A DNA stretch of 64,000 nucleotides, taken from assembly GCF_021049245.1 (NCBI RefSeq), contig NZ_CP088020.1, positions 3,044,001 through 3,108,000 of the forward strand, in the 5' to 3' direction. Position 1 is the first letter of the stretch. Each line of letters starts with the position of its first letter. Positions 1-64,000 of this stretch are shown here, piece after piece. The stretch comes from Radiobacillus kanasensis. Lineage in GTDB: Bacteria > Bacillota > Bacilli > Bacillales > Amphibacillaceae. A model generated the notes under the pieces. It was not told where the DNA came from. It saw nothing but the letters and a program-made list of their open reading frames with translations, and ran no database searches. Position numbers and translations under genes: made by a program.

Positions 1-858
1 AATAAACACCGTATGGCTATTCTAAAACTATTAAGTGAGAGACCTCATAACGTAAATGAACTATCCGAAAGATTAGGTTTACCTTTTTCAACGACAGCGG
101 TCAATGTCAAGAAGCTCGAGGATGTTCAGTTAATTTCAACGGAACTACTCCCCGGACGTGGTACTCAAAAAGTAAATACAAAAACCTACGATCAAATTAT
201 TATTGATATTGGTCCTAAGGAAACCAACCAAGGTCAAATGCTAACCTATGAGATGCCAGTTGGCGATTATGCAGACTGTCATGTTGAACCAAGTTGTGGC
301 ATTGTTGGACTGGATGATTACATAGGAATGCAGGATGATCCAAGGTCTTTTTACGAGGCAGAGCGAGTACAAGGTGAACTCATTTTCTTTCGAACAGGTT
401 ATGTCGAATACCGATTTCCGAATAGACTACCTTATGGAAAATCTGCAAAACAAATCGAATTTAGTGCAGAATTATGTTCAGAAGCACCTTTACATCGTTT
501 AGATTGGCCATCCGATATTACGTTTTGGCTAAATGGACATGAATTGGGAACATGGACTTCTCCTGGCGACTTCGGGGGTGAACGAGGACTATTAACCCCT
601 ACTTGGTGGATGACCAATCACACCCAATACGGGCTATTAAAAAATTGGAAAGTAACAAACGATGGGGTCTATCTGGACGGCATGAAAGTATCCGACGCTT
701 TCACTATTGAAACCCTTGCTATTCAAGATAAACCCTACATTTCCTTCAAAATCGGAATAAAAGAAGATTCCCCTAATCAAGGTGGATTAAATCTATTCGG
801 ATCTAAATTCGGAAATTACGAACAAGGAATCTTGATGAAACTGCAATATACAGATTAA
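1..858 (+). CDS. ArsR-type winged-helix transcriptional regulator, 5'-truncated by the window edge
   Basis: The reading frame is open to base 1 (N-K-H-R precedes the first internal ATG at 13), so the true start probably lies upstream. The first ~45 visible residues form a helix-turn-helix of the ArsR type (ILKLLSERPHNVNELSERLG, then STTAVNVKKLEDVQLI). The remaining ~235 residues are a beta-rich domain with no metal-binding cysteine pattern that I recognise; it contains WPSDITFWLNGHELG and a TWWMTNHTQYG stretch. It is followed by a strong terminator and then a sugar-degradation operon, so it may be a sugar-responsive repressor of the downstream GH43/ABC/GH2 genes; that role is inferred from position. 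The HTH call is firm; the ligand is unknown. Confidence 0.75.
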   Translation, partial: NKHRMAILKLLSERPHNVNELSERLGLPFSTTAVNVKKLEDVQLISTELLPGRGTQKVNTKTYDQIIIDIGPKETNQGQMLTYEMPVGDYADCHVEPSCGIVGLDDYIGMQDDPRSFYEAERVQGELIFFRTGYVEYRFPNRLPYGKSAKQIEFSAELCSEAPLHRLDWPSDITFWLNGHELGTWTSPGDFGGERGLLTPTWWMTNHTQYGLLKNWKVTNDGVYLDGMKVSDAFTIETLAIQDKPYISFKIGIKEDSPNQGGLNLFGSKFGNYEQGILMKLQYTD

Positions 859-860
859 GC

Positions 861-893
861 AAACTCCTTCCACAACATGGAAGGAGTTTTTTA
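861..893 (+). terminator. Rho-independent terminator after the ArsR-type gene
   Basis: An 11-bp perfect stem (AAACTCCTTCC / GGAAGGAGTTT) with a 7-nt loop is followed by a T-run. It lies 3 bases after the stop codon. Confidence 0.9.
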
Positions 894-925
894 TTACAAC
901 TTTTTATTTTTTATTATAATATTTA

Positions 926-955
926 TTGAAATAAAACATATATTTGTAATATAAT
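926..955 (+). promoter_or_regulatory. Sigma-A-type promoter of the GH43/ABC operon
   Basis: TTGAAA at 926-931, an 18-bp spacer, then TATAAT at 950-955. It is well placed for transcription of the gene starting near 1000. Confidence 0.6.
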
Positions 956-961
956 ATGTTT
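934..961. promoter_or_regulatory. Inverted repeat over the promoter, candidate operator
   Basis: Eight-base arms AAACATAT (934-941) and ATATGTTT (954-961) are perfect inverted repeats. They span the spacer and -10 box of the promoter above. This is the geometry of a repressor site and could be the target of the adjacent ArsR-type regulator (inference). Confidence 0.4.
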
Positions 962-1015
962 GCAACCTAAAACATTGGAAAGGAGTGAAACCGGATATCC
1001 ATAATCAGATACTTT

Positions 1016-2017
1016 TTGATGATAGCTTTCATTCTCGTACTCATGACAAGCTGTTCGAACAACTCCAACCAAACGACGTACACCAACCCAGTATTCGAAC
1101 CAGTTCTCGCCGATCCGGCTATCATTAAAGGAAAAGATGGTTATTTTTATGCGTATGGAACAGAAGATGCTTGGGGGGATCAGTCCGAAACAAAACTAGT
1201 ACCCATCCTTAGATCTAGCAATCTCGTGGACTGGGAGTATGCTGGGGAAGCTTTTCAAACGAAACCTTCTTGGAAAGGATCTGGAAGTATTTGGGCTCCA
1301 GATATTACATTTTACAAAGAGAAATATTACCTTTACTATTCATTATCCATCTGGGGTGATGCTAATCCAGGAATCGGAGTAGCAGTTTCCGAAAAACCAA
1401 GTGGTCCGTTTCAAGATAAAGGAAAGCTTTTTACAAGTGAAGAAATTGGAGTAGCCAACTCTATCGATCCTTATTTCTATTTCGAAGACGATCAGCCCTA
1501 CTTATTCTGGGGAAGCTTCCATGGAATATACGGAGTCAAGCTATCCGAAGATGGGCTTGCTGTCAGCGGAGAACCCTTCCAGATTGCTGGGGACGCTTTC
1601 GAAGCACCTTATATAATCGAAAGAAATGACTACTACTATTTCTTTGGGTCAAAAGGATCTTGTTGCGATGGTCAAAACAGTACGTACTATGTCGCAGTCG
1701 CCAGATCAAAGCAATTAGATGGACCTTATGTGGATCAAAATGGAGAGTCTCTTATGAAAAATGGTGGTACTACCATACTTGAATCCTCTGAATCTAGTAA
1801 TTTTGCAGGACCGGGACATAATGCCATTATGCAAGACGATGAGGGACAAGATTGGATTGTGTACCATGCCATAGAAAAAGAGGAACCTCTATTATGGACA
1901 GGTGCAACAAGACGCCCACTCATGATTGATCCGATCATTTGGAAAGATGGGTGGCCAACGGTTGAAAAAGGACTTCCCAGTGAAACAGAACAGAATGGCC
2001 CTGTGATGAAAGATTGA
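1016..2017 (+). CDS. GH43-family glycoside hydrolase, lipoprotein (start codon uncertain)
   Basis: A five-bladed beta-propeller glycosidase of family 43 type: the N-terminal block has VLADPAIIKGKDGYFYAY (catalytic-base Asp in DPAI), then SIWAPDITFYKEKYYLYYS, a GVANSIDPYFYFEDDQPYLFWG block and a later DAFEAPYIIERNDYYYFFG (candidate acid Glu). Such enzymes cut arabinose- or xylose-containing side chains; the exact substrate is open. A lipobox (LVLMTSCSN) predicts an anchored outer-face enzyme. The first usable start is TTG 1016 or ATG 1019, but no ribosome binding site lies near it. AAAGGAG at 979-985 is correctly spaced for the in-frame codon ATA at 995. Translation from there gives a proper signal peptide n-region (SIIRYFL) that the short form lacks. 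Either ATA is used or an ATG start has decayed. Confidence 0.8.
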   Translation: MMIAFILVLMTSCSNNSNQTTYTNPVFEPVLADPAIIKGKDGYFYAYGTEDAWGDQSETKLVPILRSSNLVDWEYAGEAFQTKPSWKGSGSIWAPDITFYKEKYYLYYSLSIWGDANPGIGVAVSEKPSGPFQDKGKLFTSEEIGVANSIDPYFYFEDDQPYLFWGSFHGIYGVKLSEDGLAVSGEPFQIAGDAFEAPYIIERNDYYYFFGSKGSCCDGQNSTYYVAVARSKQLDGPYVDQNGESLMKNGGTTILESSESSNFAGPGHNAIMQDDEGQDWIVYHAIEKEEPLLWTGATRRPLMIDPIIWKDGWPTVEKGLPSETEQNGPVMKD

Positions 2018-2035
2018 CTTTAGTTTACGAACATT

Positions 2036-2051
2036 TTGAAAGCGCTTTATA
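2036..2051. promoter_or_regulatory. cre-like CcpA site
   Basis: TTGAAAGCGCTTTATA fits the Bacillus catabolite-responsive element form WTGAAARCGYTTWNN. It lies between the GH43 stop and the binding-protein start, so glucose repression of the importer is likely (inference). Confidence 0.55.
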
Positions 2052-2074
2052 TTTTTAGTGAAGAGGTGAATGAA

Positions 2075-3349
2075 ATGGAAAAATGTAAAAAATGGCTAGG
2101 ACTTGGATTGTTGTTAATCCTTATTAGCTTATTAGCTGCATGTAGTGGGAACGATGGTACGCCTACCACTTCTGATGAAGGTGGGGAATCAGATACATCC
2201 GAAATTTCCTTCTGGGCACCATTCTCCGGTCCTGATGGTCCGAAGATGAAGGAAATTGTGGACGCCTATAACAAATCTCAAGACAAGTACAAGGTTAATT
2301 TCCAAATTGTCCCGCAAACGGAATATTACAAAACAGTAGATTTGGCTTTCAATGGGGAAAAGAATATGCCAGATGTCCTGATCATGCACGGCGATCAAAT
2401 CTTTACTTATTCGGAAAAAGATGTTCTGAAAAACCTCAATGATTTAATGGGAGATGTCATTACAAAAGAACAATATCATGAAAAGGGAATTGAAGGTGCA
2501 ACCGTAAACGGAAATCTTTTTGGAGTCCCTTTAGATATTCATCCCCTTCTCTTTTATTGGAACAAGGACCTTTTTGAAGCAGCAGGACTAGATCCAGATT
2601 CTCCACCACAAACAAGAGAAGAATTTTTACAGTATGCCGAAAAGTTAACAGATACAGATAAAAACCAATATGGATTTGCTGTCCCTACGCTATGGCCACA
2701 GCAGTTTATTTTCCCAACCATCGTTGCACAGAATGGTGGACAGCTTTATAAAGACGGATCAGTAAACTTTACGTCAGATGCTGTTGTAAATGCTCTACAG
2801 TTTGAAAGAGACTTAATTGAAAAATACAAAGTATCCCCTGAAAACGTTCAACAAGATGGGGAAGTAACGTTATTCCTACAAGGTAAAAATGCGATGCACC
2901 TAAATGGACCGTGGATGCTTAAGCAATGGCAAGATGCTGGAATTAACTTTGGAGTTGCTCCTGTTCCGCAGTTAGGTACCGAACAACAAGCCGTTTATGC
3001 CAACTCTCATAACTTTGTCATTCCTAAAGATGTAAAGGAAAACAAAGTGGAAGGAATCACAGACTTCATTAAATATGTGGGAGACAACGGAATGGCTTGG
3101 GCAGAGTCCGGGCAAGCACCTGCATCCAAAGCCATTTATGAGAGTGACGAATTCCAAGAAGTGAACAAACAATCTCCACAAGTTGCCAAGCAATTTGATT
3201 ATGTAACCTTTACTCCTGATGTAGAAAATTGGGGTCTAGCAACAGATCCACTTTTTGAAGCAATCAACCTTACATTACTTGGGGAAAAGAGTGCAGAAGA
3301 GGCTCTAGCGGAGGCACAAGAAAAAGCTACTAAAGCACTAAGTAATTAA
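2075..3349 (+). CDS. Sugar ABC transporter substrate-binding lipoprotein (CUT1 family)
   Basis: An extracellular solute-binding protein of about 424 residues with a typical lipoprotein signal (LILISLLAACSG). It has the family's closed/open sugar-binding fold signatures (ISFWAPFSGPDGPKMKEIVDAYN near the N-terminus; MHLNGPWMLKQWQDAG in the middle). The start is ATG 2075, not the upstream in-frame TTG at 2036, because AAGAGGTG at 2061-2068 is correctly spaced. It captures the oligosaccharide released by the neighbouring GH43/GH2 enzymes (inference) and passes it to the permeases at 3432 and 6098. No ATPase gene is present in the operon. Confidence 0.92.
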   Translation: MEKCKKWLGLGLLLILISLLAACSGNDGTPTTSDEGGESDTSEISFWAPFSGPDGPKMKEIVDAYNKSQDKYKVNFQIVPQTEYYKTVDLAFNGEKNMPDVLIMHGDQIFTYSEKDVLKNLNDLMGDVITKEQYHEKGIEGATVNGNLFGVPLDIHPLLFYWNKDLFEAAGLDPDSPPQTREEFLQYAEKLTDTDKNQYGFAVPTLWPQQFIFPTIVAQNGGQLYKDGSVNFTSDAVVNALQFERDLIEKYKVSPENVQQDGEVTLFLQGKNAMHLNGPWMLKQWQDAGINFGVAPVPQLGTEQQAVYANSHNFVIPKDVKENKVEGITDFIKYVGDNGMAWAESGQAPASKAIYESDEFQEVNKQSPQVAKQFDYVTFTPDVENWGLATDPLFEAINLTLLGEKSAEEALAEAQEKATKALSN

Positions 3350-3358
3350 ACATCCACC

Positions 3359-3400
3359 AGAAAGATAGGCAAGTGATGAACTTGCTTGTCTTTCTTCTTT
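3359..3400 (+). terminator. Intercistronic stem-loop after the binding-protein gene
   Basis: A 16-bp arm (3359-3374) pairs with 3380-3395, with only two G-T wobbles and a 5-nt loop, followed by a T-rich tract. It sits inside the operon, so partial termination or mRNA stabilisation that favours the binding protein over the permeases is the likely effect. Confidence 0.7.
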
Positions 3401-3431
3401 AAAGATGATTCCCTTAATTGAGGTGAAAAGG

Positions 3432-4352
3432 ATGGCAAGTCAGAATAGGAAGAAAAACAAGAATCTAAACACTAAGTTCACATCATTTCTGTTTGTTCTT
3501 CCCTACCTACTTTTGTTTATAGGCTTTATGCTTATTCCACTAGTTTACGGGATTTACATTAGCTTTCATGATTATAACTTATTATCCAAAGAGCATCCTT
3601 TCATTGGATTTGCAAACTACGTAGAAATCTTCACACCAGATTCGGCTTTATCAACCATGTTCCTAGAAGGTCTTTGGAAAACATTTCAATTTGTCTTATA
3701 CTCTGTTCCACTATTGGTTATTATCGGGCTGGCTTTGGCTCTGTTACTAAATGCATTACCTAAAAAAATAAGAGGATTATTTCGGACCATCTATTTCATT
3801 CCTTATGCGATTTCGGTTTCGGTTATATCTATTATTTTTCTATGGATTCTAGATACAAACTCAGGTTTTTTAAATATCTTCTTAATGAAGCTAGGAATGG
3901 ATCAGCCTATCGCATGGTTAACGGAGCAACCCTTTGCTTGGGTATCTATTGTTGCCGCAACTATCTGGTGGACCATTGGTTTTAACATGATTATCTTTAT
4001 AAACGCTCTTAATGAAGTGCCGGAGGAGTATTATGAAGCAGCGGCCATTGACGGTGCAAGTGCCTGGAGCAAGTTTGTTCACATCACATTACCAACGATA
4101 CGACCGATTATGCTATTCGTCGTCATCACATCAACGATTGCATCGTTTAACGTATATGGTCAGCCCTATTTAATGACACGAGGTGGACCAGGCGACTCCA
4201 CAGAAGTTCTTCTCATAGAAATTGTCGAGCAGGCGTTTACCCAACGGGAACTTGGTTCTGCATCAGCTATGGCGATTCTAATGGCCTTGCTTATGATGAT
4301 TATCTCCGTTATTCAATTCAAAATCGCTAACCCAGCTAAAGACCTGCGGTAA
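3432..4352 (+). CDS. Sugar ABC transporter permease (MalF/LplB type)
   Basis: A six-helix inner-membrane permease of about 306 residues. The ATPase-contact EAA loop is visible as EEYYEAAAIDGASAWSKFVHITLPTIRP, and the C-terminal YLMTRGGPGDST is typical of the MalF-like subunit. The start is ATG 3432 with GAGGTGA just upstream; the longer in-frame form beginning at 3405 lacks a site. Its natural partner is the permease at 6098, now separated from it by an IS110-family insertion. The insertion therefore probably lowers or uncouples expression of the downstream half of the operon. Confidence 0.92.
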   Translation: MASQNRKKNKNLNTKFTSFLFVLPYLLLFIGFMLIPLVYGIYISFHDYNLLSKEHPFIGFANYVEIFTPDSALSTMFLEGLWKTFQFVLYSVPLLVIIGLALALLLNALPKKIRGLFRTIYFIPYAISVSVISIIFLWILDTNSGFLNIFLMKLGMDQPIAWLTEQPFAWVSIVAATIWWTIGFNMIIFINALNEVPEEYYEAAAIDGASAWSKFVHITLPTIRPIMLFVVITSTIASFNVYGQPYLMTRGGPGDSTEVLLIEIVEQAFTQRELGSASAMAILMALLMMIISVIQFKIANPAKDLR

Positions 4353-4417
4353 TATGTCAAGTCAAAATTAATTAAATATTTGATTATCAAGGTCCAAATT
4401 TATTAAAAAAGGCAACA

Positions 4418-4459
4418 CGAAACTAGACCAGTAAAATATGTAAATTACTGGGAGTTTCG
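4418..4459 (-). terminator. Stem-loop at the 3' end of the transposase gene
   Basis: CGAAACT (4418-4424) pairs with AGTTTCG (4453-4459), and CCAGTAA (4428-4434) with TTACTGG (4445-4451). On the minus strand a T-run follows about 10 bases later. It may terminate the transposase transcript or be part of the right-end recombination structure. Confidence 0.45.
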
Positions 4460-4485
4460 AAAAGGATTTAGAAGCTAGTTATGCT

Positions 4486-5715
4486 TCATTCATTCACGCT
4501 CCTTTTCGACGTGTAGACTTGGTGATTGCGTAGTAGCGCATCAACCAAACGTACTAATTTTCTTGCGGTTAAGACGAGTGCCCTTTTATGTTGGTGTTTT
4601 GGTACTTCTTTGTATTTCTTCGCGTAATACTCTTGGTACTCAGGAACTTGTCTTCTTACCGAGTTGGCGGCTTCAACAAGGTAATATCTAAGATACTGAT
4701 TCCCATTACGAGATAGCGAAGTATCTTCAGCTGTAAAGCGTCCTGATTGATTTTTACGCCAATAGAGGCCCGCGTATTTAGCAATCTTTGTCTCATCATC
4801 AAAGCGTTCAATTTGGCCAATTTCAGCAATAATGCCAGCAGAAAACACAGGTCCAATGCCAGGGATAGTTTCAAGTGTTTCGGTTAATCCAGCCATGATT
4901 CGTTTTATGGCTTTATCAATCTCTTTTATTTGTTTCTGAAGTGTGCGAATCACTTCAATAGTGGTGCCAAGGATGAGATCAATAGAATCTTCAACAACCT
5001 TATCTAATCGATAGGAAGAACGGACAGCTTTTTGAATGGATCTCGCTACACATTCGGGATCTCCAAAACGATTTTTCCCTTTCTCTTGAAGGAATGCAGC
5101 TAGATCTTCCAATGGCATTTGTGACAGTTCTTCCAAGCTAAATTTCTCGAAAAAGAGTTCCATCATCGCATTACCAAAAACGGAAGAGTCCACTTCCTCT
5201 TGAAAGGTATTGCATTTGAAACTCAAGTGTTGGAGAAAGTGCTGCTTTTCTTTTGTCACTTGATGAACGAGTTGATATCTTGAGCGTGTAAGTTGTTGGA
5301 GCGCTATATATTGGCTCTCTTTAACAACAGACATATTGGCCCGGCCAAAGCGAAGATAATCGGCGATAACAAACGCATCAATCTCATCGGTTTTGTCCAT
5401 ATCGCTATAACTCTTCTTAAAGTTCTTTATCTGTTTGGGATTCATAACAAAAACTTGTGTACCAAGTGCCTTGAGTGACTCGTCATTATGAAAAAACATA
5501 GATGGATGAAAGCTATAAACCGACGTAGACTCAAGACCGATTTTGAGTGTATCAACCTTTTGGCCTTTTACACACTCTAATATAGAATTTCGTAATTCTG
5601 TAGCACCTGGTAAATCATTGGATACGGTGAAGGTTCTGAGTTTGTCTCCTTCACCATTTAGTAAACAAACCTTGATATCAAAAGAACTAACATCTAATCC
5701 AGCAAATAATTTCAT
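4486..5715 (-). CDS. IS110-family transposase (DEDD recombinase)
   Basis: A 409-residue protein. The N-terminal RuvC-like DEDD domain shows FAGLDVSSFDIKVCLL (first Asp, D8), KIGLESTSVY (Glu) and DKTDEIDAFVIADYLRFGR (the two later Asp). The C-terminal transposase_20 domain shows LETIPGIGPVFSAGIIAEIG (helix-hairpin-helix-like), KYAGLYWRKNQSGRF and the serine-bearing LSRNGNQYLRYYLVEAANSVRR. The length and all four acidic residues are intact, so it may be active. In this family the enzyme recombines a circular intermediate into a target chosen by a noncoding bridge RNA. GGAGGG lies about 10 bases upstream of the ATG. Confidence 0.93.
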   Translation of the reverse strand: MKLFAGLDVSSFDIKVCLLNGEGDKLRTFTVSNDLPGATELRNSILECVKGQKVDTLKIGLESTSVYSFHPSMFFHNDESLKALGTQVFVMNPKQIKNFKKSYSDMDKTDEIDAFVIADYLRFGRANMSVVKESQYIALQQLTRSRYQLVHQVTKEKQHFLQHLSFKCNTFQEEVDSSVFGNAMMELFFEKFSLEELSQMPLEDLAAFLQEKGKNRFGDPECVARSIQKAVRSSYRLDKVVEDSIDLILGTTIEVIRTLQKQIKEIDKAIKRIMAGLTETLETIPGIGPVFSAGIIAEIGQIERFDDETKIAKYAGLYWRKNQSGRFTAEDTSLSRNGNQYLRYYLVEAANSVRRQVPEYQEYYAKKYKEVPKHQHKRALVLTARKLVRLVDALLRNHQVYTSKRSVNE

Positions 5716-5719
5716 GGGG

Positions 5720-5975
5720 GATACCCTCCTTTCAAATGAGAATCATTGGTACTTGTTTCTTGGACGCCCTGAGATATCCCTAGTGTGAACGCCGATCAGC
5801 AACCTCGTGTATCAGTACTATCCTTGGTTCGAAAGCCGCCCTAGAGCTACTAACATCTAGGTTCGAATACCAAGGTGCACAGCCTGCGAGTAGGAAGTTC
5901 CGCACGTACACTGGGAAACAGTCTTGAAGTGTGGTCGAGCCACAGGAGGAGAAAGAATTGTCCCAAATGATCCTA
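5720..5975 (-). ncRNA. Candidate IS110 bridge RNA in the transposase 5' noncoding end
   Basis: The region between the transposase start and the element's left end folds strongly. CCTTGG-TTCGAA (5822-5833) pairs with TTCGAA-TA-CCAAGG (5862-5875); inside it CCTAGA (5840-5845) pairs with TCTAGG (5856-5861), leaving asymmetric internal loops. TGTGG/CCACA forms a second hairpin near 5934-5944. A promoter-like pair lies upstream on the minus strand (TTGGAC at 6009-6004, 17-bp spacer, GATAAT at 5986-5981). The position, size and internal-loop architecture match the bridge RNA of IS110-group elements. The exact RNA ends are inferred. Confidence 0.55.
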
Positions 5976-6010
5976 AAACCATTATCTAGAAATATCTCAG
6001 GGTGTCCAAG
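5759..6010. repeat. 19-bp inverted repeat bracketing the structured region of the IS element
   Basis: CTTGGACGCCCTGAGATAT at 5759-5777 and ATATCTCAGGGTGTCCAAG at 5992-6010 are inverted copies with one mismatch, about 215 bases apart. The outer copy also supplies the -35-like box of the candidate bridge-RNA promoter. Confidence 0.8.
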
Positions 6011-6097
6011 ACTTTTTGACATAGAAAGCAGGGAAATTGTAAAGATTGAAGGCTCTTAATAGAGGGCCTAAACATAATATACGAGGAGGTAAATAAG

Positions 6098-6931
6098 ATG
6101 AAAAGCCCTGGCAAAAAAACATTACTAATCTTATTAGCAACCGTTATGGCTATTTTGTTCCTTATTCCGATCGTTTGGATGATCTCCACCTCCTTCAAAA
6201 GTGACTTTGAAGCAATAGCTGGTGGGTTGAATTGGATCCCTAAACAATTCACCTGGGAGAATTACACGTACACCTTATTCTCCGATATGATTACGGTACC
6301 TATTTTTAAGTGGATGTTTAACTCCATTTTTGTAGGAATCGCTGGTACTGCGATTATCGTTGCCGTGGATGCAATGGCCGCATATGGTCTGGCAAGATTA
6401 GATGTGCCATTTAAGAAATTCCTATTTCCTTTATTCATCAGTACATTAATGATCCCTTTTGTCATTACATTTTTACCGATGTACATGCAATTTAGCCAAT
6501 TAGGCCTCTTAAACACGTATGCAGCATTAATTTTCCCTTATACGGCCAATGCATTTGGAGTGTTCCTACTGTACCAATTTTTCAGAGGGTTCCCGAAAGA
6601 ATTGGAAGAAGCAGCTGTCCTAGATGGTGCAAACAAATGGAAGATTTTCACTAGAGTCGTTCTTCCGTCAGCCCGACCTATCATGTGGACATTAGCGATC
6701 TTTTCCTTTATGCAAATCTACAACGATTTCCTGTGGCCACTAGTCGCAACAAATACACCAGAGATGCGGACGATTACAACAGGAATTGCCATTATGCAAC
6801 AAGGAAGCTTTGTTTCCTCCTTCGGAAAACTGATGGCCCTAACAACGATTGCTACTGTACCAATCTTGATTCTATTTTTAATTGGACAAAAACAACTCAT
6901 AAAAGGAATTACGCAAACTGGGATTAAATAA
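6098..6931 (+). CDS. Sugar ABC transporter permease (MalG/LplC type)
   Basis: A 277-residue six-helix permease. The EAA loop reads PKELEEAAVLDGANKWKIFTRVVLPSARP, and the protein ends in LIGQKQLIKGITQTGIK, the usual MalG-like C-terminus. ATG 6098 follows GAGGAGGT at 6083-6090. It is the second permease of the importer begun at 2075, and lies just right of the IS110-type insertion. Its transcription now depends on read-through or on a promoter in the element's right flank. Confidence 0.92.
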   Translation: MKSPGKKTLLILLATVMAILFLIPIVWMISTSFKSDFEAIAGGLNWIPKQFTWENYTYTLFSDMITVPIFKWMFNSIFVGIAGTAIIVAVDAMAAYGLARLDVPFKKFLFPLFISTLMIPFVITFLPMYMQFSQLGLLNTYAALIFPYTANAFGVFLLYQFFRGFPKELEEAAVLDGANKWKIFTRVVLPSARPIMWTLAIFSFMQIYNDFLWPLVATNTPEMRTITTGIAIMQQGSFVSSFGKLMALTTIATVPILILFLIGQKQLIKGITQTGIK

Positions 6932-6948
6932 CAGCGGAGGTATGACAA

Positions 6949-8718
6949 ATGGCAAACTTACAAAACGAATATCCTAGACCCCAATTCAAACGAAGCGAAT
7001 GGGTAAATTTAAACGGAGATTGGAATTTCGCTATTGATGATGAAAATAAGGGGTTAACAGAAAAATGGTATCAATCCTTCCCTACAGGAAAGAAAATCAT
7101 CGTACCCTTTGCCTACCAAACAGAAAAAAGCAGCATTGGAGATCCGAGCTTTCATGATGTGGTTTGGTACCAACGACACTTCACCATTCCGAAAGAATGG
7201 GAAGGAAAACAACAGCTTCTTCATTTTGGGGCTGTTGACTATCGAGCTTGGGTCTATGTAAATGGAGAACTACTCACCTTTCATGAGGGGGGGCATACGC
7301 CCTTTTCAGTAAATATGACTAATGCCCTTAAAGATGGAGAAAACTCCATAGTGGTTCGTGTCGAAGACCCCTCAGAGGATGTCACCATCCCGAGAGGAAA
7401 ACAATATTGGCACGAAAAGCCTGAATCGATATTTTACACGAGGACAACAGGAATCTGGCAAACCGTATGGATGGAACCCGTTGAACCTAGCAGAATAGAT
7501 TCTATCCGATGGACACCTGACATTGATCGCGGTGACATCGATTTAGAAACGGAAATTATAAATAACACAGGTGCAGACTTGCAATTGCAAGTAGATATTT
7601 ATTTCCGCGGAGAAAAGATCGTTTCGGAGAGGATCTCAACCATAAACGCTTATATAAAAAGAAGCTTCCACATAAGAAATAGGTGCACAGACCGGAGTAA
7701 TATTCACGGTCCTGGTTGGTATTGGTCCCCTGAACATCCTAACCTGTTTGATGTTCATCTCTCTTTATTAGATGGAGACAAAAATTTAGACCGTATTGAA
7801 AGTTATTTTGGTATGCGAAAAGTTTCTATAGAAGATGGGAAATTTATGCTTAATAATAAGCCTTACTACCAAAAGCTTGTCTTAGATCAAGGGTATTTCC
7901 CAGAAAGCTTATTAACGGCTCCATCAGATGAAGCACTCAAGAAGGATATTATTCTATCCAAAGAAATGGGCTTCAATGGAGCTCGAAAGCATCAAAAAAT
8001 AGAGGATCCGCGCTATCTCTATTGGGCTGATAAACTTGGTTTCCTCGTTTGGGGAGAAATGGCCAACTGCTCAGAATATAGTGAAAAGGCTGTTCAGCGG
8101 ATAAATGCAGAATGGATAGAAGCTATAAATAGAGATTATAACCACCCAAGCATAGTTGCCTGGGTTCCATTAAATGAAAGCTGGGGTATATCAAGAGTAG
8201 CTCACGAGACGCAACAACAAGATCACTCATTGGGGATGTATTATCTAACAAAGTCCCTCGACCAAACACGGCCCGTTCTGTCCAACGACGGATGGGAACA
8301 TACCATATCGGACATTTGCGGGATTCATAATTACCGTTCCGCTGAGGAGCTGAAGGAACTTTATCAAACTGTCGATTCTGCAGTTGAATCGACCCCATCT
8401 GATCGTAGAATTTACGCAAAAGGATACAGGTACAATGGTGTCCCAATTATGCTTACAGAATATGGCGGTATCGCCTATAAAGTAGATGATTCAGATGGCT
8501 GGGGATATTCAGCTGTAACATCAAGTGAAGAGCTCCTAGCTGAATACAAAGCTTATACAAACGCTCTGTTTGCATCACCCATTATTAGTGGTTTTTGCTA
8601 CACACAATTAACCGATGTGGAACAAGAAATCAATGGTCTGTTAACGTATGACCGAAAACCAAAATGTGATTTATCCGAAATTAAAAAAGTGAATGATCAA
8701 AGAAAAATGAAATGGTGA
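6949..8718 (+). CDS. Glycoside hydrolase family 2 enzyme (beta-galactosidase/beta-glucuronidase-like)
   Basis: A 589-residue intracellular enzyme with no signal peptide. Residues ~15-185 are the sugar-binding jelly-roll (WVNLNGDWNFAI, HFGAVDYRAWVYVNGE, EGGHTPFSVNMT); ~185-290 are the immunoglobulin-like domain; ~290-580 are the TIM barrel. The acid/base Glu lies in VPLNESWG (E410) and the nucleophile in LTEYGG (E504). It lacks the extra C-terminal domains of LacZ. It starts 17 bases after the permease stop and closes the operon, so it probably hydrolyses the imported oligosaccharide. The substrate could be a galactoside, arabinopyranoside or glucuronide; the sequence alone does not decide. 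Confidence 0.9.
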   Translation: MANLQNEYPRPQFKRSEWVNLNGDWNFAIDDENKGLTEKWYQSFPTGKKIIVPFAYQTEKSSIGDPSFHDVVWYQRHFTIPKEWEGKQQLLHFGAVDYRAWVYVNGELLTFHEGGHTPFSVNMTNALKDGENSIVVRVEDPSEDVTIPRGKQYWHEKPESIFYTRTTGIWQTVWMEPVEPSRIDSIRWTPDIDRGDIDLETEIINNTGADLQLQVDIYFRGEKIVSERISTINAYIKRSFHIRNRCTDRSNIHGPGWYWSPEHPNLFDVHLSLLDGDKNLDRIESYFGMRKVSIEDGKFMLNNKPYYQKLVLDQGYFPESLLTAPSDEALKKDIILSKEMGFNGARKHQKIEDPRYLYWADKLGFLVWGEMANCSEYSEKAVQRINAEWIEAINRDYNHPSIVAWVPLNESWGISRVAHETQQQDHSLGMYYLTKSLDQTRPVLSNDGWEHTISDICGIHNYRSAEELKELYQTVDSAVESTPSDRRIYAKGYRYNGVPIMLTEYGGIAYKVDDSDGWGYSAVTSSEELLAEYKAYTNALFASPIISGFCYTQLTDVEQEINGLLTYDRKPKCDLSEIKKVNDQRKMKW

Positions 8719-8757
8719 GACTATTGTGAATAGGGTAGTCTCGCCTATTCACGTTTT
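8717..8757 (+). terminator. Terminator with a competing hairpin after the GH2 gene
   Basis: GTGAATAGG (8726-8734) pairs with CCTATTCAC (8744-8752), followed by GTTTTTG: a good terminator. GAGACTA (8717-8723, overlapping the stop codon) can instead pair with TAGTCTC (8736-8742). The two stems interleave (A-B-A'-B'), so they are mutually exclusive or form a pseudoknot. Confidence 0.75.
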
Positions 8758-8805
8758 TGAACTTTCCTGCATAACATGTAAGTGAAAACTTTTTTAAAAA
8801 AGTTG

Positions 8806-8834
8806 TTACAATTTTGTGAACGGTATGTTATGAT
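8806..8834 (+). promoter_or_regulatory. Promoter of the small membrane-protein gene
   Basis: TTACAA at 8806-8811, a 17-bp spacer, and TATGAT at 8829-8834, about 55 bases before the start codon. Confidence 0.5.
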
Positions 8835-8890
8835 ACATGTAAGCCCTTACATAAAGAAAGAGTAAAGTCATCTTGTAGAGGAGAATGGAC

Positions 8891-9184
8891 ATGGTTTTAA
8901 TGGTATTTTTACTAGCCTATTTAATTCTTTTTAGCATTACACCTGTTTTCTTATGGCTGCGTAACAAACGAACAATGGCTTTAATACAGATTCCTTTCAT
9001 GATTGGAGCTTGGCTAGCTTTTATGAAAGCGTCAACCAATGGAATAGGTCCAAATGAAACGTATCTTTGGATTTTGTTCTATGGTCATCTCGTAGTCGGC
9101 CACATTTCTACTGTTATGTTGCTTGTAGGAAGCAAATTGTTAAAAGGGAAAGTAGGAACAGTGTCCCGCTCTGCAGAAGCTTAA
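8891..9184 (+). CDS. Small membrane protein of unknown function
   Basis: About 97 residues with three predicted membrane segments (residues ~1-20, ~30-48, ~63-85) separated by basic or polar loops (WLRNKR). I do not recognise the family. The start ATG 8891 is preferred to ATG 8885 because GAGGAG at 8878-8883 then has a 7-base spacing. It is monocistronic, with its own promoter and terminator, and is not obviously linked to the neighbouring sugar operon. Confidence 0.7.
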   Translation: MVLMVFLLAYLILFSITPVFLWLRNKRTMALIQIPFMIGAWLAFMKASTNGIGPNETYLWILFYGHLVVGHISTVMLLVGSKLLKGKVGTVSRSAEA

Positions 9185-9259
9185 CTCTTAATGGACTGTA
9201 AGTGCTGCAGTAACCCTGTGTTATGGTTGTGTATCCCCAAACTATAAATATGTACACTT

Positions 9260-9290
9260 TGCTGGCGAATCCTCGCCAGCACTTTTTTTG
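9260..9290 (+). terminator. Rho-independent terminator
   Basis: A 9-bp perfect stem TGCTGGCGA/TCGCCAGCA (9260-9281) with a 4-nt loop is followed by C and seven T. It ends the small membrane-protein transcript. Confidence 0.9.
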
Positions 9291-9293
9291 TTC

Positions 9294-9944
9294 TCACTTC
9301 AAGGTTTCGATAAATGTATATAATCCTTCGTATAAAGAAAAAGCGTTGGGTTTTACAGCTTGATTCTTGGAATCTAACAGTCTCCAGTTCATTTCGATTT
9401 GAATACCAAAAACCCCTGTTTCTCGGTGAACGGTTGAAGATACTGTATGTGGGAAAGCTGCTGAAAAGACATGATCCACTTTTACATGGCTCACCTGATG
9501 AGACGCCAAGATTTCGTTCAGCCTCTGGATCTTCTCCTCTTCCCCGTTGATGTTCTTTCCTTTGCCCGTTCCAATATCTACGAAATGGGACCTTCGATCA
9601 GACATAATATGAAGGTCTAACACATACTGAATGTTGTGTTCTTTTACCAAGTTAACCATCTCGTCTTTATAGGCATGAGCTTCATCGTAATTCGCATCGT
9701 CTTTCTGATTCCTCGTTTTGTACATGCAAAAGCAATCTGTATCTTCCTTTAGAAGCATGACAAAAGGGCCAGTCAGATACTCTCCCACTTTCTCCTGGTT
9801 ATTTCTCCACTGCTCCACACTATGCGGAGCAGATAAGAGAATAGGATAGCTTCCTTTTTCTATATGGAACCCTCTATCATCGGAGAAATCTTCTGAAATA
9901 AATTGTTGTTCTAGCTTTTCCATTCGTTCTTTTGAATAGGGCAT
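9294..9944 (-). CDS. N-formylglutamate amidohydrolase-like protein
   Basis: A cytoplasmic hydrolase of about 216 residues. The family signs are YPILLSAPHSVEQWRN (zinc-ligand His region), TDCFCMYKTRNQKDDANYDEAH, VLDLHIMSDRRSHFVDIGTG and a C-terminal GVFGIQIEMNWRLL. Family members cleave N-formyl- or related N-acyl-amino acids with a zinc ion, but many Bacillus members are uncharacterised. ATG 9944 (MPYSKE) is favoured over ATG 9950 because AAAGAGG is then 7 bases away. It lies 6 bases downstream of the next gene on the same strand, and the two are probably cotranscribed. Confidence 0.75.
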   Translation of the reverse strand: MPYSKERMEKLEQQFISEDFSDDRGFHIEKGSYPILLSAPHSVEQWRNNQEKVGEYLTGPFVMLLKEDTDCFCMYKTRNQKDDANYDEAHAYKDEMVNLVKEHNIQYVLDLHIMSDRRSHFVDIGTGKGKNINGEEEKIQRLNEILASHQVSHVKVDHVFSAAFPHTVSSTVHRETGVFGIQIEMNWRLLDSKNQAVKPNAFSLYEGLYTFIETLK

Positions 9945-9956
9945 ATACATTCCTCT

Positions 9957-11231
9957 TTAAGAATTTGAGATTTGATTTCGAACTTGGGAAAACGTTACAA
10001 ATATCGATATCGGGATGAGCAAAACACATAAACCAAATCGCGTTACGATGGAAAATTCATTTAAAGCGAATGCAGCTAAAATGGTTGCTAACACCGGAAT
10101 GAATTGAATGTTATAGTTTTTCCGGAACAGATACCAAACGTCTCGTTTCACTTCTACAACGTGATGAATATCTGGAATTCCTAGCTCACTTCGTAAATGT
10201 ACTGGAATTCCAATTACTAGATTGACTGCTCCTTCAGATGTAATGATATTTGTTTCCTTCAGAAGTTCCTTAGACTCTAACGCTAATACCCGTGCTTTAA
10301 TAGCTTTTCCATTTGCTTCAATCACAATATTATCTGTTTCTTCGATTCCTAGTAGGTTCATGGCGCTCGGAGTTAAACGAACCGCATTACTAGCTTCATC
10401 CGAAGAATACGGTCGAATGACTTTAAAGCTTGTACTCGTTTGCCCGATAACCGTTTCCAAGCATTTTGCGATGAACCTTCTCCAGATGCTCGGCTTTTTC
10501 GTAACGGTATCATAATCAGGATATAAACCAATGGATGGAAAGCCTACTTGCTTTAACATCCGGTTCATTTGTACCTTTTCCGTGTAGTTCAGCGAATTAA
10601 CTTCCTTTTCCCCAATATAGTTTTCTTTGAAAAACTGTTCTTGCTCTTCGTTCCAAACACCTTTCGCTAAAAAGGCATCAAAATAATACCGATTAATCAT
10701 ATCAGGCGGATTTTCTAGCTGAAGGAATTCTCTTTGTTTATAGTTTAGTTTAATCGTATCGTTCTCGATACTCGGATTGACCACGAACTTTCCCGTTGGA
10801 ATTGGCATAACATCCCCTGTAATGTGATTAACTAGAACGTGCTGTTCTACTTTTTGATTCAATTGTTGGAATATATCTTTAGACACTTCCACATTGTGAT
10901 ACTTAATTTGTTGGACCGTTTGTTTCCTAACCTTCGTAAAAAGAAAGCTTTTAATCTTAGAAACTTCGAGTTCTTCTCCTGCTTCAGCCTGGAATAGGTT
11001 GAAAGAAGAACGTGTTATCGCAAGTTCACTTTCTGATATACGGCCGTTCATCATAATCGTACACGTCCGACTTTTTCCACTTGCCTTGTGGGTGATGGTC
11101 ACTCGTTCATTCTCCATTAGCCCCTGTTGCAGAGCTGTATGAGGATGTATATCAATTCGGTTATGTGGTGCAATTCTAGCTGAACTTCTAGTCGAAATTG
11201 TTAGTTTGATTGTTTCTGTAAATTTTGCCAT
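9957..11231 (-). CDS. Uncharacterised protein with two barrel-like domains and a C-terminal membrane hairpin
   Basis: About 424 residues; I do not recognise the family. There are two similar-looking beta-barrel-type segments: residues ~20-75 (IAPHNRIDIHPHTALQQGLM, NERVTITHKASGKSRTC) and ~275-340 (VRLTPSAMNLLGIEETDNIV, IEANGKAIKARVLAL). Their shape, an acidic-hydrophobic loop then a charged beta-hairpin, resembles double-psi or AbrB/Cdc48-N-like barrels. The last ~50 residues contain two hydrophobic segments (FIPVLATILAAFALNEF and LCVLLIPISIFVTF), so the bulk probably faces the cytoplasm. The GGAG before ATG 11231 fits better than any site for the upstream in-frame ATG at 11258. Confidence concerns its being a real gene. 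Confidence 0.75.
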   Translation of the reverse strand: MAKFTETIKLTISTRSSARIAPHNRIDIHPHTALQQGLMENERVTITHKASGKSRTCTIMMNGRISESELAITRSSFNLFQAEAGEELEVSKIKSFLFTKVRKQTVQQIKYHNVEVSKDIFQQLNQKVEQHVLVNHITGDVMPIPTGKFVVNPSIENDTIKLNYKQREFLQLENPPDMINRYYFDAFLAKGVWNEEQEQFFKENYIGEKEVNSLNYTEKVQMNRMLKQVGFPSIGLYPDYDTVTKKPSIWRRFIAKCLETVIGQTSTSFKVIRPYSSDEASNAVRLTPSAMNLLGIEETDNIVIEANGKAIKARVLALESKELLKETNIITSEGAVNLVIGIPVHLRSELGIPDIHHVVEVKRDVWYLFRKNYNIQFIPVLATILAAFALNEFSIVTRFGLCVLLIPISIFVTFSQVRNQISNS

Positions 11232-11316
11232 TGTCGTCTCCGTTTGTAAGTTGTTCATTTGTCTCTATTTTACCTTAGGGCATGCAGATGGAACAGAATA
11301 AACTAGTGAAAAAAAA

Positions 11317-11342
11317 GAGGGTGGTAGCGAACTACCACCCTC
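11317..11342 (-). terminator. Terminator of the glycerate operon
   Basis: An 11-bp perfect stem GAGGGTGGTAG/CTACCACCCTC with a CGAA loop. On the minus strand it is followed by a long T-run. Confidence 0.92.
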
Positions 11343-11348
11343 TTCCCA

Positions 11349-12710
11349 CTATACAAATATCAACCACAACACAAACGTAACAAGTATCGCCACAATCCCT
11401 TGCAGAAGAGTAGCCGCCGTCTGTGCCTTATAAGCTTGCGTTACCGACATCCCACTAAACTCTTTCACAACCCAGAAGTAACTATCATTCACGTGAGATA
11501 CAACCATCGCTCCAGCTCCCACTGACATAACTACTAGCGCTAATGGAACAGCGCCTTCAATTCCTACTTCAACTAACAATGGAGCAATCAAAGTAGACGT
11601 GATGACTAACGCTGCAGTAGAAGAACCTTGTGCGGTTTTCAACGCTGCGGCAATTAAAAATGGAATAAAGACGAATAATGCTCCACCTACAATTCCACTA
11701 TCCGCAAAACCTTGAATAAATTCTGCAACAGGTGTTGCTTTAATAACGGAACCAAAGGCACCACCGGCACCTGTAATCAAAAGAATGGGTGCAGACTCTT
11801 TAATCCCTATTCCAACCCAATCTGTTAGCGTTTCTTCCGAGAAGTTTGGAAGCAACAAGAAAGCGAATAATATACCTACTAATAGTGCGACAACTGGAGC
11901 ACCTAAGAATAAGAAAATTTCTGCTATAGTTCCAGTCCAGCCTGCAAAGGAAATTACGGAGCTAATTCCGATGAGTACAATTGGTACTAAGATTGGTGCA
12001 AACGATTTAAAGGTAGAAGGCATTTCACCAAATTCTTTAATGATCGCATCGTAATCATAGTTTGCTGTATCTTGATCTTCGCCCTCTACTTTAATTTTTG
12101 TACCTACTTTCATCGCCCAAATATAACCGGCAATGATAACTGGGATCGCTACAATAAAGCCAAACAAAATCACCGTTCCTAAATAGTTCTCGGCACCGAT
12201 GTTCCCAGCTGCAGCGATAGGGCCAGGAGTCGGTGGTACTAATGTATGTGTCGCGAACAAGCCAGTAGATAAAGCAATCGCCATCGATGCCACAGCTACT
12301 TTCGCTCGCTTTGCTAGCGCTTTCTTTAAAGAAGATAAAATGACATATCCAGAGTCACAAAACACCGGGATACTTACAATTCCTCCAATAAGACTCATTG
12401 CTAATTGCGGACGTTTTTCTCCAACGATACGAAGCACGACTTCTGCCATTCTAAGTGCAGCACCCGACTTTTCTAGGATAACACCAATAATCGTACCGAA
12501 AATAATAACGAGACCAATGCCTCCCATTAATCCCCCAAATCCATTGTTTACGGCTGCCACAACATCCGCTAACGGTAGACCTGCAATAATACCAATACCA
12601 AACGCTGCGAATAATAAGGATAAAAACGGATGAAGTCTTAACTTGGCTGTTGCAAAAATTACAAATAAAACCCCTAAAGTAATAACAATTATAAGTCCGA
12701 AACCTTCCAT
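11349..12710 (-). CDS. GntP-family gluconate/glycerate:H+ symporter
   Basis: A 453-residue protein with about 12 hydrophobic segments and the family blocks GGIGLVIIFGTIIGVILEKSGAA, SIPVFCDSGYVIL, LFATHTLVPPTPGPIAAAGNIGA and KTAQGSSTAALV. It imports a small sugar acid with protons across the cytoplasmic membrane. It starts 5 bases after the glycerate kinase stop and lies beside a CdaR-type regulator, so glycerate (or another substrate feeding it) is the most likely cargo; gluconate is less likely because no gluconate kinase is nearby. RBS AAGGGGTG. Confidence 0.88.
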   Translation of the reverse strand: MEGFGLIIVITLGVLFVIFATAKLRLHPFLSLLFAAFGIGIIAGLPLADVVAAVNNGFGGLMGGIGLVIIFGTIIGVILEKSGAALRMAEVVLRIVGEKRPQLAMSLIGGIVSIPVFCDSGYVILSSLKKALAKRAKVAVASMAIALSTGLFATHTLVPPTPGPIAAAGNIGAENYLGTVILFGFIVAIPVIIAGYIWAMKVGTKIKVEGEDQDTANYDYDAIIKEFGEMPSTFKSFAPILVPIVLIGISSVISFAGWTGTIAEIFLFLGAPVVALLVGILFAFLLLPNFSEETLTDWVGIGIKESAPILLITGAGGAFGSVIKATPVAEFIQGFADSGIVGGALFVFIPFLIAAALKTAQGSSTAALVITSTLIAPLLVEVGIEGAVPLALVVMSVGAGAMVVSHVNDSYFWVVKEFSGMSVTQAYKAQTAATLLQGIVAILVTFVLWLIFV

Positions 12711-12714
12711 TCTC

Positions 12715-13842
12715 TCACCCCTTCATATTTTTAAAAAAATGGATGACACGCCTTGTCTGTGAAAGCAACAATTCATCAGCCTGAGCCATACAGTCCTCTA
12801 GGTTCATCGGGCGATCTGTTATCGCGAAACTGCCTATGAATAAATCATGTAATGTCTCAGATCCCTTTCCTAAACTGCCGGATAGAAGGATAGTTGGCAC
12901 ATGATGCTTTTTAGCAAGCTGCGCCACATAGCTAGGTGCTTTTCCATATAATGTTTGCTCATCACTTTGACCTTCCCCTGTAATAACTAGGTCTGCGTCA
13001 GCAATCTCTTTCTCTAAACCGATTGCACCTGCAATCAGTTTTGCACCTGAATCCAGTAATGCACCTAATGATAAAAAGGCAAATCCTAATCCTCCAGCTG
13101 CACCTGAGCCTGGATGTACTTGAAAGGATGTATCTAGCTGCTCTTCTACTAAACTTGCAAAACGCCCTAATGCTTCATCTAATTGAGTAATTTGGGCTGC
13201 AGTCGCTCCCTTTTGTGGCCCATAAACAGCTGTAGCACCGTTTTTCCCACAAAGTGGATTATCCACGTCACAAGCAATTTGAAAACTTGCATCTTGGAGT
13301 CTACCATCCAGATGTTCAAAGGAAACTTTATCTATGTCGTATAGATCCTTTCCAAATATACCGCTTTCTTTCCCTTTTTTATCCCATCCCTTCATACCTA
13401 ATGCTTGAAGCATACCTAAACCACCGTCATTCGTTGCACTACCTCCCAAACCGATTACAAAAGAGGAACAGCCTTTATCAAGAGCATTTTTAATGACTTC
13501 CCCAATACCATAAGAGGTTGTCACTTCCGGATTTCGCTCATCAGGGGGCACTTGAACTAAGCCTGCAATATTCGCACATTCGATAACGGCAGTATGGTTT
13601 TGAACAATGGCATAGTGGGTATCCACATCATCCCCTAGCGGCCCTTTACAACGAAGGAAAACTTTTTCCCCTTCTGCTGCGGTTAATAAGGCTTCTAGTG
13701 TACCTTCCCCTCCATCCGCCATAGGCATAATCTTTGTTTGTACAGCAGGGTCAACCTCCCATATTCCCCTTTGAATCGATTTTGCCGCTTCTACTGCTGT
13801 TAAACTTCCCTTAAATGAATCAGGTGCAATGACGATTTTCAT
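12715..13842 (-). CDS. Glycerate kinase (GarK/GlxK type)
   Basis: A 375-residue glycerate kinase of the type I family, which phosphorylates D-glycerate (2-phosphoglycerate in most characterised members). Visible signatures: the opening MKIVIAPDSFKGSLTAVEAA, MPMADGGEGTLEALL, SSFVIGLGGSATNDGGLGML, HPGSGAAGGLGFAFL and DLVITGEGQSDEQTLYGKAP. It is full length. It is the first gene of a two-gene operon with the GntP permease, downstream of and in the same direction as the CdaR regulator. It links imported glycerate to glycolysis. Confidence 0.95.
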   Translation of the reverse strand: MKIVIAPDSFKGSLTAVEAAKSIQRGIWEVDPAVQTKIMPMADGGEGTLEALLTAAEGEKVFLRCKGPLGDDVDTHYAIVQNHTAVIECANIAGLVQVPPDERNPEVTTSYGIGEVIKNALDKGCSSFVIGLGGSATNDGGLGMLQALGMKGWDKKGKESGIFGKDLYDIDKVSFEHLDGRLQDASFQIACDVDNPLCGKNGATAVYGPQKGATAAQITQLDEALGRFASLVEEQLDTSFQVHPGSGAAGGLGFAFLSLGALLDSGAKLIAGAIGLEKEIADADLVITGEGQSDEQTLYGKAPSYVAQLAKKHHVPTILLSGSLGKGSETLHDLFIGSFAITDRPMNLEDCMAQADELLLSQTRRVIHFFKNMKG

Positions 13843-13946
13843 GGTAAACTCCTTTATTCTTGTTAGTTACTCTCATTAAACCGAAAAATGTATCCGCTTA
13901 CAATTATACGAATGCCTAAAATAGTACTCGTCTATTCGTGGACTTT

Positions 13947-15044
13947 TTAGGCAAATGCACAAACATATTTCAAGTGGTAATGTAATAGGTGCAGCAGAAA
14001 AGCATCTTGAAATTTCCGTGGATCAAGACCAACTTTTTCTTTAATTTGATCTAAACGATAGAATAATGTATTTCGATGGATGTGCAGCTTTTCAGCTGTT
14101 TCTTTCACTTTAAAGTCATTAGACAGAAATAGCTCTATGGTTCGCAAATACTCTGGGTCTAATTCTTTCATCTTTTTTTCATAATCCATACAAATAGATT
14201 GATAGGTATCCTTCGATAAGGAATCGATAATCCGTTCCACTTTCCATTCCTGAATATTAGTAAGAGATTTATCATCCGGTTTCGCAAAATAAAGGGCCTG
14301 TTTCGCTTGAAAGTAGGAATTTCTAATACCAGATATTCCGTATCCTGCATCGCCTATCCCTATCCGAATGTTATTCCATTTCCCTATAATTTTCTCAAAG
14401 AAAGGATTAAGGTGCTGTTGTTGATGGACACAACAAATCAATTCCTCGCCGTTCAATGGAAGAAATAACTGAGGAGTGATTCCATACCTTTTAAAATACA
14501 TATTGATTTTTTCCTGTACCTCTTCCCCAACATTTCCTGTGAACACAATAACCTTCCACCAGTCTTCTAGATCAACCTTTAATGTATATTTCGCTTCCTT
14601 CTCTAAGCTTTCTTCGTCCATTCCAAGTGGATGGAATAACTGTTGGAGCCAATTAGCCCATTGCCTTTCCAAATAAAAGCTTTGCTTTTGTTCATAAATC
14701 TGCTCAATTGCGATTTCCACAGACGCTCGGGTTATACCAGCTAACTTTTCTACATGGTCCGGATCTCCCGTCACTCCAACGACACCGATTATCTCTCCCT
14801 GATGTAAGATAGGAAGGTTTGCACCTGGTTTGGTACCAGAAAAATGACTCACATCTTCCTCTGTCAAAATTACAGCTTGATTCGTATCTAAAACACGTAC
14901 GGCCCCTGAATGGACTTGATCTATCCGGGTTGGGTCTGAACTAGCGACAATTTTTCCTGACTTGTCCATAAGATTCATCGGTACATCCAAATACGGATGT
15001 AGACGTTGTACAATTTCTGAACCAAGTTCTTTCGTGAGTTTCAC
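13947..15044 (-). CDS. cdaR: CdaR-family sugar-diacid/glycerate regulator
   Basis: 365 residues, GTG start with a GGGGGAG site. The N-terminal sugar-diacid recognition domain spans residues ~1-135 (DKSGKIVASSDPTRIDQVHSG, HFSGTKPGANLPI, GEIIGVVGVTGDPD), followed by a GGDEF-like middle part. The C-terminal PucR-type helix-turn-helix is VKETAEKLHIHRNTLFYRLDQI. Homologues activate glycerate/glucarate genes in response to glycerate. Here it precedes the glycerate kinase and permease genes in the same direction, so it most likely controls them. Confidence 0.9.
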   Translation of the reverse strand: MKLTKELGSEIVQRLHPYLDVPMNLMDKSGKIVASSDPTRIDQVHSGAVRVLDTNQAVILTEEDVSHFSGTKPGANLPILHQGEIIGVVGVTGDPDHVEKLAGITRASVEIAIEQIYEQKQSFYLERQWANWLQQLFHPLGMDEESLEKEAKYTLKVDLEDWWKVIVFTGNVGEEVQEKINMYFKRYGITPQLFLPLNGEELICCVHQQQHLNPFFEKIIGKWNNIRIGIGDAGYGISGIRNSYFQAKQALYFAKPDDKSLTNIQEWKVERIIDSLSKDTYQSICMDYEKKMKELDPEYLRTIELFLSNDFKVKETAEKLHIHRNTLFYRLDQIKEKVGLDPRKFQDAFLLHLLHYHLKYVCAFA

Positions 15045-15056
15045 TTTTTCTCCCCC

Positions 15057-15698
15057 TTATACGTACCTCGTGACAATCTCTACTCCAATATACAGTGCTT
15101 GCACAAAAAACAATAGCCCCCAAAACACGGCTGGGATCCAAGTGGTCTTCTGCAAGATTGCCGCATCCCCCGCTTCTTTCGGGCTCTTCATACTTATATA
15201 CATAATATGGGCCGCACTTAAAATCGATTCTAGCAAAATGATAGAGGACAGGATCATACTGCCATGGAAAATCACTTGCTCCAATTGGTAGTGAAACAGC
15301 ATGTAAAGCAATGCAGCAAAACTAGCCGACCAAAGAATGCCATACAAGTTTCGAGTCCACAGGATGGTCGTGCCCACAACTAAACAAAGGAAAAAGATCA
15401 TAACAAGCTGATGTTTTCCTTGATCGATAAAATAAAATAGACCAAACGCTACGACTGACGAACCGGTATATCCTGCATACGTTGATAGAATTCGACTCCA
15501 TCGAGAAGAGGAACCAACCAGAGCTGATCCAGACGTATCAGGATGAAGCTTAATTGAATGTCCCTTCCCTCCCGTGACCTTTGCAACAAAAATGTGAGAG
15601 AATTCATGAATAACTGTATTTAGTATGCGAAGATTTGTTCCGAGAAAAGGGGTTTTCATGAGGAAAAACGCGAGTAATAGATAGAGAATGAGTTCCAT
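15057..15698 (-). CDS. M50B-like membrane protein with HExxH-type motif
   Basis: 213 residues with about six hydrophobic segments. Near the N-terminus NTVIHEFSHIFVAKVTGG (H31-E-x-x-H35) is the zinc-binding motif of M50 intramembrane metalloproteases. The LNPDG-type second motif of site-2 proteases is not evident, so protease activity is uncertain. It matches the small M50B-like proteins common in Bacillaceae. GGAGGACAAC precedes ATG 15698. It lies 12 bases upstream of cdaR and is probably cotranscribed with it. Confidence 0.75.
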   Translation of the reverse strand: MELILYLLLAFFLMKTPFLGTNLRILNTVIHEFSHIFVAKVTGGKGHSIKLHPDTSGSALVGSSSRWSRILSTYAGYTGSSVVAFGLFYFIDQGKHQLVMIFFLCLVVGTTILWTRNLYGILWSASFAALLYMLFHYQLEQVIFHGSMILSSIILLESILSAAHIMYISMKSPKEAGDAAILQKTTWIPAVFWGLLFFVQALYIGVEIVTRYV

Positions 15699-15801
15699 GT
15701 TGTCCTCCAGGGTTTTTAATAACAGAGTTTCCTTCTTATATGAAAGCTAATCAAGTGAACCAAAACAGATTCAACATCTTACTTTACCTATAATTAAATA
15801 A

Positions 15802-15824
15802 CCCCCTTTTTCTGTCAAAGGGGG
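15802..15824 (-). terminator. Second terminator downstream of the melA gene
   Basis: AAAGGGGG/CCCCCTTT stem (8 bp) followed on the minus strand by a TTATTTAATT tract. It forms a tandem pair with the terminator at 15897-15928. Confidence 0.7.
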
Positions 15825-15896
15825 CTATCCATTGCTTTAATCTACCCATATTTTAATTTAACTTCAATAAGTACAAGCCTAAATAGTATTTTAGAA

Positions 15897-15928
15897 TTTA
15901 AACCAACCCATGTTTGGGTTGGTTTAAA
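15897..15928 (-). terminator. Terminator of the msm/mel operon
   Basis: A 14-bp perfect stem (TTTAAACCAACCCA / TGGGTTGGTTTAAA) with a 4-nt loop, immediately after the melA stop. Confidence 0.9.
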
Positions 15929-15935
15929 AGTTAGG

Positions 15936-17237
15936 TTAAAGATTTCTCCCTTTTTCAAATGGTGGAAGCAAGTCCTTATGAGCCTCAAGTAATTCATCTG
16001 TCATATCCCAGATCTCTGCTAAAGAAAGAACGGAACTCGTATGTGGATCCAACATGACCGCTTGATAAACATAATCTACATTGCCAGTTAATACGGCTTC
16101 CACTGTCAATTTTTGAACATTGATATTCGTTAGATTCATTGCCGCTAGCTGTGGTGGTAGATCCCCAATATGAGTAGGTTGTATGCCTCGTTTATTAACT
16201 AAACATGGAACTTCCACACACGCATCTGTTGGCAAATTTGTAATTAAATTGGAGTTGATGACATTCCCCCAAATCTCAATGGTGTTACCAGTTTCTACCG
16301 CATGAATGATTGGGGCACCGTATTCATGACTTGTTTCTGTTTCTATTTGTTCATTCCTTTCGATTTTTTCCTTAGATGCTTGGAAATGTTTTAAATTTTC
16401 TTCACTTCTACGAATATATTCATCAATTGGGATATCAAACTCCTTTATAAGACCGTCCCTTTTTATAAAATAAGGAGTGTATTCCGACATATGCTCGCTT
16501 GACTCCGTTATAAAGTAATTTAACCGTTTCATCATTTCAAAACGGACTTTATCCTTTTTATATATTTCCTCATCATCCATTGCCTCCCACAACAACGGGT
16601 AGAGGTCCTCACCATTTCTTTTTAATTCTAAAAACCACGCCATATGGTTAATTCCTGCTACTTTTATTTCAACTTCTTCTAAAGGAATATTTAAATAGGA
16701 AGCAATTTCTTCTGTCGTATTTTGAACACTATGACACAGCCCTACTGATTTTATCGATGTAGATTTTTGTATGGCATGCATAATCATCGCCATTGGATTG
16801 GTGTAGTTCAGTAACAAGGCATTCGGGCAGACCTCCTCCATGTCACGACATATCTCCAATACAACTGGAATTGTTCTTAAAGCGCGGAAGATTCCTCCTA
16901 CACCTAATGTGTCAGCAATCGTTTGCTTTAATCCGTATTTTTTTGGTATCTCAAAGTCCGTTACCGTAGCTTCATGCATCCCGACCTGAATTAAATTAAT
17001 CACATAATCAGAATCCTTCAATGCCTCTTTTCTATCTAGAGTGGCCTCTACTCTTGCACCTTCCCCACCCTGTTGGATGAGAGACTCTGTCATTTTCTGT
17101 GCAGTTGCTAGCCGTACTGGATCAATATCAGTCAATGAAAAAAATGTACTCTTTAATTCAGAGTAACTTAATATATCTGAAATTAATCGATTTGCAAATA
17201 CAACACTACCTGCACCGATAATAGTTACTTTCGCCAT
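15936..17237 (-). CDS. melA: Alpha-galactosidase, glycoside hydrolase family 4
   Basis: A 433-residue NAD- and metal-dependent GH4 enzyme. The N-terminal Rossmann motif is VTIGAGSVVFANRLISDIL. The specificity tetrad is CHSV (GLCHSVQNTTEE), the form seen in alpha-galactosidases rather than 6-phospho-glucosidases. Further blocks are LNYTNPMAMIM, AGINHMAWFLEL and VEVPCLVNKRGIQPTHIGDLP. It cleaves melibiose/raffinose-type alpha-galactosides in the cytoplasm by an oxidation-elimination mechanism. It is the last gene of an operon with an MsmEFG-type importer, the same order as in Bacillus subtilis. RBS TAGGAGGT. Confidence 0.93.
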   Translation of the reverse strand: MAKVTIIGAGSVVFANRLISDILSYSELKSTFFSLTDIDPVRLATAQKMTESLIQQGGEGARVEATLDRKEALKDSDYVINLIQVGMHEATVTDFEIPKKYGLKQTIADTLGVGGIFRALRTIPVVLEICRDMEEVCPNALLLNYTNPMAMIMHAIQKSTSIKSVGLCHSVQNTTEEIASYLNIPLEEVEIKVAGINHMAWFLELKRNGEDLYPLLWEAMDDEEIYKKDKVRFEMMKRLNYFITESSEHMSEYTPYFIKRDGLIKEFDIPIDEYIRRSEENLKHFQASKEKIERNEQIETETSHEYGAPIIHAVETGNTIEIWGNVINSNLITNLPTDACVEVPCLVNKRGIQPTHIGDLPPQLAAMNLTNINVQKLTVEAVLTGNVDYVYQAVMLDPHTSSVLSLAEIWDMTDELLEAHKDLLPPFEKGRNL

Positions 17238-17258
17238 AATACTAGTACCTCCTAATAA

Positions 17259-18089
17259 TTATCCTTTAATGGAACCTGAAGATAGTCCTTTAATAAAATA
17301 TTTTTGCAAGAATAGAAATAATAGGACCATTGGAAGCATCGCCACGATAGCAGCCGCTGCTACTAGATTTAGATTATTCGAGTTTTGTCCGAAGAAGCCC
17401 GATAATGCCACCGTTAAGGTCTGTACTTCTTCCGCCTGTAAGAAGAAAATCGCAAATTGGTAGTCATTCCAAATAAACACACAGGAAATGATTAGAATAG
17501 ATGCCGTTACTGGCTTTAATAACGGAAACACCACTCTAAAAAATATCGCTAATGTCCCCGCACCATCAATTCTTGCCGCTTCCTCTAATTCTTTAGGAAT
17601 GGTCGATCGAATAAATCCAGAGTATAAAAACACCGTCAGAGATATATAAGCCGCTACATTATTTAAAATAGCGATTTCATGTGTATTCATCATCCCAATA
17701 TCCACTACTAGTTGGTAAAGAGGAACTAGTGCGGTTAAGGGAGGGATGACCATGATCGCAATAAACAACATGAAGATAAAACGATTAAGCTTTGTTTTTC
17801 TTCTTGCTAACGGATAGGCCGCCATAGATCCTATGAAAATAAGGAGTAAAGCTGAAACAAAGGTAATGATTGTTGTATTCCACAAAGCATTACCCAAGTC
17901 AGCCATGATCCACGCTTCTTGGAAGTTAGACCAGCTCCAGTTACTAGGAAAAATCCATTTTGAGCTAAAGTCACCTTTTGCTTTTAAGGAGGTGGTGATC
18001 AAGATGTAAAAAGGAATGAGATGGACAATGGATATGGCAGTCGCCAATCCGGTTAACAACCGTTTCTTTCGAATACTTTCATAAACCAT
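17259..18089 (-). CDS. Alpha-galactoside ABC transporter permease (MsmG/AmyC type)
   Basis: A 276-residue permease with six predicted helices. The EAA loop is PKELEEAARIDGAGTLAIFFRVVFPLLKP and the C-terminus is LQKYFIKGLSSGSIKG. Its ATG shares the A of the previous gene's TAA, and AGGAGG lies 8 bases upstream, indicating translational coupling with the partner permease at 18089-18985. Confidence 0.92.
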   Translation of the reverse strand: MVYESIRKKRLLTGLATAISIVHLIPFYILITTSLKAKGDFSSKWIFPSNWSWSNFQEAWIMADLGNALWNTTIITFVSALLLIFIGSMAAYPLARRKTKLNRFIFMLFIAIMVIPPLTALVPLYQLVVDIGMMNTHEIAILNNVAAYISLTVFLYSGFIRSTIPKELEEAARIDGAGTLAIFFRVVFPLLKPVTASILIISCVFIWNDYQFAIFFLQAEEVQTLTVALSGFFGQNSNNLNLVAAAAIVAMLPMVLLFLFLQKYFIKGLSSGSIKG

Positions 18090-18985
18090 TACGCTTCTAC
18101 CTCCTTACGCTTGAAAAATACCAATGCTGTAATACTCAAAATTAAGATAATAATCGCCATTAATACCCCTTGAGTTGCCGCATAGCCCGCATCTTGTCGT
18201 GAGAAATATAAATCATACATGAAAGTGGACATAGATTGTGATGCATTTCCTGGTCCCCCACCTGTCAAGGCGATGACAATGTCAAAGAGCTTTAATCCTC
18301 CAATGATATTAATTACCATATTGATTGTAATAGATGGCATCAACAATGGTAGTGTAATGTTTTTAAATTGTTGCCATGGAGTAGATCCATCTATTTGAGC
18401 CGCTTCATAGAAATCTCGTGGTATGCTTTGTAGGCCCGCCAAATAAATAATCATCGCAATACCAACAAACTGATACGTGTTAACAAATACAATAATCCAT
18501 ATATTCATATCCGGATTTCCAAGCGAATTAATCTTATCTAATCCTAATAGCAAGAGGACATCATTTAACGCACCACCTTGATAGGCAAAGAAGAAATACC
18601 AAATGTACCCCATTATAAGCGGACTAATGATGACAGGTAGATAAACTACCGTCCTAGTAAAAGCCTTCATTTTGATACTCTGATTTAATAAGAGCGCATA
18701 AAGTAAGCCAACGATATTTTGAAACAGGGTGCTTCCTATTCCATAAATCAACGTATTTTTCACGACTAACCAAGTATCAGAATCTGCAAGCATTCGTTTG
18801 TACTGATCTAACCCAATATAATCGAAGGTTTGGGAAAAGCCATTCCAATTTGTAAAGGAGATAAATATCCCTTTCCCAAATGGGTAAAGAATAAAGATGC
18901 AAACTAGTAATACGGCTGGTGCGTACATCCACCATAAAGAAGAACGAAAAGACGATTGAAATTTTTTCCGTTTAAATGAATTCAT
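18089..18985 (-). CDS. Alpha-galactoside ABC transporter permease (MsmF/AmyD type)
   Basis: A 298-residue permease. A cytoplasmic basic N-terminus ([14 protein letters not shown]) leads into the first helix; the EAA loop is [29 protein letters not shown], and [18 protein letters not shown] follows, typical of MalF-like subunits. It pairs with the permease encoded next and the lipoprotein at 19047-20303. An ATPase must come from elsewhere. Confidence 0.92.
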
Positions 18986-19011
18986 ATTTTACAACTCCTA
19001 TAGCCGTAATG

Positions 19012-19037
19012 GAAAGGACTGGACGTGCAGCCCCTTC
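19012..19037 (-). other. Intercistronic stem-loop between msmE and msmF
   Basis: An imperfect 10-bp stem (8 of 10 pairs) between 19012-19021 and 19028-19037 with a 6-nt loop. It lies between the binding-protein stop and the first permease start, as at the other importer loci, but is weaker. Confidence 0.4.
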
Positions 19038-19046
19038 ATTCATGGA

Positions 19047-20303
19047 CTACTCTTGATTTCTTAAACGAGTGTATTCCTCACCCATTTTCTCTGAAACTTC
19101 TTCTGGTGTTAGCTTTCCAGATAACAGCTCCTGGCCAGTTGATCCCATAACATCCCACATACCGCTAGGAAGATAAATTCGATCAAAGTATGGTTGTACT
19201 TTAACGTCTGCATATTGCTCGTAATAATTGGCGTAGTAATTATCCGCATCAACATTCGTCAGCCCTGATGGTAAAGCAGTTCCCTCAGCAATTTTTTTTG
19301 CTATTTCTGGACGCGATATATATTCAATGAATTTTTTCGCTTCTTCTAAGTGTTCGGAATCCTTCCAAGCAGCCATCGTATGACGCTCCCCACCTATCCA
19401 GCTTTGGACACCTCCATCGTGAATGGCGGGCATTGGAATAACCCCTAATTGAATATCTGGGTTCAACTCTTTAATGGCTGGCCCTAGCATTCCTCCACCG
19501 ATAATAAAGCCGATTTTACCCTGTGCCATTAATTGATTCATTTGGTGGTTTTGTGCGGTTAGGACATCGACATTTAACAGCTCATTATCCTGCATTTCTT
19601 TTAGCTTTTTTGGTAAAAAGGTATAGTTAGACCAATCAAAGCTTCCATTTAGTAACTCTTCCTCATAATTGTGTTCCTCATGGGTAACGAGAAGAGGTGT
19701 AGCAAATTGATCAAAATATTGTCCAAGAGCAGACTTATCTGAACCAGCAAACCAAAGCGGAGTTACATCTTCCCCACTTTTTTCCTTAATTGTTTCTAGA
19801 GCCGTCATAAACTCATCAAACGTTTGCGGTGGTTGGATTGAATACTCCTCCAATAAAGTCGCATTATAGGTAATTCCATCTTTTGCTTGATTAAGAGGAA
19901 ATGCATAAACTTTTCCATCCTCATCCGTTAAAATGGGTTCCATTGCCGGATCCAAGTATTGGACCCAATCCATATCACTTAAATCCGCTACATATTCTCC
20001 ATATCTATTTTTTGCCCATCCATGTGTATCGAATAAATCTGGCATATCGTTAGCCGCCATCTTGACACGCAACATTCCTTCATATTCTTCTGCCGGGAAA
20101 TTCTCTTCTATGTTTATTTCTGGGTATTCCTTCTCAAAATTTCCAATAACCTCGGTAAGTGTCTCTTGGTCCTCCGTGTTGGTAACGGTAGAAAATAAAG
20201 TTAACGTGGTCTTCGCATCAGAAGTGGAATTGTTATTCGAACAGCCTACTAGTCCCGTGACAATAGAACAAAGTAAGAAACAAAAAACGAAGCTCTTTTT
20301 CAT
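19047..20303 (-). CDS. msmE: Alpha-galactoside-binding lipoprotein (MsmE type)
   Basis: About 418 residues with a signal peptide and lipobox (SIVTGLVGCSNN). Family features include LTLFSTVTNTEDQETLTEVIGNFEKEYPEINIE at the N-terminus and GKIGFIIGGGMLGPAIKE in the middle. ATG 20303 is chosen because GGAGGGG lies directly upstream; the longer in-frame extension to 20339 would start without a site. It is the first structural gene of the raffinose/melibiose operon. Binding of raffinose-family sugars is inferred from operon order and from melA. Confidence 0.9.
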   Translation of the reverse strand: MKKSFVFCFLLCSIVTGLVGCSNNNSTSDAKTTLTLFSTVTNTEDQETLTEVIGNFEKEYPEINIEENFPAEEYEGMLRVKMAANDMPDLFDTHGWAKNRYGEYVADLSDMDWVQYLDPAMEPILTDEDGKVYAFPLNQAKDGITYNATLLEEYSIQPPQTFDEFMTALETIKEKSGEDVTPLWFAGSDKSALGQYFDQFATPLLVTHEEHNYEEELLNGSFDWSNYTFLPKKLKEMQDNELLNVDVLTAQNHQMNQLMAQGKIGFIIGGGMLGPAIKELNPDIQLGVIPMPAIHDGGVQSWIGGERHTMAAWKDSEHLEEAKKFIEYISRPEIAKKIAEGTALPSGLTNVDADNYYANYYEQYADVKVQPYFDRIYLPSGMWDVMGSTGQELLSGKLTPEEVSEKMGEEYTRLRNQE

Positions 20304-20344
20304 AATTGCCCCTCCATTGATTTGAAATAAGATAATCAAGCAAC

Positions 20345-20483
20345 AAAAAAGAGGATTTTCTTGATAGGAAAAAGTAACTATTTTATAATATAGTCACTCC
20401 TTTGCGGAGATGGGGTTCACAAGTCCTAGATGCAGTGATGCCCGTCACTACAATCGTATCTAGGCTTGTTATCCTCTTTTTTT
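20345..20483. ncRNA. Highly structured 139-nt leader element upstream of msmE
   Basis: Outer arms AAAAAAGAGGAT (20345-20356) and ATCCTCTTTTTT (20471-20482) enclose three hairpins. First: AGTAACTAT (20373-20381)/ATAGTCACT (20390-20398). Second: CTCC (20397-20400)/GGAG (20406-20409). Third, a long one at 20419-20469 with stacked stems ACAAG/TTGT, CCTAGAT/ATCTAGG and AGTGA/TCACT. On the minus strand it lies in the msmE leader and its last arm ends in a U-rich tract, so it could be an attenuator or regulatory RNA. A MITE-like insertion is the alternative. I recognise no known riboswitch class. Confidence 0.55.
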
Positions 20484-20533
20484 ATCCTTCACTCGCTGCT
20501 TTTTTGCTTCGCTATATAAGCATCACCCCCTAA

Positions 20534-20549
20534 ATGTAACCGTTATCAT
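20534..20549. promoter_or_regulatory. LacI-family/cre-like operator upstream of msmE
   Basis: ATGTAACCGTTATCAT matches the cre/LacI consensus WTGNNARCGNWWWCAW at all but one position. It lies 22-40 bases past the lacI-type (msmR) stop, near a possible promoter (TTACAT then TATATA on the minus strand). CcpA and the local LacI protein are both candidate ligands. Confidence 0.5.
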
Positions 20550-20572
20550 TTTTCTCGACAGAAAGCTTTCTT

Positions 20573-21658
<1,086 letters not shown>

Positions 21659-21735
21659 TTAACTTGGTTAGAATTAGATAAATATTTACTTCATGTTTAC
21701 TGATTAAAAGTTATGATTATGACTACAAAATAAAA

Positions 21736-21773
21736 AAAGCAGTAAAAAAGTTTTCTCACTTTTTTACTGCTTT
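21736..21773 (-). terminator. Terminator after the second LacI-family gene
   Basis: A 16-bp perfect stem (AAAGCAGTAAAAAAGT at 21736-21751 with 21758-21773) and a 6-nt loop, with a T-run on the minus strand. Confidence 0.85.
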
Positions 21774-21776
21774 CCT

Positions 21777-22763
21777 TTACTTCGTCGATTCCCTTACAAC
21801 CAACTCATGCTCTAGCATTCGACTTTCTACTTCTTTCCCTTGAATCCGATCAATCAACATGTTCACCGCGGTACACCCCATCGCGTACATCGGCTGGGAT
21901 ACGGTCGTCAAGGTTGGATACGTCATGTTAGAAAAACTGATTTTATCAAAGCCAATGATGGCGATATCTTCAGGTACCTTTAATCCTCTCGAATGAATTT
22001 CTTTCAATGCACCAATGGCTAACACATCCGACACAGCAAAAACTGCTGTTGGCTTATCTGGCAAATCCAATAAGTGCTTTATAGCTACCTGGCCATCCTC
22101 AAAGTCTACTTCTTCTGTGTGATAAATCCACTTTTCTTCAATCGCTAGACTATGTTCCTTTAACGCTCTTTCAAAGCCCTGCCTACGTTCTCTGGCGTAT
22201 AAAAATTTTTCATCAGAGTTAATCAGTGCAATTCGTTCATGTCCAACTTCTATTAAATGTTTAACGGCATGATAGGCAGCTTCTTCATTATTAATGGTGA
22301 CATAAGGAATGTGTCCATGCTCATCATACTCACTGCATTGAACAATCGGGTAAGTTTCAGCTAATTCAAACAATCGCTCCTTATTAACGGTTGGATCCAT
22401 GGAAATAACACCATCTGCCATTCTGTTTTTCACTAAATTAAAGTAAATAGATTCTCGCTCTGGATTGGAGTCTGTATCACAAAGCAAGATGTTATAGTTA
22501 AGACTTATCGCGGTATCTTCAATTCCATTTATTATTTCGGCATAGAAAGGATTGGAAATACTCGGGATGAGAACAAGTAATAATCTACTTTCAGACGTAC
22601 GCAGATTTCTTCCTAGTAGACTTGGCTCGTAATTAAGCTCCTTGATTGCTTGCTCGACTTTTTCCTTCGTCTTATCAGAAACAATAGCTTGTTTATTAAG
22701 AACGCGTGACACTGTGGCAACGGATACCCCAGCCTTTTTGGCAACCTCTTGAATGTTTGCCAC
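21777..22763 (-). CDS. LacI-family transcriptional regulator, targets unknown
   Basis: 328 residues with a GTG start preceded by GAGGTGA. The HTH is NIQEVAKKAGVSVATVSRVLNKQ; the effector domain is like RbsR/PurR (LLLVLIPSISNPFYAEIINGIED, LLCDTDSNPERE, PTAVFAVSDVLAIGALKEI, IAIIGFDKISFSNMTYP). It is monocistronic with its own terminator. An almost perfect LacI-type operator overlaps its upstream region, so it is probably autoregulated. No structural gene is directly attached; the large GH92 gene 1 kb upstream, which also has a LacI-like palindrome, is a candidate target (inference). Confidence 0.88.
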   Translation of the reverse strand: MANIQEVAKKAGVSVATVSRVLNKQAIVSDKTKEKVEQAIKELNYEPSLLGRNLRTSESRLLLVLIPSISNPFYAEIINGIEDTAISLNYNILLCDTDSNPERESIYFNLVKNRMADGVISMDPTVNKERLFELAETYPIVQCSEYDEHGHIPYVTINNEEAAYHAVKHLIEVGHERIALINSDEKFLYARERRQGFERALKEHSLAIEEKWIYHTEEVDFEDGQVAIKHLLDLPDKPTAVFAVSDVLAIGALKEIHSRGLKVPEDIAIIGFDKISFSNMTYPTLTTVSQPMYAMGCTAVNMLIDRIQGKEVESRMLEHELVVRESTK

Positions 22764-22781
22764 GGAATCACCTCAAATCAG

Positions 22782-22797
22782 ATGTAATCGTTTACAT
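22782..22797. promoter_or_regulatory. LacI-type operator before the second LacI-family gene
   Basis: ATGTAATCGTTTACAT is a near-perfect palindrome around a central CG, 19-34 bases upstream of the GTG start. It suits autoregulation or CcpA control. Confidence 0.65.
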
Positions 22798-22847
22798 TAT
22801 TATCTTATTATGAAATGAAAAATTTGTCAATTAGGCGAAGAGTAGTA

Positions 22848-22872
22848 AAGCCAGGAATCGTGTCCCTGGCTT
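22848..22872 (-). terminator. Stem-loop overlapping the stop of the small membrane-protein gene
   Basis: AAGCCAGG/CCTGGCTT with a 9-nt loop. The following tract on the minus strand (TTTACTACTCTT) is only moderately T-rich, so this is a weak terminator. Confidence 0.45.
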
Positions 22873-23185
22873 ATCTCTCGGAGCGTGCGGAAGAAAGAAG
22901 TAGAACAATCGCAGTAACAATGTGCATTACCATACCAACAAACGGAATCCAAGCAATGAGGGACGTGATAATACCTAGCACACTCCCAGATGTGGATCCA
23001 CCATCCCGCTTCGTAAATACTAATGTAACGATATGAAAGATGAGCATAAATCCCAATGGAGTCCATAGGTTTCCTAATACTATAGAAGCACCTAAAAAGG
23101 GGACCCCAAGGATTGCTTCACAAATACCAGTTGCTAGTTTTAACAATCTAGAAATCGACAAAATTTTCACCACCGTTTTTTCCAT
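22871..23185 (-). CDS. Small four-segment membrane protein, function unknown
   Basis: 104 residues with hydrophobic stretches at about 14-30, 38-58 and 70-97, broken by a TKRDGGSTSG loop and ending in SARSER. I do not recognise a specific family. Two other frames are also open here (22815-23036 plus, 22827-23066 minus), but this frame alone has membrane-protein composition. It is convergent with no gene and flanked by stem-loops on both sides. Confidence 0.55.
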   Translation of the reverse strand: MEKTVVKILSISRLLKLATGICEAILGVPFLGASIVLGNLWTPLGFMLIFHIVTLVFTKRDGGSTSGSVLGIITSLIAWIPFVGMVMHIVTAIVLLLSSARSER

Positions 23186-23222
23186 AGTCTAACATATCTA
23201 TGATCATATGAGAAAAGAAAAA

Positions 23223-23244
23223 ATCGGGTCCGCACCCGATTTTT
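23223..23244 (-). terminator. Terminator of the YflT-like gene
   Basis: ATCGGGT/ACCCGAT stem extended by A-T pairs, 4-nt loop, T-run on the minus strand. Confidence 0.85.
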
Positions 23245-23509
23245 ATTCTTCGATATAACCACCATTCTCTTCTATAATCGCTAGGGCTCGGTTGGAGTCT
23301 TCTTCTGCAACTTCAAAAAGTACTTTATAAGGATCATGCTCACTCTCATCATTTCCTGCATGCATTACTTCTCTTAATGTATCTAGGATTCCTGTGTGAT
23401 CTTCGGGAACTTGCTCCACTGTTAAGTTCTCGACTTTTAGAGCTTGTAGCTTAGCTTGAACATCCACTGCATCATTTTCAGTCTGGAAAAAAGCAGATAG
23501 CTTGTCCAT
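23243..23509 (-). CDS. Small acidic stress-type protein (GsiB/YflT-like domain)
   Basis: About 88 residues, strongly acidic. It has the pattern of the heat-induced stress proteins of the YflT/general stress 17M group: SAFFQTENDAVDVQAKLQAL, VEQVPEDHTGILDTLREVM, DPYKVLFEVAEEDSNRALAIIEENGG. Their biochemical role is not established. ATG 23509 (MDKLSAF) is used; the in-frame GTG at 23518 overlaps the AGGAGGTG ribosome site. The family assignment is tentative. Confidence 0.6.
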   Translation of the reverse strand: MDKLSAFFQTENDAVDVQAKLQALKVENLTVEQVPEDHTGILDTLREVMHAGNDESEHDPYKVLFEVAEEDSNRALAIIEENGGYIEE

Positions 23510-23711
23510 GATTAACACCTCCTAGTGTTCTTATCTGTACTATTACCGAATTATCCAATTTTAAACGTTACGTTTCTGTCTTCATGGTTACAATGCTGTA
23601 ACAGTTCTTTCATTTATAACTTAAATTTCTAGCAGAATTCGTTCATGCATACTGAGCTTACTCTGATCCAACATACTTATTTTAAATACAAATACATTCA
23701 TACGCATAAGA

Positions 23712-23738
23712 AATCCCACTACCAATGGCAGTGGGATT
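23712..23738 (-). terminator. Terminator of the GH92 gene
   Basis: A 9-bp perfect stem AATCCCACT/AGTGGGATT with a 9-nt loop just after the GH92 stop. Confidence 0.75.
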
Positions 23739-23743
23739 CTCAC

Positions 23744-26700
23744 CTATTCTATTGTATTGTCATTCATAAGATTCACAACTTCTTCTGGCTGCAATGCTTG
23801 TTTAAATATACGAACCTCATCAACTGCTCCGCGCATTTGTAACGCTTCCGGATTCCATGGAGCGCCTCCAATAATAAGGGGCTCATCATTGTTTAAAATA
23901 GGGACAGATCCAGCAGAAATATTGGCTACTTCTTCTCCATTAATATAGGCAATAAGACGGTCATCCTTCTTAAAGGTAAGGGCTAAATGTACCCATTCTT
24001 GAGAAGGAATCTCTCCTTCATTAAAGGATAGTCTTGGTCCACCTTCCGTCCATATTTCTGGATAGATACCGCCATCAACTGCTAATAGATATCCATTCCC
24101 GATGGAAGTCTTTCCTATAATTTTTTGATCCTGCTGAGCATCATCTAATTTTAACCATGTTGCAATCGATAGTTCGTCTCCTCCATTAAGAAACTCCGAA
24201 TTTGGGACCTCAATCCAGCCGCCATCAAGTCTGATTGCTTTCCCGAACTTACCTTCAACGATTTCAGTATTGCCGTTTAGAACACCGTTTTGTTCATAAG
24301 GAGATTGATCACTTGCATCCTCTTCATCAAAGGACATTGATAGAACTGGTTTATCAATGTGTAAAACCTTCAAAGTACCTATTTGATCATTCACTTGTAC
24401 TTCATGAATCCCTAATGGCAAGCCGGAGACCGTGAACGTAACCGTTTGAGTCTCTTCAGGAGCCAAAGCGATCGTTTTGACTTCTTTCTGCTCTCCATTA
24501 ATGGATAAGGTAATTTCCTTCTCGCCTTCAGACATTCCTACATTTTGAATATCCACGGAAACTGTAGCGTCCTGACCCGGTGCGATAGCAGGAATGTTTA
24601 ACGAACTCAATTCAAAGATAGGAACTTGATATACTTCTTCTCGATACTTCCACTTCCCTTTACCAGGTATAGTGTCTTTATTAGCCTGAAGGATATACCC
24701 TTTTAAAGCTGTCATATCTGCTTCTAGTTGTGATTGTGCTTTGTTTGAAACTTTCTTAGCTTTTTTAAGGTGCTTAAGGAAATCTTCTGCCTTTTTAGCT
24801 GCCTGCGTATAATGATTCTTTTCAAGCTGGTGCTCTACTTGATTCATTTCTTTCTGCAGTTTTTTCATATCATGCTTAGAAACATCGCCAGACTCATGAA
24901 AATCCTTAAGAGTTCCCTCTATCGTTTTCAACTTGTTCTTCACATCTCCAAAACCGAGGAACTCTACTTCAGCTAATGCAATTTGATTAGCACCTTGATT
25001 GTCCTTAAATTGAATTCGATAGTATTGATAGTCTCCGGGGTTATCGATCGTAAATGGCTGGGTATAGCTTCTCCATTTAAAGGATACATTTTCTTCACGG
25101 TCTAGTAATGTCCACCGCTTCCCATCATTTGAACCGATTACTTCCCAGCTTTTCGGATCTTGTTCTTTCTTCTCACCTGAAGTTAACGTGTACATCATCG
25201 CCCGCTTCGCTTTGGAATCAAATTTATATTGAACCCATGCCTTTTCTTTCGAGAGTGATAAGGTGGTGTCAGACGTGTTATCAAACCAGGCTTTTGCTAC
25301 ACCTTGATCACTATGATGCGCTTGGCCTTTTCCATCATCCGTTAAATCAGATAGAGGATCAAGTTCTAAGGAAGTACCATTCGTATCTATATCTGTTAGG
25401 GAAGTTGGTAATGCCTTTTCTGATGTTCCCCATTTGGATGGTTTTGCACCCATTTCAAATTCTAATGTCGCACCATTTGCCAAAAGCTCGTGCGAGATAG
25501 ATGTTTTGTCGTACTGTTTCCCGTTCACTTTCAAGCTTTGAACGTATTTATTTTCTTTGCTTACGTTTGGTGCTTTAATCACAATGTCCTTCCCATTTTC
25601 TAGATGAATCGTCATCTTCTCAAAATGTGGTGCCCCAATTGCATAGTTTGGTGATCCCATTTGCAATGGATAGAAGCCAGCCGCACTGAAAATATACCAT
25701 GCAGACATTTCACCGTTGTCCTCATCTCCAGCATAGCCTTGCCCGATTTCACTACCAAGATAGAGACGGGACATAATTTCGCTAATTTTTTCTTGCGTTT
25801 TCCACGGTTGGCCTGCGTAATTGTACATGTACGCGATGTGATGTGATGGCTGATTACTATGGCCATACATGCCCATACGCACGTCCCTAGCCTCTCTCAT
25901 CTCATGGATTACGCCTCCGTAGTGACCTGGATGATGGGCTGTTTCAGGAGTCGAGAAAAATTCGTCTAGCTTTTCTGCAAATGCTTCACGGCTTCCGTAT
26001 AGATTGGCTAGCCCCTGTCCGTCTTGCGGGACATGAAAAGCCATATTCCAGGCATTCGTTTCTGTATAATCTCCACCCCATTCCCGAGGATCAAACGCTT
26101 CAGCAGTTGTTCTCCATTCTCCATTTGCATTTTTTCCAATAAAGAATTCTGCCTCTGGATGGAACATATTCACATAGTTCTGTGCTCGATTTAAATAGTA
26201 ATTATATTCTGTTTCGTATCGTGTCTTTTCGGCACCTTTACTTTTCTCGGCTAACTCTTTGGCGATATTGGAAATCGCAAAGTCATTAATATAGCCATCT
26301 AAGGCCCAAGACATCCCTTCCCCAGTCGATGTACTTGTATAACCATCGAAAATGGAGGTTGTTAATCCTTTTCGACCAACACTAGCATCGTCACTCGCTA
26401 CAGCTCCATTTTTTAGAGCGGATTCGTAGAAAGCGTCCACATCAAAATTTGTGACTCCTTTTAAATACGCGTCTGCAAAGGCAACATCCGAACTCGTTCC
26501 TACCATGAGGTTGGCGTAGCCTGGTGAAGACCAACGGGAAATCCAGCCGCCATCCTTATATTGTTGAACGAACCCATCAATCATTTCCCCAGCATGCGTA
26601 GGAGTGAGAAGGCTATATGCCGGCCATGTCGTACGATACGTATCCCAGAAACCGTTATTCACGTATGGTTTCCCATTTACGATCTTTGCTCCCGTTTCAG

Positions 26701-28861
26701 TCGCTGTATTTTCACCGGCCGCTGGAGAAAATGGACTTGCATACTTGTAAACTGGATTTTCTTCTGTTCCTGTATTTTCGTAAGCCATGTTTGGATACAG
26801 GAACAAGCGATACATATTGGAGTAAAGGGTCGTTAACTCATCTTTCGAAGCACCTTCTACTTCAATAGTCTTTAGCTTTTCATTCCAAAGCTTTTTCGCT
26901 TCGTCTTTTACTTGTTCAAAGCTGCTATCACTTGGAATATCCTGCTCGAGATTCTTCTTGGCCTGTTCCACACTAATCAGGGAAGTCGCGATTCTCATTG
27001 CAACAGTTTGATCTTCTGCATCGAATCCCATATAACCAGATACATGATCCCTACCTTCCCCAGTCAGCATGGTGCTTTCCGTTACAGGGGCGTCAAAGGT
27101 TGCATACACGAACATTCTTGTCGCACCAGCAGATAAACCACTACGAACATCGGTGTATCCAGTTAGGGATTGATCTTCTGGATTTAAGGTTAAGCCACCA
27201 TTATTATTTACATTGTCAAAAATGAGTTTATGGTCCGCATCATTGAAATGAAACTTAAACATCGCTGCACGATTAGTCGGTGCTATTTCCGTTTGGATTC
27301 CATTTTCAAACTTCACACTATAATAATATGGTTTGGCTATTTCGTTTGAATGCTGGAATGCGAGTGCTCGTTCATTTCGATCTGCAGAAGGCTTTCCTTC
27401 TACTTGGGATGGCATGATCTGAAAGGTTTGTCTATCTCCCATCCATGGACTCGTTTCATGACTTAAGGCAAACGCTTCAAGCTCTGGTTGGTTTTCATCG
27501 TTGTTAGATTGCTGATAAGAATATAACCAACTTGTAGATCCTGCATCTGTGACCGGTGTCCAGAAATTAAATCCATGCGGAACCGCTACAGCAGGGAAAT
27601 TGTTCCCTCTAGAAAAAGTGCCATTGGAGTTTGTCCCACGCAATATATCTACATAATCAACTGGGCTAGAAGGAGCTTCTTCTGAAGGATTCCCGTCTAT
27701 TTTCAAGTCATCAATACTACCACGGAACACCCCAGGACCTTTTGGATTATCATAAGCTACAAGTATTCGATCTATCGTCTTCCCATCAGCTACTTGTCCA
27801 ATGTTCGAAACCTTGTAATTCCATTGATTCACATAAAGTGTTTTCGATTTCCCCTGAGCTTGTGGGTTAAGCTCCACCCCATGCTGATCAAGGGGTTCAA
27901 GCTCACTTAGGTACGTACCATCTGTAAAAGCTAGATCAATAGAAACAAATGTACTAGAATAATCGAGTTGCTCTTGATCGGCAAATTCTGGGTGAATCAA
28001 ATAAGAAAGCTGAGTTTCAGAGGTTACATCAACATTTACGTCATAAATTTTATTATAGGAATAGCCACGATCCTCTACCGTTTGTTGCCCTTGATAGAAT
28101 AAAGCCTTCGTTCCGGTCCACCCTACATTTGTTTTGGCGGTGTAGCTACTGGTAGGTCCATCACCAATATATGTTTTCATATTAGAAGGCTCTGGTGGAG
28201 GTGCGTCTATTCCATTAGATACAGCAATTTCTCCTAGCTGGGTTAATCCAGCACCTCCATTCTTACTTATTTCTAAGCGATAGTATCGGTACTTTTTATC
28301 ATTATCCATTTCATAAAGTTTTCTTTCGTATCTTTCTGCGAAAGATTGATTATCTTGCTCATCTAGTTTTGTCCACTCATTCTTATCATTCGATCCGTAA
28401 AGCTCCCAAGCCTCTGGATCTCTTTCTGGATAGTCATTAGCAGATGTTAGAGCATATTTTACGATATTCACTTCTTCTTCAAAGGAAAATTCAATTCTGG
28501 CTGTAGGTTCAAAAGCGAGCCACTTCGTTTGAGGATTGCGATCTACTAGATTTGTAGTAATTTCGTTTGGTGGGTTTTCTGCACTTGCTGTAATACCTTC
28601 CACTAGATGGGTAATGTCCCCTTGTATGCCGTCGTACGGAACATTTCCAATGACTCCACTTTCTTTTTCGTTCCCTTCTGCATCTAGCTCTACCTCATTT
28701 TCCCATGTGAGAGGAGCATCTTCCTTTTCGAATGAGGAATAAAAATTAGTCTCCGTATTTTCTTCTGCAGAAATTGGTACCGCCTGCGTTGGTAAAAGGG
28801 ATATAGGCAAAAGCAAACATAACATGGTCGACATCCGCTTCGTAAAAGTCTTCCTTTTCAT
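23744..28861 (-). CDS. Very large secreted GH92 alpha-mannosidase with carbohydrate-binding modules
   Basis: 1705 residues. The signal peptide spans 1-32 (cut near ISA-EE). A discoidin-type (F5/8C) module is at ~85-215; the GH92 N-terminal domain begins at ~400 (VDYVDILRGTNSNG, NNFPAVAVPHGFNFWTP); the (alpha/alpha)6 catalytic part runs to ~1130 with NNGFWDTYRTTWPAYSLLTP, GHSNQPSHHIAYMYNYAGQP and GDEDNGEMSAWYIFSAAGFY. A second F5/8C module is at ~1150-1280, followed by a helical FIVAR-like stretch, a CARDB-like module (~1420-1500) and a C-terminal LamG/concanavalin domain (~1510-1700). GH92 enzymes are calcium-dependent exo-mannosidases acting on N-glycan or yeast mannan. There is no sortase or SLH anchor, so it is released or bound through its modules. 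It is monocistronic, with a LacI-like palindrome upstream. Confidence 0.93.
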   Translation of the reverse strand: MKRKTFTKRMSTMLCLLLPISLLPTQAVPISAEENTETNFYSSFEKEDAPLTWENEVELDAEGNEKESGVIGNVPYDGIQGDITHLVEGITASAENPPNEITTNLVDRNPQTKWLAFEPTARIEFSFEEEVNIVKYALTSANDYPERDPEAWELYGSNDKNEWTKLDEQDNQSFAERYERKLYEMDNDKKYRYYRLEISKNGGAGLTQLGEIAVSNGIDAPPPEPSNMKTYIGDGPTSSYTAKTNVGWTGTKALFYQGQQTVEDRGYSYNKIYDVNVDVTSETQLSYLIHPEFADQEQLDYSSTFVSIDLAFTDGTYLSELEPLDQHGVELNPQAQGKSKTLYVNQWNYKVSNIGQVADGKTIDRILVAYDNPKGPGVFRGSIDDLKIDGNPSEEAPSSPVDYVDILRGTNSNGTFSRGNNFPAVAVPHGFNFWTPVTDAGSTSWLYSYQQSNNDENQPELEAFALSHETSPWMGDRQTFQIMPSQVEGKPSADRNERALAFQHSNEIAKPYYYSVKFENGIQTEIAPTNRAAMFKFHFNDADHKLIFDNVNNNGGLTLNPEDQSLTGYTDVRSGLSAGATRMFVYATFDAPVTESTMLTGEGRDHVSGYMGFDAEDQTVAMRIATSLISVEQAKKNLEQDIPSDSSFEQVKDEAKKLWNEKLKTIEVEGASKDELTTLYSNMYRLFLYPNMAYENTGTEENPVYKYASPFSPAAGENTATETGAKIVNGKPYVNNGFWDTYRTTWPAYSLLTPTHAGEMIDGFVQQYKDGGWISRWSSPGYANLMVGTSSDVAFADAYLKGVTNFDVDAFYESALKNGAVASDDASVGRKGLTTSIFDGYTSTSTGEGMSWALDGYINDFAISNIAKELAEKSKGAEKTRYETEYNYYLNRAQNYVNMFHPEAEFFIGKNANGEWRTTAEAFDPREWGGDYTETNAWNMAFHVPQDGQGLANLYGSREAFAEKLDEFFSTPETAHHPGHYGGVIHEMREARDVRMGMYGHSNQPSHHIAYMYNYAGQPWKTQEKISEIMSRLYLGSEIGQGYAGDEDNGEMSAWYIFSAAGFYPLQMGSPNYAIGAPHFEKMTIHLENGKDIVIKAPNVSKENKYVQSLKVNGKQYDKTSISHELLANGATLEFEMGAKPSKWGTSEKALPTSLTDIDTNGTSLELDPLSDLTDDGKGQAHHSDQGVAKAWFDNTSDTTLSLSKEKAWVQYKFDSKAKRAMMYTLTSGEKKEQDPKSWEVIGSNDGKRWTLLDREENVSFKWRSYTQPFTIDNPGDYQYYRIQFKDNQGANQIALAEVEFLGFGDVKNKLKTIEGTLKDFHESGDVSKHDMKKLQKEMNQVEHQLEKNHYTQAAKKAEDFLKHLKKAKKVSNKAQSQLEADMTALKGYILQANKDTIPGKGKWKYREEVYQVPIFELSSLNIPAIAPGQDATVSVDIQNVGMSEGEKEITLSINGEQKEVKTIALAPEETQTVTFTVSGLPLGIHEVQVNDQIGTLKVLHIDKPVLSMSFDEEDASDQSPYEQNGVLNGNTEIVEGKFGKAIRLDGGWIEVPNSEFLNGGDELSIATWLKLDDAQQDQKIIGKTSIGNGYLLAVDGGIYPEIWTEGGPRLSFNEGEIPSQEWVHLALTFKKDDRLIAYINGEEVANISAGSVPILNNDEPLIIGGAPWNPEALQMRGAVDEVRIFKQALQPEEVVNLMNDNTIE

Positions 28862-28920
28862 AGTTCCCCTCCTATTTTAGGTTGATCGACTAGAAATTCC
28901 ACCTCCGTTTAACATGAATT

Positions 28921-28936
28921 TTGAAATCGCTTTCAA
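28921..28936. promoter_or_regulatory. LacI/CcpA-type operator upstream of the GH92 gene
   Basis: TTGAAATCGCTTTCAA is a palindrome with six-base arms around TCGC, 60-75 bases before the ATG. It is cre-like with one deviation from consensus. Confidence 0.55.
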
Positions 28937-28979
28937 TTTAATTTGAAGTATATTAGAAGATACTTCTTAAAACAATTAT

Positions 28980-29486
28980 AAAAAGTCAAAACAGGCGGAA
29001 AGTAGGATGGGATTTTTGTTAGAACACATCTTTCATACTAAACTTTCGACAATAATCAACTCGGTGAATATAGGTAAATAGTCCACTGGATGGAAGGGAA
29101 ACATTTTCGTAAATAAGTAGGAAAAGAAAGCTTCTAGGACAATAAATTGTTCTTAGCAATTGATATAGTTTACTAAGGAGAAACTAATGATAAGAGGTTT
29201 TTGGAGGGTATTGGAGCAAACAAGTTAGCGATCTAAAAAGGGATGGCTTGGATCTAAGAAAGGCTTATGAAATAAAGGGATGTTTCCGGGAATAAAACGT
29301 TAGCAGAATAAGAGAATCGATACTTAGTATGGATAAAAAAACAAGACAGGAAAGAACACTTAATTGGAGTAGACCTTTCAGATCATAATTTGTTCATGGA
29401 CATTGGAGAGCGACGAGATCAGCTTCCAGCATGAGCGAACACTATAACTCTTATACAAAATCTTTCTACTAATAATCTCATAACAT
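28980..29486. other. Noncoding stretch of about 0.5 kb with no recognised feature
   Basis: No ORF longer than a few tens of codons fits, and I see no conserved RNA or repeat. The plus strand is purine-rich. It may be a decayed gene or insertion. Confidence 0.5.
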
Positions 29487-29488
29487 AA

Positions 29489-29517
29489 AAAAGGAGTGGA
29501 TTATTTCCACCCCTTTT
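29489..29517 (-). terminator. Terminator of the amino-sugar importer operon
   Basis: AAAAGGAGTGGA (29489-29500) pairs with TCCACCCCTTTT (29506-29517), one mismatch, 5-nt loop. The right arm touches the lactonase stop codon. Confidence 0.8.
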
Positions 29518-30575
29518 CAACGCCCTTTAACCGGCATAACTTTTAAACAAACAGGTCTATGAACAGAATAGACCTGTTCTGTCGCTCTAGGTATGCCCTC
29601 TTCATCTATTTTCATCACAACAATGGAATCTGAATGCTCATTAGCTACAAGTAAGTACTCAGCGTTCGGGACAATCGCAAAGTTACGCGGCCATTCCCCC
29701 ATTGTAGGAGTTTGCTGTAAACTGCTTAATCTCCCATCCCCAAGAATCTTATAGGTTGCGATACTATGATGTCCACGATTAGAAGCATATAAATAGGAAC
29801 CTGTTGGGGAGAGGTGGATATCTGCACCGTAATTGTCTTCTTTAAAGTCATCCGGAATTGTCTCTATCTGCTGAACTAGTTCTAGCGTCTCGATTGCATC
29901 ATCATAGGAATAAACCGAGATGCTAGAGTTAAATTCGTTCACAACATAAATGTTCTGTAGTTCTGGATGGATCGCAAAGTGTCTTGGACCAGAACCTGTC
30001 ACTGCCGCAACCTCCACAACTAATTCGAGAGTTGATGTATCGCGATTAAATTGATACAAATAAAGACCATCGAATCCTAAATCTGTGACTAAGAACTTGT
30101 TTGTATTCGGAATGGGCGCAATGGAATGAGGATGCGATAGCTTTTCCTTTTCATTCTCAGCATTATAGCTTTTTCGATCTGCTATGGGAAATAAGACTCC
30201 ATCCTCACTCAAAGCATGTGCGACAACACTTCCTCCGCCGTAATTTGCAGTAAATAACCACTGCTCACCCTTATCCAAACTAACAAAACAAGGTGAGGAT
30301 CCATCGGTAGATTGGCGATTTATTTCCGTCAGAGTAGCCTCCTTAATGTCCACGTCATAACATACAACTTCGCCATTATCCACCTCACTGACAGCGTAAA
30401 GACGATTCTGCCCATGATTGACGGCAAGAAACGACGGGCTTGCGATGCCTGACGTTGAAGTAACCTTCTTTAAGCTACCATTTTTTGAATCAAATAAAAG
30501 GAGTTGAATGGCATCTTCTCCCTCGCCCCCATAAGTTCCAACAAAAACATGGTAATATCTTTGGTTTATGGTCAT
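29517..30575 (-). CDS. Lactonase family protein (6-phosphogluconolactonase-like seven-bladed propeller)
   Basis: About 352 residues with repeated blade motifs: YHVFVGTYGGEGEDAIQLLL, PSFLAVNHGQNRLYAVSE, SLDKGEQWLFTANYGGGSV, GSGPRHFAIHPELQNIYVVNE, GADIHLSPTGSYLYASNRGHHSI, WPRNFAIVPNAEYLLVANE. This is the YbhE/Pgl-type fold, which hydrolyses sugar lactones. ATG 30575 is used (GGGGAGGG upstream); the in-frame extension to 30701 overlaps the GH20 fragment and has no site. The gene follows GH20 by 28 bases and ends the importer operon. In this context its substrate may be an N-acetylglucosamine-type 1,5-lactone rather than 6-phosphogluconolactone (inference). Confidence 0.85.
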   Translation of the reverse strand: MTINQRYYHVFVGTYGGEGEDAIQLLLFDSKNGSLKKVTSTSGIASPSFLAVNHGQNRLYAVSEVDNGEVVCYDVDIKEATLTEINRQSTDGSSPCFVSLDKGEQWLFTANYGGGSVVAHALSEDGVLFPIADRKSYNAENEKEKLSHPHSIAPIPNTNKFLVTDLGFDGLYLYQFNRDTSTLELVVEVAAVTGSGPRHFAIHPELQNIYVVNEFNSSISVYSYDDAIETLELVQQIETIPDDFKEDNYGADIHLSPTGSYLYASNRGHHSIATYKILGDGRLSSLQQTPTMGEWPRNFAIVPNAEYLLVANEHSDSIVVMKIDEEGIPRATEQVYSVHRPVCLKVMPVKGR

Positions 30576-30603
30576 GCTAAGCTTTATCCCTCCCCAAAAC
30601 CAA

Positions 30604-31101
30604 CTAATAGATAGGTAATACGTGAAAGAACACATTTGGTGATGCAATCCGGTAGTAATAGCTACACCATCCCAAGCCTGTTGAGTTTTCAACACCTTCA
30701 TTAAAGTACAACCGCTCTTCTTCTAATTCTTCTATGCTCTCTACTCGTCCCTCTATATAATCATTCAATCTATAGATAGCTGTATCTAATCGGGTTAATA
30801 AACCTCCATATCGAATATCGATCACTTCCCAGCCGAACGGTTTATGCATATGGAGCCACTGCTTCCGATGTGCTTTACGCAAATCTTCAACCCTTTTTAT
30901 AATGGTTGGAATTTCCTTATTTTTGATGCTTTTAAGCACTTCCTTGTTTTCCTTATCATAAGCTTCCTTTAATTTCAGACCTATTTCCGATTTTATACTT
31001 AATACCGCGGACAGCTTTTCTGGCACTTCCAAAATATAATCAAGGGAACGGTCGGAGTTTCTAATCCTTTTAATTTTAGACTCTCTCCGAGTAATGCCCA
31101 T
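30604..31101 (-). pseudogene. C-terminal fragment of the GH20 gene, separated by a frameshift
   Basis: 165-residue frame. From about residue 8 on (SKIKRIRNSDRSLDYI..., ending WCSYYYRIASPNVFFHVLPIY) it reads as the helical C-terminal part that GcnA-like GH20 enzymes carry after their barrel, bringing the total to a family-typical ~620 residues. Its ATG at 31101 is fortuitous: no ribosome binding site precedes it and it lies inside the N-terminal frame. The two frames join at GGAGAGAG near 31075-31085. Restoring one GA dinucleotide would fuse them as ...HYSERESKIKR..., so slippage in a GA run (a 2-bp loss) is the simplest explanation. Confidence 0.75.
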
Positions 31102-32509
31102 GTAAATCTAAGCCTTCAATATGTTTATCAAATAAGCCGATTAACACATCTTGCCACAATAAAAATTTGGATGGATTGGTTTGAACCATATTGCCAGGTT
31201 CAACCCCTGGGGTCTCATCCAATTCATTTAATAAAAGGAATGTCTCTTCCGCCATTCCTGTACAAAACTTCACTCGCTCACGTAACTTTTCTTTATCTAA
31301 CTCCTTAGAATAAGCATGCTCCGCATACATTTGTAACCCTAAAAGTGCGGTAAAAAAATTATTTTCATAGCCATCGTCTCCCCATAAGGTTACAAAGACA
31401 TCTTGGATTCCTTCTTTTTTACATGCATTTAAAGCGGCATCACTTGTTCTGAGCGATAGACCATAATTCGTTGCGAACGTATTCCAAACCCAAATCCCGC
31501 CCGCAAATGCTGGTACCTTCCCAAACGTTTTATGCTTCTGAATCATCTTGTGATAATCCTCTTCATCCGTATGGAAATAATCCCAATACATGAGTTGTAC
31601 GTCTTTTGGAGTATTTTCAACAATATGTTCCGGTATTTCGGTCGACATATTATAGTGATCATCACCGCTTTCAGAGGCTAATTTAATAAACATATCACTC
31701 CACATCATCGGTTCAAGTCCACGCGCTTTCACAATGTCAAGGACGCGCTTTAGATGAGTAGTCATCAGCTCTAAGCGACTTTTATAACCAAATTTATTTT
31801 GATAAATACCTCGTCCAAGCTCTTCTGCCTCATCCATCCCGATATGGATACGCTTACTCCTAAAGGGATCTGTTACGGATGTAATCATATTTTCAATAAA
31901 GTCATATGTGTCTTCACTTTCTAAGAGTAAAGCTCCTCTAGTATCCTTTAGATGGGAGGCATTACTCCATTTTAAAAACTCCTCTAAATGAGCAAGTGTT
32001 TGAATACATGGAATCAGTTCAATCCCAAATGCATCTGCATAGTCGTCTAACGATTTTAATTCATCATGTGTGTATCTTCCTCGCATGTAGCCGAAGTAAG
32101 GTTCATCCTTAATCTGATAAGTATCCTCCATATAAAGCATCGCGGAATTAAAACCCATTAATGCTAGCGTGCGGATCATTTCTTGAAATCTATCAATCTT
32201 CATCACTGCGTTTCTCGATAAGTCAAACATGGGCCCAACGGTAGAAAATTGCGGCTCTTCTTTTATAAAAAAGGGTTCCTGCTTTTCAAAATACTCGATA
32301 AACAGCCCGAACCCTCTAAAAAAATGTATTCTGTCTTCATAAGCAATTTGTCCCCTACCATTTTCGTATGAAACCTGCACACCGACTCCGTCTTGTTGCT
32401 CTACTTTCACAGACAAACCATCTTCAGACAAGGCAAAATCTAAATTTTCCTGCAATGCTTCTATGCCTGGTAAAAGGGAGGAATACTCCCCTTCAAGTTT
32501 TATTTTCAT
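31076..32509 (-). CDS. GH20 beta-N-acetylhexosaminidase, catalytic part of a frameshifted gene
   Basis: 477 residues, no signal peptide, hence cytoplasmic. Residues ~1-85 are the GH20 N-terminal alpha/beta domain; ~88-440 are the TIM barrel with FSTVGPMFDLSRNAVMK, IELIPCIQTLAHLEEFLKWS and the catalytic Asp-Glu pair in RIHIGMDEAEELG (D226, E227). It is of the short GcnA-like type, which removes terminal N-acetylhexosamine from imported oligosaccharides. The frame stops early after DLHGHYSERV; the missing C-terminus continues in another frame (30604-31078). RBS AAGGTGGGAG before ATG 32509. The catalytic residues are intact, so residual activity is possible, but the truncation may destabilise the protein. 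Confidence 0.85.
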   Translation of the reverse strand: MKIKLEGEYSSLLPGIEALQENLDFALSEDGLSVKVEQQDGVGVQVSYENGRGQIAYEDRIHFFRGFGLFIEYFEKQEPFFIKEEPQFSTVGPMFDLSRNAVMKIDRFQEMIRTLALMGFNSAMLYMEDTYQIKDEPYFGYMRGRYTHDELKSLDDYADAFGIELIPCIQTLAHLEEFLKWSNASHLKDTRGALLLESEDTYDFIENMITSVTDPFRSKRIHIGMDEAEELGRGIYQNKFGYKSRLELMTTHLKRVLDIVKARGLEPMMWSDMFIKLASESGDDHYNMSTEIPEHIVENTPKDVQLMYWDYFHTDEEDYHKMIQKHKTFGKVPAFAGGIWVWNTFATNYGLSLRTSDAALNACKKEGIQDVFVTLWGDDGYENNFFTALLGLQMYAEHAYSKELDKEKLRERVKFCTGMAEETFLLLNELDETPGVEPGNMVQTNPSKFLLWQDVLIGLFDKHIEGLDLHGHYSERV

Positions 32510-32531
32510 GTTCTCCCACCTTTTAGAGGTT

Positions 32532-32684
32532 GTTAAAAAAGTCCGGTAAAAAGGACACGGCGATTTTCTTCGTTAGCTTGCTTTTCCGGTGCTCACGTAT
32601 TAACTGCATACGCTCCGCTCCTCAAAGCTGCGCTGCCTCGAACTTCTTGGTCCTTTTCATCCTCCTTTTTCACGCACTTTTAAC
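32532..32684. repeat. About 150-bp palindromic intergenic repeat (MITE-like)
   Basis: The ends are inverted (GTTAAAAAAGT at 32532 and ACTTTTAAC at 32676-32684), and inside AAAAAGGAC (32550-32556 region) pairs with GTCCTTTT near 32650-32657. The core (CTTCGTTAGCTTGC, TACGCTCCGCTCCTCAAAG, CTGCGCTGCCTCGAAC) is of a kind I recall as a dispersed intergenic repeat in Bacillaceae genomes. It lies between the second permease stop and the GH20 start. Confidence 0.6.
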
Positions 32685-32711
32685 GGAATGTAATAGATTT
32701 TATAAAGTCTA

Positions 32712-33596
32712 TCAGCCTTTAACAGATCCGGACGTTGCACCTTTTTCGAATGTTTTTTGTGCGAACAGATAGACAATAATGACCGGTATAACAGTCATGG
32801 CAATTGCCGCTGTCATTAACCCATAGTCTGTACCATACTGGGAACTAACATTGGATAATAGCACAACAATTGGCGCCACTTTTTCATGGGATACAAGGAC
32901 AAGTGACGAAAATAAGTCATTATAAGACCACAAGAAAACGAACGTCCCAACCGTAGCAAAAGAAGGCAAGGAGATTGGTAAAAATATTTTCGTGTACATC
33001 TTAAGACGACTGCATCCATCCATAAAGGCCGCTTCCTCTAGTTCTTTCGGAATCGTTGCCATATAACTACTAATCACTAGAATAGCGAATGGTAGATTTC
33101 CTGCTGTTTGAGGAATAATAAGTGCCCAATACGTATTGACGAGATCCATATTAATCATCATTCTGTACACGGGGACAATCGTAGCAAATGCTGGAATGAG
33201 TAAACTTGCTACAAGAAGAGTTTGCAAGACACCTCTGAATCGAAAATTCATTCTGGACATGATAAATGCTGCAAAACCTCCGAAAAACAAAACGAGAAAC
33301 ACGGTTGAGCCAGACATGATGAAACTATTCATATAGCTTTGACCAATATTTACGGTTTCGAAGGCGTTTATATAATTTTGTAAGGTTGGATTGGTCGGAA
33401 ACTTAAATGTATCCGTAATGATATCCCGAGACTCTTTAAATGAATTCAGTAGAACCCAAGCCAATGGAAATATTGTCGTCATGGACCATGCTGTTAAACA
33501 AATGTATATAAATAGCTTTCCGTATTTTGATTTTGTAAAATACCTGTTTTGAAACTTCTCCAAATAAGTAAGTTGGTTCTTGTTACTTTTCGTCAA
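32712..33596 (-). CDS. Amino-sugar oligomer ABC transporter permease (MalG type)
   Basis: 294 residues, TTG start preceded by AGGTGGTG. Six helices, EAA loop PKELEEAAFMDGCSRLKMYTKIFLPISLP, and C-terminus AQKTFEKGATSGSVKG. It forms the importer with the permease at 33620 and the lipoprotein at 34575. The operon carries a NagR-type operator, so chito-oligosaccharide-like cargo is likely (inference). Confidence 0.9.
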   Translation of the reverse strand: MTKSNKNQLTYLEKFQNRYFTKSKYGKLFIYICLTAWSMTTIFPLAWVLLNSFKESRDIITDTFKFPTNPTLQNYINAFETVNIGQSYMNSFIMSGSTVFLVLFFGGFAAFIMSRMNFRFRGVLQTLLVASLLIPAFATIVPVYRMMINMDLVNTYWALIIPQTAGNLPFAILVISSYMATIPKELEEAAFMDGCSRLKMYTKIFLPISLPSFATVGTFVFLWSYNDLFSSLVLVSHEKVAPIVVLLSNVSSQYGTDYGLMTAAIAMTVIPVIIVYLFAQKTFEKGATSGSVKG

Positions 33597-33619
33597 ATCG
33601 TGTCACCACCTTTTTTATC

Positions 33620-34483
33620 CTAATAGGTTATTCCATCGCTCTTTAATAGCTTGTTCGTGATAAACGCTAGCGTAAGCCCTATTACTACCATGAGGACAGC
33701 TAAAGTCGCTCCATAGCCAATTGCTGAATCTTCAAAGGCTTTTTGGTACATATACGTCCCTAAAACCTCTGAAGACCGTGCTGGTCCACCACCTGTAATA
33801 ATATAAACAAGCTCAAAGATTTTCAGGGAACCCGTAATAGCAAGGACTAGACACGTTTTCATATCACTGACTATTAAGGGGAGTGTCAGTTTCGTCATTC
33901 TTTGGAAGCCCGTAATCCCCTCGAGCTTTGCTGCTTCGTAATAGTCGTTAGGAATCTTTCCAATGGCGGTTAACAGAATGACAAAGTAAAATCCGACATA
34001 GTTCCAAACCGTTGGAATCGCCACCATGTAAAGGGATGACTGCTCGGTTAGCCACAAGATACGCTCAAACCCTAAACTGACTAATATTTCATTTAACAAT
34101 CCATTTCTATGATTATAAATAAGGGTGAATAGTAGACCGATAGCAGCACCTGAAATAACAATTGGAAAGAAAAAGGTTGTACGGTAAAAGGCCGCTCCAT
34201 GCTTGATGGAATCAACCATAATAGCTAAGACCAAAGCAATACCGACTTGGAATATAGCTACATACAGCATTAGTTCTAAGGAATTTAACGTGGATCCAAT
34301 CGCAACTTCATCCTGAAAGAGTCGAATATAGTTTCCAAAACCGATGAAAGTTGAATTGAAAAATCCATCCGTTTTATAAAAGCTTTGTACGACATTTTCA
34401 AAGAATGGGTAGTATAAGAACACCCCAGATATTAAAAATGCTGGTGTTAAGAAAAGGAATATATATTTTTTATCACCTTTCAT
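33620..34483 (-). CDS. Amino-sugar oligomer ABC transporter permease (MalF type)
   Basis: About 287 residues. The start is ATG 34483 because AAAGGAG lies six bases upstream; the in-frame TTG at 34501 would overlap that site. EAA loop: PNDYYEAAKLEGITGFQRMTKLTLPLIVS. VYIITGGGPARSSEVLGTYMYQKAF is the usual MalF-side signature. Confidence 0.9.
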   Translation of the reverse strand: MKGDKKYIFLFLTPAFLISGVFLYYPFFENVVQSFYKTDGFFNSTFIGFGNYIRLFQDEVAIGSTLNSLELMLYVAIFQVGIALVLAIMVDSIKHGAAFYRTTFFFPIVISGAAIGLLFTLIYNHRNGLLNEILVSLGFERILWLTEQSSLYMVAIPTVWNYVGFYFVILLTAIGKIPNDYYEAAKLEGITGFQRMTKLTLPLIVSDMKTCLVLAITGSLKIFELVYIITGGGPARSSEVLGTYMYQKAFEDSAIGYGATLAVLMVVIGLTLAFITNKLLKSDGITY

Positions 34484-34510
34484 AAGAAGCTCCTTTTTCA
34501 AAAATAATGG

Positions 34511-34549
34511 AAAGTGCTTCGCCGCAGGTTAACGCGGCAAAGCAACTTT
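34511..34549 (-). other. Intercistronic stem-loop between binding protein and first permease
   Basis: AAAGTGCTTCGCCGC (34511-34525) pairs with GCGGCAAAGCAACTTT (34534-34549) with one bulge and one mismatch. The strong stem has no T-run on the minus strand, so mRNA stabilisation or partial attenuation is more likely than full termination. Confidence 0.65.
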
Positions 34550-34574
34550 TAAATTCATATACTACTTGTTTCTA

Positions 34575-35855
34575 TTATTCTAGTGCTGCAGCTTCTTCCA
34601 GAACCTGTGCACCGGTCTTTTCACCAGCAACAACAGAAGGTACACTTTCTCGAATTAATGTAAATGCTTCAGGTAAGATACGGTCGTTGATTGGGGAAGC
34701 AACCGAACTTGCATTTTTCACCATGTCATGACCAGTAGCAATATAATCAGGTATATCTGTTAACTCACCCTTTGCTGGAATTTGACCAGTAGCAGCAGCA
34801 ATGTCGATAATAGTTTCTTCAGATGTTAGGAAGTTGAACAGATCTACTACAGCTTTTTGTTTCTTTTCATCTTCATAAGCCTTTGTACTAATAAACCATC
34901 CAGATGAAGCACCACCTACAACATCTCCCGTTTGTCCACCGTCACCATAAACAGGTACTGGAACTACGGAAATATCTTCTGCAATGCCTGATTCTTCAAT
35001 TTGTCCCCAGAACCAAGAGCCTTCATAAATCATAGCGGCTTGTTCTTGTAAGAAAATACTTTGTGCCATCGCAAGATCAATCGTTGCAGCATCCTCAGGG
35101 AAAGCGCCCATTTCAGCATGCTTCGCGATGTTATCGATTCCTTCCGCCCATGCAGGATTTTGGTCTGCTAGTTTAGCTGTGTAATTTTCATTTCCACCGG
35201 CAGCTAATGCATAATGCTCGACTACATAATAGGAATCAATTGTAGAAGCAGCTACAGGAATAATATCTGTTTTGGCAAATTCCTTAATTGCTGTTTCATA
35301 TTCCTCCCAAGTTGTAGGAACCTTTATCCCGTGTTCTTCAAATAGCTTCTTGTTTACAAACAACCCTTCATAGAAACCAGTTTGTGGTGCTGCGTATAAA
35401 TTCCCATCTTCATTTCTTTGTTGTTCTAGCATGGAGTTGTACCCAGAAAGATCAACACCCTCCGCTTCTTCAAGGTTAACGACTAAGCCTTCATCAATAA
35501 TTCCTTGTACATCCACCGTGTTAAAGAAAAACATTAGGTCTGGCTCATTGTCTGAACTGAAATCCGTGTTTACCTTTGTTCGAATAGTACCAGCATCTGC
35601 TGATTGCGAGTCGTTCACAATGGAAACGTTCTCATTTTCTTCCTGGAATTGTTCTAGTTTTTTCTCAAACACCTCTCCAGCAGGATCTGTACCCGCCATC
35701 GTCGTCACAACACGAAGTTCGACTTCTTCTTTCCCTTTTTCTCCACTCTCTTCCCCGTTGGCCTCTGACCCACTATCCGTTCCATTACAAGCTGCAAGGA
35801 ACAAAATAGAAAGACTCATCAGCAACAACAGAGCACCAAAACTTTTCTTCTTCAT
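34575..35855 (-). CDS. Substrate-binding lipoprotein of the amino-sugar importer (CUT1)
   Basis: 426 residues with lipobox SILFLAACNG and a low-complexity acidic linker (SGSEANGEESGEKGKEEVE). The family fold is visible in LRVVTTMAGTDPAGEVFEKKLEQF, NEDGNLYAAPQTGFYEGLFVNKKLFEEHG and IFLQEQAAMIYEGSWFWGQIEE. It is the first gene of the operon binding protein-permease-permease-GH20-lactonase. It is transcribed from a promoter overlapped by a NagR-type operator, so induction by N-acetylglucosamine metabolites is probable. Confidence 0.92.
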   Translation of the reverse strand: MKKKSFGALLLLMSLSILFLAACNGTDSGSEANGEESGEKGKEEVELRVVTTMAGTDPAGEVFEKKLEQFQEENENVSIVNDSQSADAGTIRTKVNTDFSSDNEPDLMFFFNTVDVQGIIDEGLVVNLEEAEGVDLSGYNSMLEQQRNEDGNLYAAPQTGFYEGLFVNKKLFEEHGIKVPTTWEEYETAIKEFAKTDIIPVAASTIDSYYVVEHYALAAGGNENYTAKLADQNPAWAEGIDNIAKHAEMGAFPEDAATIDLAMAQSIFLQEQAAMIYEGSWFWGQIEESGIAEDISVVPVPVYGDGGQTGDVVGGASSGWFISTKAYEDEKKQKAVVDLFNFLTSEETIIDIAAATGQIPAKGELTDIPDYIATGHDMVKNASSVASPINDRILPEAFTLIRESVPSVVAGEKTGAQVLEEAAALE

Positions 35856-35881
35856 TTAATTTCCCCCTTAAAATTTTTATT

Positions 35882-35891
35882 TGTTATAACA
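35882..35891. promoter_or_regulatory. TGTTATAACA palindrome in the leader of the importer operon
   Basis: A perfect 10-bp palindrome, 27-36 bases upstream of the binding-protein start and 4 bases from the dre site. It shares the TTATAA core of the palindromes at 36105 and 36262. Confidence 0.4.
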
Positions 35892-35894
35892 TCT

Positions 35895-35910
35895 AGTTGT
35901 CTATACCAAT
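35895..35910 (-). promoter_or_regulatory. NagR (dre)-type operator on the importer promoter
   Basis: Read on the minus strand the site is ATTGGTATAGACAACT, identical to the Bacillus NagR/YvoA dre sequence as I recall it. It begins at the last two bases of the -10 box and covers the expected transcription start, a classic repressor position. Confidence 0.8.
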
Positions 35911-35936
35911 ACTAACTAATAAATCAAAAAAGTCAA
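35909..35936 (-). promoter_or_regulatory. Promoter of the amino-sugar importer operon
   Basis: On the minus strand TTGACT (35936-35931), a 16-bp spacer and TAGTAT (35914-35909) form a sigma-A-like promoter. Confidence 0.6.
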
Positions 35937-36104
35937 TTATTTTTTCTGGTTTTTTTACTATGTCTCTTATGGAATGACTATCATTAAGCGGAAATCTTAG
36001 ATGTGAATTGGATGTTTAGAAAGGATGTACACCTCTACAGCGGCAACATATGAACTACTTATGAATGTTGATTCTATGGGGATTTTAAATTCTCAACCTT
36101 TTAT

Positions 36105-36122
36105 ACATTATAATGTTATAAC
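36105..36122. promoter_or_regulatory. Upstream copy of the TTATAA-type operator
   Basis: ACATTATAATGTTATAAC repeats the first 17 bases of the 36262 palindrome. The spacing between the two is 157 bases, which would permit looping. Confidence 0.45.
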
Positions 36123-36261
36123 AACATAATACAATATTAATAACGATTTGTTAAGACAAATTTAAAAACAAATTATTTTAAATGAGGAATAATGCCCCGT
36201 TCTTAATTTTAAATTCCTATAAAAACAGCATATTTCAACTCAAAAATGTAATTGTTTATAA

Positions 36262-36281
36262 ACATTATAATGTTATAATGT
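36262..36281. promoter_or_regulatory. Candidate operator of the sugar-acid operon
   Basis: Nine-base perfect inverted arms ACATTATAA and TTATAATGT are separated by TG, 72 bases before the first gene of the plus-strand operon. Likely ligand: the GntR-family protein encoded at its end (inference). Confidence 0.6.
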
Positions 36282-36352
36282 AAAGAATAGGGTGGAAATT
36301 CTAGTTTAATAAGCAAAGAAAGACCATAAATCAATGAAAAAGAGGGAGAAAA

Positions 36353-37453
36353 GTGAGTGATTGTTATGTATTGCGTAATTTGAGTTTTATTTCTAACCAA
36401 AAAATAGACATCATGATTGAAGCCGGAAAAATAGCTGCAATAACTAGTGTGGGGGAGAAAAAAAGGCATCACGTTGTTGATTGTTCAGGTAAATACGTAT
36501 CAAGTGGTTGGATAGACTTACACGTCCATGCGTTTCCCGAATTCACTCCATACGGCGATGAATTAGACGAAATAGGCGTGAAGCAAGGAGTGACAACTGT
36601 AGTTGACGCTGGTAGTTGTGGTGCTGATAGAATGGCAGACTTAATTAAGAGTACTCAGCACAGTAAAACAAACCTCTTTGCTTTTTTAAATATTTCACAA
36701 ATTGGGTTAGAGCGTATTGATGAATTATCAAATATGAGTTGGGTCAGCGAAGAAAAAATACAGAAGACAGTGGATCAATATAAGGATATTATAGTTGGGT
36801 TAAAAGCTAGAATAAGCAGTAGTGTGGTTAAGAATAACGGTGTCAAACCATTGAGGATTGCTAAAGAAATTTCTAATAATCTGTCCTTACCTATAATGGT
36901 TCATATTGGTTCTGGGCCACCAAATATACGGGATATCGTCCCTTTGATGCAGGAACACGATATATTAACTCATTACTTACATGCAAAATCTAATAATCTA
37001 TTTGATTCAGATGGTATGCCGCTTCAAGTGTTAACGGATGCAATTGAACGAGGAATTCATCTGGATGTTGGCCATGGAACGTCTAGCTTCTCCTTTAAAG
37101 TTGCCGAAATAGCAAAGGATTTTGGTATAAAATTTAACACCATTAGCACAGACATTTATCGTTATAATCGCCTGAATGGACCCGTATATAGCTTGGCACA
37201 CGTACTTTCTAAATTTCTTTATCTTGGTTATCCACTAGAAGAAGTGATTGCTGCAGCGACTGTAAATGCGGCAAAATGGCTGAATAGACCAGAATTAGGC
37301 CGTATTAAGATAGGAGATCCTGCTAATCTAACTTTGTTTACCGTCGACGATCAGCCCGTGACATTGATAGATTCCGAGGGCGATAAACGGATCGCAAATA
37401 GAAGGATTCAGACAAAGGGAGTTGTTGTAAATGGCGAATTCATGGAATGCTAA
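36353..37453 (+). CDS. Amidohydrolase/deacetylase family protein (EF_0837-like), candidate N-acetyl-amino-sugar-acid deacetylase
   Basis: 366 residues, GTG start with AGGGAG upstream. It has a metallo-dependent TIM-barrel: SGWIDLHVHAFPEF (HxH metal ligands), GVTTVVDAGSCGADRM, GLKARISSSVV (candidate metal-bridging Lys), LPIMVHIGSGPPN and DVGHGTSSFSF. The closing NRPELGRIKIGDPANLTLFTVDD is typical of the dihydroorotase/D-aminoacylase superfamily. Relatives sit beside DgaE/DgaF genes in enterococci and other bacteria. It overlaps the ammonia-lyase gene by 23 bases. The inferred role is to remove the acetyl group from N-acetylglucosaminate before deamination. Confidence 0.82.
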   Translation: MSDCYVLRNLSFISNQKIDIMIEAGKIAAITSVGEKKRHHVVDCSGKYVSSGWIDLHVHAFPEFTPYGDELDEIGVKQGVTTVVDAGSCGADRMADLIKSTQHSKTNLFAFLNISQIGLERIDELSNMSWVSEEKIQKTVDQYKDIIVGLKARISSSVVKNNGVKPLRIAKEISNNLSLPIMVHIGSGPPNIRDIVPLMQEHDILTHYLHAKSNNLFDSDGMPLQVLTDAIERGIHLDVGHGTSSFSFKVAEIAKDFGIKFNTISTDIYRYNRLNGPVYSLAHVLSKFLYLGYPLEEVIAAATVNAAKWLNRPELGRIKIGDPANLTLFTVDDQPVTLIDSEGDKRIANRRIQTKGVVVNGEFMEC

Positions 37454-38540
37454 ATATGGATTGAAACGAGTGATTAATGCGAGTGGGAGAATGAGTATTC
37501 TTGGAGTATCCACTCCATCAGATTCGGTAATGAATGCTATGAAATATGGAGGGCAGCATTATGTAGAAATGGCTGATTTAGTCGACAAAGGTGGGGAGTA
37601 TGTCGCAAGTATTCTAGGCTCGGAAGCAGCTGTAATTGTTAATTCCGCATCTAGCGGGATAGCCCTTTCTGTTGCAGCGCTTATAACAAAAGGAAATCGT
37701 CGTTTAAGTGAACGTCTACACCAGGAAGAGATTACCCCAAACGATGTTATCATTCTTAAGGGACATAACGTTCAATACGGGGCACCTATCGAAACGATGG
37801 TTTATTTAGGCGGTGGTAGATTAGTGGAAGTCGGATATGCAAATGAAGGAAAAGTCGAGCATATAGAAGAATCTATTACTAACAATACGACCGCAATCCT
37901 TTATGTTCAATCTCACCATGCGGTACAGAAAAATATGATCTCCGTTGAGGAAGCGTGGGAGATTGCACAACGGAACAATATTCCATTTATCGTCGATGCC
38001 GCAGCAGAAGAATACCTTCAAAAATATGTGAGCTTCTCGGATCTTGTAATATATAGCGGGTCAAAAGCTATTGAAGGGCCAACCTCAGGTATTGTTGGTG
38101 GGAAACGCAAATACATAGATTGGGTGAAGCAGCAGTTCTACGGAATTGGTAGAAGCATGAAAGTTGGAAAAGAAGTAAGCTTCGGTTTACTGCAAGCTTT
38201 AGAAGAATTCGAGACAAGAGAAACCAATTCCGAACAACAAAAGGATTGTTTACACCTCCTAACTCCACTTAATGAACTTGATGGCGTTCAAGTAAAGATC
38301 GTTCAAGACGATGCCGGAAGAGACATTTACCGCGCGCGGATCCAAATAGATTCTGATAATGCAAACATGACCGCTAAAGAGGTTGTGACCTCATTGCAAG
38401 AGGGGGAAATTGCTATTTACACGCGTGATTATGGGGTAAAGCAAGGATTTTTCGATATTGATCCCCGTCCACTCCAAGGGGATGACCTAAACATTATTGT
38501 TTCCCAATTACGTAGTTTATTAGGAGGTAAGGAAGGATGA
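37431..38540 (+). CDS. dgaE: DgaE-family PLP-dependent ammonia-lyase (D-glucosaminate type)
   Basis: A 369-residue SelA-like fold-type I PLP enzyme. Signatures: YGLKRVINASGRMSILG at the N-terminus, VIVNSASSGIALSVAALI (phosphate-binding region), NNIPFIVDAAAE (D189 at the pyridine nitrogen) and DLVIYSGSKAIEGPTSGIV, with the Schiff-base Lys at K212. DgaE converts D-glucosaminate-6-phosphate to 2-keto-3-deoxy-6-phosphogluconate. Here no PTS is present but a KDG kinase is, so the unphosphorylated acid is the more likely substrate (inference). GGGAG lies 9 bases before ATG 37431. Confidence 0.85.
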   Translation: MANSWNAKYGLKRVINASGRMSILGVSTPSDSVMNAMKYGGQHYVEMADLVDKGGEYVASILGSEAAVIVNSASSGIALSVAALITKGNRRLSERLHQEEITPNDVIILKGHNVQYGAPIETMVYLGGGRLVEVGYANEGKVEHIEESITNNTTAILYVQSHHAVQKNMISVEEAWEIAQRNNIPFIVDAAAEEYLQKYVSFSDLVIYSGSKAIEGPTSGIVGGKRKYIDWVKQQFYGIGRSMKVGKEVSFGLLQALEEFETRETNSEQQKDCLHLLTPLNELDGVQVKIVQDDAGRDIYRARIQIDSDNANMTAKEVVTSLQEGEIAIYTRDYGVKQGFFDIDPRPLQGDDLNIIVSQLRSLLGGKEG

Positions 38541-39295
38541 ATCAGATGGCTAAACGGCTTTACAAAGGACGTGTCGCTTTAAATGTTTTAGCAAACTCTA
38601 TTCAAAATGCGAAAGAAGTATTTGAAGCAGCTGAAGGGTATGTACTAGTAGGGGTTTTATCAAAAAATTATCGCACTGTTGAGGAAGCGGTTCTTGCAAT
38701 GAAGGAATACGGTAAAGAAATAGATGACGCAGTTTCTATTGGCCTTGGTTCCGGTGATAGTCGGCAGGCTTCCGTAGTAGCAGAAATTGCTGCGCATTAT
38801 GCCGGGACTCATATAAACCAAGTTTTCCCTTCCGTAGGTGCAACACGTGCTAACTTAGGTGAAAAGGAAAGCTGGATCAATAGTTTAGTCTCTCCTACCG
38901 GGAAAGTAGGATATGTCAATATATCGACAGGAGCAATTAGCAGTTCCACAAGAGAAACGGCAGTTGTACATGTTAAAGCAGCAATCTCTCTAGTTCGTGA
39001 TATGGGTGGAAATGCCTTAAAATATTTTCCGATGAATGGATTAGAATGCGAAAATGAGTTTCGTGCGGTAGCACAGGCATGTGGAGAAGAGCAATTCGCA
39101 TTGGAGCCAACAGGTGGCATAGACCTAGAAAACTTTGAAGCGATTTTACAGATTGGAATCGATGCTAATGTTCCGATCATGATCCCTCATGTGTACTCCT
39201 CGATCATCAATAAACAGACAGGTGAAACAAACATAGAAGATGTGCGTTCTTTACTCCAAATCATGAAAAGGTTGGTGGATAATGTTGAGGAATAG
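38537..39295 (+). CDS. dgaF: DgaF-family 2-keto-3-deoxy-6-phosphogluconate aldolase
   Basis: 252 residues of the DgaF aldolase family, which is larger than ordinary Eda. Seen: YVLVGVLSKNYRTVEEAV, DDAVSIGLGSGDSRQASVV, HINQVFPSVGATRANLG, GNALKYFPMNGLE (candidate Schiff-base Lys) and FALEPTGGIDLENFEAIL. It splits KDPG into pyruvate and glyceraldehyde 3-phosphate. ATG 38537 overlaps the dgaE stop (ATGA), with AGGAGG 9 bases upstream, so the two are coupled. Confidence 0.87.
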   Translation: MNQMAKRLYKGRVALNVLANSIQNAKEVFEAAEGYVLVGVLSKNYRTVEEAVLAMKEYGKEIDDAVSIGLGSGDSRQASVVAEIAAHYAGTHINQVFPSVGATRANLGEKESWINSLVSPTGKVGYVNISTGAISSSTRETAVVHVKAAISLVRDMGGNALKYFPMNGLECENEFRAVAQACGEEQFALEPTGGIDLENFEAILQIGIDANVPIMIPHVYSSIINKQTGETNIEDVRSLLQIMKRLVDNVEE

Positions 39296-40301
39296 TTTTG
39301 CAGCTTTCGGAGAGGTAATGATGCGATTACAAGTACCTGGATATAAATTGTTATCTCAATCTAATCGCTTAAACTATAGTTTTTCTGGTACCGGCGTAAA
39401 CGTTGCAGCCGCATTGGCACAACTAGGACATACTAGCTACATAGTATCTACACTACCGAACAACGCTATTGGTGACTCTGCAATAAGCTCCCTTCGCAAG
39501 CTCGGAATCGACACTACCTTTATTAATCTTGAAGGAGATTATATAGGCATGTACTTTCTAGAAAATGGCTTCGGACCTAGACCAAGTCTTGTTACTTATT
39601 CTAATAGACGAGAGAGTAGTTTTAATACAGCCACATACGAAAAATACGACTTTCATGAAGTCACGAAAGCTAGCGATGTTGTTCATTTTTGCGGGATCAC
39701 ACTTGCGATGAATGAGACAGTACGCGAACAAATGAAAACCTTCGCCAAGTTAGCCAAAGAAAACGGTTGTACTATCGTTTTTGATTGTAATTATCGCCCG
39801 TCGCTTTGGGGTGTAGACGGCCATCAAAAGGCAAAGGAACATTATGAAGAAATGTTATATCTTGCTGACATTGTAATGATGAATGAAAAGGATGCTCAAT
39901 ATACGCTTGGTATGGTTTCAGAAGAAAAAGAGCGAAAAGGACAACTTTTAGATCTTATTCCTAAAGTAGCCGAAACATATAACATCTCAATCATAGCCGG
40001 AACCCACCGTTCTATAAATACGGATGATACCCACACTTTACAAGGCTTTTTATTTAAGGATGATACTTTTTCATTTTCCAAAACATTATCCTTTAGATCC
40101 CTAGATAGAATCGGTTCAGGTGATGCTTTTACAAGTGGGATACTACATGGAGAGTGGAAAAAACTCCCTGATCAAGAAACAGTTGATTTTGCTACACATG
40201 CAAGTATGCTTGCCCATACAATAGTTGGGGACACTCCTCTATCTTCTGAAATGGATATCGTAAATGTCATGACAAAGGGTATAATGGATGTAGAAAGGTA
40301 G
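39282..40301 (+). CDS. PfkB-family kinase, probable 2-keto-3-deoxygluconate kinase
   Basis: 339 residues with ribokinase-fold motifs: FAAFGEVMMRLQVPG, FSGTGVNVAAALAQLGHTSY, IVFDCNYRPSLW and the C-terminal anion-hole signature DRIGSGDAFTSGILHG. CNYRPSLW and the N-terminal GEVMMRL are typical of KDG kinases. It overlaps dgaF by 14 bases. It would phosphorylate 2-keto-3-deoxygluconate made by the DgaE-like enzyme to give the aldolase substrate. Its presence is the main argument that the pathway runs on unphosphorylated acids. Confidence 0.85.
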   Translation: MLRNSFAAFGEVMMRLQVPGYKLLSQSNRLNYSFSGTGVNVAAALAQLGHTSYIVSTLPNNAIGDSAISSLRKLGIDTTFINLEGDYIGMYFLENGFGPRPSLVTYSNRRESSFNTATYEKYDFHEVTKASDVVHFCGITLAMNETVREQMKTFAKLAKENGCTIVFDCNYRPSLWGVDGHQKAKEHYEEMLYLADIVMMNEKDAQYTLGMVSEEKERKGQLLDLIPKVAETYNISIIAGTHRSINTDDTHTLQGFLFKDDTFSFSKTLSFRSLDRIGSGDAFTSGILHGEWKKLPDQETVDFATHASMLAHTIVGDTPLSSEMDIVNVMTKGIMDVER

Positions 40302-40310
40302 GGATTCATT

Positions 40311-41027
40311 TTGGCAATAACTCGAAAGAAAGGCCCGTTATACACACAAATTAAAAATATATTGAAGGATAGAATTTTACATGGTGTCTATCCTATTCAT
40401 TCTAATATACCTTCCGAACCACAACTTGAAGAAGAGTTCGGAGTGAGTAAAATAACGGTACGAAAAGCCGTAGAGGAATTAGTACAAGAAGGACTACTAG
40501 AGAAAAAAAGTGGAAAGGGCACAAAGGTGATTCAAAATACTTCCGCATCAAGAATCTCTCGCGGTAAATTTTTCACAGAATTCTTAGTGGAAAAAGGGCA
40601 TCAAATCAATAAGAAACTGTTGGAAATAAAGCAAGTACAAACAAAAGAGGACCCGCATTTACAACCATTATTTGACGAAAGTTGCCTATGTATTAGACGT
40701 GTATATAACCTTGACGGTACTCCTTATATCCATTTCACTCATTATCTTTCCAATCAATTAGGAACAATTGATAGTCATGATATTCAAGAGCAATCGTTAT
40801 ATGGCTTAATCGAAAAACGAGATATATTCCTTGAAAAGTTTGAGGATTACTTTAATATAGCCACTGCAACCCCAGTTATAGCTAAAGAATTACAAGTAGA
40901 CACTGGGACACCTCTACTTAAGCGGATGCGATACTCCTATGACGAGATGAATAATCTCATTGAATACAGTGAGGGGTACTATAATACGGAACTTCATGAT
41001 TACGTGAAGACGGAAGTACAGAAATAA
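40311..41027 (+). CDS. GntR-family (HutC/UTRA) transcriptional regulator
   Basis: 238 residues, TTG start. The winged HTH is PLYTQIKNILKDRILHG then IPSEPQLEEEFGVSKITVRKAVEELVQEGLLEKKSGKGTKV; the UTRA effector domain runs from ~80 to 235 (FFTEFLVEKGHQINKKLLEI, RRVYNLDGTPYIHFTHYL, YSEGYYNTELHDY). It is the last gene of the sugar-acid operon and probably its repressor, acting at the TTATAA-type palindromes. It differs clearly from the NagR sequence I know, so the dre site may be read by a NagR encoded elsewhere. Confidence 0.88.
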   Translation: MAITRKKGPLYTQIKNILKDRILHGVYPIHSNIPSEPQLEEEFGVSKITVRKAVEELVQEGLLEKKSGKGTKVIQNTSASRISRGKFFTEFLVEKGHQINKKLLEIKQVQTKEDPHLQPLFDESCLCIRRVYNLDGTPYIHFTHYLSNQLGTIDSHDIQEQSLYGLIEKRDIFLEKFEDYFNIATATPVIAKELQVDTGTPLLKRMRYSYDEMNNLIEYSEGYYNTELHDYVKTEVQK

Positions 41028-41114
41028 GTATGAAGTTATTTTGAAGCTTTAAAATAGTAACAACCTATGATATTGGTAAAACCAAATCCCCAAAAAACAA
41101 ATAGTATAGATAGA

Positions 41115-41145
41115 ACGGCTCATAGAAGATTATGAGTCGTTTTTG
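41115..41145 (+). terminator. Terminator of the sugar-acid operon
   Basis: ACGGCTCATA/TATGAGTCGT (one wobble), 6-nt loop, followed by TTTTTG. Confidence 0.85.
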
Positions 41146-41217
41146 TTCATTGAATGCACCTATAAAAAATACAGATCCGTTTATCATTAAACTCTAAAAT
41201 GGGCTTAACACAACAAA

Positions 41218-41251
41218 TAGCAGGAATACCAAATTTCTTGGACTCCTGCTA
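41218..41251 (-). terminator. Terminator downstream of the FAD oxidoreductase operon
   Basis: TAGCAGGA/TCCTGCTA with an inner CCAA/TTGG pairing; on the minus strand it is followed by TTTGTTG. The oxidoreductase stop is about 60 bases upstream. Confidence 0.65.
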
Positions 41252-41309
41252 AATTTATTTACTCTACTAAACACTATTACCACCTATATACCAATAAAAA
41301 AATGGGCTA

Positions 41310-42674
41310 CTAATCTAGTATTGCTCCATTATTTCTCAGTACAGATTGAAGTGTAGAAATAGGCAATTCTCTAGGTTCAACATTTTCCTTTACCGACAAA
41401 GCAGCAGCCGTTCCAGCCGCCTCACCCAGAGCTAAACATATCGCCTGAACCCTAAAGGAACCTAGTGCTTCATGTGTAGCGGAAATACATCTCCCAGCTA
41501 GCAATAGATTATTCAGTCCAACCGGTAATAAACTTCTATAAGGAATATCATAATGTGTCCCAGGAGGAAGCTTATAGATTTGCGTTTTATCCGAATCTGG
41601 GGAATGAATGTCTATCATATAACAAGATTGGGCTATGACATCATCAAACTGCCTTTCTTGTACGATATCATCCTGATTGATTACATAATCGCCCATAATC
41701 CTTCTCGTTTCCCTAATACCAAGTTGCGGTGCAGTAGAAACAATTTGAGCATTTTCAAATCCAGGTACGAATTTTTTCAAAAACGCTATCCCATCCACTA
41801 CTTGTTCCCTGCCTATAATTTCAGCTTCTGTTAGTTCTTTTGGATCTAATGCACTTTTCCCTTGGATGCGAACAAAGTTGACTCCCACTACATCATTCAG
41901 CCAGGGAATCGTGAAGATAGAGGCAACATGGTCACGATTAACTTTCGTTAAGTACCCTTCTTTTTTCGCTTGAACAATTTCCTCATGAAAACCTGTTGCA
42001 TTTAAATAATTTCGTCCATCGGCTGTTTTCCAATACCCACGTTTTCCCTTTTTATTTAACGCCTCTCCAACCTCCCGTACATGAACATTTCCTAGCATAT
42101 ACATAAGGGATGAAGGTTGGGTCCCCCCATCTTTTTCACGACCTACTTTATAAGAAGCACCCGCTCGTGCCGCTAAGTCTCCATCACCCGTGGCGTCCAC
42201 AAATCGATTCGCTTTAATAGCTTCTCTTCCAGCCTTACTCTCGACGATAATCGCCTGAATATCTCCGTTTTCTGTAATCGCATCTGTAATCGTAGTGTGA
42301 CACAAAATTTCCACACCCGCTTCGGTGAGTAATTCAAATGCCAACATTTTGTATAGTTCCGGATTAAAAGGCTCCCATCCCTTTCGTTCCGTCATGATTA
42401 GTCCATCGCGTTCATATAACTTTTGGCGTATTTCCTTAAAAATCCCACCAATAATAAATCTTTTTTTATCGTGATACCCATAGGCAAAAGAGGTAACCAT
42501 ACCCGCTGTACCCATTCCTCCTAAAAAGGAATGATGTTCAATTAATATCGTTTTAGCTCCATTACGAGCAGCGCTTAAAGCAGCACCTATTCCAGCAGGT
42601 CCACCTCCACATACTACGACATCAACCTCGGCTCGTATTTCTAATTGTTTTGCAGATTCTGTTATTTGACTCAA
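41310..42674 (-). CDS. FAD-dependent oxidoreductase (FAD_oxidored family)
   Basis: 454 residues, TTG start with AGGAG 7 bases upstream. The dinucleotide fold VDVVVCGGGPAGIGAALSAARNGAKTILIEHHSFLGGMGTAG is near the N-terminus; ANRFVDATGDGDLAARAGA and the C-terminal GLNNLLLAGRCISATHEALGSFRVQAICLALGEAAGTAAAL are typical of the family found beside sugar ABC importers. The substrate is unknown; sugar or sugar-acid dehydrogenation is plausible from context. It is the last gene of the fourth importer operon, 15 bases after the permease stop. Confidence 0.85.
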   Translation of the reverse strand: MSQITESAKQLEIRAEVDVVVCGGGPAGIGAALSAARNGAKTILIEHHSFLGGMGTAGMVTSFAYGYHDKKRFIIGGIFKEIRQKLYERDGLIMTERKGWEPFNPELYKMLAFELLTEAGVEILCHTTITDAITENGDIQAIIVESKAGREAIKANRFVDATGDGDLAARAGASYKVGREKDGGTQPSSLMYMLGNVHVREVGEALNKKGKRGYWKTADGRNYLNATGFHEEIVQAKKEGYLTKVNRDHVASIFTIPWLNDVVGVNFVRIQGKSALDPKELTEAEIIGREQVVDGIAFLKKFVPGFENAQIVSTAPQLGIRETRRIMGDYVINQDDIVQERQFDDVIAQSCYMIDIHSPDSDKTQIYKLPPGTHYDIPYRSLLPVGLNNLLLAGRCISATHEALGSFRVQAICLALGEAAGTAAALSVKENVEPRELPISTLQSVLRNNGAILD

Positions 42675-42689
42675 TGGAAAGCTCCTCTC

Positions 42690-43523
42690 TTATTCTTTTG
42701 ACCCGCTCATGGCCAGACTTTCTATAAATTGTTGCTGAGCAAAGAAAAATACAATTAAAACAGGCAATGTGGCTAAAACAGAGGCACTCATCAATAAATG
42801 CCAAGCCGTTCCTGCTTCATCCGTGAATAAAGATAATCCTACTGGGATTGTCATTAATTCACGAGATTTAATAAAAATAAGGGGCTGTAAAAACTCATCC
42901 CAATTTTGTAGGAAAGTAAATATAGTTACTGTTGCTAATGCAGGCTTGGATAATGGCAACATAATCGTCCAAAATATTCTCCATCGAGAACAACCATCCA
43001 TTCGAGCCGCTTCTTCCAATTCTTTCGGTATTTGTTTAAAAAACTGTCGCATCACGAAGATAGCGAAGGCTCCTCCTGCACCGAATATCGGTAAGATGAT
43101 CAATGGAACATGTGTGTCGATGAAGCCTAAGTCTCGCATAAGCAAAAATAAAGGAATAATTGTAACTTCTGCCGGAATCATCATGACACTTAGAAACAAA
43201 AGGAAAATAAGGCTACTCCCTCGAAATGGAATTCTAGCAAATGCATACCCAGCCATAGACCCTAACAATAACGTTCCAACGGTAACCGCAGCTCCAATAT
43301 AAATACTATTAAATAGTTGCCTTAAGAAAAAAGAATCAACTAATACTTCAACGTAATTACTAACGTTTATCGGCCAAGGTAGGAACTCAGGTGGAAATAC
43401 AAATATCTGTGTTGGATCCTTTAAGGAAGTAGATAACATCCATACAAAAGGCATGAGCATCACGACAGAGATAGTGATGAGCATGATATATTTAAACGAA
43501 GTAAAGCCAATATTAGTCTTCAT
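42690..43523 (-). CDS. Sugar ABC transporter permease (MalG type), fourth importer
   Basis: 277 residues with six helices. EAA loop PKELEEAARMDGCSRWRIFWTIMLPLSKP; C-terminus AQQQFIESLAMSGSKE. It overlaps the partner permease by 11 bases, which suggests coupled translation. Confidence 0.92.
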   Translation of the reverse strand: MKTNIGFTSFKYIMLITISVVMLMPFVWMLSTSLKDPTQIFVFPPEFLPWPINVSNYVEVLVDSFFLRQLFNSIYIGAAVTVGTLLLGSMAGYAFARIPFRGSSLIFLLFLSVMMIPAEVTIIPLFLLMRDLGFIDTHVPLIILPIFGAGGAFAIFVMRQFFKQIPKELEEAARMDGCSRWRIFWTIMLPLSKPALATVTIFTFLQNWDEFLQPLIFIKSRELMTIPVGLSLFTDEAGTAWHLLMSASVLATLPVLIVFFFAQQQFIESLAMSGSKE

Positions 43524-44454
43524 TGTACACCCACCTTTTTCGTAACTGCCATTGAATGAGCGTGAATATTAAAATGATAAAAAACAGTATAAACGCTAGG
43601 GCCGACGCATAGCCCATTTCGAAGGATTGGAAGGCTTTCTCCCAAATGTAATAGACAAGAACCTTCGTGCTATTCTCTGGACCGCCTCGTGTCATCACAT
43701 AAATTTGGGCAAAAATTTTCATAGCACCGATGATGGTAATAATCGTTGTAAGAAAAATGGTCGGTGTAATAATTGGTAGCGTGACGTTAAAAAACTGCCT
43801 AAACCGATTCGCCCCATCAATTTTTGCGGCCTCATACAATCCTTTAGGAACTAATTGCAATCCCGCTAGGAACAAAATCATATTTAACCCTACATTCTTT
43901 AAGACACTAATAAAAATTACGACTGGCATAGCTAAATCTGTATCATACAGCCAAGCCCTGGCTTCCATTCCGAATAATCCTAGGATTTGGTTGATAAATC
44001 CATAATCTGTTGCAAACATATATTTCCAAACGATAGCCCATACGACAAGTGATGTAACAACTGGAACAAAAATTGCTGTTCTAAAGAATCCGATTCCAGG
44101 CAACTTATCCTTTAAAAGCAGAGCTAATCCTAAAGCTAGACAAATATTTAATGGCACTAAACCACCTGTAAAGATGAAGGTGTTTTTTAAAACCGTCTCA
44201 AATTCTGGATCTTGTACAACGGCCTTATAATTATCTATTCCAATAAACTCAGCACTTCCGAGTAATGGCCAATCGGTAAAACTCATATAAAGTGAAAACA
44301 CGATAGGACCAAACATAAAGATAGTAAAACCAAGAAACATTGGACTTATAAATAACCATCCGGAAAGTGTGTCTGCCGAGGGCAAAAACCTTTTTCTTTT
44401 TTTCAATGCTTGAGTGGTATGAACTTTCTTGTAACTTGGTTGGATTGTACCCAA
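43513..44454 (-). CDS. Sugar ABC transporter permease (MalF type), fourth importer
   Basis: About 313 residues if translation begins at TTG 44454, which follows AGAGGTGGG. The longer frame to ATG 44502 would start inside the intercistronic hairpin, so it is disfavoured. A long basic N-terminus (KKRKRFLP) precedes the first helix. EAA loop PKGLYEAAKIDGANRFRQFFNVTLPIITP; IYVMTRGGPENSTKVLVYYIWEKAF follows. Confidence 0.88.
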   Translation of the reverse strand: MGTIQPSYKKVHTTQALKKRKRFLPSADTLSGWLFISPMFLGFTIFMFGPIVFSLYMSFTDWPLLGSAEFIGIDNYKAVVQDPEFETVLKNTFIFTGGLVPLNICLALGLALLLKDKLPGIGFFRTAIFVPVVTSLVVWAIVWKYMFATDYGFINQILGLFGMEARAWLYDTDLAMPVVIFISVLKNVGLNMILFLAGLQLVPKGLYEAAKIDGANRFRQFFNVTLPIITPTIFLTTIITIIGAMKIFAQIYVMTRGGPENSTKVLVYYIWEKAFQSFEMGYASALAFILFFIILIFTLIQWQLRKRWVYNED

Positions 44455-44499
44455 TTTCCCACCTCTTTTGACATTTAATAAACCGATCCGGTAATGTTT

Positions 44500-44525
44500 C
44501 ACCCTACCTTAGAAAAGGTAGGGTG
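44500..44525. other. Intercistronic stem-loop, fourth importer
   Basis: An 11-bp perfect stem CACCCTACCTT/AAGGTAGGGTG with an AGAA loop, between the binding-protein stop (44535) and the first permease. A T-run is present only on the plus-strand side, so on the operon strand it is more likely an mRNA stabiliser or processing barrier. Confidence 0.7.
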
Positions 44526-44534
44526 ATGATTTTT

Positions 44535-45809
44535 TTATTCAGAGTCTGAAAGATGTTTATCGATACGTTCTTTCATTCCATCTAGAAGTTCACTTGGAGT
44601 GGCAGTCTGACCAAACAGTTGATCCAACCCTAGCAGAACCTCTTTATCAATCTCATTCCATTCTTTGTGAATAGGAAGTACCCTAGCATTTTCTGTTGGA
44701 TTTAAAATAGCTAACTCCATGCTTTCACGAGAAGGATTTCCTTCTTGATTAATAAACTCGTCAGATTGCAAAACAGAATTTCGAGGTGGTGCAAAGAAAG
44801 TGGAAGTTGTGGTCATTCCTTCTTTACTTGCAAAAAATTTAATCACTTCCATTGCTTCCTCTGGATGCTCCGTACCCTCAAACATGACGTAACCTGCTTG
44901 CCCCATTAGAGGAAATTTACCTTCAGGTCCTGACGGGATAGGTGCAATGTCCCATGTAAAATCTTCAATACTTCTAGCTGTAGAAATGTAGCTATAGACA
45001 TCGAAGAACATTCCTACATTGCCTGCTTCAAAAGCGACCTGATCCCCAGCTTTTGGATGTGACTCATCTTCAAACATCATTCGTTCTAGCATACCAAATG
45101 TTTTTTCTCCAGCTTCAGAGTTCCATGCAAATTCTTTCATGTCCTCACTAAACATGCCTCCACCATAAGACCAAGTGTGAGGAAGGAGATTTTGCCAATA
45201 GTTCCACTCCCGGAACATATTTGCCCCATACACTCCTTCATCTTGTGCAATCACTTTTGCAGCCTCTTCAAAAGTCTCCCACGTCCATTCCCCTTTTTTC
45301 TCCAGTTCTACTGGAGTTTCCAGTCCATGTTTTTCAAACAACTCCTTGTTATAAAACACAATATGTGGGGGTGTAGAGAACGGGATACCGTAAAGGTCTC
45401 CATCCGCTTCATATTGACTTAATGTTCCTGGAATTATGTCTTCAAAAGCAAAATCACTATCCTCTTTTAATGCAGACAGATCCTTCAAAATACCGTTATC
45501 AATAAATTGAGGAACCATTCTTTCTGCAGCCCAACCAATATCAGCTAGTTCTTTACCTGCTGCTAAAACCGTTATGTTTTGTTGATAATCGGCAAAGGGA
45601 GTTGTTTCAATATTAACTTTGATGTTTGGATGAGAAGGATAAAACTCTTCCTCTAACAATTTTTCGTACATCGCAATGTGATCATCATTCCCCCACATGG
45701 AGAATGAAATCTCAACTTTTTCGTTTTCTTCCGAATCGGCCGTTTCATTTGAACTACAAGCTGAAAGCGCTAACAAACCAATGATTAAAAAAAGGACAAA
45801 TTTCTTCAA
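44535..45809 (-). CDS. Sugar-binding lipoprotein, fourth importer (CUT1)
   Basis: 424 residues, lipobox IGLLALSACSSN. Family blocks: ISFSMWGNDDHIAMYEKLLEEEFYPSHPNIKVNIETTPF, GDLYGIPFSTPPHIVFYNKELFEKHG and FEAGNVGMFFDVYSYISTARSI. First gene of the operon that continues with two permeases and the FAD oxidoreductase. The YesM/YesN pair just upstream on the same strand probably activates it. Confidence 0.92.
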   Translation of the reverse strand: MKKFVLFLIIGLLALSACSSNETADSEENEKVEISFSMWGNDDHIAMYEKLLEEEFYPSHPNIKVNIETTPFADYQQNITVLAAGKELADIGWAAERMVPQFIDNGILKDLSALKEDSDFAFEDIIPGTLSQYEADGDLYGIPFSTPPHIVFYNKELFEKHGLETPVELEKKGEWTWETFEEAAKVIAQDEGVYGANMFREWNYWQNLLPHTWSYGGGMFSEDMKEFAWNSEAGEKTFGMLERMMFEDESHPKAGDQVAFEAGNVGMFFDVYSYISTARSIEDFTWDIAPIPSGPEGKFPLMGQAGYVMFEGTEHPEEAMEVIKFFASKEGMTTTSTFFAPPRNSVLQSDEFINQEGNPSRESMELAILNPTENARVLPIHKEWNEIDKEVLLGLDQLFGQTATPSELLDGMKERIDKHLSDSE

Positions 45810-45901
45810 TAGATTTCCTCCTTCATTCTTTTGATAGGTTCATTATAGATAAGTAGGAAAATCCTCAAAATGGGGGAATATTTAGATTTAGTATCTTTTT
45901 T

Positions 45902-46639
45902 TCAGTTTGTAGATACGTTTCTCTTATGTCTGTACTCGGAAGGTGTTTTTTCTGTCCTCTTTTTAAATGTTTTTAAAAAATGCTTTTCGCTTTGATATCC
46001 AACCAATTCGGCAACCTCATACACTTTCAATTCCGTTTCTAATAATAATTGCTTTGCTTTTTTTATTCTTAGATCCGTAAGATATTCTGAGAAATTAATT
46101 CCGGTTTCTTTTTTGAACCATTGACTAAAATAGCCTGGATGTAAGTGAACGAGGTTCGATATAGTGGACAAAGACAAATCCCGGTCCATGTTTTGCCACA
46201 TATATCTACTAATCTTATTCATACTTGGGCTTTGTTCACTTGTACCTGATGTAAGACCATCTCTTCCCTTTAATTTCTGATGAACGGATTCCATCGCTTT
46301 TACAAACTCCCGACGATTAATCGGTTTTAATAAATAATCATGCACCCCATGCTTTAATCCTATCTTGGCATATTCAAAATCGTCGTAGCCACTAATAATG
46401 ATGATGCTAAGAGAAGGATTTATTTCTTTCGCCTTCTCGATTAGGGATAATCCATCCATTTTGGGCATGCGTATATCTGTCAACAAAACATCAGGGGGAT
46501 TATGACGTAGTAACTCAAGTGCTCGCTCCCCATCCTCTGCTTCCCCCGATATTGCAAAGTCATTAGTAAGATTCGTAATCAGCGCTTGTAATCCTTGCCG
46601 AATAATCTTCTCATCCTCCGCAACCAATACTTTAAACAT
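45902..46639 (-). CDS. YesN-type response regulator (REC + AraC HTH)
   Basis: About 245 residues. The N-terminal receiver domain (FKVLVAEDEKIIRQGLQALI; phospho-acceptor Asp in LLTDIRMPKMDGLSLI; SGYDDFEYAKIGLKHGVHDYLLKPINRREFV) is followed by an AraC-type double HTH (LSTISNLVHLHPGYFSQWFKKETGINFSEYL, VYEVAELVGYQSEKHFLKTFKKRTEKTPSEYR). ATG 46639 follows GGGGGAG and sits 2 bases past the kinase stop. It should activate the binding-protein operon downstream when phosphorylated by the adjacent kinase. Confidence 0.92.
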   Translation of the reverse strand: MFKVLVAEDEKIIRQGLQALITNLTNDFAISGEAEDGERALELLRHNPPDVLLTDIRMPKMDGLSLIEKAKEINPSLSIIIISGYDDFEYAKIGLKHGVHDYLLKPINRREFVKAMESVHQKLKGRDGLTSGTSEQSPSMNKISRYMWQNMDRDLSLSTISNLVHLHPGYFSQWFKKETGINFSEYLTDLRIKKAKQLLLETELKVYEVAELVGYQSEKHFLKTFKKRTEKTPSEYRHKRNVSTN

Positions 46640-46640
46640 A

Positions 46641-48473
46641 TTACTCCCCCCGTTTTTTATAAGGTAACGCAATAAATACATCTGTTCCTTGCTCTATGTT
46701 ACTATCAATATGGAGCCCGAACTTTTTTCCGAATAAGAGTTTTATCCTTTCATGAACATTCTTTAAAGCCACACCAGAGTGCTTATTCATTCCTATCCCT
46801 TCTTCTACTTCTATAGCATTTAGCTTGTTCATAAGCTGTTGCTGCTGTTCCTTAGACATTCCTTCGCCATTATCGCTGACTCTAATATAAAAGATTTGAT
46901 TTTCCACCCAACCATCTATCGAGATCTTTCCGGACGTATTTCCATTATCTAGTCCATGTACAATAGCATTTTCTAAGATAGGTTGAAGGGTGAGCTTTGG
47001 TATTTTTGCCTTCCATAAATGACTCGGTATATGGACTTCGACTTCTAAACGATCCTCATAACGTAGTTGCTGAATATTTAAGTAGGATTGGACAAACTCT
47101 AATTCCTCACTTACATCAATAACGCTTTCCTTTTGGCTTACCGTATATCTAATTAATTTTCCAAGCGAGGAAACCATATCGGATATTTCATATTTACCAT
47201 GGGTAATCGCCATCATATTAATAGATTCAAGTGTGTTATAGATAAAATGTGGATTTATTTGGCTCTGCAACGCCTTGATTTCCGCATCCTTTTCTCTTAA
47301 TTCTGTTTGATACACTTGCTTTACTAGTTGATTAATTTGTTCCATCATCCGGTTGAATCCTTGCGAAAGCTCTCCAATCTCATCATTGGAATGAACGGCT
47401 ACCTGTTGATTAAAGTTCCCTTCTTCTGCCAAGACCATTTTATTTCTCAAATCATAAATTGGAGAAGTAATTTTTCTCGTTACCAAAAGAGCAAGAATAA
47501 CGGTGATGACGACAAAAATGAAAATAAGAATAATAGAAAAGATACGGAGGTTCTTAGATTCCTCTAACATTTCTTCTTCCGGAATTAACACTACGGATTG
47601 GATGTCTGAATGGGAAGGATTTTCCGTAATGGGTAAATAATTTATTCCATTGTAAGAAATTGTCTTGTCATCACTGTTCTCAATTTTATTTAAGAGATTA
47701 TTCGTTGCTTCCCTTATCAAATCTAAGTTCGCCTCTTCATTTATAACCGCCCGGTTGTTTGGATGATGCTGATATACGTCACCGATTTGCTGATAGATTA
47801 AATTTCCTTGTTTATCGAGTATAATGGTCATCGCATCATCGGAGAAGTGTGTTTCTTCCATAAGAGATTGCAAGTATTCCAGATGTATGTCAATTTTTAT
47901 AATTCCTATATGCTCATGTGTCGTTAAATCTCTTAATACCTTTGCCACAGAAAAGACCTTTTCATTGGAAGCAATGTAATAAGAAGGCGCGTGTGCAGCA
48001 ATAATAATAGATTCACCATCCGCCCGTTTCACTTCTTTGTACCAGCTTTCTTCCTCTAAGTTAAAAGAACGGGGCTGGAGTCGAGATGAGCCTAAGTTAC
48101 TAAAGATACTATGGTTATTCGTCAAAATTTGAATACCCTTTATCTCTTGCCTTTTGTATTTGAGGGTTGAGATAAAAGAGTTCATTTTTTCAATTTCACT
48201 ATTATAAGGGTAATAATAGGTCTCGTCTGATTTATGTCTTTTTAATATATCTAATACTTCCTGATCATAGAGAGGCAGTAAGGTCATACGATGAAGCTCA
48301 TTGACATATTGATCTATATTTTGATTGATTTGATTAATAATTTGAGTGGAGTAGTTGTATGTTTGATTCTTGAGAGTATGGGAGTACTGTACATAAGTAA
48401 TCATACCTAATAGATTTAAAGGAATAAGAATAACTAATAAAAAAAGGATAATCATTTTATATTTTAAAGACAT
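46641..48473 (-). CDS. YesM-type sensor histidine kinase
   Basis: About 610 residues. Two transmembrane helices (~8-30 and ~290-312) bracket a large extracytoplasmic sensor domain; a HAMP linker follows (TSPIYDLRNKMVLAEEGNFNQQVAV). The phospho-acceptor region KALQSQINPHFIYNTLESINMM and the ATPase domain with ENAIVHGLDNG and VSDNGEGM are of the His_kinase (LytS/YesM) type. ATG 48473 is chosen (GGGAG 8 bases upstream); the TTG at 48488 overlaps that site. Such kinases sense extracellular carbohydrate, often through the cognate binding protein. Confidence 0.92.
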   Translation of the reverse strand: MSLKYKMIILFLLVILIPLNLLGMITYVQYSHTLKNQTYNYSTQIINQINQNIDQYVNELHRMTLLPLYDQEVLDILKRHKSDETYYYPYNSEIEKMNSFISTLKYKRQEIKGIQILTNNHSIFSNLGSSRLQPRSFNLEEESWYKEVKRADGESIIIAAHAPSYYIASNEKVFSVAKVLRDLTTHEHIGIIKIDIHLEYLQSLMEETHFSDDAMTIILDKQGNLIYQQIGDVYQHHPNNRAVINEEANLDLIREATNNLLNKIENSDDKTISYNGINYLPITENPSHSDIQSVVLIPEEEMLEESKNLRIFSIILIFIFVVITVILALLVTRKITSPIYDLRNKMVLAEEGNFNQQVAVHSNDEIGELSQGFNRMMEQINQLVKQVYQTELREKDAEIKALQSQINPHFIYNTLESINMMAITHGKYEISDMVSSLGKLIRYTVSQKESVIDVSEELEFVQSYLNIQQLRYEDRLEVEVHIPSHLWKAKIPKLTLQPILENAIVHGLDNGNTSGKISIDGWVENQIFYIRVSDNGEGMSKEQQQQLMNKLNAIEVEEGIGMNKHSGVALKNVHERIKLLFGKKFGLHIDSNIEQGTDVFIALPYKKRGE

Positions 48474-48546
48474 AGGCACAGCTCCCAAGATATGTTTGTA
48501 TCTATTATAAATCTTTTATGAATCCGCTTACATTAAAAACCCTATA

Positions 48547-48582
48547 CAAAGATCCCTTATGAAATGTCATAAAGGACCTTTG
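48547..48582 (-). terminator. Terminator or intercistronic hairpin after the secreted propeller gene
   Basis: A 16-bp stem (CAAAGATCCCTTATGA with TCATAAAGGACCTTTG, wobbles only) and a 4-nt loop, about 15 bases past the stop codon, on the same strand as the kinase gene that follows. Confidence 0.7.
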
Positions 48583-48594
48583 CAATTTTATCCA

Positions 48595-50994
48595 TTATTC
48601 TTGTTCTCTTTTTAGTAGACTATTTATATCCTGTTCTAATAATGATTTCGCTTTACTAGACAGCAATTTTTGCTTAGATGGATGATGAAGCTGCTCTAAA
48701 AATCTACTTAGATGGTTTATTTCCTGTTCAGTCTTACCTTTATTATTGTGGTTCATTGCTTGTTGAAGACTGTTCATGAGCTGCTTATACATTGGGTGCT
48801 TGATCTCTTCTTCCTTATAAAAATATAGAAGCGTTTGTTGAATTAATCTGTAATCAGGAGTAATACGAATATCCAAGGAATTAGATGTAACAACCTTTCC
48901 CTTAAAATCAACCTCCGCCCATATCTCAAATGACCTTACTTCACCTACAGGTTCATCAATCTTTACTATTCCATCCCTATCTATGGTAACGATATTTGGA
49001 TGAGACGTACCGTATTTTACTGTTGCCTCCTCAATTGGAAGTTCTGTTTCATCGTTAAGAAAGGCATGTATATCTGTTTGAAACACATCTCCTAGTGAGA
49101 TACCAGTAAATTCAGAAGTTACTTCTACCCTTTCCAAGGAAGCTGTCTTCTCTGGTCGATGGATACCGTCCCCTATTTTTAGAGACTTGATATACATATT
49201 AGCACTAGCAGGGCTATCTGAACCGATTTTTATGAGATTAGAACTATTTTCTGATTTTGCCGTTGCAGACCATACAAATTTTCCATCCACATAGAGGTCG
49301 TAGGATGATTCCGTTGTTGCAACCACTCTATAGGTATGAAATTGAGATGTATCCATTGATATGGAGTGGTTAGCTGACATCAACCTATCTTGAACTGTAC
49401 CCACTTCCCCATCATGAGTTAAGAAAATCGAATATAGTTTATTATTTACCCGGATAGACACTTCATTGCCGTTACTCGATCCATTCACTCTTGCATCAAA
49501 CTCGAACGTAAATGCATCTGTTGGGAACTCTATATCTTTTTTTACTAAATAATGATAGGTTCCTCTTCCATTCGTACTATTTTCCAAAAGGTGAACATAT
49601 CCATCTTCTTGCCTGACGAACCCGGTCGTATCAGTGCCTTTAGAAATAGTCCACCCCTTTTCATAGTCCGAAAAATCCTCATCTAACAGATTCCAATAGG
49701 TACCTTCTGGAATCACTTGTATCGTAACGGAATTAGATTCAACAATGGTACCCTCTAAAGTAACTCGTGCTTTTAGATCAACTGTACCTTCTTTAAGCCC
49801 ATATATATCTCCGTTTCTAACCTCGGCTACTTCAACATCCGAGGAAACAAAATCGATTTGGGCAGAGGAAATATCCATTGGATCACCAGCTTTTGTTTCA
49901 GCTTCTATATGCAAAGGAATTGTTTCTCCCGCCTGCAAAACATGTTGATCAACTCGAATACCCACAAAGCCCAAGTCATCTTGCTCCTCTTCCGGTACTG
50001 ATTTTGCTAAGGCGATTTTCGTACTTCCTCGTTGTCCTACCTCGTAAACCATATAGATTGTATCGCCTTCTTGGATATACGCCCTTGATGCAGCACGTCC
50101 GTTTTCCGGAAAATAATCAGATGCTGTGTAATAGGCACCACGATGAATTTCTTGATCAAAATTCTCTCCCACTTCCACTACATACTGATTACCTGAACTA
50201 GCATGAACCGTCACATAGTGTTTCCCTTTCCATGGAAAGTAGTAGGCCCCTGAAAGATTTCCTTTATGGTCTATCTCATCTTTGTTTATCGGTGAAATAA
50301 ATGGCGTTCGCTGTGTTTCCCAATTCCGTCCATCATCAGACCAAGCCATATAAATCCTTCTTGTTCCATGGTTGTTCCCCATTAGCAACATGACATATTT
50401 ATTTTGTTTAGATGGGATCGTATATTCAAAGACTCGTGCATAAGATGCCTCACTAATGTCATCAAAATCGGACGTATCCACTACAATCTTTTCGTACTCA
50501 AAATGGATACCATCCTCCGAAGTAGCAAGTCTTGTTTTACTATTCTCACCATGGAAATAAAGAAATAACTTCTGCTCCTCCTCTACCCATATTGGATGAG
50601 CGGAGGCAACATGAGAAACAGAATAATGTGGTTCCCATTCTCGACTTACGATTGGATTATGTTCGTACTCTGTCCATGGCCCTTCTATGGAATCTGCATA
50701 AGCCATACTAATCCCACCTGGGGCATCATGAGGTCCATAATACATGTAGTATTTTCCAAGAGGATTTTCGAAGTATTTTTCTGCGTGGATGATGGTAGGA
50801 AAATCAAATTCCCCAGTTGGATTATAGTCCATCTTCTCTGGATCAATAATGACTTTTTCATATTGAAACACAGGAAAATCAGAGATCTCTAACTTCTCTT
50901 CTGCAGATACCGGTTTAGTCATCAACAGCGAAACACCAACAAAAACAACCAATGATAAACATAAACTAATGGAAAGCGCTTTAATTTTATTCAA
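48595..50994 (-). CDS. Secreted multidomain protein with GH43/GH117-like beta-propeller and Big/LamG-like modules
   Basis: 799 residues, TTG start. Signal peptide 1-31 (KPVSA-EE). Residues ~35-330 form a glycosidase-like five-bladed propeller (FDFPTIIHAEKYFENPLGKYYMYYG, GGISMAYADSIEGPWTEYEHNP, HVASAHPIWVEEEQKLFLYFHG, RRIYMAWSDDGRNWE). A bacterial Ig-like (Big) module is at ~345-430, a laminin-G-like module at ~440-610 (FTFEFDARVNGSSNGNEVSI, YRVVATTESSYDLYVDGKFVW), a second Big module at ~625-715 and a basic helical tail with no anchor motif. It probably releases the sugar taken up by the adjacent importer. The exact GH family is uncertain. Confidence 0.78.
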   Translation of the reverse strand: MNKIKALSISLCLSLVVFVGVSLLMTKPVSAEEKLEISDFPVFQYEKVIIDPEKMDYNPTGEFDFPTIIHAEKYFENPLGKYYMYYGPHDAPGGISMAYADSIEGPWTEYEHNPIVSREWEPHYSVSHVASAHPIWVEEEQKLFLYFHGENSKTRLATSEDGIHFEYEKIVVDTSDFDDISEASYARVFEYTIPSKQNKYVMLLMGNNHGTRRIYMAWSDDGRNWETQRTPFISPINKDEIDHKGNLSGAYYFPWKGKHYVTVHASSGNQYVVEVGENFDQEIHRGAYYTASDYFPENGRAASRAYIQEGDTIYMVYEVGQRGSTKIALAKSVPEEEQDDLGFVGIRVDQHVLQAGETIPLHIEAETKAGDPMDISSAQIDFVSSDVEVAEVRNGDIYGLKEGTVDLKARVTLEGTIVESNSVTIQVIPEGTYWNLLDEDFSDYEKGWTISKGTDTTGFVRQEDGYVHLLENSTNGRGTYHYLVKKDIEFPTDAFTFEFDARVNGSSNGNEVSIRVNNKLYSIFLTHDGEVGTVQDRLMSANHSISMDTSQFHTYRVVATTESSYDLYVDGKFVWSATAKSENSSNLIKIGSDSPASANMYIKSLKIGDGIHRPEKTASLERVEVTSEFTGISLGDVFQTDIHAFLNDETELPIEEATVKYGTSHPNIVTIDRDGIVKIDEPVGEVRSFEIWAEVDFKGKVVTSNSLDIRITPDYRLIQQTLLYFYKEEEIKHPMYKQLMNSLQQAMNHNNKGKTEQEINHLSRFLEQLHHPSKQKLLSSKAKSLLEQDINSLLKREQE

Positions 50995-51139
50995 TTACTC
51001 TTCTCCCTTCCTATTGAATGAAGTATTTCTTCCCGCCTCTAATCCTTATTATGAGAAAAAAGATGGGCGAAACGAAATACCCCTCTGTTTAGAAAAGGTA
51101 TCTTTTTTATATTTCATCGATACTTTCATTCCCACAAAA

Positions 51140-51164
51140 AAGAACACCCCAAAGGGATGCTCTT
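51140..51164 (-). terminator. Terminator of the NEW3/ABC-2 operon
   Basis: AAGAACACCCC/GGGATGCTCTT stem with wobbles and a 3-nt loop; on the minus strand it is followed by TTTTTTG. It overlaps the last codon of the permease gene. Confidence 0.8.
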
Positions 51165-52215
51165 AATTCGATCGAATCTCTTGTTTCATAAACAGTACAT
51201 AAGAAATGGCAAAACAAATCATCGTCGCAGCGATGAGTCCGGTGAGTTGTGGCCAAATTAATAATAGGCTTTGACCTAAGGGAAGTGGCCCCGCAACTGC
51301 TCCTGCCGTTTGTTCCATTGTTAGTGGTCCGAGACTTCGAACAGATGGGGATAGCATTGTCGTAGTCGACTCACTAAACAAATAGTTCGGAGAAAGTCTC
51401 ATCAAGTTCAATATCGTTCCTTGTTTCTCGATCACATCCGCTTGGCTCGTAGGATTTTCTGGATTTAGCATCGACTTGGAAATTAGTTTGATAATCATGT
51501 TGTAAAACATACTAAAAAAGATCCAAACTGCAATTCCTGATAAAGCGGATGTTGCGGCTTGTCGGAATCGAACGGAAAACAGGATGCCCAGATTTAACCA
51601 AAAAGCGATATACGCGACACATAACAGGAGGAAACAAATAACTCTAGCAAACTCCTCAAAAGTTGGCGGAATGCCTATAATCAATATTCCGAATGCCATG
51701 ACCAAGAAGCCTAATGCAAAAAACAATACCGTATTTAGCAATAAAGCGGCTGTAAATTTAGCATTTAACACATAGTCTCTCGGAATCGGTTGAGCCATTA
51801 ATCGACTTAGTGTTCCTTTATTTCTTTCGGAATTAATGGCATCGAATCCTAGAGCTATGCCTAGCAAAGGGCCTAGAAACGTAACAAACGTGATAAATGG
51901 AGGTAGCGTTCCATCGGAAACCGTAAATAGTTTCAGAAACAAGAAGGACCCTTTTGCTATCTCCTTCGCATCTTCTGACGCTGATATCGCATCTTTAATC
52001 GTGGAAACCGCTGTGTATAACGATCCCACACAAGTAAGCGTAATAATAAGCAGAAGAATAATAATCCTCCAGCTTGTAATATAATCAGTAAACTCTTTTC
52101 GCACTAGTGAAGTGAAAGCAAGTCTAAGTTGCTTTTTAGATCGCTCTTGTTCTACATTTTTTTCTTCCTTTGGACGAAATTTGCTTTTCAACGTTTCCAC
52201 GTTAGGCAGGTTCAT
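51163..52215 (-). CDS. ABC-2 family transporter permease
   Basis: About 350 residues. A charged cytoplasmic N-terminus (SKFRPKEEKNVEQERSKK) precedes VRKEFTDYITSWRIIILLLII; GFDAINSERNKGTLSRLMAQPIPRDYVLNAKF is the hallmark of ABC-2 exporters of the NosY/GldF type. Six hydrophobic segments. ATG 52215 overlaps the ATPase gene by 14 bases. With the ATPase at 52202 and the NEW3 protein at 53158 it forms an export or membrane-remodelling complex. Cargo unknown. Confidence 0.88.
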   Translation of the reverse strand: MNLPNVETLKSKFRPKEEKNVEQERSKKQLRLAFTSLVRKEFTDYITSWRIIILLLIITLTCVGSLYTAVSTIKDAISASEDAKEIAKGSFLFLKLFTVSDGTLPPFITFVTFLGPLLGIALGFDAINSERNKGTLSRLMAQPIPRDYVLNAKFTAALLLNTVLFFALGFLVMAFGILIIGIPPTFEEFARVICFLLLCVAYIAFWLNLGILFSVRFRQAATSALSGIAVWIFFSMFYNMIIKLISKSMLNPENPTSQADVIEKQGTILNLMRLSPNYLFSESTTTMLSPSVRSLGPLTMEQTAGAVAGPLPLGQSLLLIWPQLTGLIAATMICFAISYVLFMKQEIRSN

Positions 52216-53155
52216 GTGTCTCACGCCCTTCGAAATAGCGATGATAAATCTCATCCAATCCATAGTTTTTACGGTGAATATAGTATAAATCTGCCTGTTC
52301 GTTGATGACTGCTCTAGCTAGTTCTGATGTTACATCATGGTCACAATACACATCTATTTTCCCTTCCAGTTTCTCGATGCGATTTACACCGTCCACTTGT
52401 TCTATAGTAGCTAGAAGAGCTTCATCCATTGGATTCGCGTGAACCCGAACGACGAATGTATCCTCAAAGAATAGCTGATCTGCTAGACTTACCAAGTCAC
52501 CCTGTGCTAGGAGGCGACCATTTACAAAAATTCCCACACGATCGCAGATTTGCTGAACCTGGTGGAGCTGGTGAGAGGAAAGCAAAACCGTAATATTCTC
52601 TTCTGCATTCAATCTTTTAATAAGCTGCAAGAGTTCACGAACCCCTTCCGGATCAATACCAAGAGTAGGCTCATCCAAAATAATAACATCCGGGTCCTTC
52701 ATCAATACGTCGGCTAAACCGAGGCGTTGCTTCATCCCTCTCGAATATTTGCCAGCCTTTTTACAAGCAGCTTGTTCCAGACCTACTTTTTGTAGCAAGT
52801 CTAAAGCACGTTCTCTTCCTTGTTTTTTTGGAATTCCGTTTAAGGCTGCTGTGAACATAAGGTTTTCCAAGCCGGTCATCTGTTGATAAAACCCTAAGTC
52901 GTCTGGCAAATACCCAACTCTTCTTTTTACATCAAGAGGATACCGTGTTGAGTTTATTCCACATACTTTTACAGCCCCTGAAGTTGGTTCACTCAGTCCA
53001 AGCATCATCAAAATAGACGTAGACTTACCAGCCCCGTTTGGCCCGAGTAATCCGAAAATTTCTCCCTTCTGAATTGATAGAGATAAGTGGTCCACCGCAA
53101 ACTGATCGTCATATTTTTTCGTAATTTCTTCAAGCTCAATAATTGCTTCAGCCAC
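52202..53155 (-). CDS. ABC transporter ATP-binding protein
   Basis: 317 residues, GTG start with GGAGGAG 7 bases upstream. Walker A GLLGPNGAGKST, Q-loop VGYLPDDLGFYQ, signature YSRGMKQRLGLAD, Walker B DVIILDEPTLGIDPEG, H-loop VLLSSHQLHQ. A C-terminal ~80-residue extension is typical of drug/ABC-2 exporters. It begins 2 bases after the NEW3 gene's stop. Confidence 0.93.
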   Translation of the reverse strand: MAEAIIELEEITKKYDDQFAVDHLSLSIQKGEIFGLLGPNGAGKSTSILMMLGLSEPTSGAVKVCGINSTRYPLDVKRRVGYLPDDLGFYQQMTGLENLMFTAALNGIPKKQGRERALDLLQKVGLEQAACKKAGKYSRGMKQRLGLADVLMKDPDVIILDEPTLGIDPEGVRELLQLIKRLNAEENITVLLSSHQLHQVQQICDRVGIFVNGRLLAQGDLVSLADQLFFEDTFVVRVHANPMDEALLATIEQVDGVNRIEKLEGKIDVYCDHDVTSELARAVINEQADLYYIHRKNYGLDEIYHRYFEGRETHEPA

Positions 53156-53157
53156 AG

Positions 53158-54315
53158 TTATCTCCTCCCATATTTTCTAAACAAGTAATACATACCAGCT
53201 GCAACTGCAATGATGATGATTACTCCTACAAATCCCCATAATGTGGAGGTTTTTACGGAAACACGAAAGGTAGCTTCAGATGACGCTTCATCGGCTTCTG
53301 CTGTCAATGTAGTAACATAATCTCCCGCGATTGCATCATCTGGTGCCTTTAGAGTTACTTGAATCGTCTCCTTTTGACCCGGTTCTATTTTGGCAATTTT
53401 GCTCGTATCAAACTCCGTTTCCCAGTTTGGTGGAGCAGATGCCGAGACATCGACATTCGTTAAAGTTGCCGTACCCGTATTTTCAACGACTAAGTCCACG
53501 GTTTTATCTTCCCCTGCGGTGACATCCGTACTTAGTTTTCCAGATGGAGTTGTAAGCTTCAATTCATACGATCCTGTGATCACTGCTTCTAGAGTTGTTT
53601 CAGCAGATGTACTACTTGTTGCAGCTTTAATCGGTAATTGATACGTTTCCGCCTTTGCGTTTTTCGGTGGCGTGACCTCAACCGTAATTTCCTTTGATCC
53701 ATTAGGTTCAACCGTTACGGACGTCACATTTTTACTGTCTGCTTTAAACTGTACTCCCCAGCCTTCTGGTGCACCAGAACTCAAGGAATAGTTTTGTTCT
53801 TCCGCTGTTCTATTTTTCAAGGTAGCCGTGTAAGTAAACGTCGAATCCGTATGTCCTTCCATGTTAGGTTGTTCTGAGGTCAGCTCGGTTTTAAAAGTTC
53901 CTTCCTCCGAAACCGTTGTGACAAAAGGTAATTCGGCACTCGTTCCTCCGTTCCCATTTGCAACAAGCTGGAACTGATAGTCCGCCTTTTCAACCTTCAA
54001 AGGTACCGTCACCTCTAACGTTAGCCCCTGTGAGCTGTTAGGTTGAACAGATAATTGCTGAATGTCTCTTCCATCTGATGTAATCGTCTGGGTCCACCCA
54101 TCCGGTAGATTTTCAACCTCAAACGTTACATTTTGAATCGTCGAACCATCATTCATCACATCGACACTGTAGCTAATCGTTTCACCTGGCGTGACAGATA
54201 ATCCTGTAAAAGGAGTATAAAGTGTCAACTCCCCTGCTGCTTGGACTGGTCGAAGTCCAAGTGTACTGCCAACCGTGAATAAGATAAGTACAATAAAGCC
54301 TAACTTCTTCAACAT
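53158..54315 (-). CDS. NEW3-domain membrane-anchored extracytoplasmic protein
   Basis: 385 residues. Signal peptide 1-26 (RPVQA-AG). Three immunoglobulin-like repeats of the NEW3 (alpha-galactosidase-associated) type are visible: TPFTGLSVTPGETISYSVDVMNDG..., HTDSTFTYTATLKNRTAEEQNYSLSSGAPEGW... and VTAGEDKTVDLVVENTGTATLTNVDVSASAPPNW.... They end in one transmembrane helix (TLWGFVGVIIIIAVAAGMYYLF) and a short basic tail, so the repeats face outside. It is encoded with an ABC-2 exporter and divergent from an ECF sigma/anti-sigma pair, which suggests envelope-stress control (inference). Confidence 0.85.
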   Translation of the reverse strand: MLKKLGFIVLILFTVGSTLGLRPVQAAGELTLYTPFTGLSVTPGETISYSVDVMNDGSTIQNVTFEVENLPDGWTQTITSDGRDIQQLSVQPNSSQGLTLEVTVPLKVEKADYQFQLVANGNGGTSAELPFVTTVSEEGTFKTELTSEQPNMEGHTDSTFTYTATLKNRTAEEQNYSLSSGAPEGWGVQFKADSKNVTSVTVEPNGSKEITVEVTPPKNAKAETYQLPIKAATSSTSAETTLEAVITGSYELKLTTPSGKLSTDVTAGEDKTVDLVVENTGTATLTNVDVSASAPPNWETEFDTSKIAKIEPGQKETIQVTLKAPDDAIAGDYVTTLTAEADEASSEATFRVSVKTSTLWGFVGVIIIIAVAAGMYYLFRKYGRR

Positions 54316-54464
54316 CTTCCCAATCCTCCTAAACTATAATTTTATTAAACTATTTACGTTCACCCATTGTACGGGCAGCTTTCCATTTTGGATTTGTTTT
54401 TCTGGAAAAAAACTTGTAAAATCTGTGATAGTTAACTAGGAACTGCGTGTTAGGAGGGATCAGA

Positions 54465-55049
54465 ATGGATCGTGTCCAGGAAGATATCCGCCTCATGCGA
54501 GAAATCGCCCATGGTTCCAAAAGTGCGTTCCAAAACCTCTACGAAATGTATAGCAGCTTTGTTTACAGGATTGCCTACCAAGTCGTTCGGAACCAAGAAG
54601 AGGCAGAGGATATTTGTCATGATGTTTTTTTAGAAGTGTATCAAAAAACTGGGGAATACAAGCCTACCAAAGGTAGTGTGAGAGCATGGCTAGCGGTTAA
54701 AACCAAAAGCCGGAGCATTGACCGATTAAGAAAGAAAAAGCCGTTACTCGTTCAAAAATTAGAATACGTGGCTACACACCAGGAGGAGCCTGCTGATGCG
54801 CTAGTCTTTTCTCAGTTAGAAAGACAGCACCTTCTAAAAGCATTGAAAGCTCTCCCGAAGGAACAACAGCATGCGATATATGCCTCCTATTTTTTAGGTC
54901 AAACTCACCATGAATTAGCACGTTCTATGAATAAGCCATTAGGCTCGGTTAAATCTTTTATCCGATATGGTCTCAACAATCTACGAAAACAGAAAACGAT
55001 CCTTAACTGGAGTAAGTCTAGTGGAGGTGAAGAGAAGAGTGAATTTTAA
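54465..55049 (+). CDS. ECF-type RNA polymerase sigma factor
   Basis: About 194 residues. Region 2: SAFQNLYEMYSSFVYRIAYQVVRNQEEAEDICHDVFLEVYQKTGEY; region 4: HLLKALKALPKEQQHAIYASYFLGQTHHELARSMNKPLGSVKSFIRYGLNNLRKQ. ATG 54465 follows TTAGGAGGG; the in-frame upstream start at 54447 overlaps it. The anti-sigma gene begins inside its last codons. It is divergent from the NEW3/ABC operon, a likely regulon member. Confidence 0.93.
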   Translation: MDRVQEDIRLMREIAHGSKSAFQNLYEMYSSFVYRIAYQVVRNQEEAEDICHDVFLEVYQKTGEYKPTKGSVRAWLAVKTKSRSIDRLRKKKPLLVQKLEYVATHQEEPADALVFSQLERQHLLKALKALPKEQQHAIYASYFLGQTHHELARSMNKPLGSVKSFIRYGLNNLRKQKTILNWSKSSGGEEKSEF

Positions 55050-55749
55050 TTCCCATCTCACAGAAGAAAAAATCATAGATTACCAGCTTGGAAATCTAGA
55101 TATGGAAGAAACAGCTCAAATAAAGGAGCATCTCGATACATGTCCCACCTGCCAAAGCCATTTGGAGAATTGGAAGGATCTTTTACTTGACGTCCAACAT
55201 GTTGAGAATGAACCATCTCCGCAGATGTATCAGCGACTCCAGCAAAGTATTGCCAATACGAAGGGTAGTATGAAGCAGAAAAAGAAATATTGGGTGTTCC
55301 CTGGCTTTGCAACAGCGGTTTGTCTCATCATGATTTTATTTACGATCTACGATTCGAAGGAACCAACTTACCAAGTCATGCATAATGACTCCATCAAAAA
55401 CCAAGAGATGGTAACTAAACCACAGACGAAGCGGTTAACTATTATTCCAGTAAAAGACTTTGAAAACTTGCATGGCAATGTGTGGGTTAATAAGGAAACC
55501 AATGAGCTTTTAATTGAAGTGAGTGGCATCCATGATCAAGCAGATAAGGATTACCAGTTATGGATGCTTGATCAAGACAACCATTTGGAGAGTGAGATAT
55601 TGTTCGTCCAAAACGGAACCGCAAAAATTCTTTACCGTGGAGAAAACGTACGGAACTTGCAAATGATAAAAGCAAGCCTCGAACCCCGTGGAGGAAGCTC
55701 AGAACCGACTGGTCCCGATACCTTCTTTGTACCTGTCAACTATAACTGA
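55039..55749 (+). CDS. Anti-sigma factor (zinc-finger N-terminus, RskA-like C-terminus)
   Basis: About 236 residues, GTG start with GGAGGTG 9 bases upstream and an 11-base overlap with the sigma gene. The cytoplasmic anti-sigma domain shows HLTEEKIIDYQLGNLDMEETAQIKEHLDTCPTCQSHL (HxxxCxxC zinc site). One transmembrane helix (WVFPGFATAVCLIMILFTIY) is followed by an outer RskA-type domain (ENLHGNVWVNKETNELLIEVSG, KDYQLWMLDQDNH, SLEPRGGSSEPTGP). It should hold the sigma factor inactive at the membrane until an envelope signal arrives. Confidence 0.9.
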   Translation: MNFNSHLTEEKIIDYQLGNLDMEETAQIKEHLDTCPTCQSHLENWKDLLLDVQHVENEPSPQMYQRLQQSIANTKGSMKQKKKYWVFPGFATAVCLIMILFTIYDSKEPTYQVMHNDSIKNQEMVTKPQTKRLTIIPVKDFENLHGNVWVNKETNELLIEVSGIHDQADKDYQLWMLDQDNHLESEILFVQNGTAKILYRGENVRNLQMIKASLEPRGGSSEPTGPDTFFVPVNYN

Positions 55750-55809
55750 TTATTTCCCCAAGGAACACCTAGCCAACTATAGGCATATGCTGAAGCAGAG
55801 GTGTTCAAT

Positions 55810-55989
55810 ATGAGAGGAATGAGACAGCTCTCTGCGTTCGTATTTTACTTTTTTCTTTTTCTAATTGGCTTTGCCATTTCTATTGTTTGGCTGATCTTTG
55901 TTATGCCACTTATGGGAGTGACAGCAACCTTTGTATGCCTTGGAATAGCTGCACTAGCTTATTTAATAGATATGTTTAGACGAATGTGA
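55810..55989 (+). CDS. Small two-helix membrane protein, function unknown
   Basis: 59 residues: a basic start (RGMRQ), two hydrophobic segments (AFVFYFFLFLIGFAISIVWL and VTATFVCLGIAALAYL) and a basic end. ATG 55810 has AGAGGTG six bases upstream; the GTG at 55801 overlaps that site. It follows the anti-sigma gene by 60 bases in the same direction. No family recognised. Confidence 0.6.
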   Translation: MRGMRQLSAFVFYFFLFLIGFAISIVWLIFVMPLMGVTATFVCLGIAALAYLIDMFRRM

Positions 55990-55990
55990 A

Positions 55991-56019
55991 ACCCGCCCAG
56001 GCTTCAAGTCTGGGCGGGT
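55991..56019. terminator. Bidirectional terminator between convergent genes
   Basis: A 10-bp GC-rich perfect stem ACCCGCCCAG/CTGGGCGGGT with a 9-nt loop, between the small membrane-protein gene and rbsK. Confidence 0.85.
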
Positions 56020-56020
56020 C

Positions 56021-56908
56021 TTATATGTCCTTCATTGCAGGGATAGGAGGCTGGGCACCTTCTTTCAAAATTACAATTCTGGATACCTTTGTAGCCAGTT
56101 TCATAGCATCTGCAATGGAAAGTCCGCTCAATATTCCAGTTGCAAAACCCGCATTATACGCATCACCCGCTCCAGTTGTATCTACTGGCTGTAACTGTTC
56201 ACTCTCGACCACTTCGTAGGAATCGGATGTTACATGGACAGAGCCTTTTCCACCTAAAGTTGTGATGACATGTTTTACTCCTTGTGAAAGGATGCTACGG
56301 GAAGCTATGACTACACCCTCTAACGAGTCTATCTTTTGTCCACTTAATAAAGCAAGTTCATGTTCATTCGGTGTTAAAAAATCAACGTTTTGTAAAAGTT
56401 GAGGTGTTAACACTTGGGCTGGGGCCGGGTTAACCACAACCGTTTTTCCTTTGGCATTGGCAACCTCTACTGCTTTTTCTATGACTGGAAGTGGAACCTC
56501 TAGCTGCACTAACAGTAGGTCGCACGCCTCAAAAAGTTGTTCCTGGTTTGCGATATCTTCTACAGTTAAAGCATGATTCGCTCCTGGAACAAGTACAATC
56601 GAATTCTCTCCATCCTTGCTCACTTGAATCATCGCTGTCCCAGTTTGTCCAGCTTGTTTAATACCTTCCGTGTTCAAACCCTTCTGTTGAAAATGCTCGA
56701 GGATTGTTGAACCAAAATCATCCTCCCCTACCGCTCCGATAAAGGACACATTCGCTCCTAACTGCGCAGCAGCGACAGCTTGATTTGCACCTTTCCCTCC
56801 AAAAAAACGTTCGTATCCATTGCTTAGAATCGTTTCACCAGGTCGAGCGATATGATCGACAGATAAGACGAGATCCATGTTAATACTACCAACAACTAAT
56901 ATATTCAT
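56021..56908 (-). CDS. rbsK: Ribokinase
   Basis: A 295-residue PfkB-family kinase. MNILVVGSINMDLVLSVDHIARPGETI, FFGGKGANQAVAAAQLGANVSFIGAVG and the active-site motif VDTTGAGDAYNAGFATG are diagnostic of ribokinase. It phosphorylates ribose to ribose 5-phosphate. Here it is the last gene of an operon with an ECF transporter and a nucleoside hydrolase rather than a ribose importer, so it most likely salvages ribose released from imported nucleosides. GAGGTGA precedes the ATG. Confidence 0.93.
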   Translation of the reverse strand: MNILVVGSINMDLVLSVDHIARPGETILSNGYERFFGGKGANQAVAAAQLGANVSFIGAVGEDDFGSTILEHFQQKGLNTEGIKQAGQTGTAMIQVSKDGENSIVLVPGANHALTVEDIANQEQLFEACDLLLVQLEVPLPVIEKAVEVANAKGKTVVVNPAPAQVLTPQLLQNVDFLTPNEHELALLSGQKIDSLEGVVIASRSILSQGVKHVITTLGGKGSVHVTSDSYEVVESEQLQPVDTTGAGDAYNAGFATGILSGLSIADAMKLATKVSRIVILKEGAQPPIPAMKDI

Positions 56909-56912
56909 CTTC

Positions 56913-57722
56913 TCACCTCTTCTCTAAAAGAATATGCTCCATAAGCTCTTCTTTCGTTAGAACTGGTTCTTTTAGTCCTAGCTCTTGTCCCAGACTTGCA
57001 TAGAAAGGGGGCTTTAACATGCTTTTTTCCAAAATCGTTGGATTCCAGAAAATATCCCGCTGCATCCCATCGGCAATTTTTTCCCCTTGCGCCATGACGA
57101 TAACTCGCTCAAAATGACGGACAACAAAGTCCATGTCATGTGTGATCGTAATGACAGTTTTTCCTTTCTCTTGCAATGCATCTAGCAAGTAGCCGATTTG
57201 TTGGAGACCAATCATATCCTGTCCAGCTGTCGGTTCGTCCATGATGATGATATCTGGATCCATCGCGATGACCGATGCTAACGTGACAAACTTTCGTGTT
57301 GAGTAAGGTAGGTCATATGGGTTTTCTTTCATGACGTCCTTCATTCCGGTTAACTTTGCCGCATATTCCACGTGTTCCTTAATCTCTATATCGCTCCACC
57401 CCAGATTTCGAGGACCAAATGCTATCTCGGCATATACATCACTATGAAAAATCTGATCATCTGGATTTTGAAACACATACCCGACTCGTTTCGATAACTT
57501 GGCGGTTGTAAAGTCTTTCGTATTCCAATCTCCAAGAAAGACATCCCCAGAGATAGGTTTTAGTAACCCGTTCATTAGCTTTACAGCGGTAGTTTTCCCA
57601 GCTCCATTTTGACCGATTATGGCGACACGTTCTCCTTTTTCGAAGGATAGATCAAAGGTTCTTAGTGCAGTTGTTCCATCGGGATATGTAAAACTAACCT
57701 GTTCCATTCGTAATACCGTCAT
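56913..57722 (-). CDS. Energy-coupling factor transporter ATPase (EcfA)
   Basis: About 269 residues. Walker A IIGQNGAGKTT, Q-loop GYVFQNPDDQIFHSDVYAEIAFGP (the EcfA Q-helix region), Walker B DIIIMDEPTAGQD, H-loop ITHDMDFV. The usual LSGG signature is replaced by LPYSTRKFVTLAS. ATG 57722 is preferred to ATG 57728, as GGAGGG then has a 6-base gap. One of two ATPases in the operon. Confidence 0.88.
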   Translation of the reverse strand: MTVLRMEQVSFTYPDGTTALRTFDLSFEKGERVAIIGQNGAGKTTAVKLMNGLLKPISGDVFLGDWNTKDFTTAKLSKRVGYVFQNPDDQIFHSDVYAEIAFGPRNLGWSDIEIKEHVEYAAKLTGMKDVMKENPYDLPYSTRKFVTLASVIAMDPDIIIMDEPTAGQDMIGLQQIGYLLDALQEKGKTVITITHDMDFVVRHFERVIVMAQGEKIADGMQRDIFWNPTILEKSMLKPPFYASLGQELGLKEPVLTKEELMEHILLEKR

Positions 57723-57724
57723 GC

Positions 57725-58585
57725 TCATCCCTCCTTCCTCGTAACAATGGACTCAAGCTCTTCCAACAACTCACGCTTATTTAGAGGGAATGTTGAAAAA
57801 GAAAGCCCCTTCTCCTTCAAGTCAAAATACATAGAAGCAATCGAGGGAACTGCAATATGGAATGAAAGATAATCAGGATTAGAAAAAACGTCTGCCGTTT
57901 CCCCTTCCATGACCACTTTCCCATCTTCCAAGACAAATAGATAATCTGCATATTCCATCATCAAATCCATCTTATGCTCCACAAGCACAATCGTTTTTCC
58001 AAGCTCTTTCAGTGTTCCAATCATTTTAAAAATTTCCTCTGTACCTTGTGGATCCAATTGGGAAGTCGGTTCATCGATAATAAGGATATCCGGATCCATG
58101 ACTACGATAGAGGCTAAAGCAACTCGTTGACGTTGACCGCCTGATAACTCAAAGGGGTTTTTGTCCCGAAGATGCTCAATGTCCACCTGCTTCAAAATCT
58201 TATTTACGGATTCGATGATCACTTCTTCCGGAATACCAAGATTCTCTAAGCCGAAAGCTATTTCATCAAAGACGGTTTCCTTCACACCAGATATTTGAAT
58301 AAAAGGGTTTTGAAAGATATAGCCAATTTTACCGGCAACATCACCTAACTCCATGTCGAGCATAGATGCTCCTTCTAACAGGATCTGTCCCTCCACATCA
58401 CCTTTATAAAAATGCGGTACAAAGCCTCTCAATAGATGACATATCGTTGTTTTTCCAGAACCATTGTTGCCAATAATTCCGTATAACTTTCCTTTCTCTA
58501 TTTTTAAGGAAATATCCTTTAAAAGGAAATCATGACTTGTTGGATATCGATAGGAAACGTTTTGAAGCTCAAAAACGTTCGTCAA
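57725..58585 (-). CDS. Energy-coupling factor transporter ATPase (EcfA', canonical signature)
   Basis: 286 residues, TTG start. Walker A IIGNNGSGKTT, Q-loop GYIFQNPFIQISGVKETVFDEIAFGLENLG, signature FELSGGQRQRVALAS, Walker B DILIIDEPTSQLD, H-loop VLVEHKMDL. It overlaps the ecfT gene by 4 bases. The pair of ATPases energises import of the S-component's substrate; because the partner has a degenerate signature, this subunit supplies one of the two composite sites intact. Confidence 0.9.
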   Translation of the reverse strand: MTNVFELQNVSYRYPTSHDFLLKDISLKIEKGKLYGIIGNNGSGKTTICHLLRGFVPHFYKGDVEGQILLEGASMLDMELGDVAGKIGYIFQNPFIQISGVKETVFDEIAFGLENLGIPEEVIIESVNKILKQVDIEHLRDKNPFELSGGQRQRVALASIVVMDPDILIIDEPTSQLDPQGTEEIFKMIGTLKELGKTIVLVEHKMDLMMEYADYLFVLEDGKVVMEGETADVFSNPDYLSFHIAVPSIASMYFDLKEKGLSFSTFPLNKRELLEELESIVTRKEG

Positions 58586-59325
58586 CTTAACACCCTCCCT
58601 ATTATCAAGCCTATGATGATCAAAATAAACACGATTGGCAGTACTCTATCTATTGGCCCTTTGGTTAGCTTATGAAGGTTTGTTTTTTTCGTTTTTTTCA
58701 TAAAGGCTCTTGCCTCCAACGTAATAGCCCGTTCCTCTGTACTTGCAATCGAAGACAGAATGAGTGGCGTAAGGGTAGGAATAAAAGCTTTGGCTCTTAC
58801 CCAAACACTTCCTTCTGTTTCGATTCCTCTCGTTTTCTGGGCATCCATGATTATTTTAGAATGCTTTTTCATTTCCGGAATAATTTGTAGGGTGGATAGG
58901 ACGACATATGCTCCCATTGGTGGAAGTCCAATATCTTCTAGGGATTTTACAAAGTCTCGAATCGTAGTAATCCTAAAAAATAATAGAAATGCTGAACCGA
59001 TGGCTAAAATTCTCGACGTCATCATAAGTCCATACTGGATACCTTCCGCTTTAATTGTTAAAAAACCAAACTCCCATACCACTTCATTTCCTGGATAAAA
59101 GAAAGCTTGCATAAAAAATACGACAACGAGTAAGAAAGATAATGCTAGAAAGACATTTTTCAAAAACTCTTTATGTACACCTGCCAAAGCAGCAATTACA
59201 ATACATACAGGAAACATACTGAAAGCAAACCAATAGGAAGATACAATAAAGACCGAAATGGCTATCATCAAAGTAAAATAAACTTTTGTTAACGGATGTA
59301 ATGATAAAATCCAATTCTTTTGCAC
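58582..59325 (-). CDS. Energy-coupling factor transmembrane protein (EcfT)
   Basis: About 247 residues. Hydrophobic core of five to six helices and the two conserved coupling motifs of T-components: MDAQKTRGIETEGSVWVRAKAFIPTLTPLILSS and AITLEARAFMKK. GTG 59325 is taken as the start because a GGGGGG site lies just upstream; the longer in-frame ATG at 59388 falls inside the intergenic hairpin. Confidence 0.88.
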   Translation of the reverse strand: MQKNWILSLHPLTKVYFTLMIAISVFIVSSYWFAFSMFPVCIVIAALAGVHKEFLKNVFLALSFLLVVVFFMQAFFYPGNEVVWEFGFLTIKAEGIQYGLMMTSRILAIGSAFLLFFRITTIRDFVKSLEDIGLPPMGAYVVLSTLQIIPEMKKHSKIIMDAQKTRGIETEGSVWVRAKAFIPTLTPLILSSIASTEERAITLEARAFMKKTKKTNLHKLTKGPIDRVLPIVFILIIIGLIIGRVLS

Positions 59326-59349
59326 GCTTTTGCCCCCCTTTTTGAGAAA

Positions 59350-59388
59350 GTGACTCTTTTCACAAAGTTTTGTGTAGAAAAGAGTCAC
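59350..59388 (-). other. Strong intercistronic hairpin between the ECF S and T genes
   Basis: A 12-bp perfect stem GTGACTCTTTTC/GAAAAGAGTCAC, extended inward by CACAAA/TTTGTG-like pairing. No T-run follows on the operon strand. It could protect the S-component and hydrolase mRNA or lower T/A expression. Confidence 0.7.
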
Positions 59389-59402
59389 CGTTAGGATGTA
59401 AC

Positions 59403-59999
59403 TTACTTGTTTCTCTTCATGTATAAGTGACCATAATTTAGTTTAGACAGATAACGATCGGACATTAACTGAACGATATAATACACAATCAATACAGATA
59501 CGATTTTGTCTGCAACCTCCGAAATGAAAGTAGATGAGAATACAGCTCCCCAAATTTCTTGACCTGCAGCAAGGAAAGTAGCCGTGATCAAGGCAGAAGT
59601 ATTACCAGTTGCGCCTCCAAACACTAAAACCGTAATAGGTGCGGAAGTGATGATAGCGATAAATGTAATAATAATAGCAGAGATAAGGGCTTTCGGAATA
59701 TTTTTGAACATCCCTTTCTTTGATAGAAGACCAGTACCAAAACCAATGGCAACAGATACAATCGCATATGGGAAGTAAATCGGGTTAAATATACCGTTAA
59801 TTAAATTCGTTACAAGCCCAGCTAAAACAGCGACCCAAGGGCCCGCAATAACGCCGATTAGAATCGTTCCAATTGTATCTAAAAAGATAGGTAATCGAAG
59901 CACGCTCGCAATTTGAAAACCAACTAAGTTAATGGCTACTCCAACCGAAATTAGTAGCATTGCCATTACATTAAAATCATCTTTGAACCTTCTTTTCAC
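59403..59999 (-). CDS. ECF transporter S component, probable nucleoside specificity
   Basis: 198 residues, GTG start with GGGGGA upstream, six hydrophobic segments (VMAMLLISVGVAINLVGFQIA, FLDTIGTILIGVIAGPWVAVLAGLVTNLINGIF and others). The N-terminal helix pattern and size are those of ECF S proteins. No vitamin-specific family (RibU, BioY, ThiT, FolT, QueT) is obvious to me. It lies 13 bases from the nucleoside hydrolase and in one operon with ribokinase, so nucleoside uptake is inferred. Confidence 0.8.
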   Translation of the reverse strand: MKRRFKDDFNVMAMLLISVGVAINLVGFQIASVLRLPIFLDTIGTILIGVIAGPWVAVLAGLVTNLINGIFNPIYFPYAIVSVAIGFGTGLLSKKGMFKNIPKALISAIIITFIAIITSAPITVLVFGGATGNTSALITATFLAAGQEIWGAVFSSTFISEVADKIVSVLIVYYIVQLMSDRYLSKLNYGHLYMKRNK

Positions 60000-60012
60000 T
60001 TTCTTTTCCCCC

Positions 60013-60960
60013 TTAAGAACAAATGGTTACTGCTCTTAAAAATAATGAAACTAATCTTTCACGATCTACCTCATACAGTACTTTTACATTAGGTGTTTGA
60101 CCGCTTCTTCGGTCATAGTCGACAACGGTTGCCCCATTTGTGTGGGTTCCATGTCGTTCCACGGTTACAAAATACTCTTCCCCTTGAAATAAAGTAGGAT
60201 CAACAACATAGGCAACAGCACATAAGTCGTGAAGTCGGATGACATCGTTAAAGTTTTCCTCGTGGAAAGGCGTTTTCTCCCCTCCATCTTGGTAAAAGCG
60301 GATCATCGAAACTATTTTTTCGGATAGATCGGTTTGCAACGCTTCTATGGAACTGACATCATCTTGACTCAAATAAGCTTTGTGAGTGACATCCAATCCA
60401 CTCATCACAACAGGGATGCCAGAACGAAAGACAATGTCTGCTGCGTCTGGATCTACGAAAAGATTAAACTCTGCGGTAGGGGTAACATTCCCTCCCTTAG
60501 CCGCTCCTCCCATGATGGAGATTTGTTTGATCTTCGATTTCAAATGAGGATAAGATAATAAAAGTGCGCCAATATTCGTTAGTGGCCCAGTTGCAATGAT
60601 CGTGATAGGCTCGGCGGCTTTGCTCAGCACATCAACCATTGCTTCTATCGCAAACCGCTTGCTTTCCACACGCTTAGACGTCGGAAATGTTACATCTCCG
60701 ATTCCACTTTCTCCATGAACATGGTCCGCTATTTGAAGCTCCTTGTAGAACGGTTGATCCAATCCTCTCGCGACTTCCACATCTTTGCCTATGTAATCCA
60801 AGAAATTTAAGGCATTAGAAACTGTCTTATCTTGTGTTTGATTACCAGCACTCGTTGTAATCAAAAGTATGCTCAGTTCTTCACTAGCAAAAGCAAATAA
60901 TAAAGCCATGATGTCATCAATGCCTGGGTCACAATCGATTATCGTCGGTATTCTTTGCAA
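60013..60960 (-). CDS. Nucleoside hydrolase (RihA/RihB-like, inosine-uridine type)
   Basis: 315 residues, TTG start with GGGAGGTG six bases upstream. The calcium-binding N-terminal motif PTIIDCDPGIDDIMALL, ITIIATGPLTNIGALL, ISIMGGAAKGGNVTPTAEFNLFVDPDAADIVF and IRLHDLCAVAYVVDP are diagnostic. It hydrolyses the N-glycosidic bond of ribonucleosides to base and ribose. It is the first gene of the operon hydrolase-EcfS-EcfT-EcfA-EcfA-rbsK; no signal peptide, so it acts after import. Confidence 0.92.
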   Translation of the reverse strand: MQRIPTIIDCDPGIDDIMALLFAFASEELSILLITTSAGNQTQDKTVSNALNFLDYIGKDVEVARGLDQPFYKELQIADHVHGESGIGDVTFPTSKRVESKRFAIEAMVDVLSKAAEPITIIATGPLTNIGALLLSYPHLKSKIKQISIMGGAAKGGNVTPTAEFNLFVDPDAADIVFRSGIPVVMSGLDVTHKAYLSQDDVSSIEALQTDLSEKIVSMIRFYQDGGEKTPFHEENFNDVIRLHDLCAVAYVVDPTLFQGEEYFVTVERHGTHTNGATVVDYDRRSGQTPNVKVLYEVDRERLVSLFLRAVTICS

Positions 60961-60989
60961 GGTTTCACCTCCCTTTGATAACTTGATAT

Positions 60990-61003
60990 CGCTTTCGAAA
61001 GCG
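60990..61003. promoter_or_regulatory. Palindromic operator upstream of the nucleoside operon
   Basis: CGCTTTCGAAAGCG is a perfect 14-bp palindrome 30-43 bases before the start; flanking bases extend it toward two overlapping cre-like sites. A LacI-family repressor (RbsR-type) or CcpA is the likely ligand. Confidence 0.55.
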
Positions 61004-61124
61004 GTTACTGATTTTCCCTACTATCATAATCGATTCCAAGAAAAATTCCTATACCTTTTTGTAAAATATTTCACAAAACCGGCAGTGACAGTCACCACCC
61101 GGTTTTTGTCAAAAAAACCAAAAA

Positions 61125-61150
61125 AAAGAGCGAGCATAGGCCCTCTCTTC
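61125..61150 (-). terminator. Terminator of the LytR-CpsA-Psr gene
   Basis: On the minus strand an imperfect AGAGAGGGC/GCTCGCTCT stem is followed by seven T. A second CCGG-bounded hairpin lies just downstream (61079-61103). Confidence 0.6.
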
Positions 61151-61154
61151 CTTA

Positions 61155-62096
61155 TTATGAAGTCGATTTTTCTAACATGGAATGCACTTTTGCAATTTCA
61201 TCATCGGAAACAACAAGATAGTATGTGCCGTCAATGCTTGTGCCTTCCCCTTGTACCATATAACTCGTAAAGTTTTGACGAGTGTCACGGTAGTTGGCGA
61301 ATAAATCTTGCATATCTGCAAAGTCCATATTCGTCACAACGTTATCCCCTAACACATCAAGGATATTATCAATTTTATTAACTGAAGCAATACTTGCTCC
61401 TTGCTCGATAATGCCTTGTATCACTTGTCTTTGACGTTTTGTACGTCCGAAGTCTCCCTCTGGATCAAAGTGTCTCATTCGAACAAATCCGATTGCTTTC
61501 GCCCCATCCAATTGGATTTCTCCTTCTTCAAAATGGTAGCCCTTTTGGTAATACCCTTCATCATACCAATCAATCTCATTGTTTACGGTAATACCACCAA
61601 CGGCATCTACCATATCGGTTAAGCCTTCCATATTAATACGAACATAGTAATCTAGCTCAATGTCTAGGAAATTTTCTACCGTATCAATAGACATGTCCAC
61701 ACCACCAAATGCATAAGCGTGGTTAATCTTATCCTCTGTGCCACGACCAACAATCTCTGTTCTTGTATCACGTGGAATACTGACTAGTTGCATACTGTCT
61801 GTTTTCGGATCAAGAGACATCACCATAAGCGCGTCAGAACGACCACTATCGCTATCACGCTCATCCACGCCTAAAAGAAGAATATTCAGTCTTTCTTGTT
61901 CCTTTATTTTTTCCTTTGTTATTTCTGTATCAATGGTATCCACCTGTTGATGGATCTCCTTACTAACGGTTTGCTTTGCATCATGATATATAGAGTAAGC
62001 GTATCCTCCTGTTGTCAAAAGAAGTACGACTACCATTCCAATTGTAATTTTCAACCAGCGCTTTGACTTTTTCTTCGTTTCACTAGATTCTGTCAA
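61155..62096 (-). CDS. LytR-CpsA-Psr (LCP) family cell-wall glycopolymer transferase
   Basis: 313 residues, TTG start with AGAGGTGTAGG. A basic cytoplasmic tail (KKKSKRWLK), one membrane anchor (ITIGMVVVLLLTTGGYAYSIY) and an extracytoplasmic catalytic domain with LNILLLGVDERDSDSGRSDALMVMSLDP, SIPRDTRTEI, INHAYAFGGVDMSIDTVENFL and FVRMRHFDPEGDFGRTKRQRQVI (Arg/Asp residues that hold the polyprenyl-phosphate substrate). LCP enzymes transfer teichoic acids or other polymers to peptidoglycan. Stands alone. Confidence 0.92.
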   Translation of the reverse strand: MTESSETKKKSKRWLKITIGMVVVLLLTTGGYAYSIYHDAKQTVSKEIHQQVDTIDTEITKEKIKEQERLNILLLGVDERDSDSGRSDALMVMSLDPKTDSMQLVSIPRDTRTEIVGRGTEDKINHAYAFGGVDMSIDTVENFLDIELDYYVRINMEGLTDMVDAVGGITVNNEIDWYDEGYYQKGYHFEEGEIQLDGAKAIGFVRMRHFDPEGDFGRTKRQRQVIQGIIEQGASIASVNKIDNILDVLGDNVVTNMDFADMQDLFANYRDTRQNFTSYMVQGEGTSIDGTYYLVVSDDEIAKVHSMLEKSTS

Positions 62097-62174
62097 TATC
62101 CTACACCTCTTTTTTCACAAAATACTAACATTCGACTATTATACTATAAAACTGTCATGTTATGTTTAGTAAAA

Positions 62175-62864
62175 TTATGAAGATTTCACGAGGCTCTTTA
62201 ATTTTTTTATTCTTTCTGTATCGATTGGTTTCTCATAGGATGAGTCGTGGCGTACCGCTTTTCCAAAATGGATTTCTTTGGCTGGAAAGGCTGCTAAAAA
62301 TTCCGAAATATTGTCTAAGGACAACCCAGCGCCAGCCATTAAAGTTGGTCCTTTATGTCCTACTTGTTTTTGCATAGTACGAAACTCGTTTACCGCTTTT
62401 ATTGCTGTGTCTTTCCCTCCAGAGGTTAGGACTCGACGAATTTGTGGATACTGTTGAAGCACCTCCATTGCTTCAAATAGGTCTCTCGATTCATCCAAAG
62501 CTCGGTGAAACGTGACATCTAATCCAACGGACGCATGTAATAATTCCTGAAGGGCACCTTCATCAATCTTACCTGATTCGTTTAAAACCCCAATCACTAC
62601 GCCTGTTGCCCCTAGTTTTTTGCACTGCTCGATATCTTTGATCATGACTTGCAAATCCTTAGAGGAATACACGAACCCTCTACTATGTGGTCGAATCATG
62701 ACTTGGACCGGTATGGTTAAAGCTTGGCACACTTGTTGAATGATCCCATAACTTGGCGTAAGCCCTCCTTCTAACATTCCAGCGACTAATTCAATCCGAT
62801 CTGCTCCTGCTTTCTCCGCAATGAACGCATCCTCTAAGGAGTCTGCGATGACCTCTATTTTCAT
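62175..62864 (-). CDS. cutC: CutC family protein
   Basis: A 229-residue TIM-barrel: MKIEVIADSLEDAFIAEKAGADRIELVAGMLEGGLTPSYG, VMIRPHSRGFVYS, GLDVTFHRALDESRD, RRVLTSGGKDTAIKA. Named for copper tolerance in E. coli, but the biochemical role is unsettled. It is followed by the GH3 glycosidase gene, which is transcribed divergently. Confidence 0.9.
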   Translation of the reverse strand: MKIEVIADSLEDAFIAEKAGADRIELVAGMLEGGLTPSYGIIQQVCQALTIPVQVMIRPHSRGFVYSSKDLQVMIKDIEQCKKLGATGVVIGVLNESGKIDEGALQELLHASVGLDVTFHRALDESRDLFEAMEVLQQYPQIRRVLTSGGKDTAIKAVNEFRTMQKQVGHKGPTLMAGAGLSLDNISEFLAAFPAKEIHFGKAVRHDSSYEKPIDTERIKKLKSLVKSS

Positions 62865-62971
62865 ACGTAATCCATCCTTTTTTCATAGTCAAATAGTCTT
62901 TCTAGCTCAATGTTTTCTAGGTATTATTTCCTTCCTGTACCGTAAAAATTTTGTCGTACAATCAGTTCTAA

Positions 62972-62987
62972 AGTGGTATAGACAACT
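62972..62987 (+). promoter_or_regulatory. NagR (dre)-type operator in the GH3 promoter
   Basis: AGTGGTATAGACAACT matches the Bacillus dre site ATTGGTATAGACAACT (as recalled) at 14 of 16 positions. It ends just before a TATAAT box (62989-62994), i.e. within the promoter spacer. Confidence 0.7.
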
Positions 62988-63075
62988 ATATAATAACTCA
63001 ATTACTATTTAATTGGAAGGCTTTTTGTCTTCTGGACATGATAAAGGAAGGGAGGGTAAAGATTCCATCCAAGAA

Positions 63076-63090
63076 AATGTATAGACAATT
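63076..63090 (+). promoter_or_regulatory. Second, weaker dre-like site upstream of GH3
   Basis: AATGTATAGACAATT keeps the TATAGACAA core of the first site, about 35 bases before the start codon. Confidence 0.4.
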
Positions 63091-63124
63091 ATGAAAGCGA
63101 TACCAATCAGAAAGGTGGAAATGT

Positions 63125-64000
63125 ATGAAGAAAAAGACAACGAAAATTACAACCTTATCCGTTTTTTCTATACTGTTGCTTTTTACACAATTGTTCTCAC
63201 CCATCCAACCTGTTCAAGCTGAAGAAACAAACGATGTAGTGGATATTATCCTTCTGCAAAATGTTCCTGAAGTGGACAGCGAGATTACCGATAATACGAT
63301 TGCATTAGATGCATTAAAAATATTTGAAGATGGACATTTTGAGTTAGTGACGAAGGATTTGTCCTGGAAGTCTACAAACAAAAATGTCGCATCTGTGGAT
63401 CAAGATGGAGAAGTAACGATTTCTGGTAAACCAGGCAGAACGTTTATTAAGGTATCTTACGGTTCCTTCTCTGATCGCATCGCCGTTGATTTTAAGCCTG
63501 ATCGTTCCAAAAAGAAAAGAGGGAAACCCGATTTTACGGCTAAGTTAGTCAAATCTAAAGGAAGCCAATACGACATCGTGTCCCATGCAGTCGATGGCAT
63601 GACGTTAAAAGAAAAAATCGGGCAAATGCTTATGCCTAGCTTCCGCAATTGGGAAGGGGAAAACGTAACGGAAATGCTGCCAGAGATTGAAGCACTCGTC
63701 AAAGAATACCATCTCGGTGGTGTTATTTTATTTAGAGAAAATGTTGTCACAACAGAACAAACCGCTGAGCTCGTTTCTGCTTATGAAGAAACGGCTGAAA
63801 AGTATGGTTTACTTCTTACAATCGACCAAGAAGGCGGGATCGTTACTCGCCTCCAATCAGGCACAGATATGCCAGGTAACATGGCATTAGGTGCAACAAG
63901 ATCAGAAGACTTATCTAATCAAGTAGGACAAGCTATCGGGGAGGAGCTTCAATCCCTCGGTATTAATATGAACCTTGCTCCTGTCTTAGATGTGAACAAT
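63125..64000 (+). CDS. Secreted GH3 beta-N-acetylhexosaminidase (NagZ-like), truncated by the window end
   Basis: 292 codons visible, open at the right edge. ATG 63125 follows AAAGGTGG. Signal peptide: KKKTTKITT then a hydrophobic core, cut near PVQA-EE (residue ~32). Residues ~70-125 resemble a bacterial Ig-like (Big_2) module (LSWKSTNKNVASVDQDGEVTI, GRTFIKVSYG). The GH3 barrel begins at ~155: MTLKEKIGQMLMPSFR, YHLGGVILFRENV, LLTIDQEGGIVTRL (substrate-binding Arg region), INMNLAPVLDVNN. These NagZ/YbbD-type enzymes remove N-acetylglucosamine from muropeptides or chitin fragments. The two dre-like operators upstream support a GlcNAc link. Confidence 0.9.
   Translation, partial: MKKKTTKITTLSVFSILLLFTQLFSPIQPVQAEETNDVVDIILLQNVPEVDSEITDNTIALDALKIFEDGHFELVTKDLSWKSTNKNVASVDQDGEVTISGKPGRTFIKVSYGSFSDRIAVDFKPDRSKKKRGKPDFTAKLVKSKGSQYDIVSHAVDGMTLKEKIGQMLMPSFRNWEGENVTEMLPEIEALVKEYHLGGVILFRENVVTTEQTAELVSAYEETAEKYGLLLTIDQEGGIVTRLQSGTDMPGNMALGATRSEDLSNQVGQAIGEELQSLGINMNLAPVLDVNN

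What the first reader, a model, noticed from the sequence alone, without database searches (positions are those of the whole stretch)
29517..41027. Candidate complete pathway for oxidised N-acetylglucosamine oligomers (aldonic acids/lactones)
Seen: two divergent operons share one regulatory region. One encodes an ABC importer, a cytoplasmic GH20 and a sugar lactonase. The other encodes an amidohydrolase of the DgaE/DgaF-associated type, a DgaE-like ammonia-lyase, a 2-keto-3-deoxygluconate (KDG) kinase, a DgaF-like KDPG aldolase and a GntR regulator. Known: DgaE/DgaF act on glucosaminate-6-P after PTS import, and a chitin-oxidation route via N-acetylglucosaminate, glucosaminate and KDG has been described in marine Gram-negative bacteria (from memory). 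Inferred order here: import of chito-oligosaccharide aldonic acids or lactones, GH20 trimming, lactone opening, deacetylation, deamination to KDG, phosphorylation, aldol cleavage. The combination of lactonase, GH20 and a dedicated ABC importer, with KDG kinase in place of a PTS, would be a distinct Gram-positive version.
Basis: partly seen in the sequence, partly recalled or inferred. Interest (0 to 1): 0.85.

Follow-up and report, generated by a model that had tools for sequence, protein, structure and literature searches.

The report
Bacterial operon for eating oxidised chitin
A pair of divergent operons in a Gram-positive bacterium looks like a dedicated route for importing and eating the oxidised chitin fragments that copper enzymes (LPMOs) make, built from different enzymes than the pathway described in marine Gram-negative bacteria.

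Summary
The gene set is real and, in its relatives, tied to chitin-oxidising LPMOs. The amidohydrolase–DgaE–DgaF–kinase core recurs in 105 of 118 related loci. Among 159 family genomes, 22 of 23 with an AA10 LPMO carry DgaE and 21 of 23 carry the same special lactonase class, which sits beside GH20C in 26 of 29 genomes. The operator of the locus's GntR regulator, learned from amidohydrolase promoters, also stands upstream of the importer (16 sites), of GH20–lactonase far from the core (6) and of the LPMO gene (3 of 23 LPMO genomes strongly, 2 weakly).

Three corrections. The window's GH20 is frameshifted, with a repeat-like element upstream. This genome has no AA10 LPMO, and its three GH18 proteins look like LysM peptidoglycan enzymes, so it could only scavenge. 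The order deamination→KDG→phosphorylation is not established; conserved phosphate-pocket arginines favour phosphorylation first. Every substrate is inferred. I found no Gram-positive version in the literature searches made.

The parts
29517..30575 (-). Lactonase, 7-bladed beta-propeller; paralogue class distinct from the ordinary 6-phosphogluconolactonase; expected to open C1-lactones of oxidised chito-oligomers
   Evidence: PF10282 311 bits; the special class scores up to 311 bits against 388 or more for the ordinary one, and lies beside GH20C in 26 of 29 genomes
30604..31101 (-). C-terminal part of the GH20C gene, in another frame
   Evidence: PF18088 positions 56-187; 73% identical over 162 aa to the C-terminus of the closest intact homologue P0122
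31076..32509 (-). Catalytic part of the GH20C exo-beta-N-acetylglucosaminidase (GcnA/GH20C type, no signal peptide seen by eye), ends by frameshift
   Evidence: PF00728 and PF18088 positions 2-54; best PDB sequence matches 2epk and 5a69; 79% identical to P0122, 635 aa
32525..32670 (.). About 146-bp repeat-like element between permease 2 and GH20
   Evidence: 75-77% matches in another locus of the own genome (L004) and in L180; only loci on hand were searched
32712..33596 (-). ABC importer permease 2
   Evidence: PF00528; 82% identical in L042
33620..34501 (-). ABC importer permease 1
   Evidence: 81% identical in L042; not scanned against Pfam
34575..35855 (-). Solute-binding lipoprotein of the importer
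   Evidence: PF13416/PF01547; best PDB sequence matches are the chitin-oligosaccharide binding proteins NagB1/NagB2 (7ehp, 7eho)
36105..36124 (.). Operator site 1 (weaker)
   Evidence: 16.7 bits with the operator matrix
36262..36281 (.). Operator site 2 (strong), just upstream of the amidohydrolase
   Evidence: 28.2 bits; the only match of ACATTATAAYGTTATAATGT at up to 2 mismatches in the whole genome
36353..37453 (+). Amidohydrolase EF_0837 family: proposed N-acetylglucosaminate deacetylase
   Evidence: TIGR03583 over cut-off; metal-ligand motifs HxH, K, H, H, D align with 2ics and 8wzy (motif roles recalled)
37431..38540 (+). DgaE-family PLP ammonia-lyase
   Evidence: TIGR01437 over cut-off, equivalog NF047797 not reached; 7lc0 best PDB match; His162/163, Lys212, Arg301/332/346 present
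38537..39295 (+). DgaF-type KDPG aldolase
   Evidence: NF047796 and PF07071 over cut-off; 3mux/3m6y
39282..40301 (+). PfkB-type sugar-acid kinase (glucosaminate kinase or KDG kinase)
   Evidence: PF00294; nearest PDB 3ktn, 2afb; the 32 relatives at 45-67% identity in the family all lie at dga loci, the other matches are 38% or less
40311..41027 (+). GntR/UTRA regulator of the locus
   Evidence: PF00392 + PF07702; an exact operator 12-mer stands near the amidohydrolase in 72 of 88 loci with a GntR gene of this cluster, in 8 of 27 without

Best explanation
The two divergent operons form one GntR-controlled regulon for using C1-oxidised chito-oligosaccharides, the products of chitin-active AA10 LPMOs. 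Steps: (1) import of short oxidised oligomers by the ABC importer (no ATPase gene here; a shared one is assumed); (2) GH20C removes GlcNAc from the non-reducing end, leaving N-acetylglucosaminate (GlcNAc1A) or its lactone; (3) the special lactonase opens the lactone; (4) the EF_0837-family amidohydrolase deacetylates GlcNAc1A to glucosaminate; (5) the kinase and the DgaE lyase convert glucosaminate to KDPG, more likely by phosphorylation first (glucosaminate-6-phosphate, as in the Dga pathway) than through KDG; (6) DgaF splits KDPG to pyruvate and glyceraldehyde-3-phosphate. Shown here: gene identity, conserved co-occurrence, adjacency, operator. Inferred: every substrate, the order within step 5, binding of GntR to the operator, and induction by an oxidised intermediate. 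The window's organism has no AA10 LPMO and would live on products made by others; its GH20 may be damaged.
For: Family assignments. The four-gene core is found in 105 of 118 loci (named and unnamed sets overlap). In 159 family genomes: LPMO in 23, 22 of them with DgaE (Fisher 6e-17) and 21 with the special lactonase (1e-17); within genus g25 7 of 7 LPMO genomes have DgaE against 8 of 28 overall (7e-6), g15 7 of 7 against 10 of 17 (0.006), g38 4 of 5 against 4 of 8 (0.07) (not corrected for kinship). In 398 class genomes 31 of 47 LPMO genomes have DgaE, 58 of 398 overall (8e-19). LPMO lies within 8.6 kb of DgaE or of the special lactonase in 12 of 23. Operator: 42 sites of 16 bits or more in 1.02 Mb, 41 within 350 bp upstream of importer SBP (16), AMI (16), GH20 (6) or LPMO (3); block-shuffled 0-1; GH20, SBP and LPMO sites were not in the training set. 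In 398 class genomes 25 of 43 sites lie within 6 kb upstream of DgaE. A linked LPMO (L052) carries chitin-binding CBM5/12 domains. SBP nearest to chitin-oligosaccharide binding proteins.
Against: Own genome lacks AA10 LPMO; its three GH18 proteins look like LysM peptidoglycan enzymes; the GH19 search found nothing but rang in no control either. GH20 is frameshifted. 27 of 118 loci have a GntP permease gene and none of these shows GH20 in the stretch held, so free sugar acids may be the commoner substrate. 16 of 47 class-level LPMO genomes and 1 of 23 family-level ones lack DgaE. Only 3 of 23 LPMO genomes have a strong operator at the LPMO gene; in the loci L051-L057, five of which have an adjacent LPMO, no operator was found near the amidohydrolase. 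No enzyme of this subset is known to me by assay to act on GlcNAc1A.
Confidence: 0.74

Rival explanations
1. The core catabolises free D-glucosaminate or N-acyl-glucosaminate of any origin; GH20, lactonase and importer are a secondary addition in some lineages, and chitin oxidation is only one source.
For: 27 of 118 loci carry a GntP-type permease gene near the core and none of these shows GH20 (4 also show ABC permease genes); DgaE/DgaF are known for glucosaminate use in Salmonella (PMC9529869, passages read).
Against: The operator-linked LPMO and GH20-lactonase genes and the LPMO-DgaE co-occurrence show a specific tie to oxidised oligomers in this family.
Confidence: 0.16
2. The locus processes glycans of another kind (for example N-glycan or chitobiose ends; a GH92 alpha-mannosidase gene lies at 23744-28861) and the sugar acid arises inside the cell through a dehydrogenase.
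For: GH92 lies next to the lactonase end; GH20C enzymes of streptococci act on host glycans (recalled).
Against: No sugar dehydrogenase in either operon and none among the recurrent neighbours that I identified (several neighbour families were not identified). No GH92 match in the 38 related stretches. The FAD oxidoreductase at 41310 is on the other strand, convergent with the dga operon.
Confidence: 0.05
3. Order variant: DgaE acts on unphosphorylated glucosaminate giving KDG, then the kinase makes KDPG, as the first reader and the ong pathway have it.
For: Kinase resembles KDG kinases; in Pseudoalteromonas the kinase acts on KDG (PMC9537276, passages read).
Against: Phosphate-pocket arginines of Salmonella DGL conserved in the window DgaE and in 37 of 40 others aligned. 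L050 has a DgaE nested among kinase-type DgaEs (SH-aLRT 97) in a kinase-less operon whose amidohydrolase belongs to another clade (97) (quick trees with long-branch warnings): DgaE seems exchangeable between operon types, the amidohydrolase not. But that operon type's SFCGS protein folds like RpiB, not like a PTS protein, so import is not shown to phosphorylate.
Confidence: 0.4
4. In this genome the route is decaying: GH20 is broken by a frameshift and a repeat lies in the operon, so only monomers or already trimmed acids are used.
For: Frameshift and the repeat-like element before GH20; no AA10 LPMO.
Against: The other genes have open frames with full-length family matches; the GH20 C-terminal part is still 73% identical to the nearest homologue over 162 aa without a stop, as expected for a recent change or an assembly error; one genome cannot tell which.
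Confidence: 0.3

Closest known systems
ong oxidative chitin utilisation pathway of Pseudoalteromonas prydzensis ACAM 620 (PMC9537276)
   Same: Same logic: GH20 frees GlcNAc1A, deacetylation, deamination, PfkB kinase, KDPG; LPMO upstream; dedicated repressor
   Different: There OngB is a D-aminoacylase-like subtype V enzyme and OngC a putative D-amino-acid deaminase, GH20 is predicted periplasmic, the importer is SSS, and the word lactonase does not occur in the main text. Here: EF_0837 amidohydrolase, SelA-like DgaE, GH20 without visible signal peptide, ABC importer, lactonase, own KDPG aldolase, GntR
Dga pathway for D-glucosaminate of Salmonella (DgaABCDEF; PMC9529869)
   Same: DgaE-family ammonia-lyase and DgaF aldolase; conserved His162/163 and arginine cluster
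   Different: PTS import there; here ABC importer plus a kinase, an amidohydrolase, GH20 and lactonase; DgaE scores 401 against the equivalog cut-off 600
EF_0830-EF_0839 / AHA_3911-3917 gene set named by NCBI models TIGR03577, 03579, 03580, 03581, 03583
   Same: Amidohydrolase, DgaE-like and aldolase genes side by side
   Different: Loci of that type seen here (L050, L058, L059, L069) have the SFCGS/DUF4310/DUF4311 genes and no kinase, GH20 or lactonase match; E. faecalis and Aeromonas themselves were not looked at

Membership tests
ong oxidative chitin pathway | OngB-type D-aminoacylase-like deacetylase | tested here: not met
   Window amidohydrolase is TIGR03583; D-aminoacylase-type PDB chains match only residues 16-92 or so, E 3e-6 or worse
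ong oxidative chitin pathway | OngC-type D-amino-acid deaminase | tested here: not met
   The lyase of the locus is the SelA-related DgaE family; no other lyase in the operons. OngC itself was not aligned
ong oxidative chitin pathway | LPMO in the same genome | tested here: not met
   PF03067: 0 matches in G000; met in 22 of 35 DgaE genomes of the family
ong oxidative chitin pathway | Growth on GlcNAc1A through these genes | not testable with these tools
   Needs mutants and substrate
Dga (glucosaminate) pathway | DgaE family | tested here: met
   TIGR01437 536 bits, cut-off 385
[quoted passage not shown]
   NF047797 401 bits, cut-off 600
Dga (glucosaminate) pathway | DgaF aldolase | tested here: met
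   NF047796 374 bits, cut-off 300
Dga (glucosaminate) pathway | PTS importer DgaABCD | tested here: not met
   No PTS gene in the two operons; ABC importer in its place
GH20C/GcnA beta-N-acetylglucosaminidase | Catalytic domain plus GH20C C-terminal domain in one open frame | tested here: not met
   Both domains present but in two frames
2-keto-3-deoxygluconate kinase | NCBIfam equivalog NF052444 | tested here: not met
   69.6 bits, cut-off 400; PfkB family membership is met
PTS-type import in the kinase-less (SFCGS) relatives | SFCGS protein with a PTS EIIB fold | tested here: inconclusive
   Predicted fold matches RpiB-type isomerases best; the other proteins of the system were not folded

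The most novel reading that the evidence does not exclude
Bacillota have an LPMO-coupled oxidised-chitin regulon, controlled by one GntR repressor through the operator ACATTATAACGTTATAATGT. It reaches KDPG through N-acetylglucosaminate, glucosaminate and glucosaminate-6-phosphate, with a dedicated glucosaminate kinase, and shares no deacetylase or deaminase with the Gram-negative ong pathway. LPMO-less members such as the window's organism are scavengers of other microbes' oxidised products.
Probability: 0.45. Interest if true: 0.82.

Novelty: new variant of a known kind. Interest (0 to 1): 0.72.

Why it matters
LPMOs of Gram-positive bacteria are studied as enzymes, but I found nothing on what these cells do with the oxidised ends (searches named under Tried and rejected). 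The regulon evidence names the candidate deacetylase, lyase, kinase, aldolase, lactonase, GH20, importer and regulator in named genera (for example Gracilibacillus, L122, L129, L141), so it can be tested directly. It would be a second, convergent solution to oxidised-chitin use, would give a role to a long-unnamed gene set (EF_0837-EF_0839), and would suggest that some bacteria scavenge LPMO products without making an LPMO.

Tried and rejected

Regulon elsewhere in this genome: four exact 12-mers, two in the window and two inside coding sequences of unrelated genes, so not counted as members. An intracellular dehydrogenase as source of the acid: none seen, but not all neighbour families in related loci were identified. 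The labels HK and RR in my scripts were guesses from size and were not tested. Programmed frameshift in GH20: considered and rejected, because relatives have one frame. Rfam (gathering threshold) and tRNA scans of the window gave nothing.

Literature searches: (long hit lists were shown in part: 20 of 3,221, 25 of 451). No listed paper joins DgaE/DgaF with LPMO or chitin, and none that I opened describes GlcNAc1A catabolism in a Gram-positive; most subscription papers are not held. Papers seen as passages only: PMC9537276 (plus its section 16), PMC12017989, PMC9529869, PMC11653859, PMC12343721, PMC13325158, PMC6962202 (the last irrelevant). The Aeromonas study PMC11653859 found only distant or no matches for OngB/OngC and could not confirm the route. 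PMC12343721 predicts, for haloarchaea, a route through a putative glucosaminate-6-phosphate lyase after an unknown kinase.

Rows dropped before counts: G019 and G154 (28-29% identical, below the family cut-off) were not counted as DgaE; the broken G142 copy was counted. L070 and L071 were left out of the operator counts. One search uses the 66 unnamed loci only, because the 80 named loci (best 80 of 567) partly repeat the same genomes; a few of the 66 overlap, and one site (L064/L163) is counted twice. Genus ranges assume that handle numbers run genus by genus; its genus-level p used 16 genera, while my count of true DgaE genera is 15. Four loci with the rest of the core show no DgaF match (L060, L067, L091, L104), not followed up.


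Full report
What is there. The window (39.5% GC, part of a 4.03-Mb genome) holds two divergent operons. Minus strand: solute-binding lipoprotein, two permeases, a GH20C beta-N-acetylglucosaminidase and a lactonase. Plus strand: an EF_0837-family amidohydrolase, a DgaE-family PLP ammonia-lyase, a DgaF-type KDPG aldolase, a PfkB kinase and a GntR/UTRA regulator. In the plus operon AMI/DgaE, DgaE/DgaF and DgaF/kinase overlap by 4-23 bp.

The GH20 gene. The first ORF ends at profile position 54 of the GH20C C-terminal domain and the second resumes at 56 in another frame. The second part is 73% identical over 162 aa to the closest intact homologue P0122, so the change is recent or an assembly error. 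In 159 family genomes there are 53 GH20C matches: 2 are the window's halves, 1 is a broken copy in G034, and 50 have open frames of 625-694 aa. The only wide gap inside the operon (202 bp) is in front of this gene; it holds a roughly 146-bp repeat-like element also seen in one other stretch of this genome and one of another, among the loci on hand.

Who else has it. TIGR01437 is found in 37 of 159 family genomes at E 1e-60 or better, 34 of them over the curated cut-off. I took 38 stretches around these genes and 80 named loci of other Bacillota (best 80 of 567; partly the same genomes). Amidohydrolase-DgaE-DgaF-kinase is complete in 105 of the 118 (30 of the 38 unnamed). What stands beside it varies: ABC importers, GntP permease (27 of 118), GH20 (13), the special lactonase (13), GH18 (8), GH3 (6) and an AA10 LPMO (10; seven of these confirmed by the PF03067 genome search, one by Pfam with CBM5/12). 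L042 holds the window's set in one direction: SBP 71%, permeases 81-82%, GH20 parts 61-64%, lactonase 40%, core and regulator 54-73% identical. L057 has GH18, the core, LPMO, lactonase and the end of GH20 within 19.5 kb.

Link to LPMOs. AA10 LPMO is found in 23 of 159 family genomes. 22 of these have DgaE (35 genomes have it), 21 have the special lactonase class (29 genomes; up to 311 bits against 388 or more for the ordinary one), and 21 have GH20C (40 genomes). The special lactonase match starts within 1.3 kb of a GH20C match in 26 of 29 genomes, and LPMO lies within 8.6 kb of DgaE or of the special lactonase in 12 of 23. The association holds inside genera g15 (p 0.006) and g25 (7e-6), less so in g38 (0.07), and in 398 genomes drawn from the class: 31 of 47 LPMO genomes have DgaE, 58 of 398 overall. 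These tests do not correct for shared ancestry. The window's genome has no AA10 LPMO. Its three GH18 matches all carry LysM repeats by my reading of the translations, one with further peptidoglycan-binding repeats, so I take none for a chitinase. A GH19 search found nothing, but rang in none of its controls.

The operator. Both operons share a region with two perfect copies of ACATTATAATGT, the only matches in 64 kb at up to one mismatch (0.27 expected). This 12-mer or a close variant stands near the amidohydrolase start in 72 of 88 loci with a GntR gene of this cluster and 8 of 27 without; of the nine copies found elsewhere in these 2.31 Mb, eight are upstream of the importer's binding-protein gene in loci where the amidohydrolase is inside a longer operon. 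A matrix from 84 amidohydrolase-promoter sites gives the consensus ACATTATAACGTTATAATGT; the window scores 28.2 and 16.7 bits. I then scanned 66 unnamed family loci (1.02 Mb), including places where GH20-lactonase or LPMO lie elsewhere in the genome. Of 42 sites at 16 bits or more, 41 are within 350 bp upstream of the importer SBP (16), the amidohydrolase (16), GH20 (6) or LPMO (3: L163, L177, L178); five block-shuffled copies gave 0, 1, 1, 0, 0. The six GH20 sites are all in loci where GH20-lactonase stands over 100 kb from the core or on another contig, and two of the three LPMO sites are on other contigs than the core. The GH20, SBP and LPMO sites were not used for training, so they are an independent check.

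Limits of the operator evidence. All 23 LPMO genomes had their LPMO region among the 66 loci. Three have a strong site at the LPMO gene, two a weak one of 13.1 bits (L175, L176), and the other 18 none at 16 bits. The loci L051-L057, five of them with an adjacent LPMO, have no operator beside the core and no GntR gene behind the kinase. In 398 class genomes, 25 of 43 sites at up to two mismatches are within 6 kb upstream of DgaE, in 22 genomes. In the window's own genome the 20-mer occurs once, at 36262. That the GntR protein binds it is inferred.

Mechanism. The parts fit import, trimming, lactone opening, deacetylation, conversion to KDPG and cleavage. The SBP is nearest in sequence to the chitin-oligosaccharide binding proteins NagB1/NagB2 among solved structures. 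The GH20 Asp-Glu pair aligns with GcnA (role recalled). The amidohydrolase keeps the metal-ligand motifs of 2ics and 8wzy (roles recalled). A lactonase makes sense because C1-oxidising LPMOs first give lactones (recalled).

Order of the last steps. In the Salmonella lyase, the substrate phosphate was docked by hand near Arg301, Arg332 and Arg346 (PMC9529869, passages read). All three are present in the window protein and in 37 of 40 other proteins aligned; the exceptions are the truncated L069 fragment (gaps) and the distant L070 and L071. In quick trees with long-branch warnings, the DgaE of the kinase-less operon L050 nests inside the kinase-type DgaEs, while its amidohydrolase stays with those of other kinase-less operons. 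Both favour a phosphorylated DgaE substrate. Against this, the docking is a model, the transporter of those operons is not shown to phosphorylate (its SFCGS protein folds like RpiB), and the kinase resembles KDG kinases. I put the two orders at about 60:40 in favour of phosphorylation first.

Comparison. The pathway works like the ong pathway of Pseudoalteromonas (PMC9537276, passages and section 16 read; OngB structure paper PMC12017989, passages read), but the deacetylase and deaminase belong to other families, so it is not a member of it. It shares DgaE/DgaF with the Salmonella Dga pathway, but the importer and phosphorylation differ and the strict equivalog cut-off for DgaE is not reached. 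I found no Gram-positive version in print in the searches named under Tried and rejected.

Noticed in passing
L118:16556-16930 (and L050, L058, L059, L069): The SFCGS/EF_0830 protein of unknown function, beside dga genes, is predicted to fold like ribose-5-phosphate isomerase B (RpiB), with an invariant FCGSGGAGA stretch in 39 aligned sequences.
   Followed up: partly
window 32525-32670: Roughly 146-bp repeat-like element between permease 2 and GH20; 75-77% copies in L004 (own genome) and L180; the 202-bp gap is predicted to fold back on itself (-43 to -50 kcal/mol, no shuffle control).
   Followed up: partly
window 4486-5715: IS110-family transposase gene lies between two permease genes of another ABC sugar importer (3405-4352 and 6098-6931), near GH43 and GH2 genes.
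   Followed up: no
window 41310-45809: FAD-dependent oxidoreductase (PF12831) followed by genes that look like an ABC sugar importer (by reading), function unknown; convergent with the dga operon.
   Followed up: no
window 23744-28861 and 48595-50994: Two large proteins with a FIMAH domain: a 1705-aa GH92 alpha-mannosidase and a 799-aa protein with no other Pfam match at 1e-5.
   Followed up: no
L069:8852-9927: DgaE gene of an SFCGS-type operon is broken (pieces in different frames, a stop) in G142.
   Followed up: no
L079:11106-11520: In an uncultured Metabacillus assembly the dgaF and kinase genes are each reduced to a piece and run together, with GntP downstream.
   Followed up: no
L060, L067, L091, L104: Core loci without a DgaF match although amidohydrolase, DgaE and kinase are present.
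   Followed up: no
NCBI model names TIGR03577-TIGR03581: The related gene set is named after Aeromonas hydrophila AHA_3911-3917 as well as E. faecalis; it could hold the deacetylase and deaminase that an Aeromonas chitin study (PMC11653859) did not find. Not tested.
   Followed up: no
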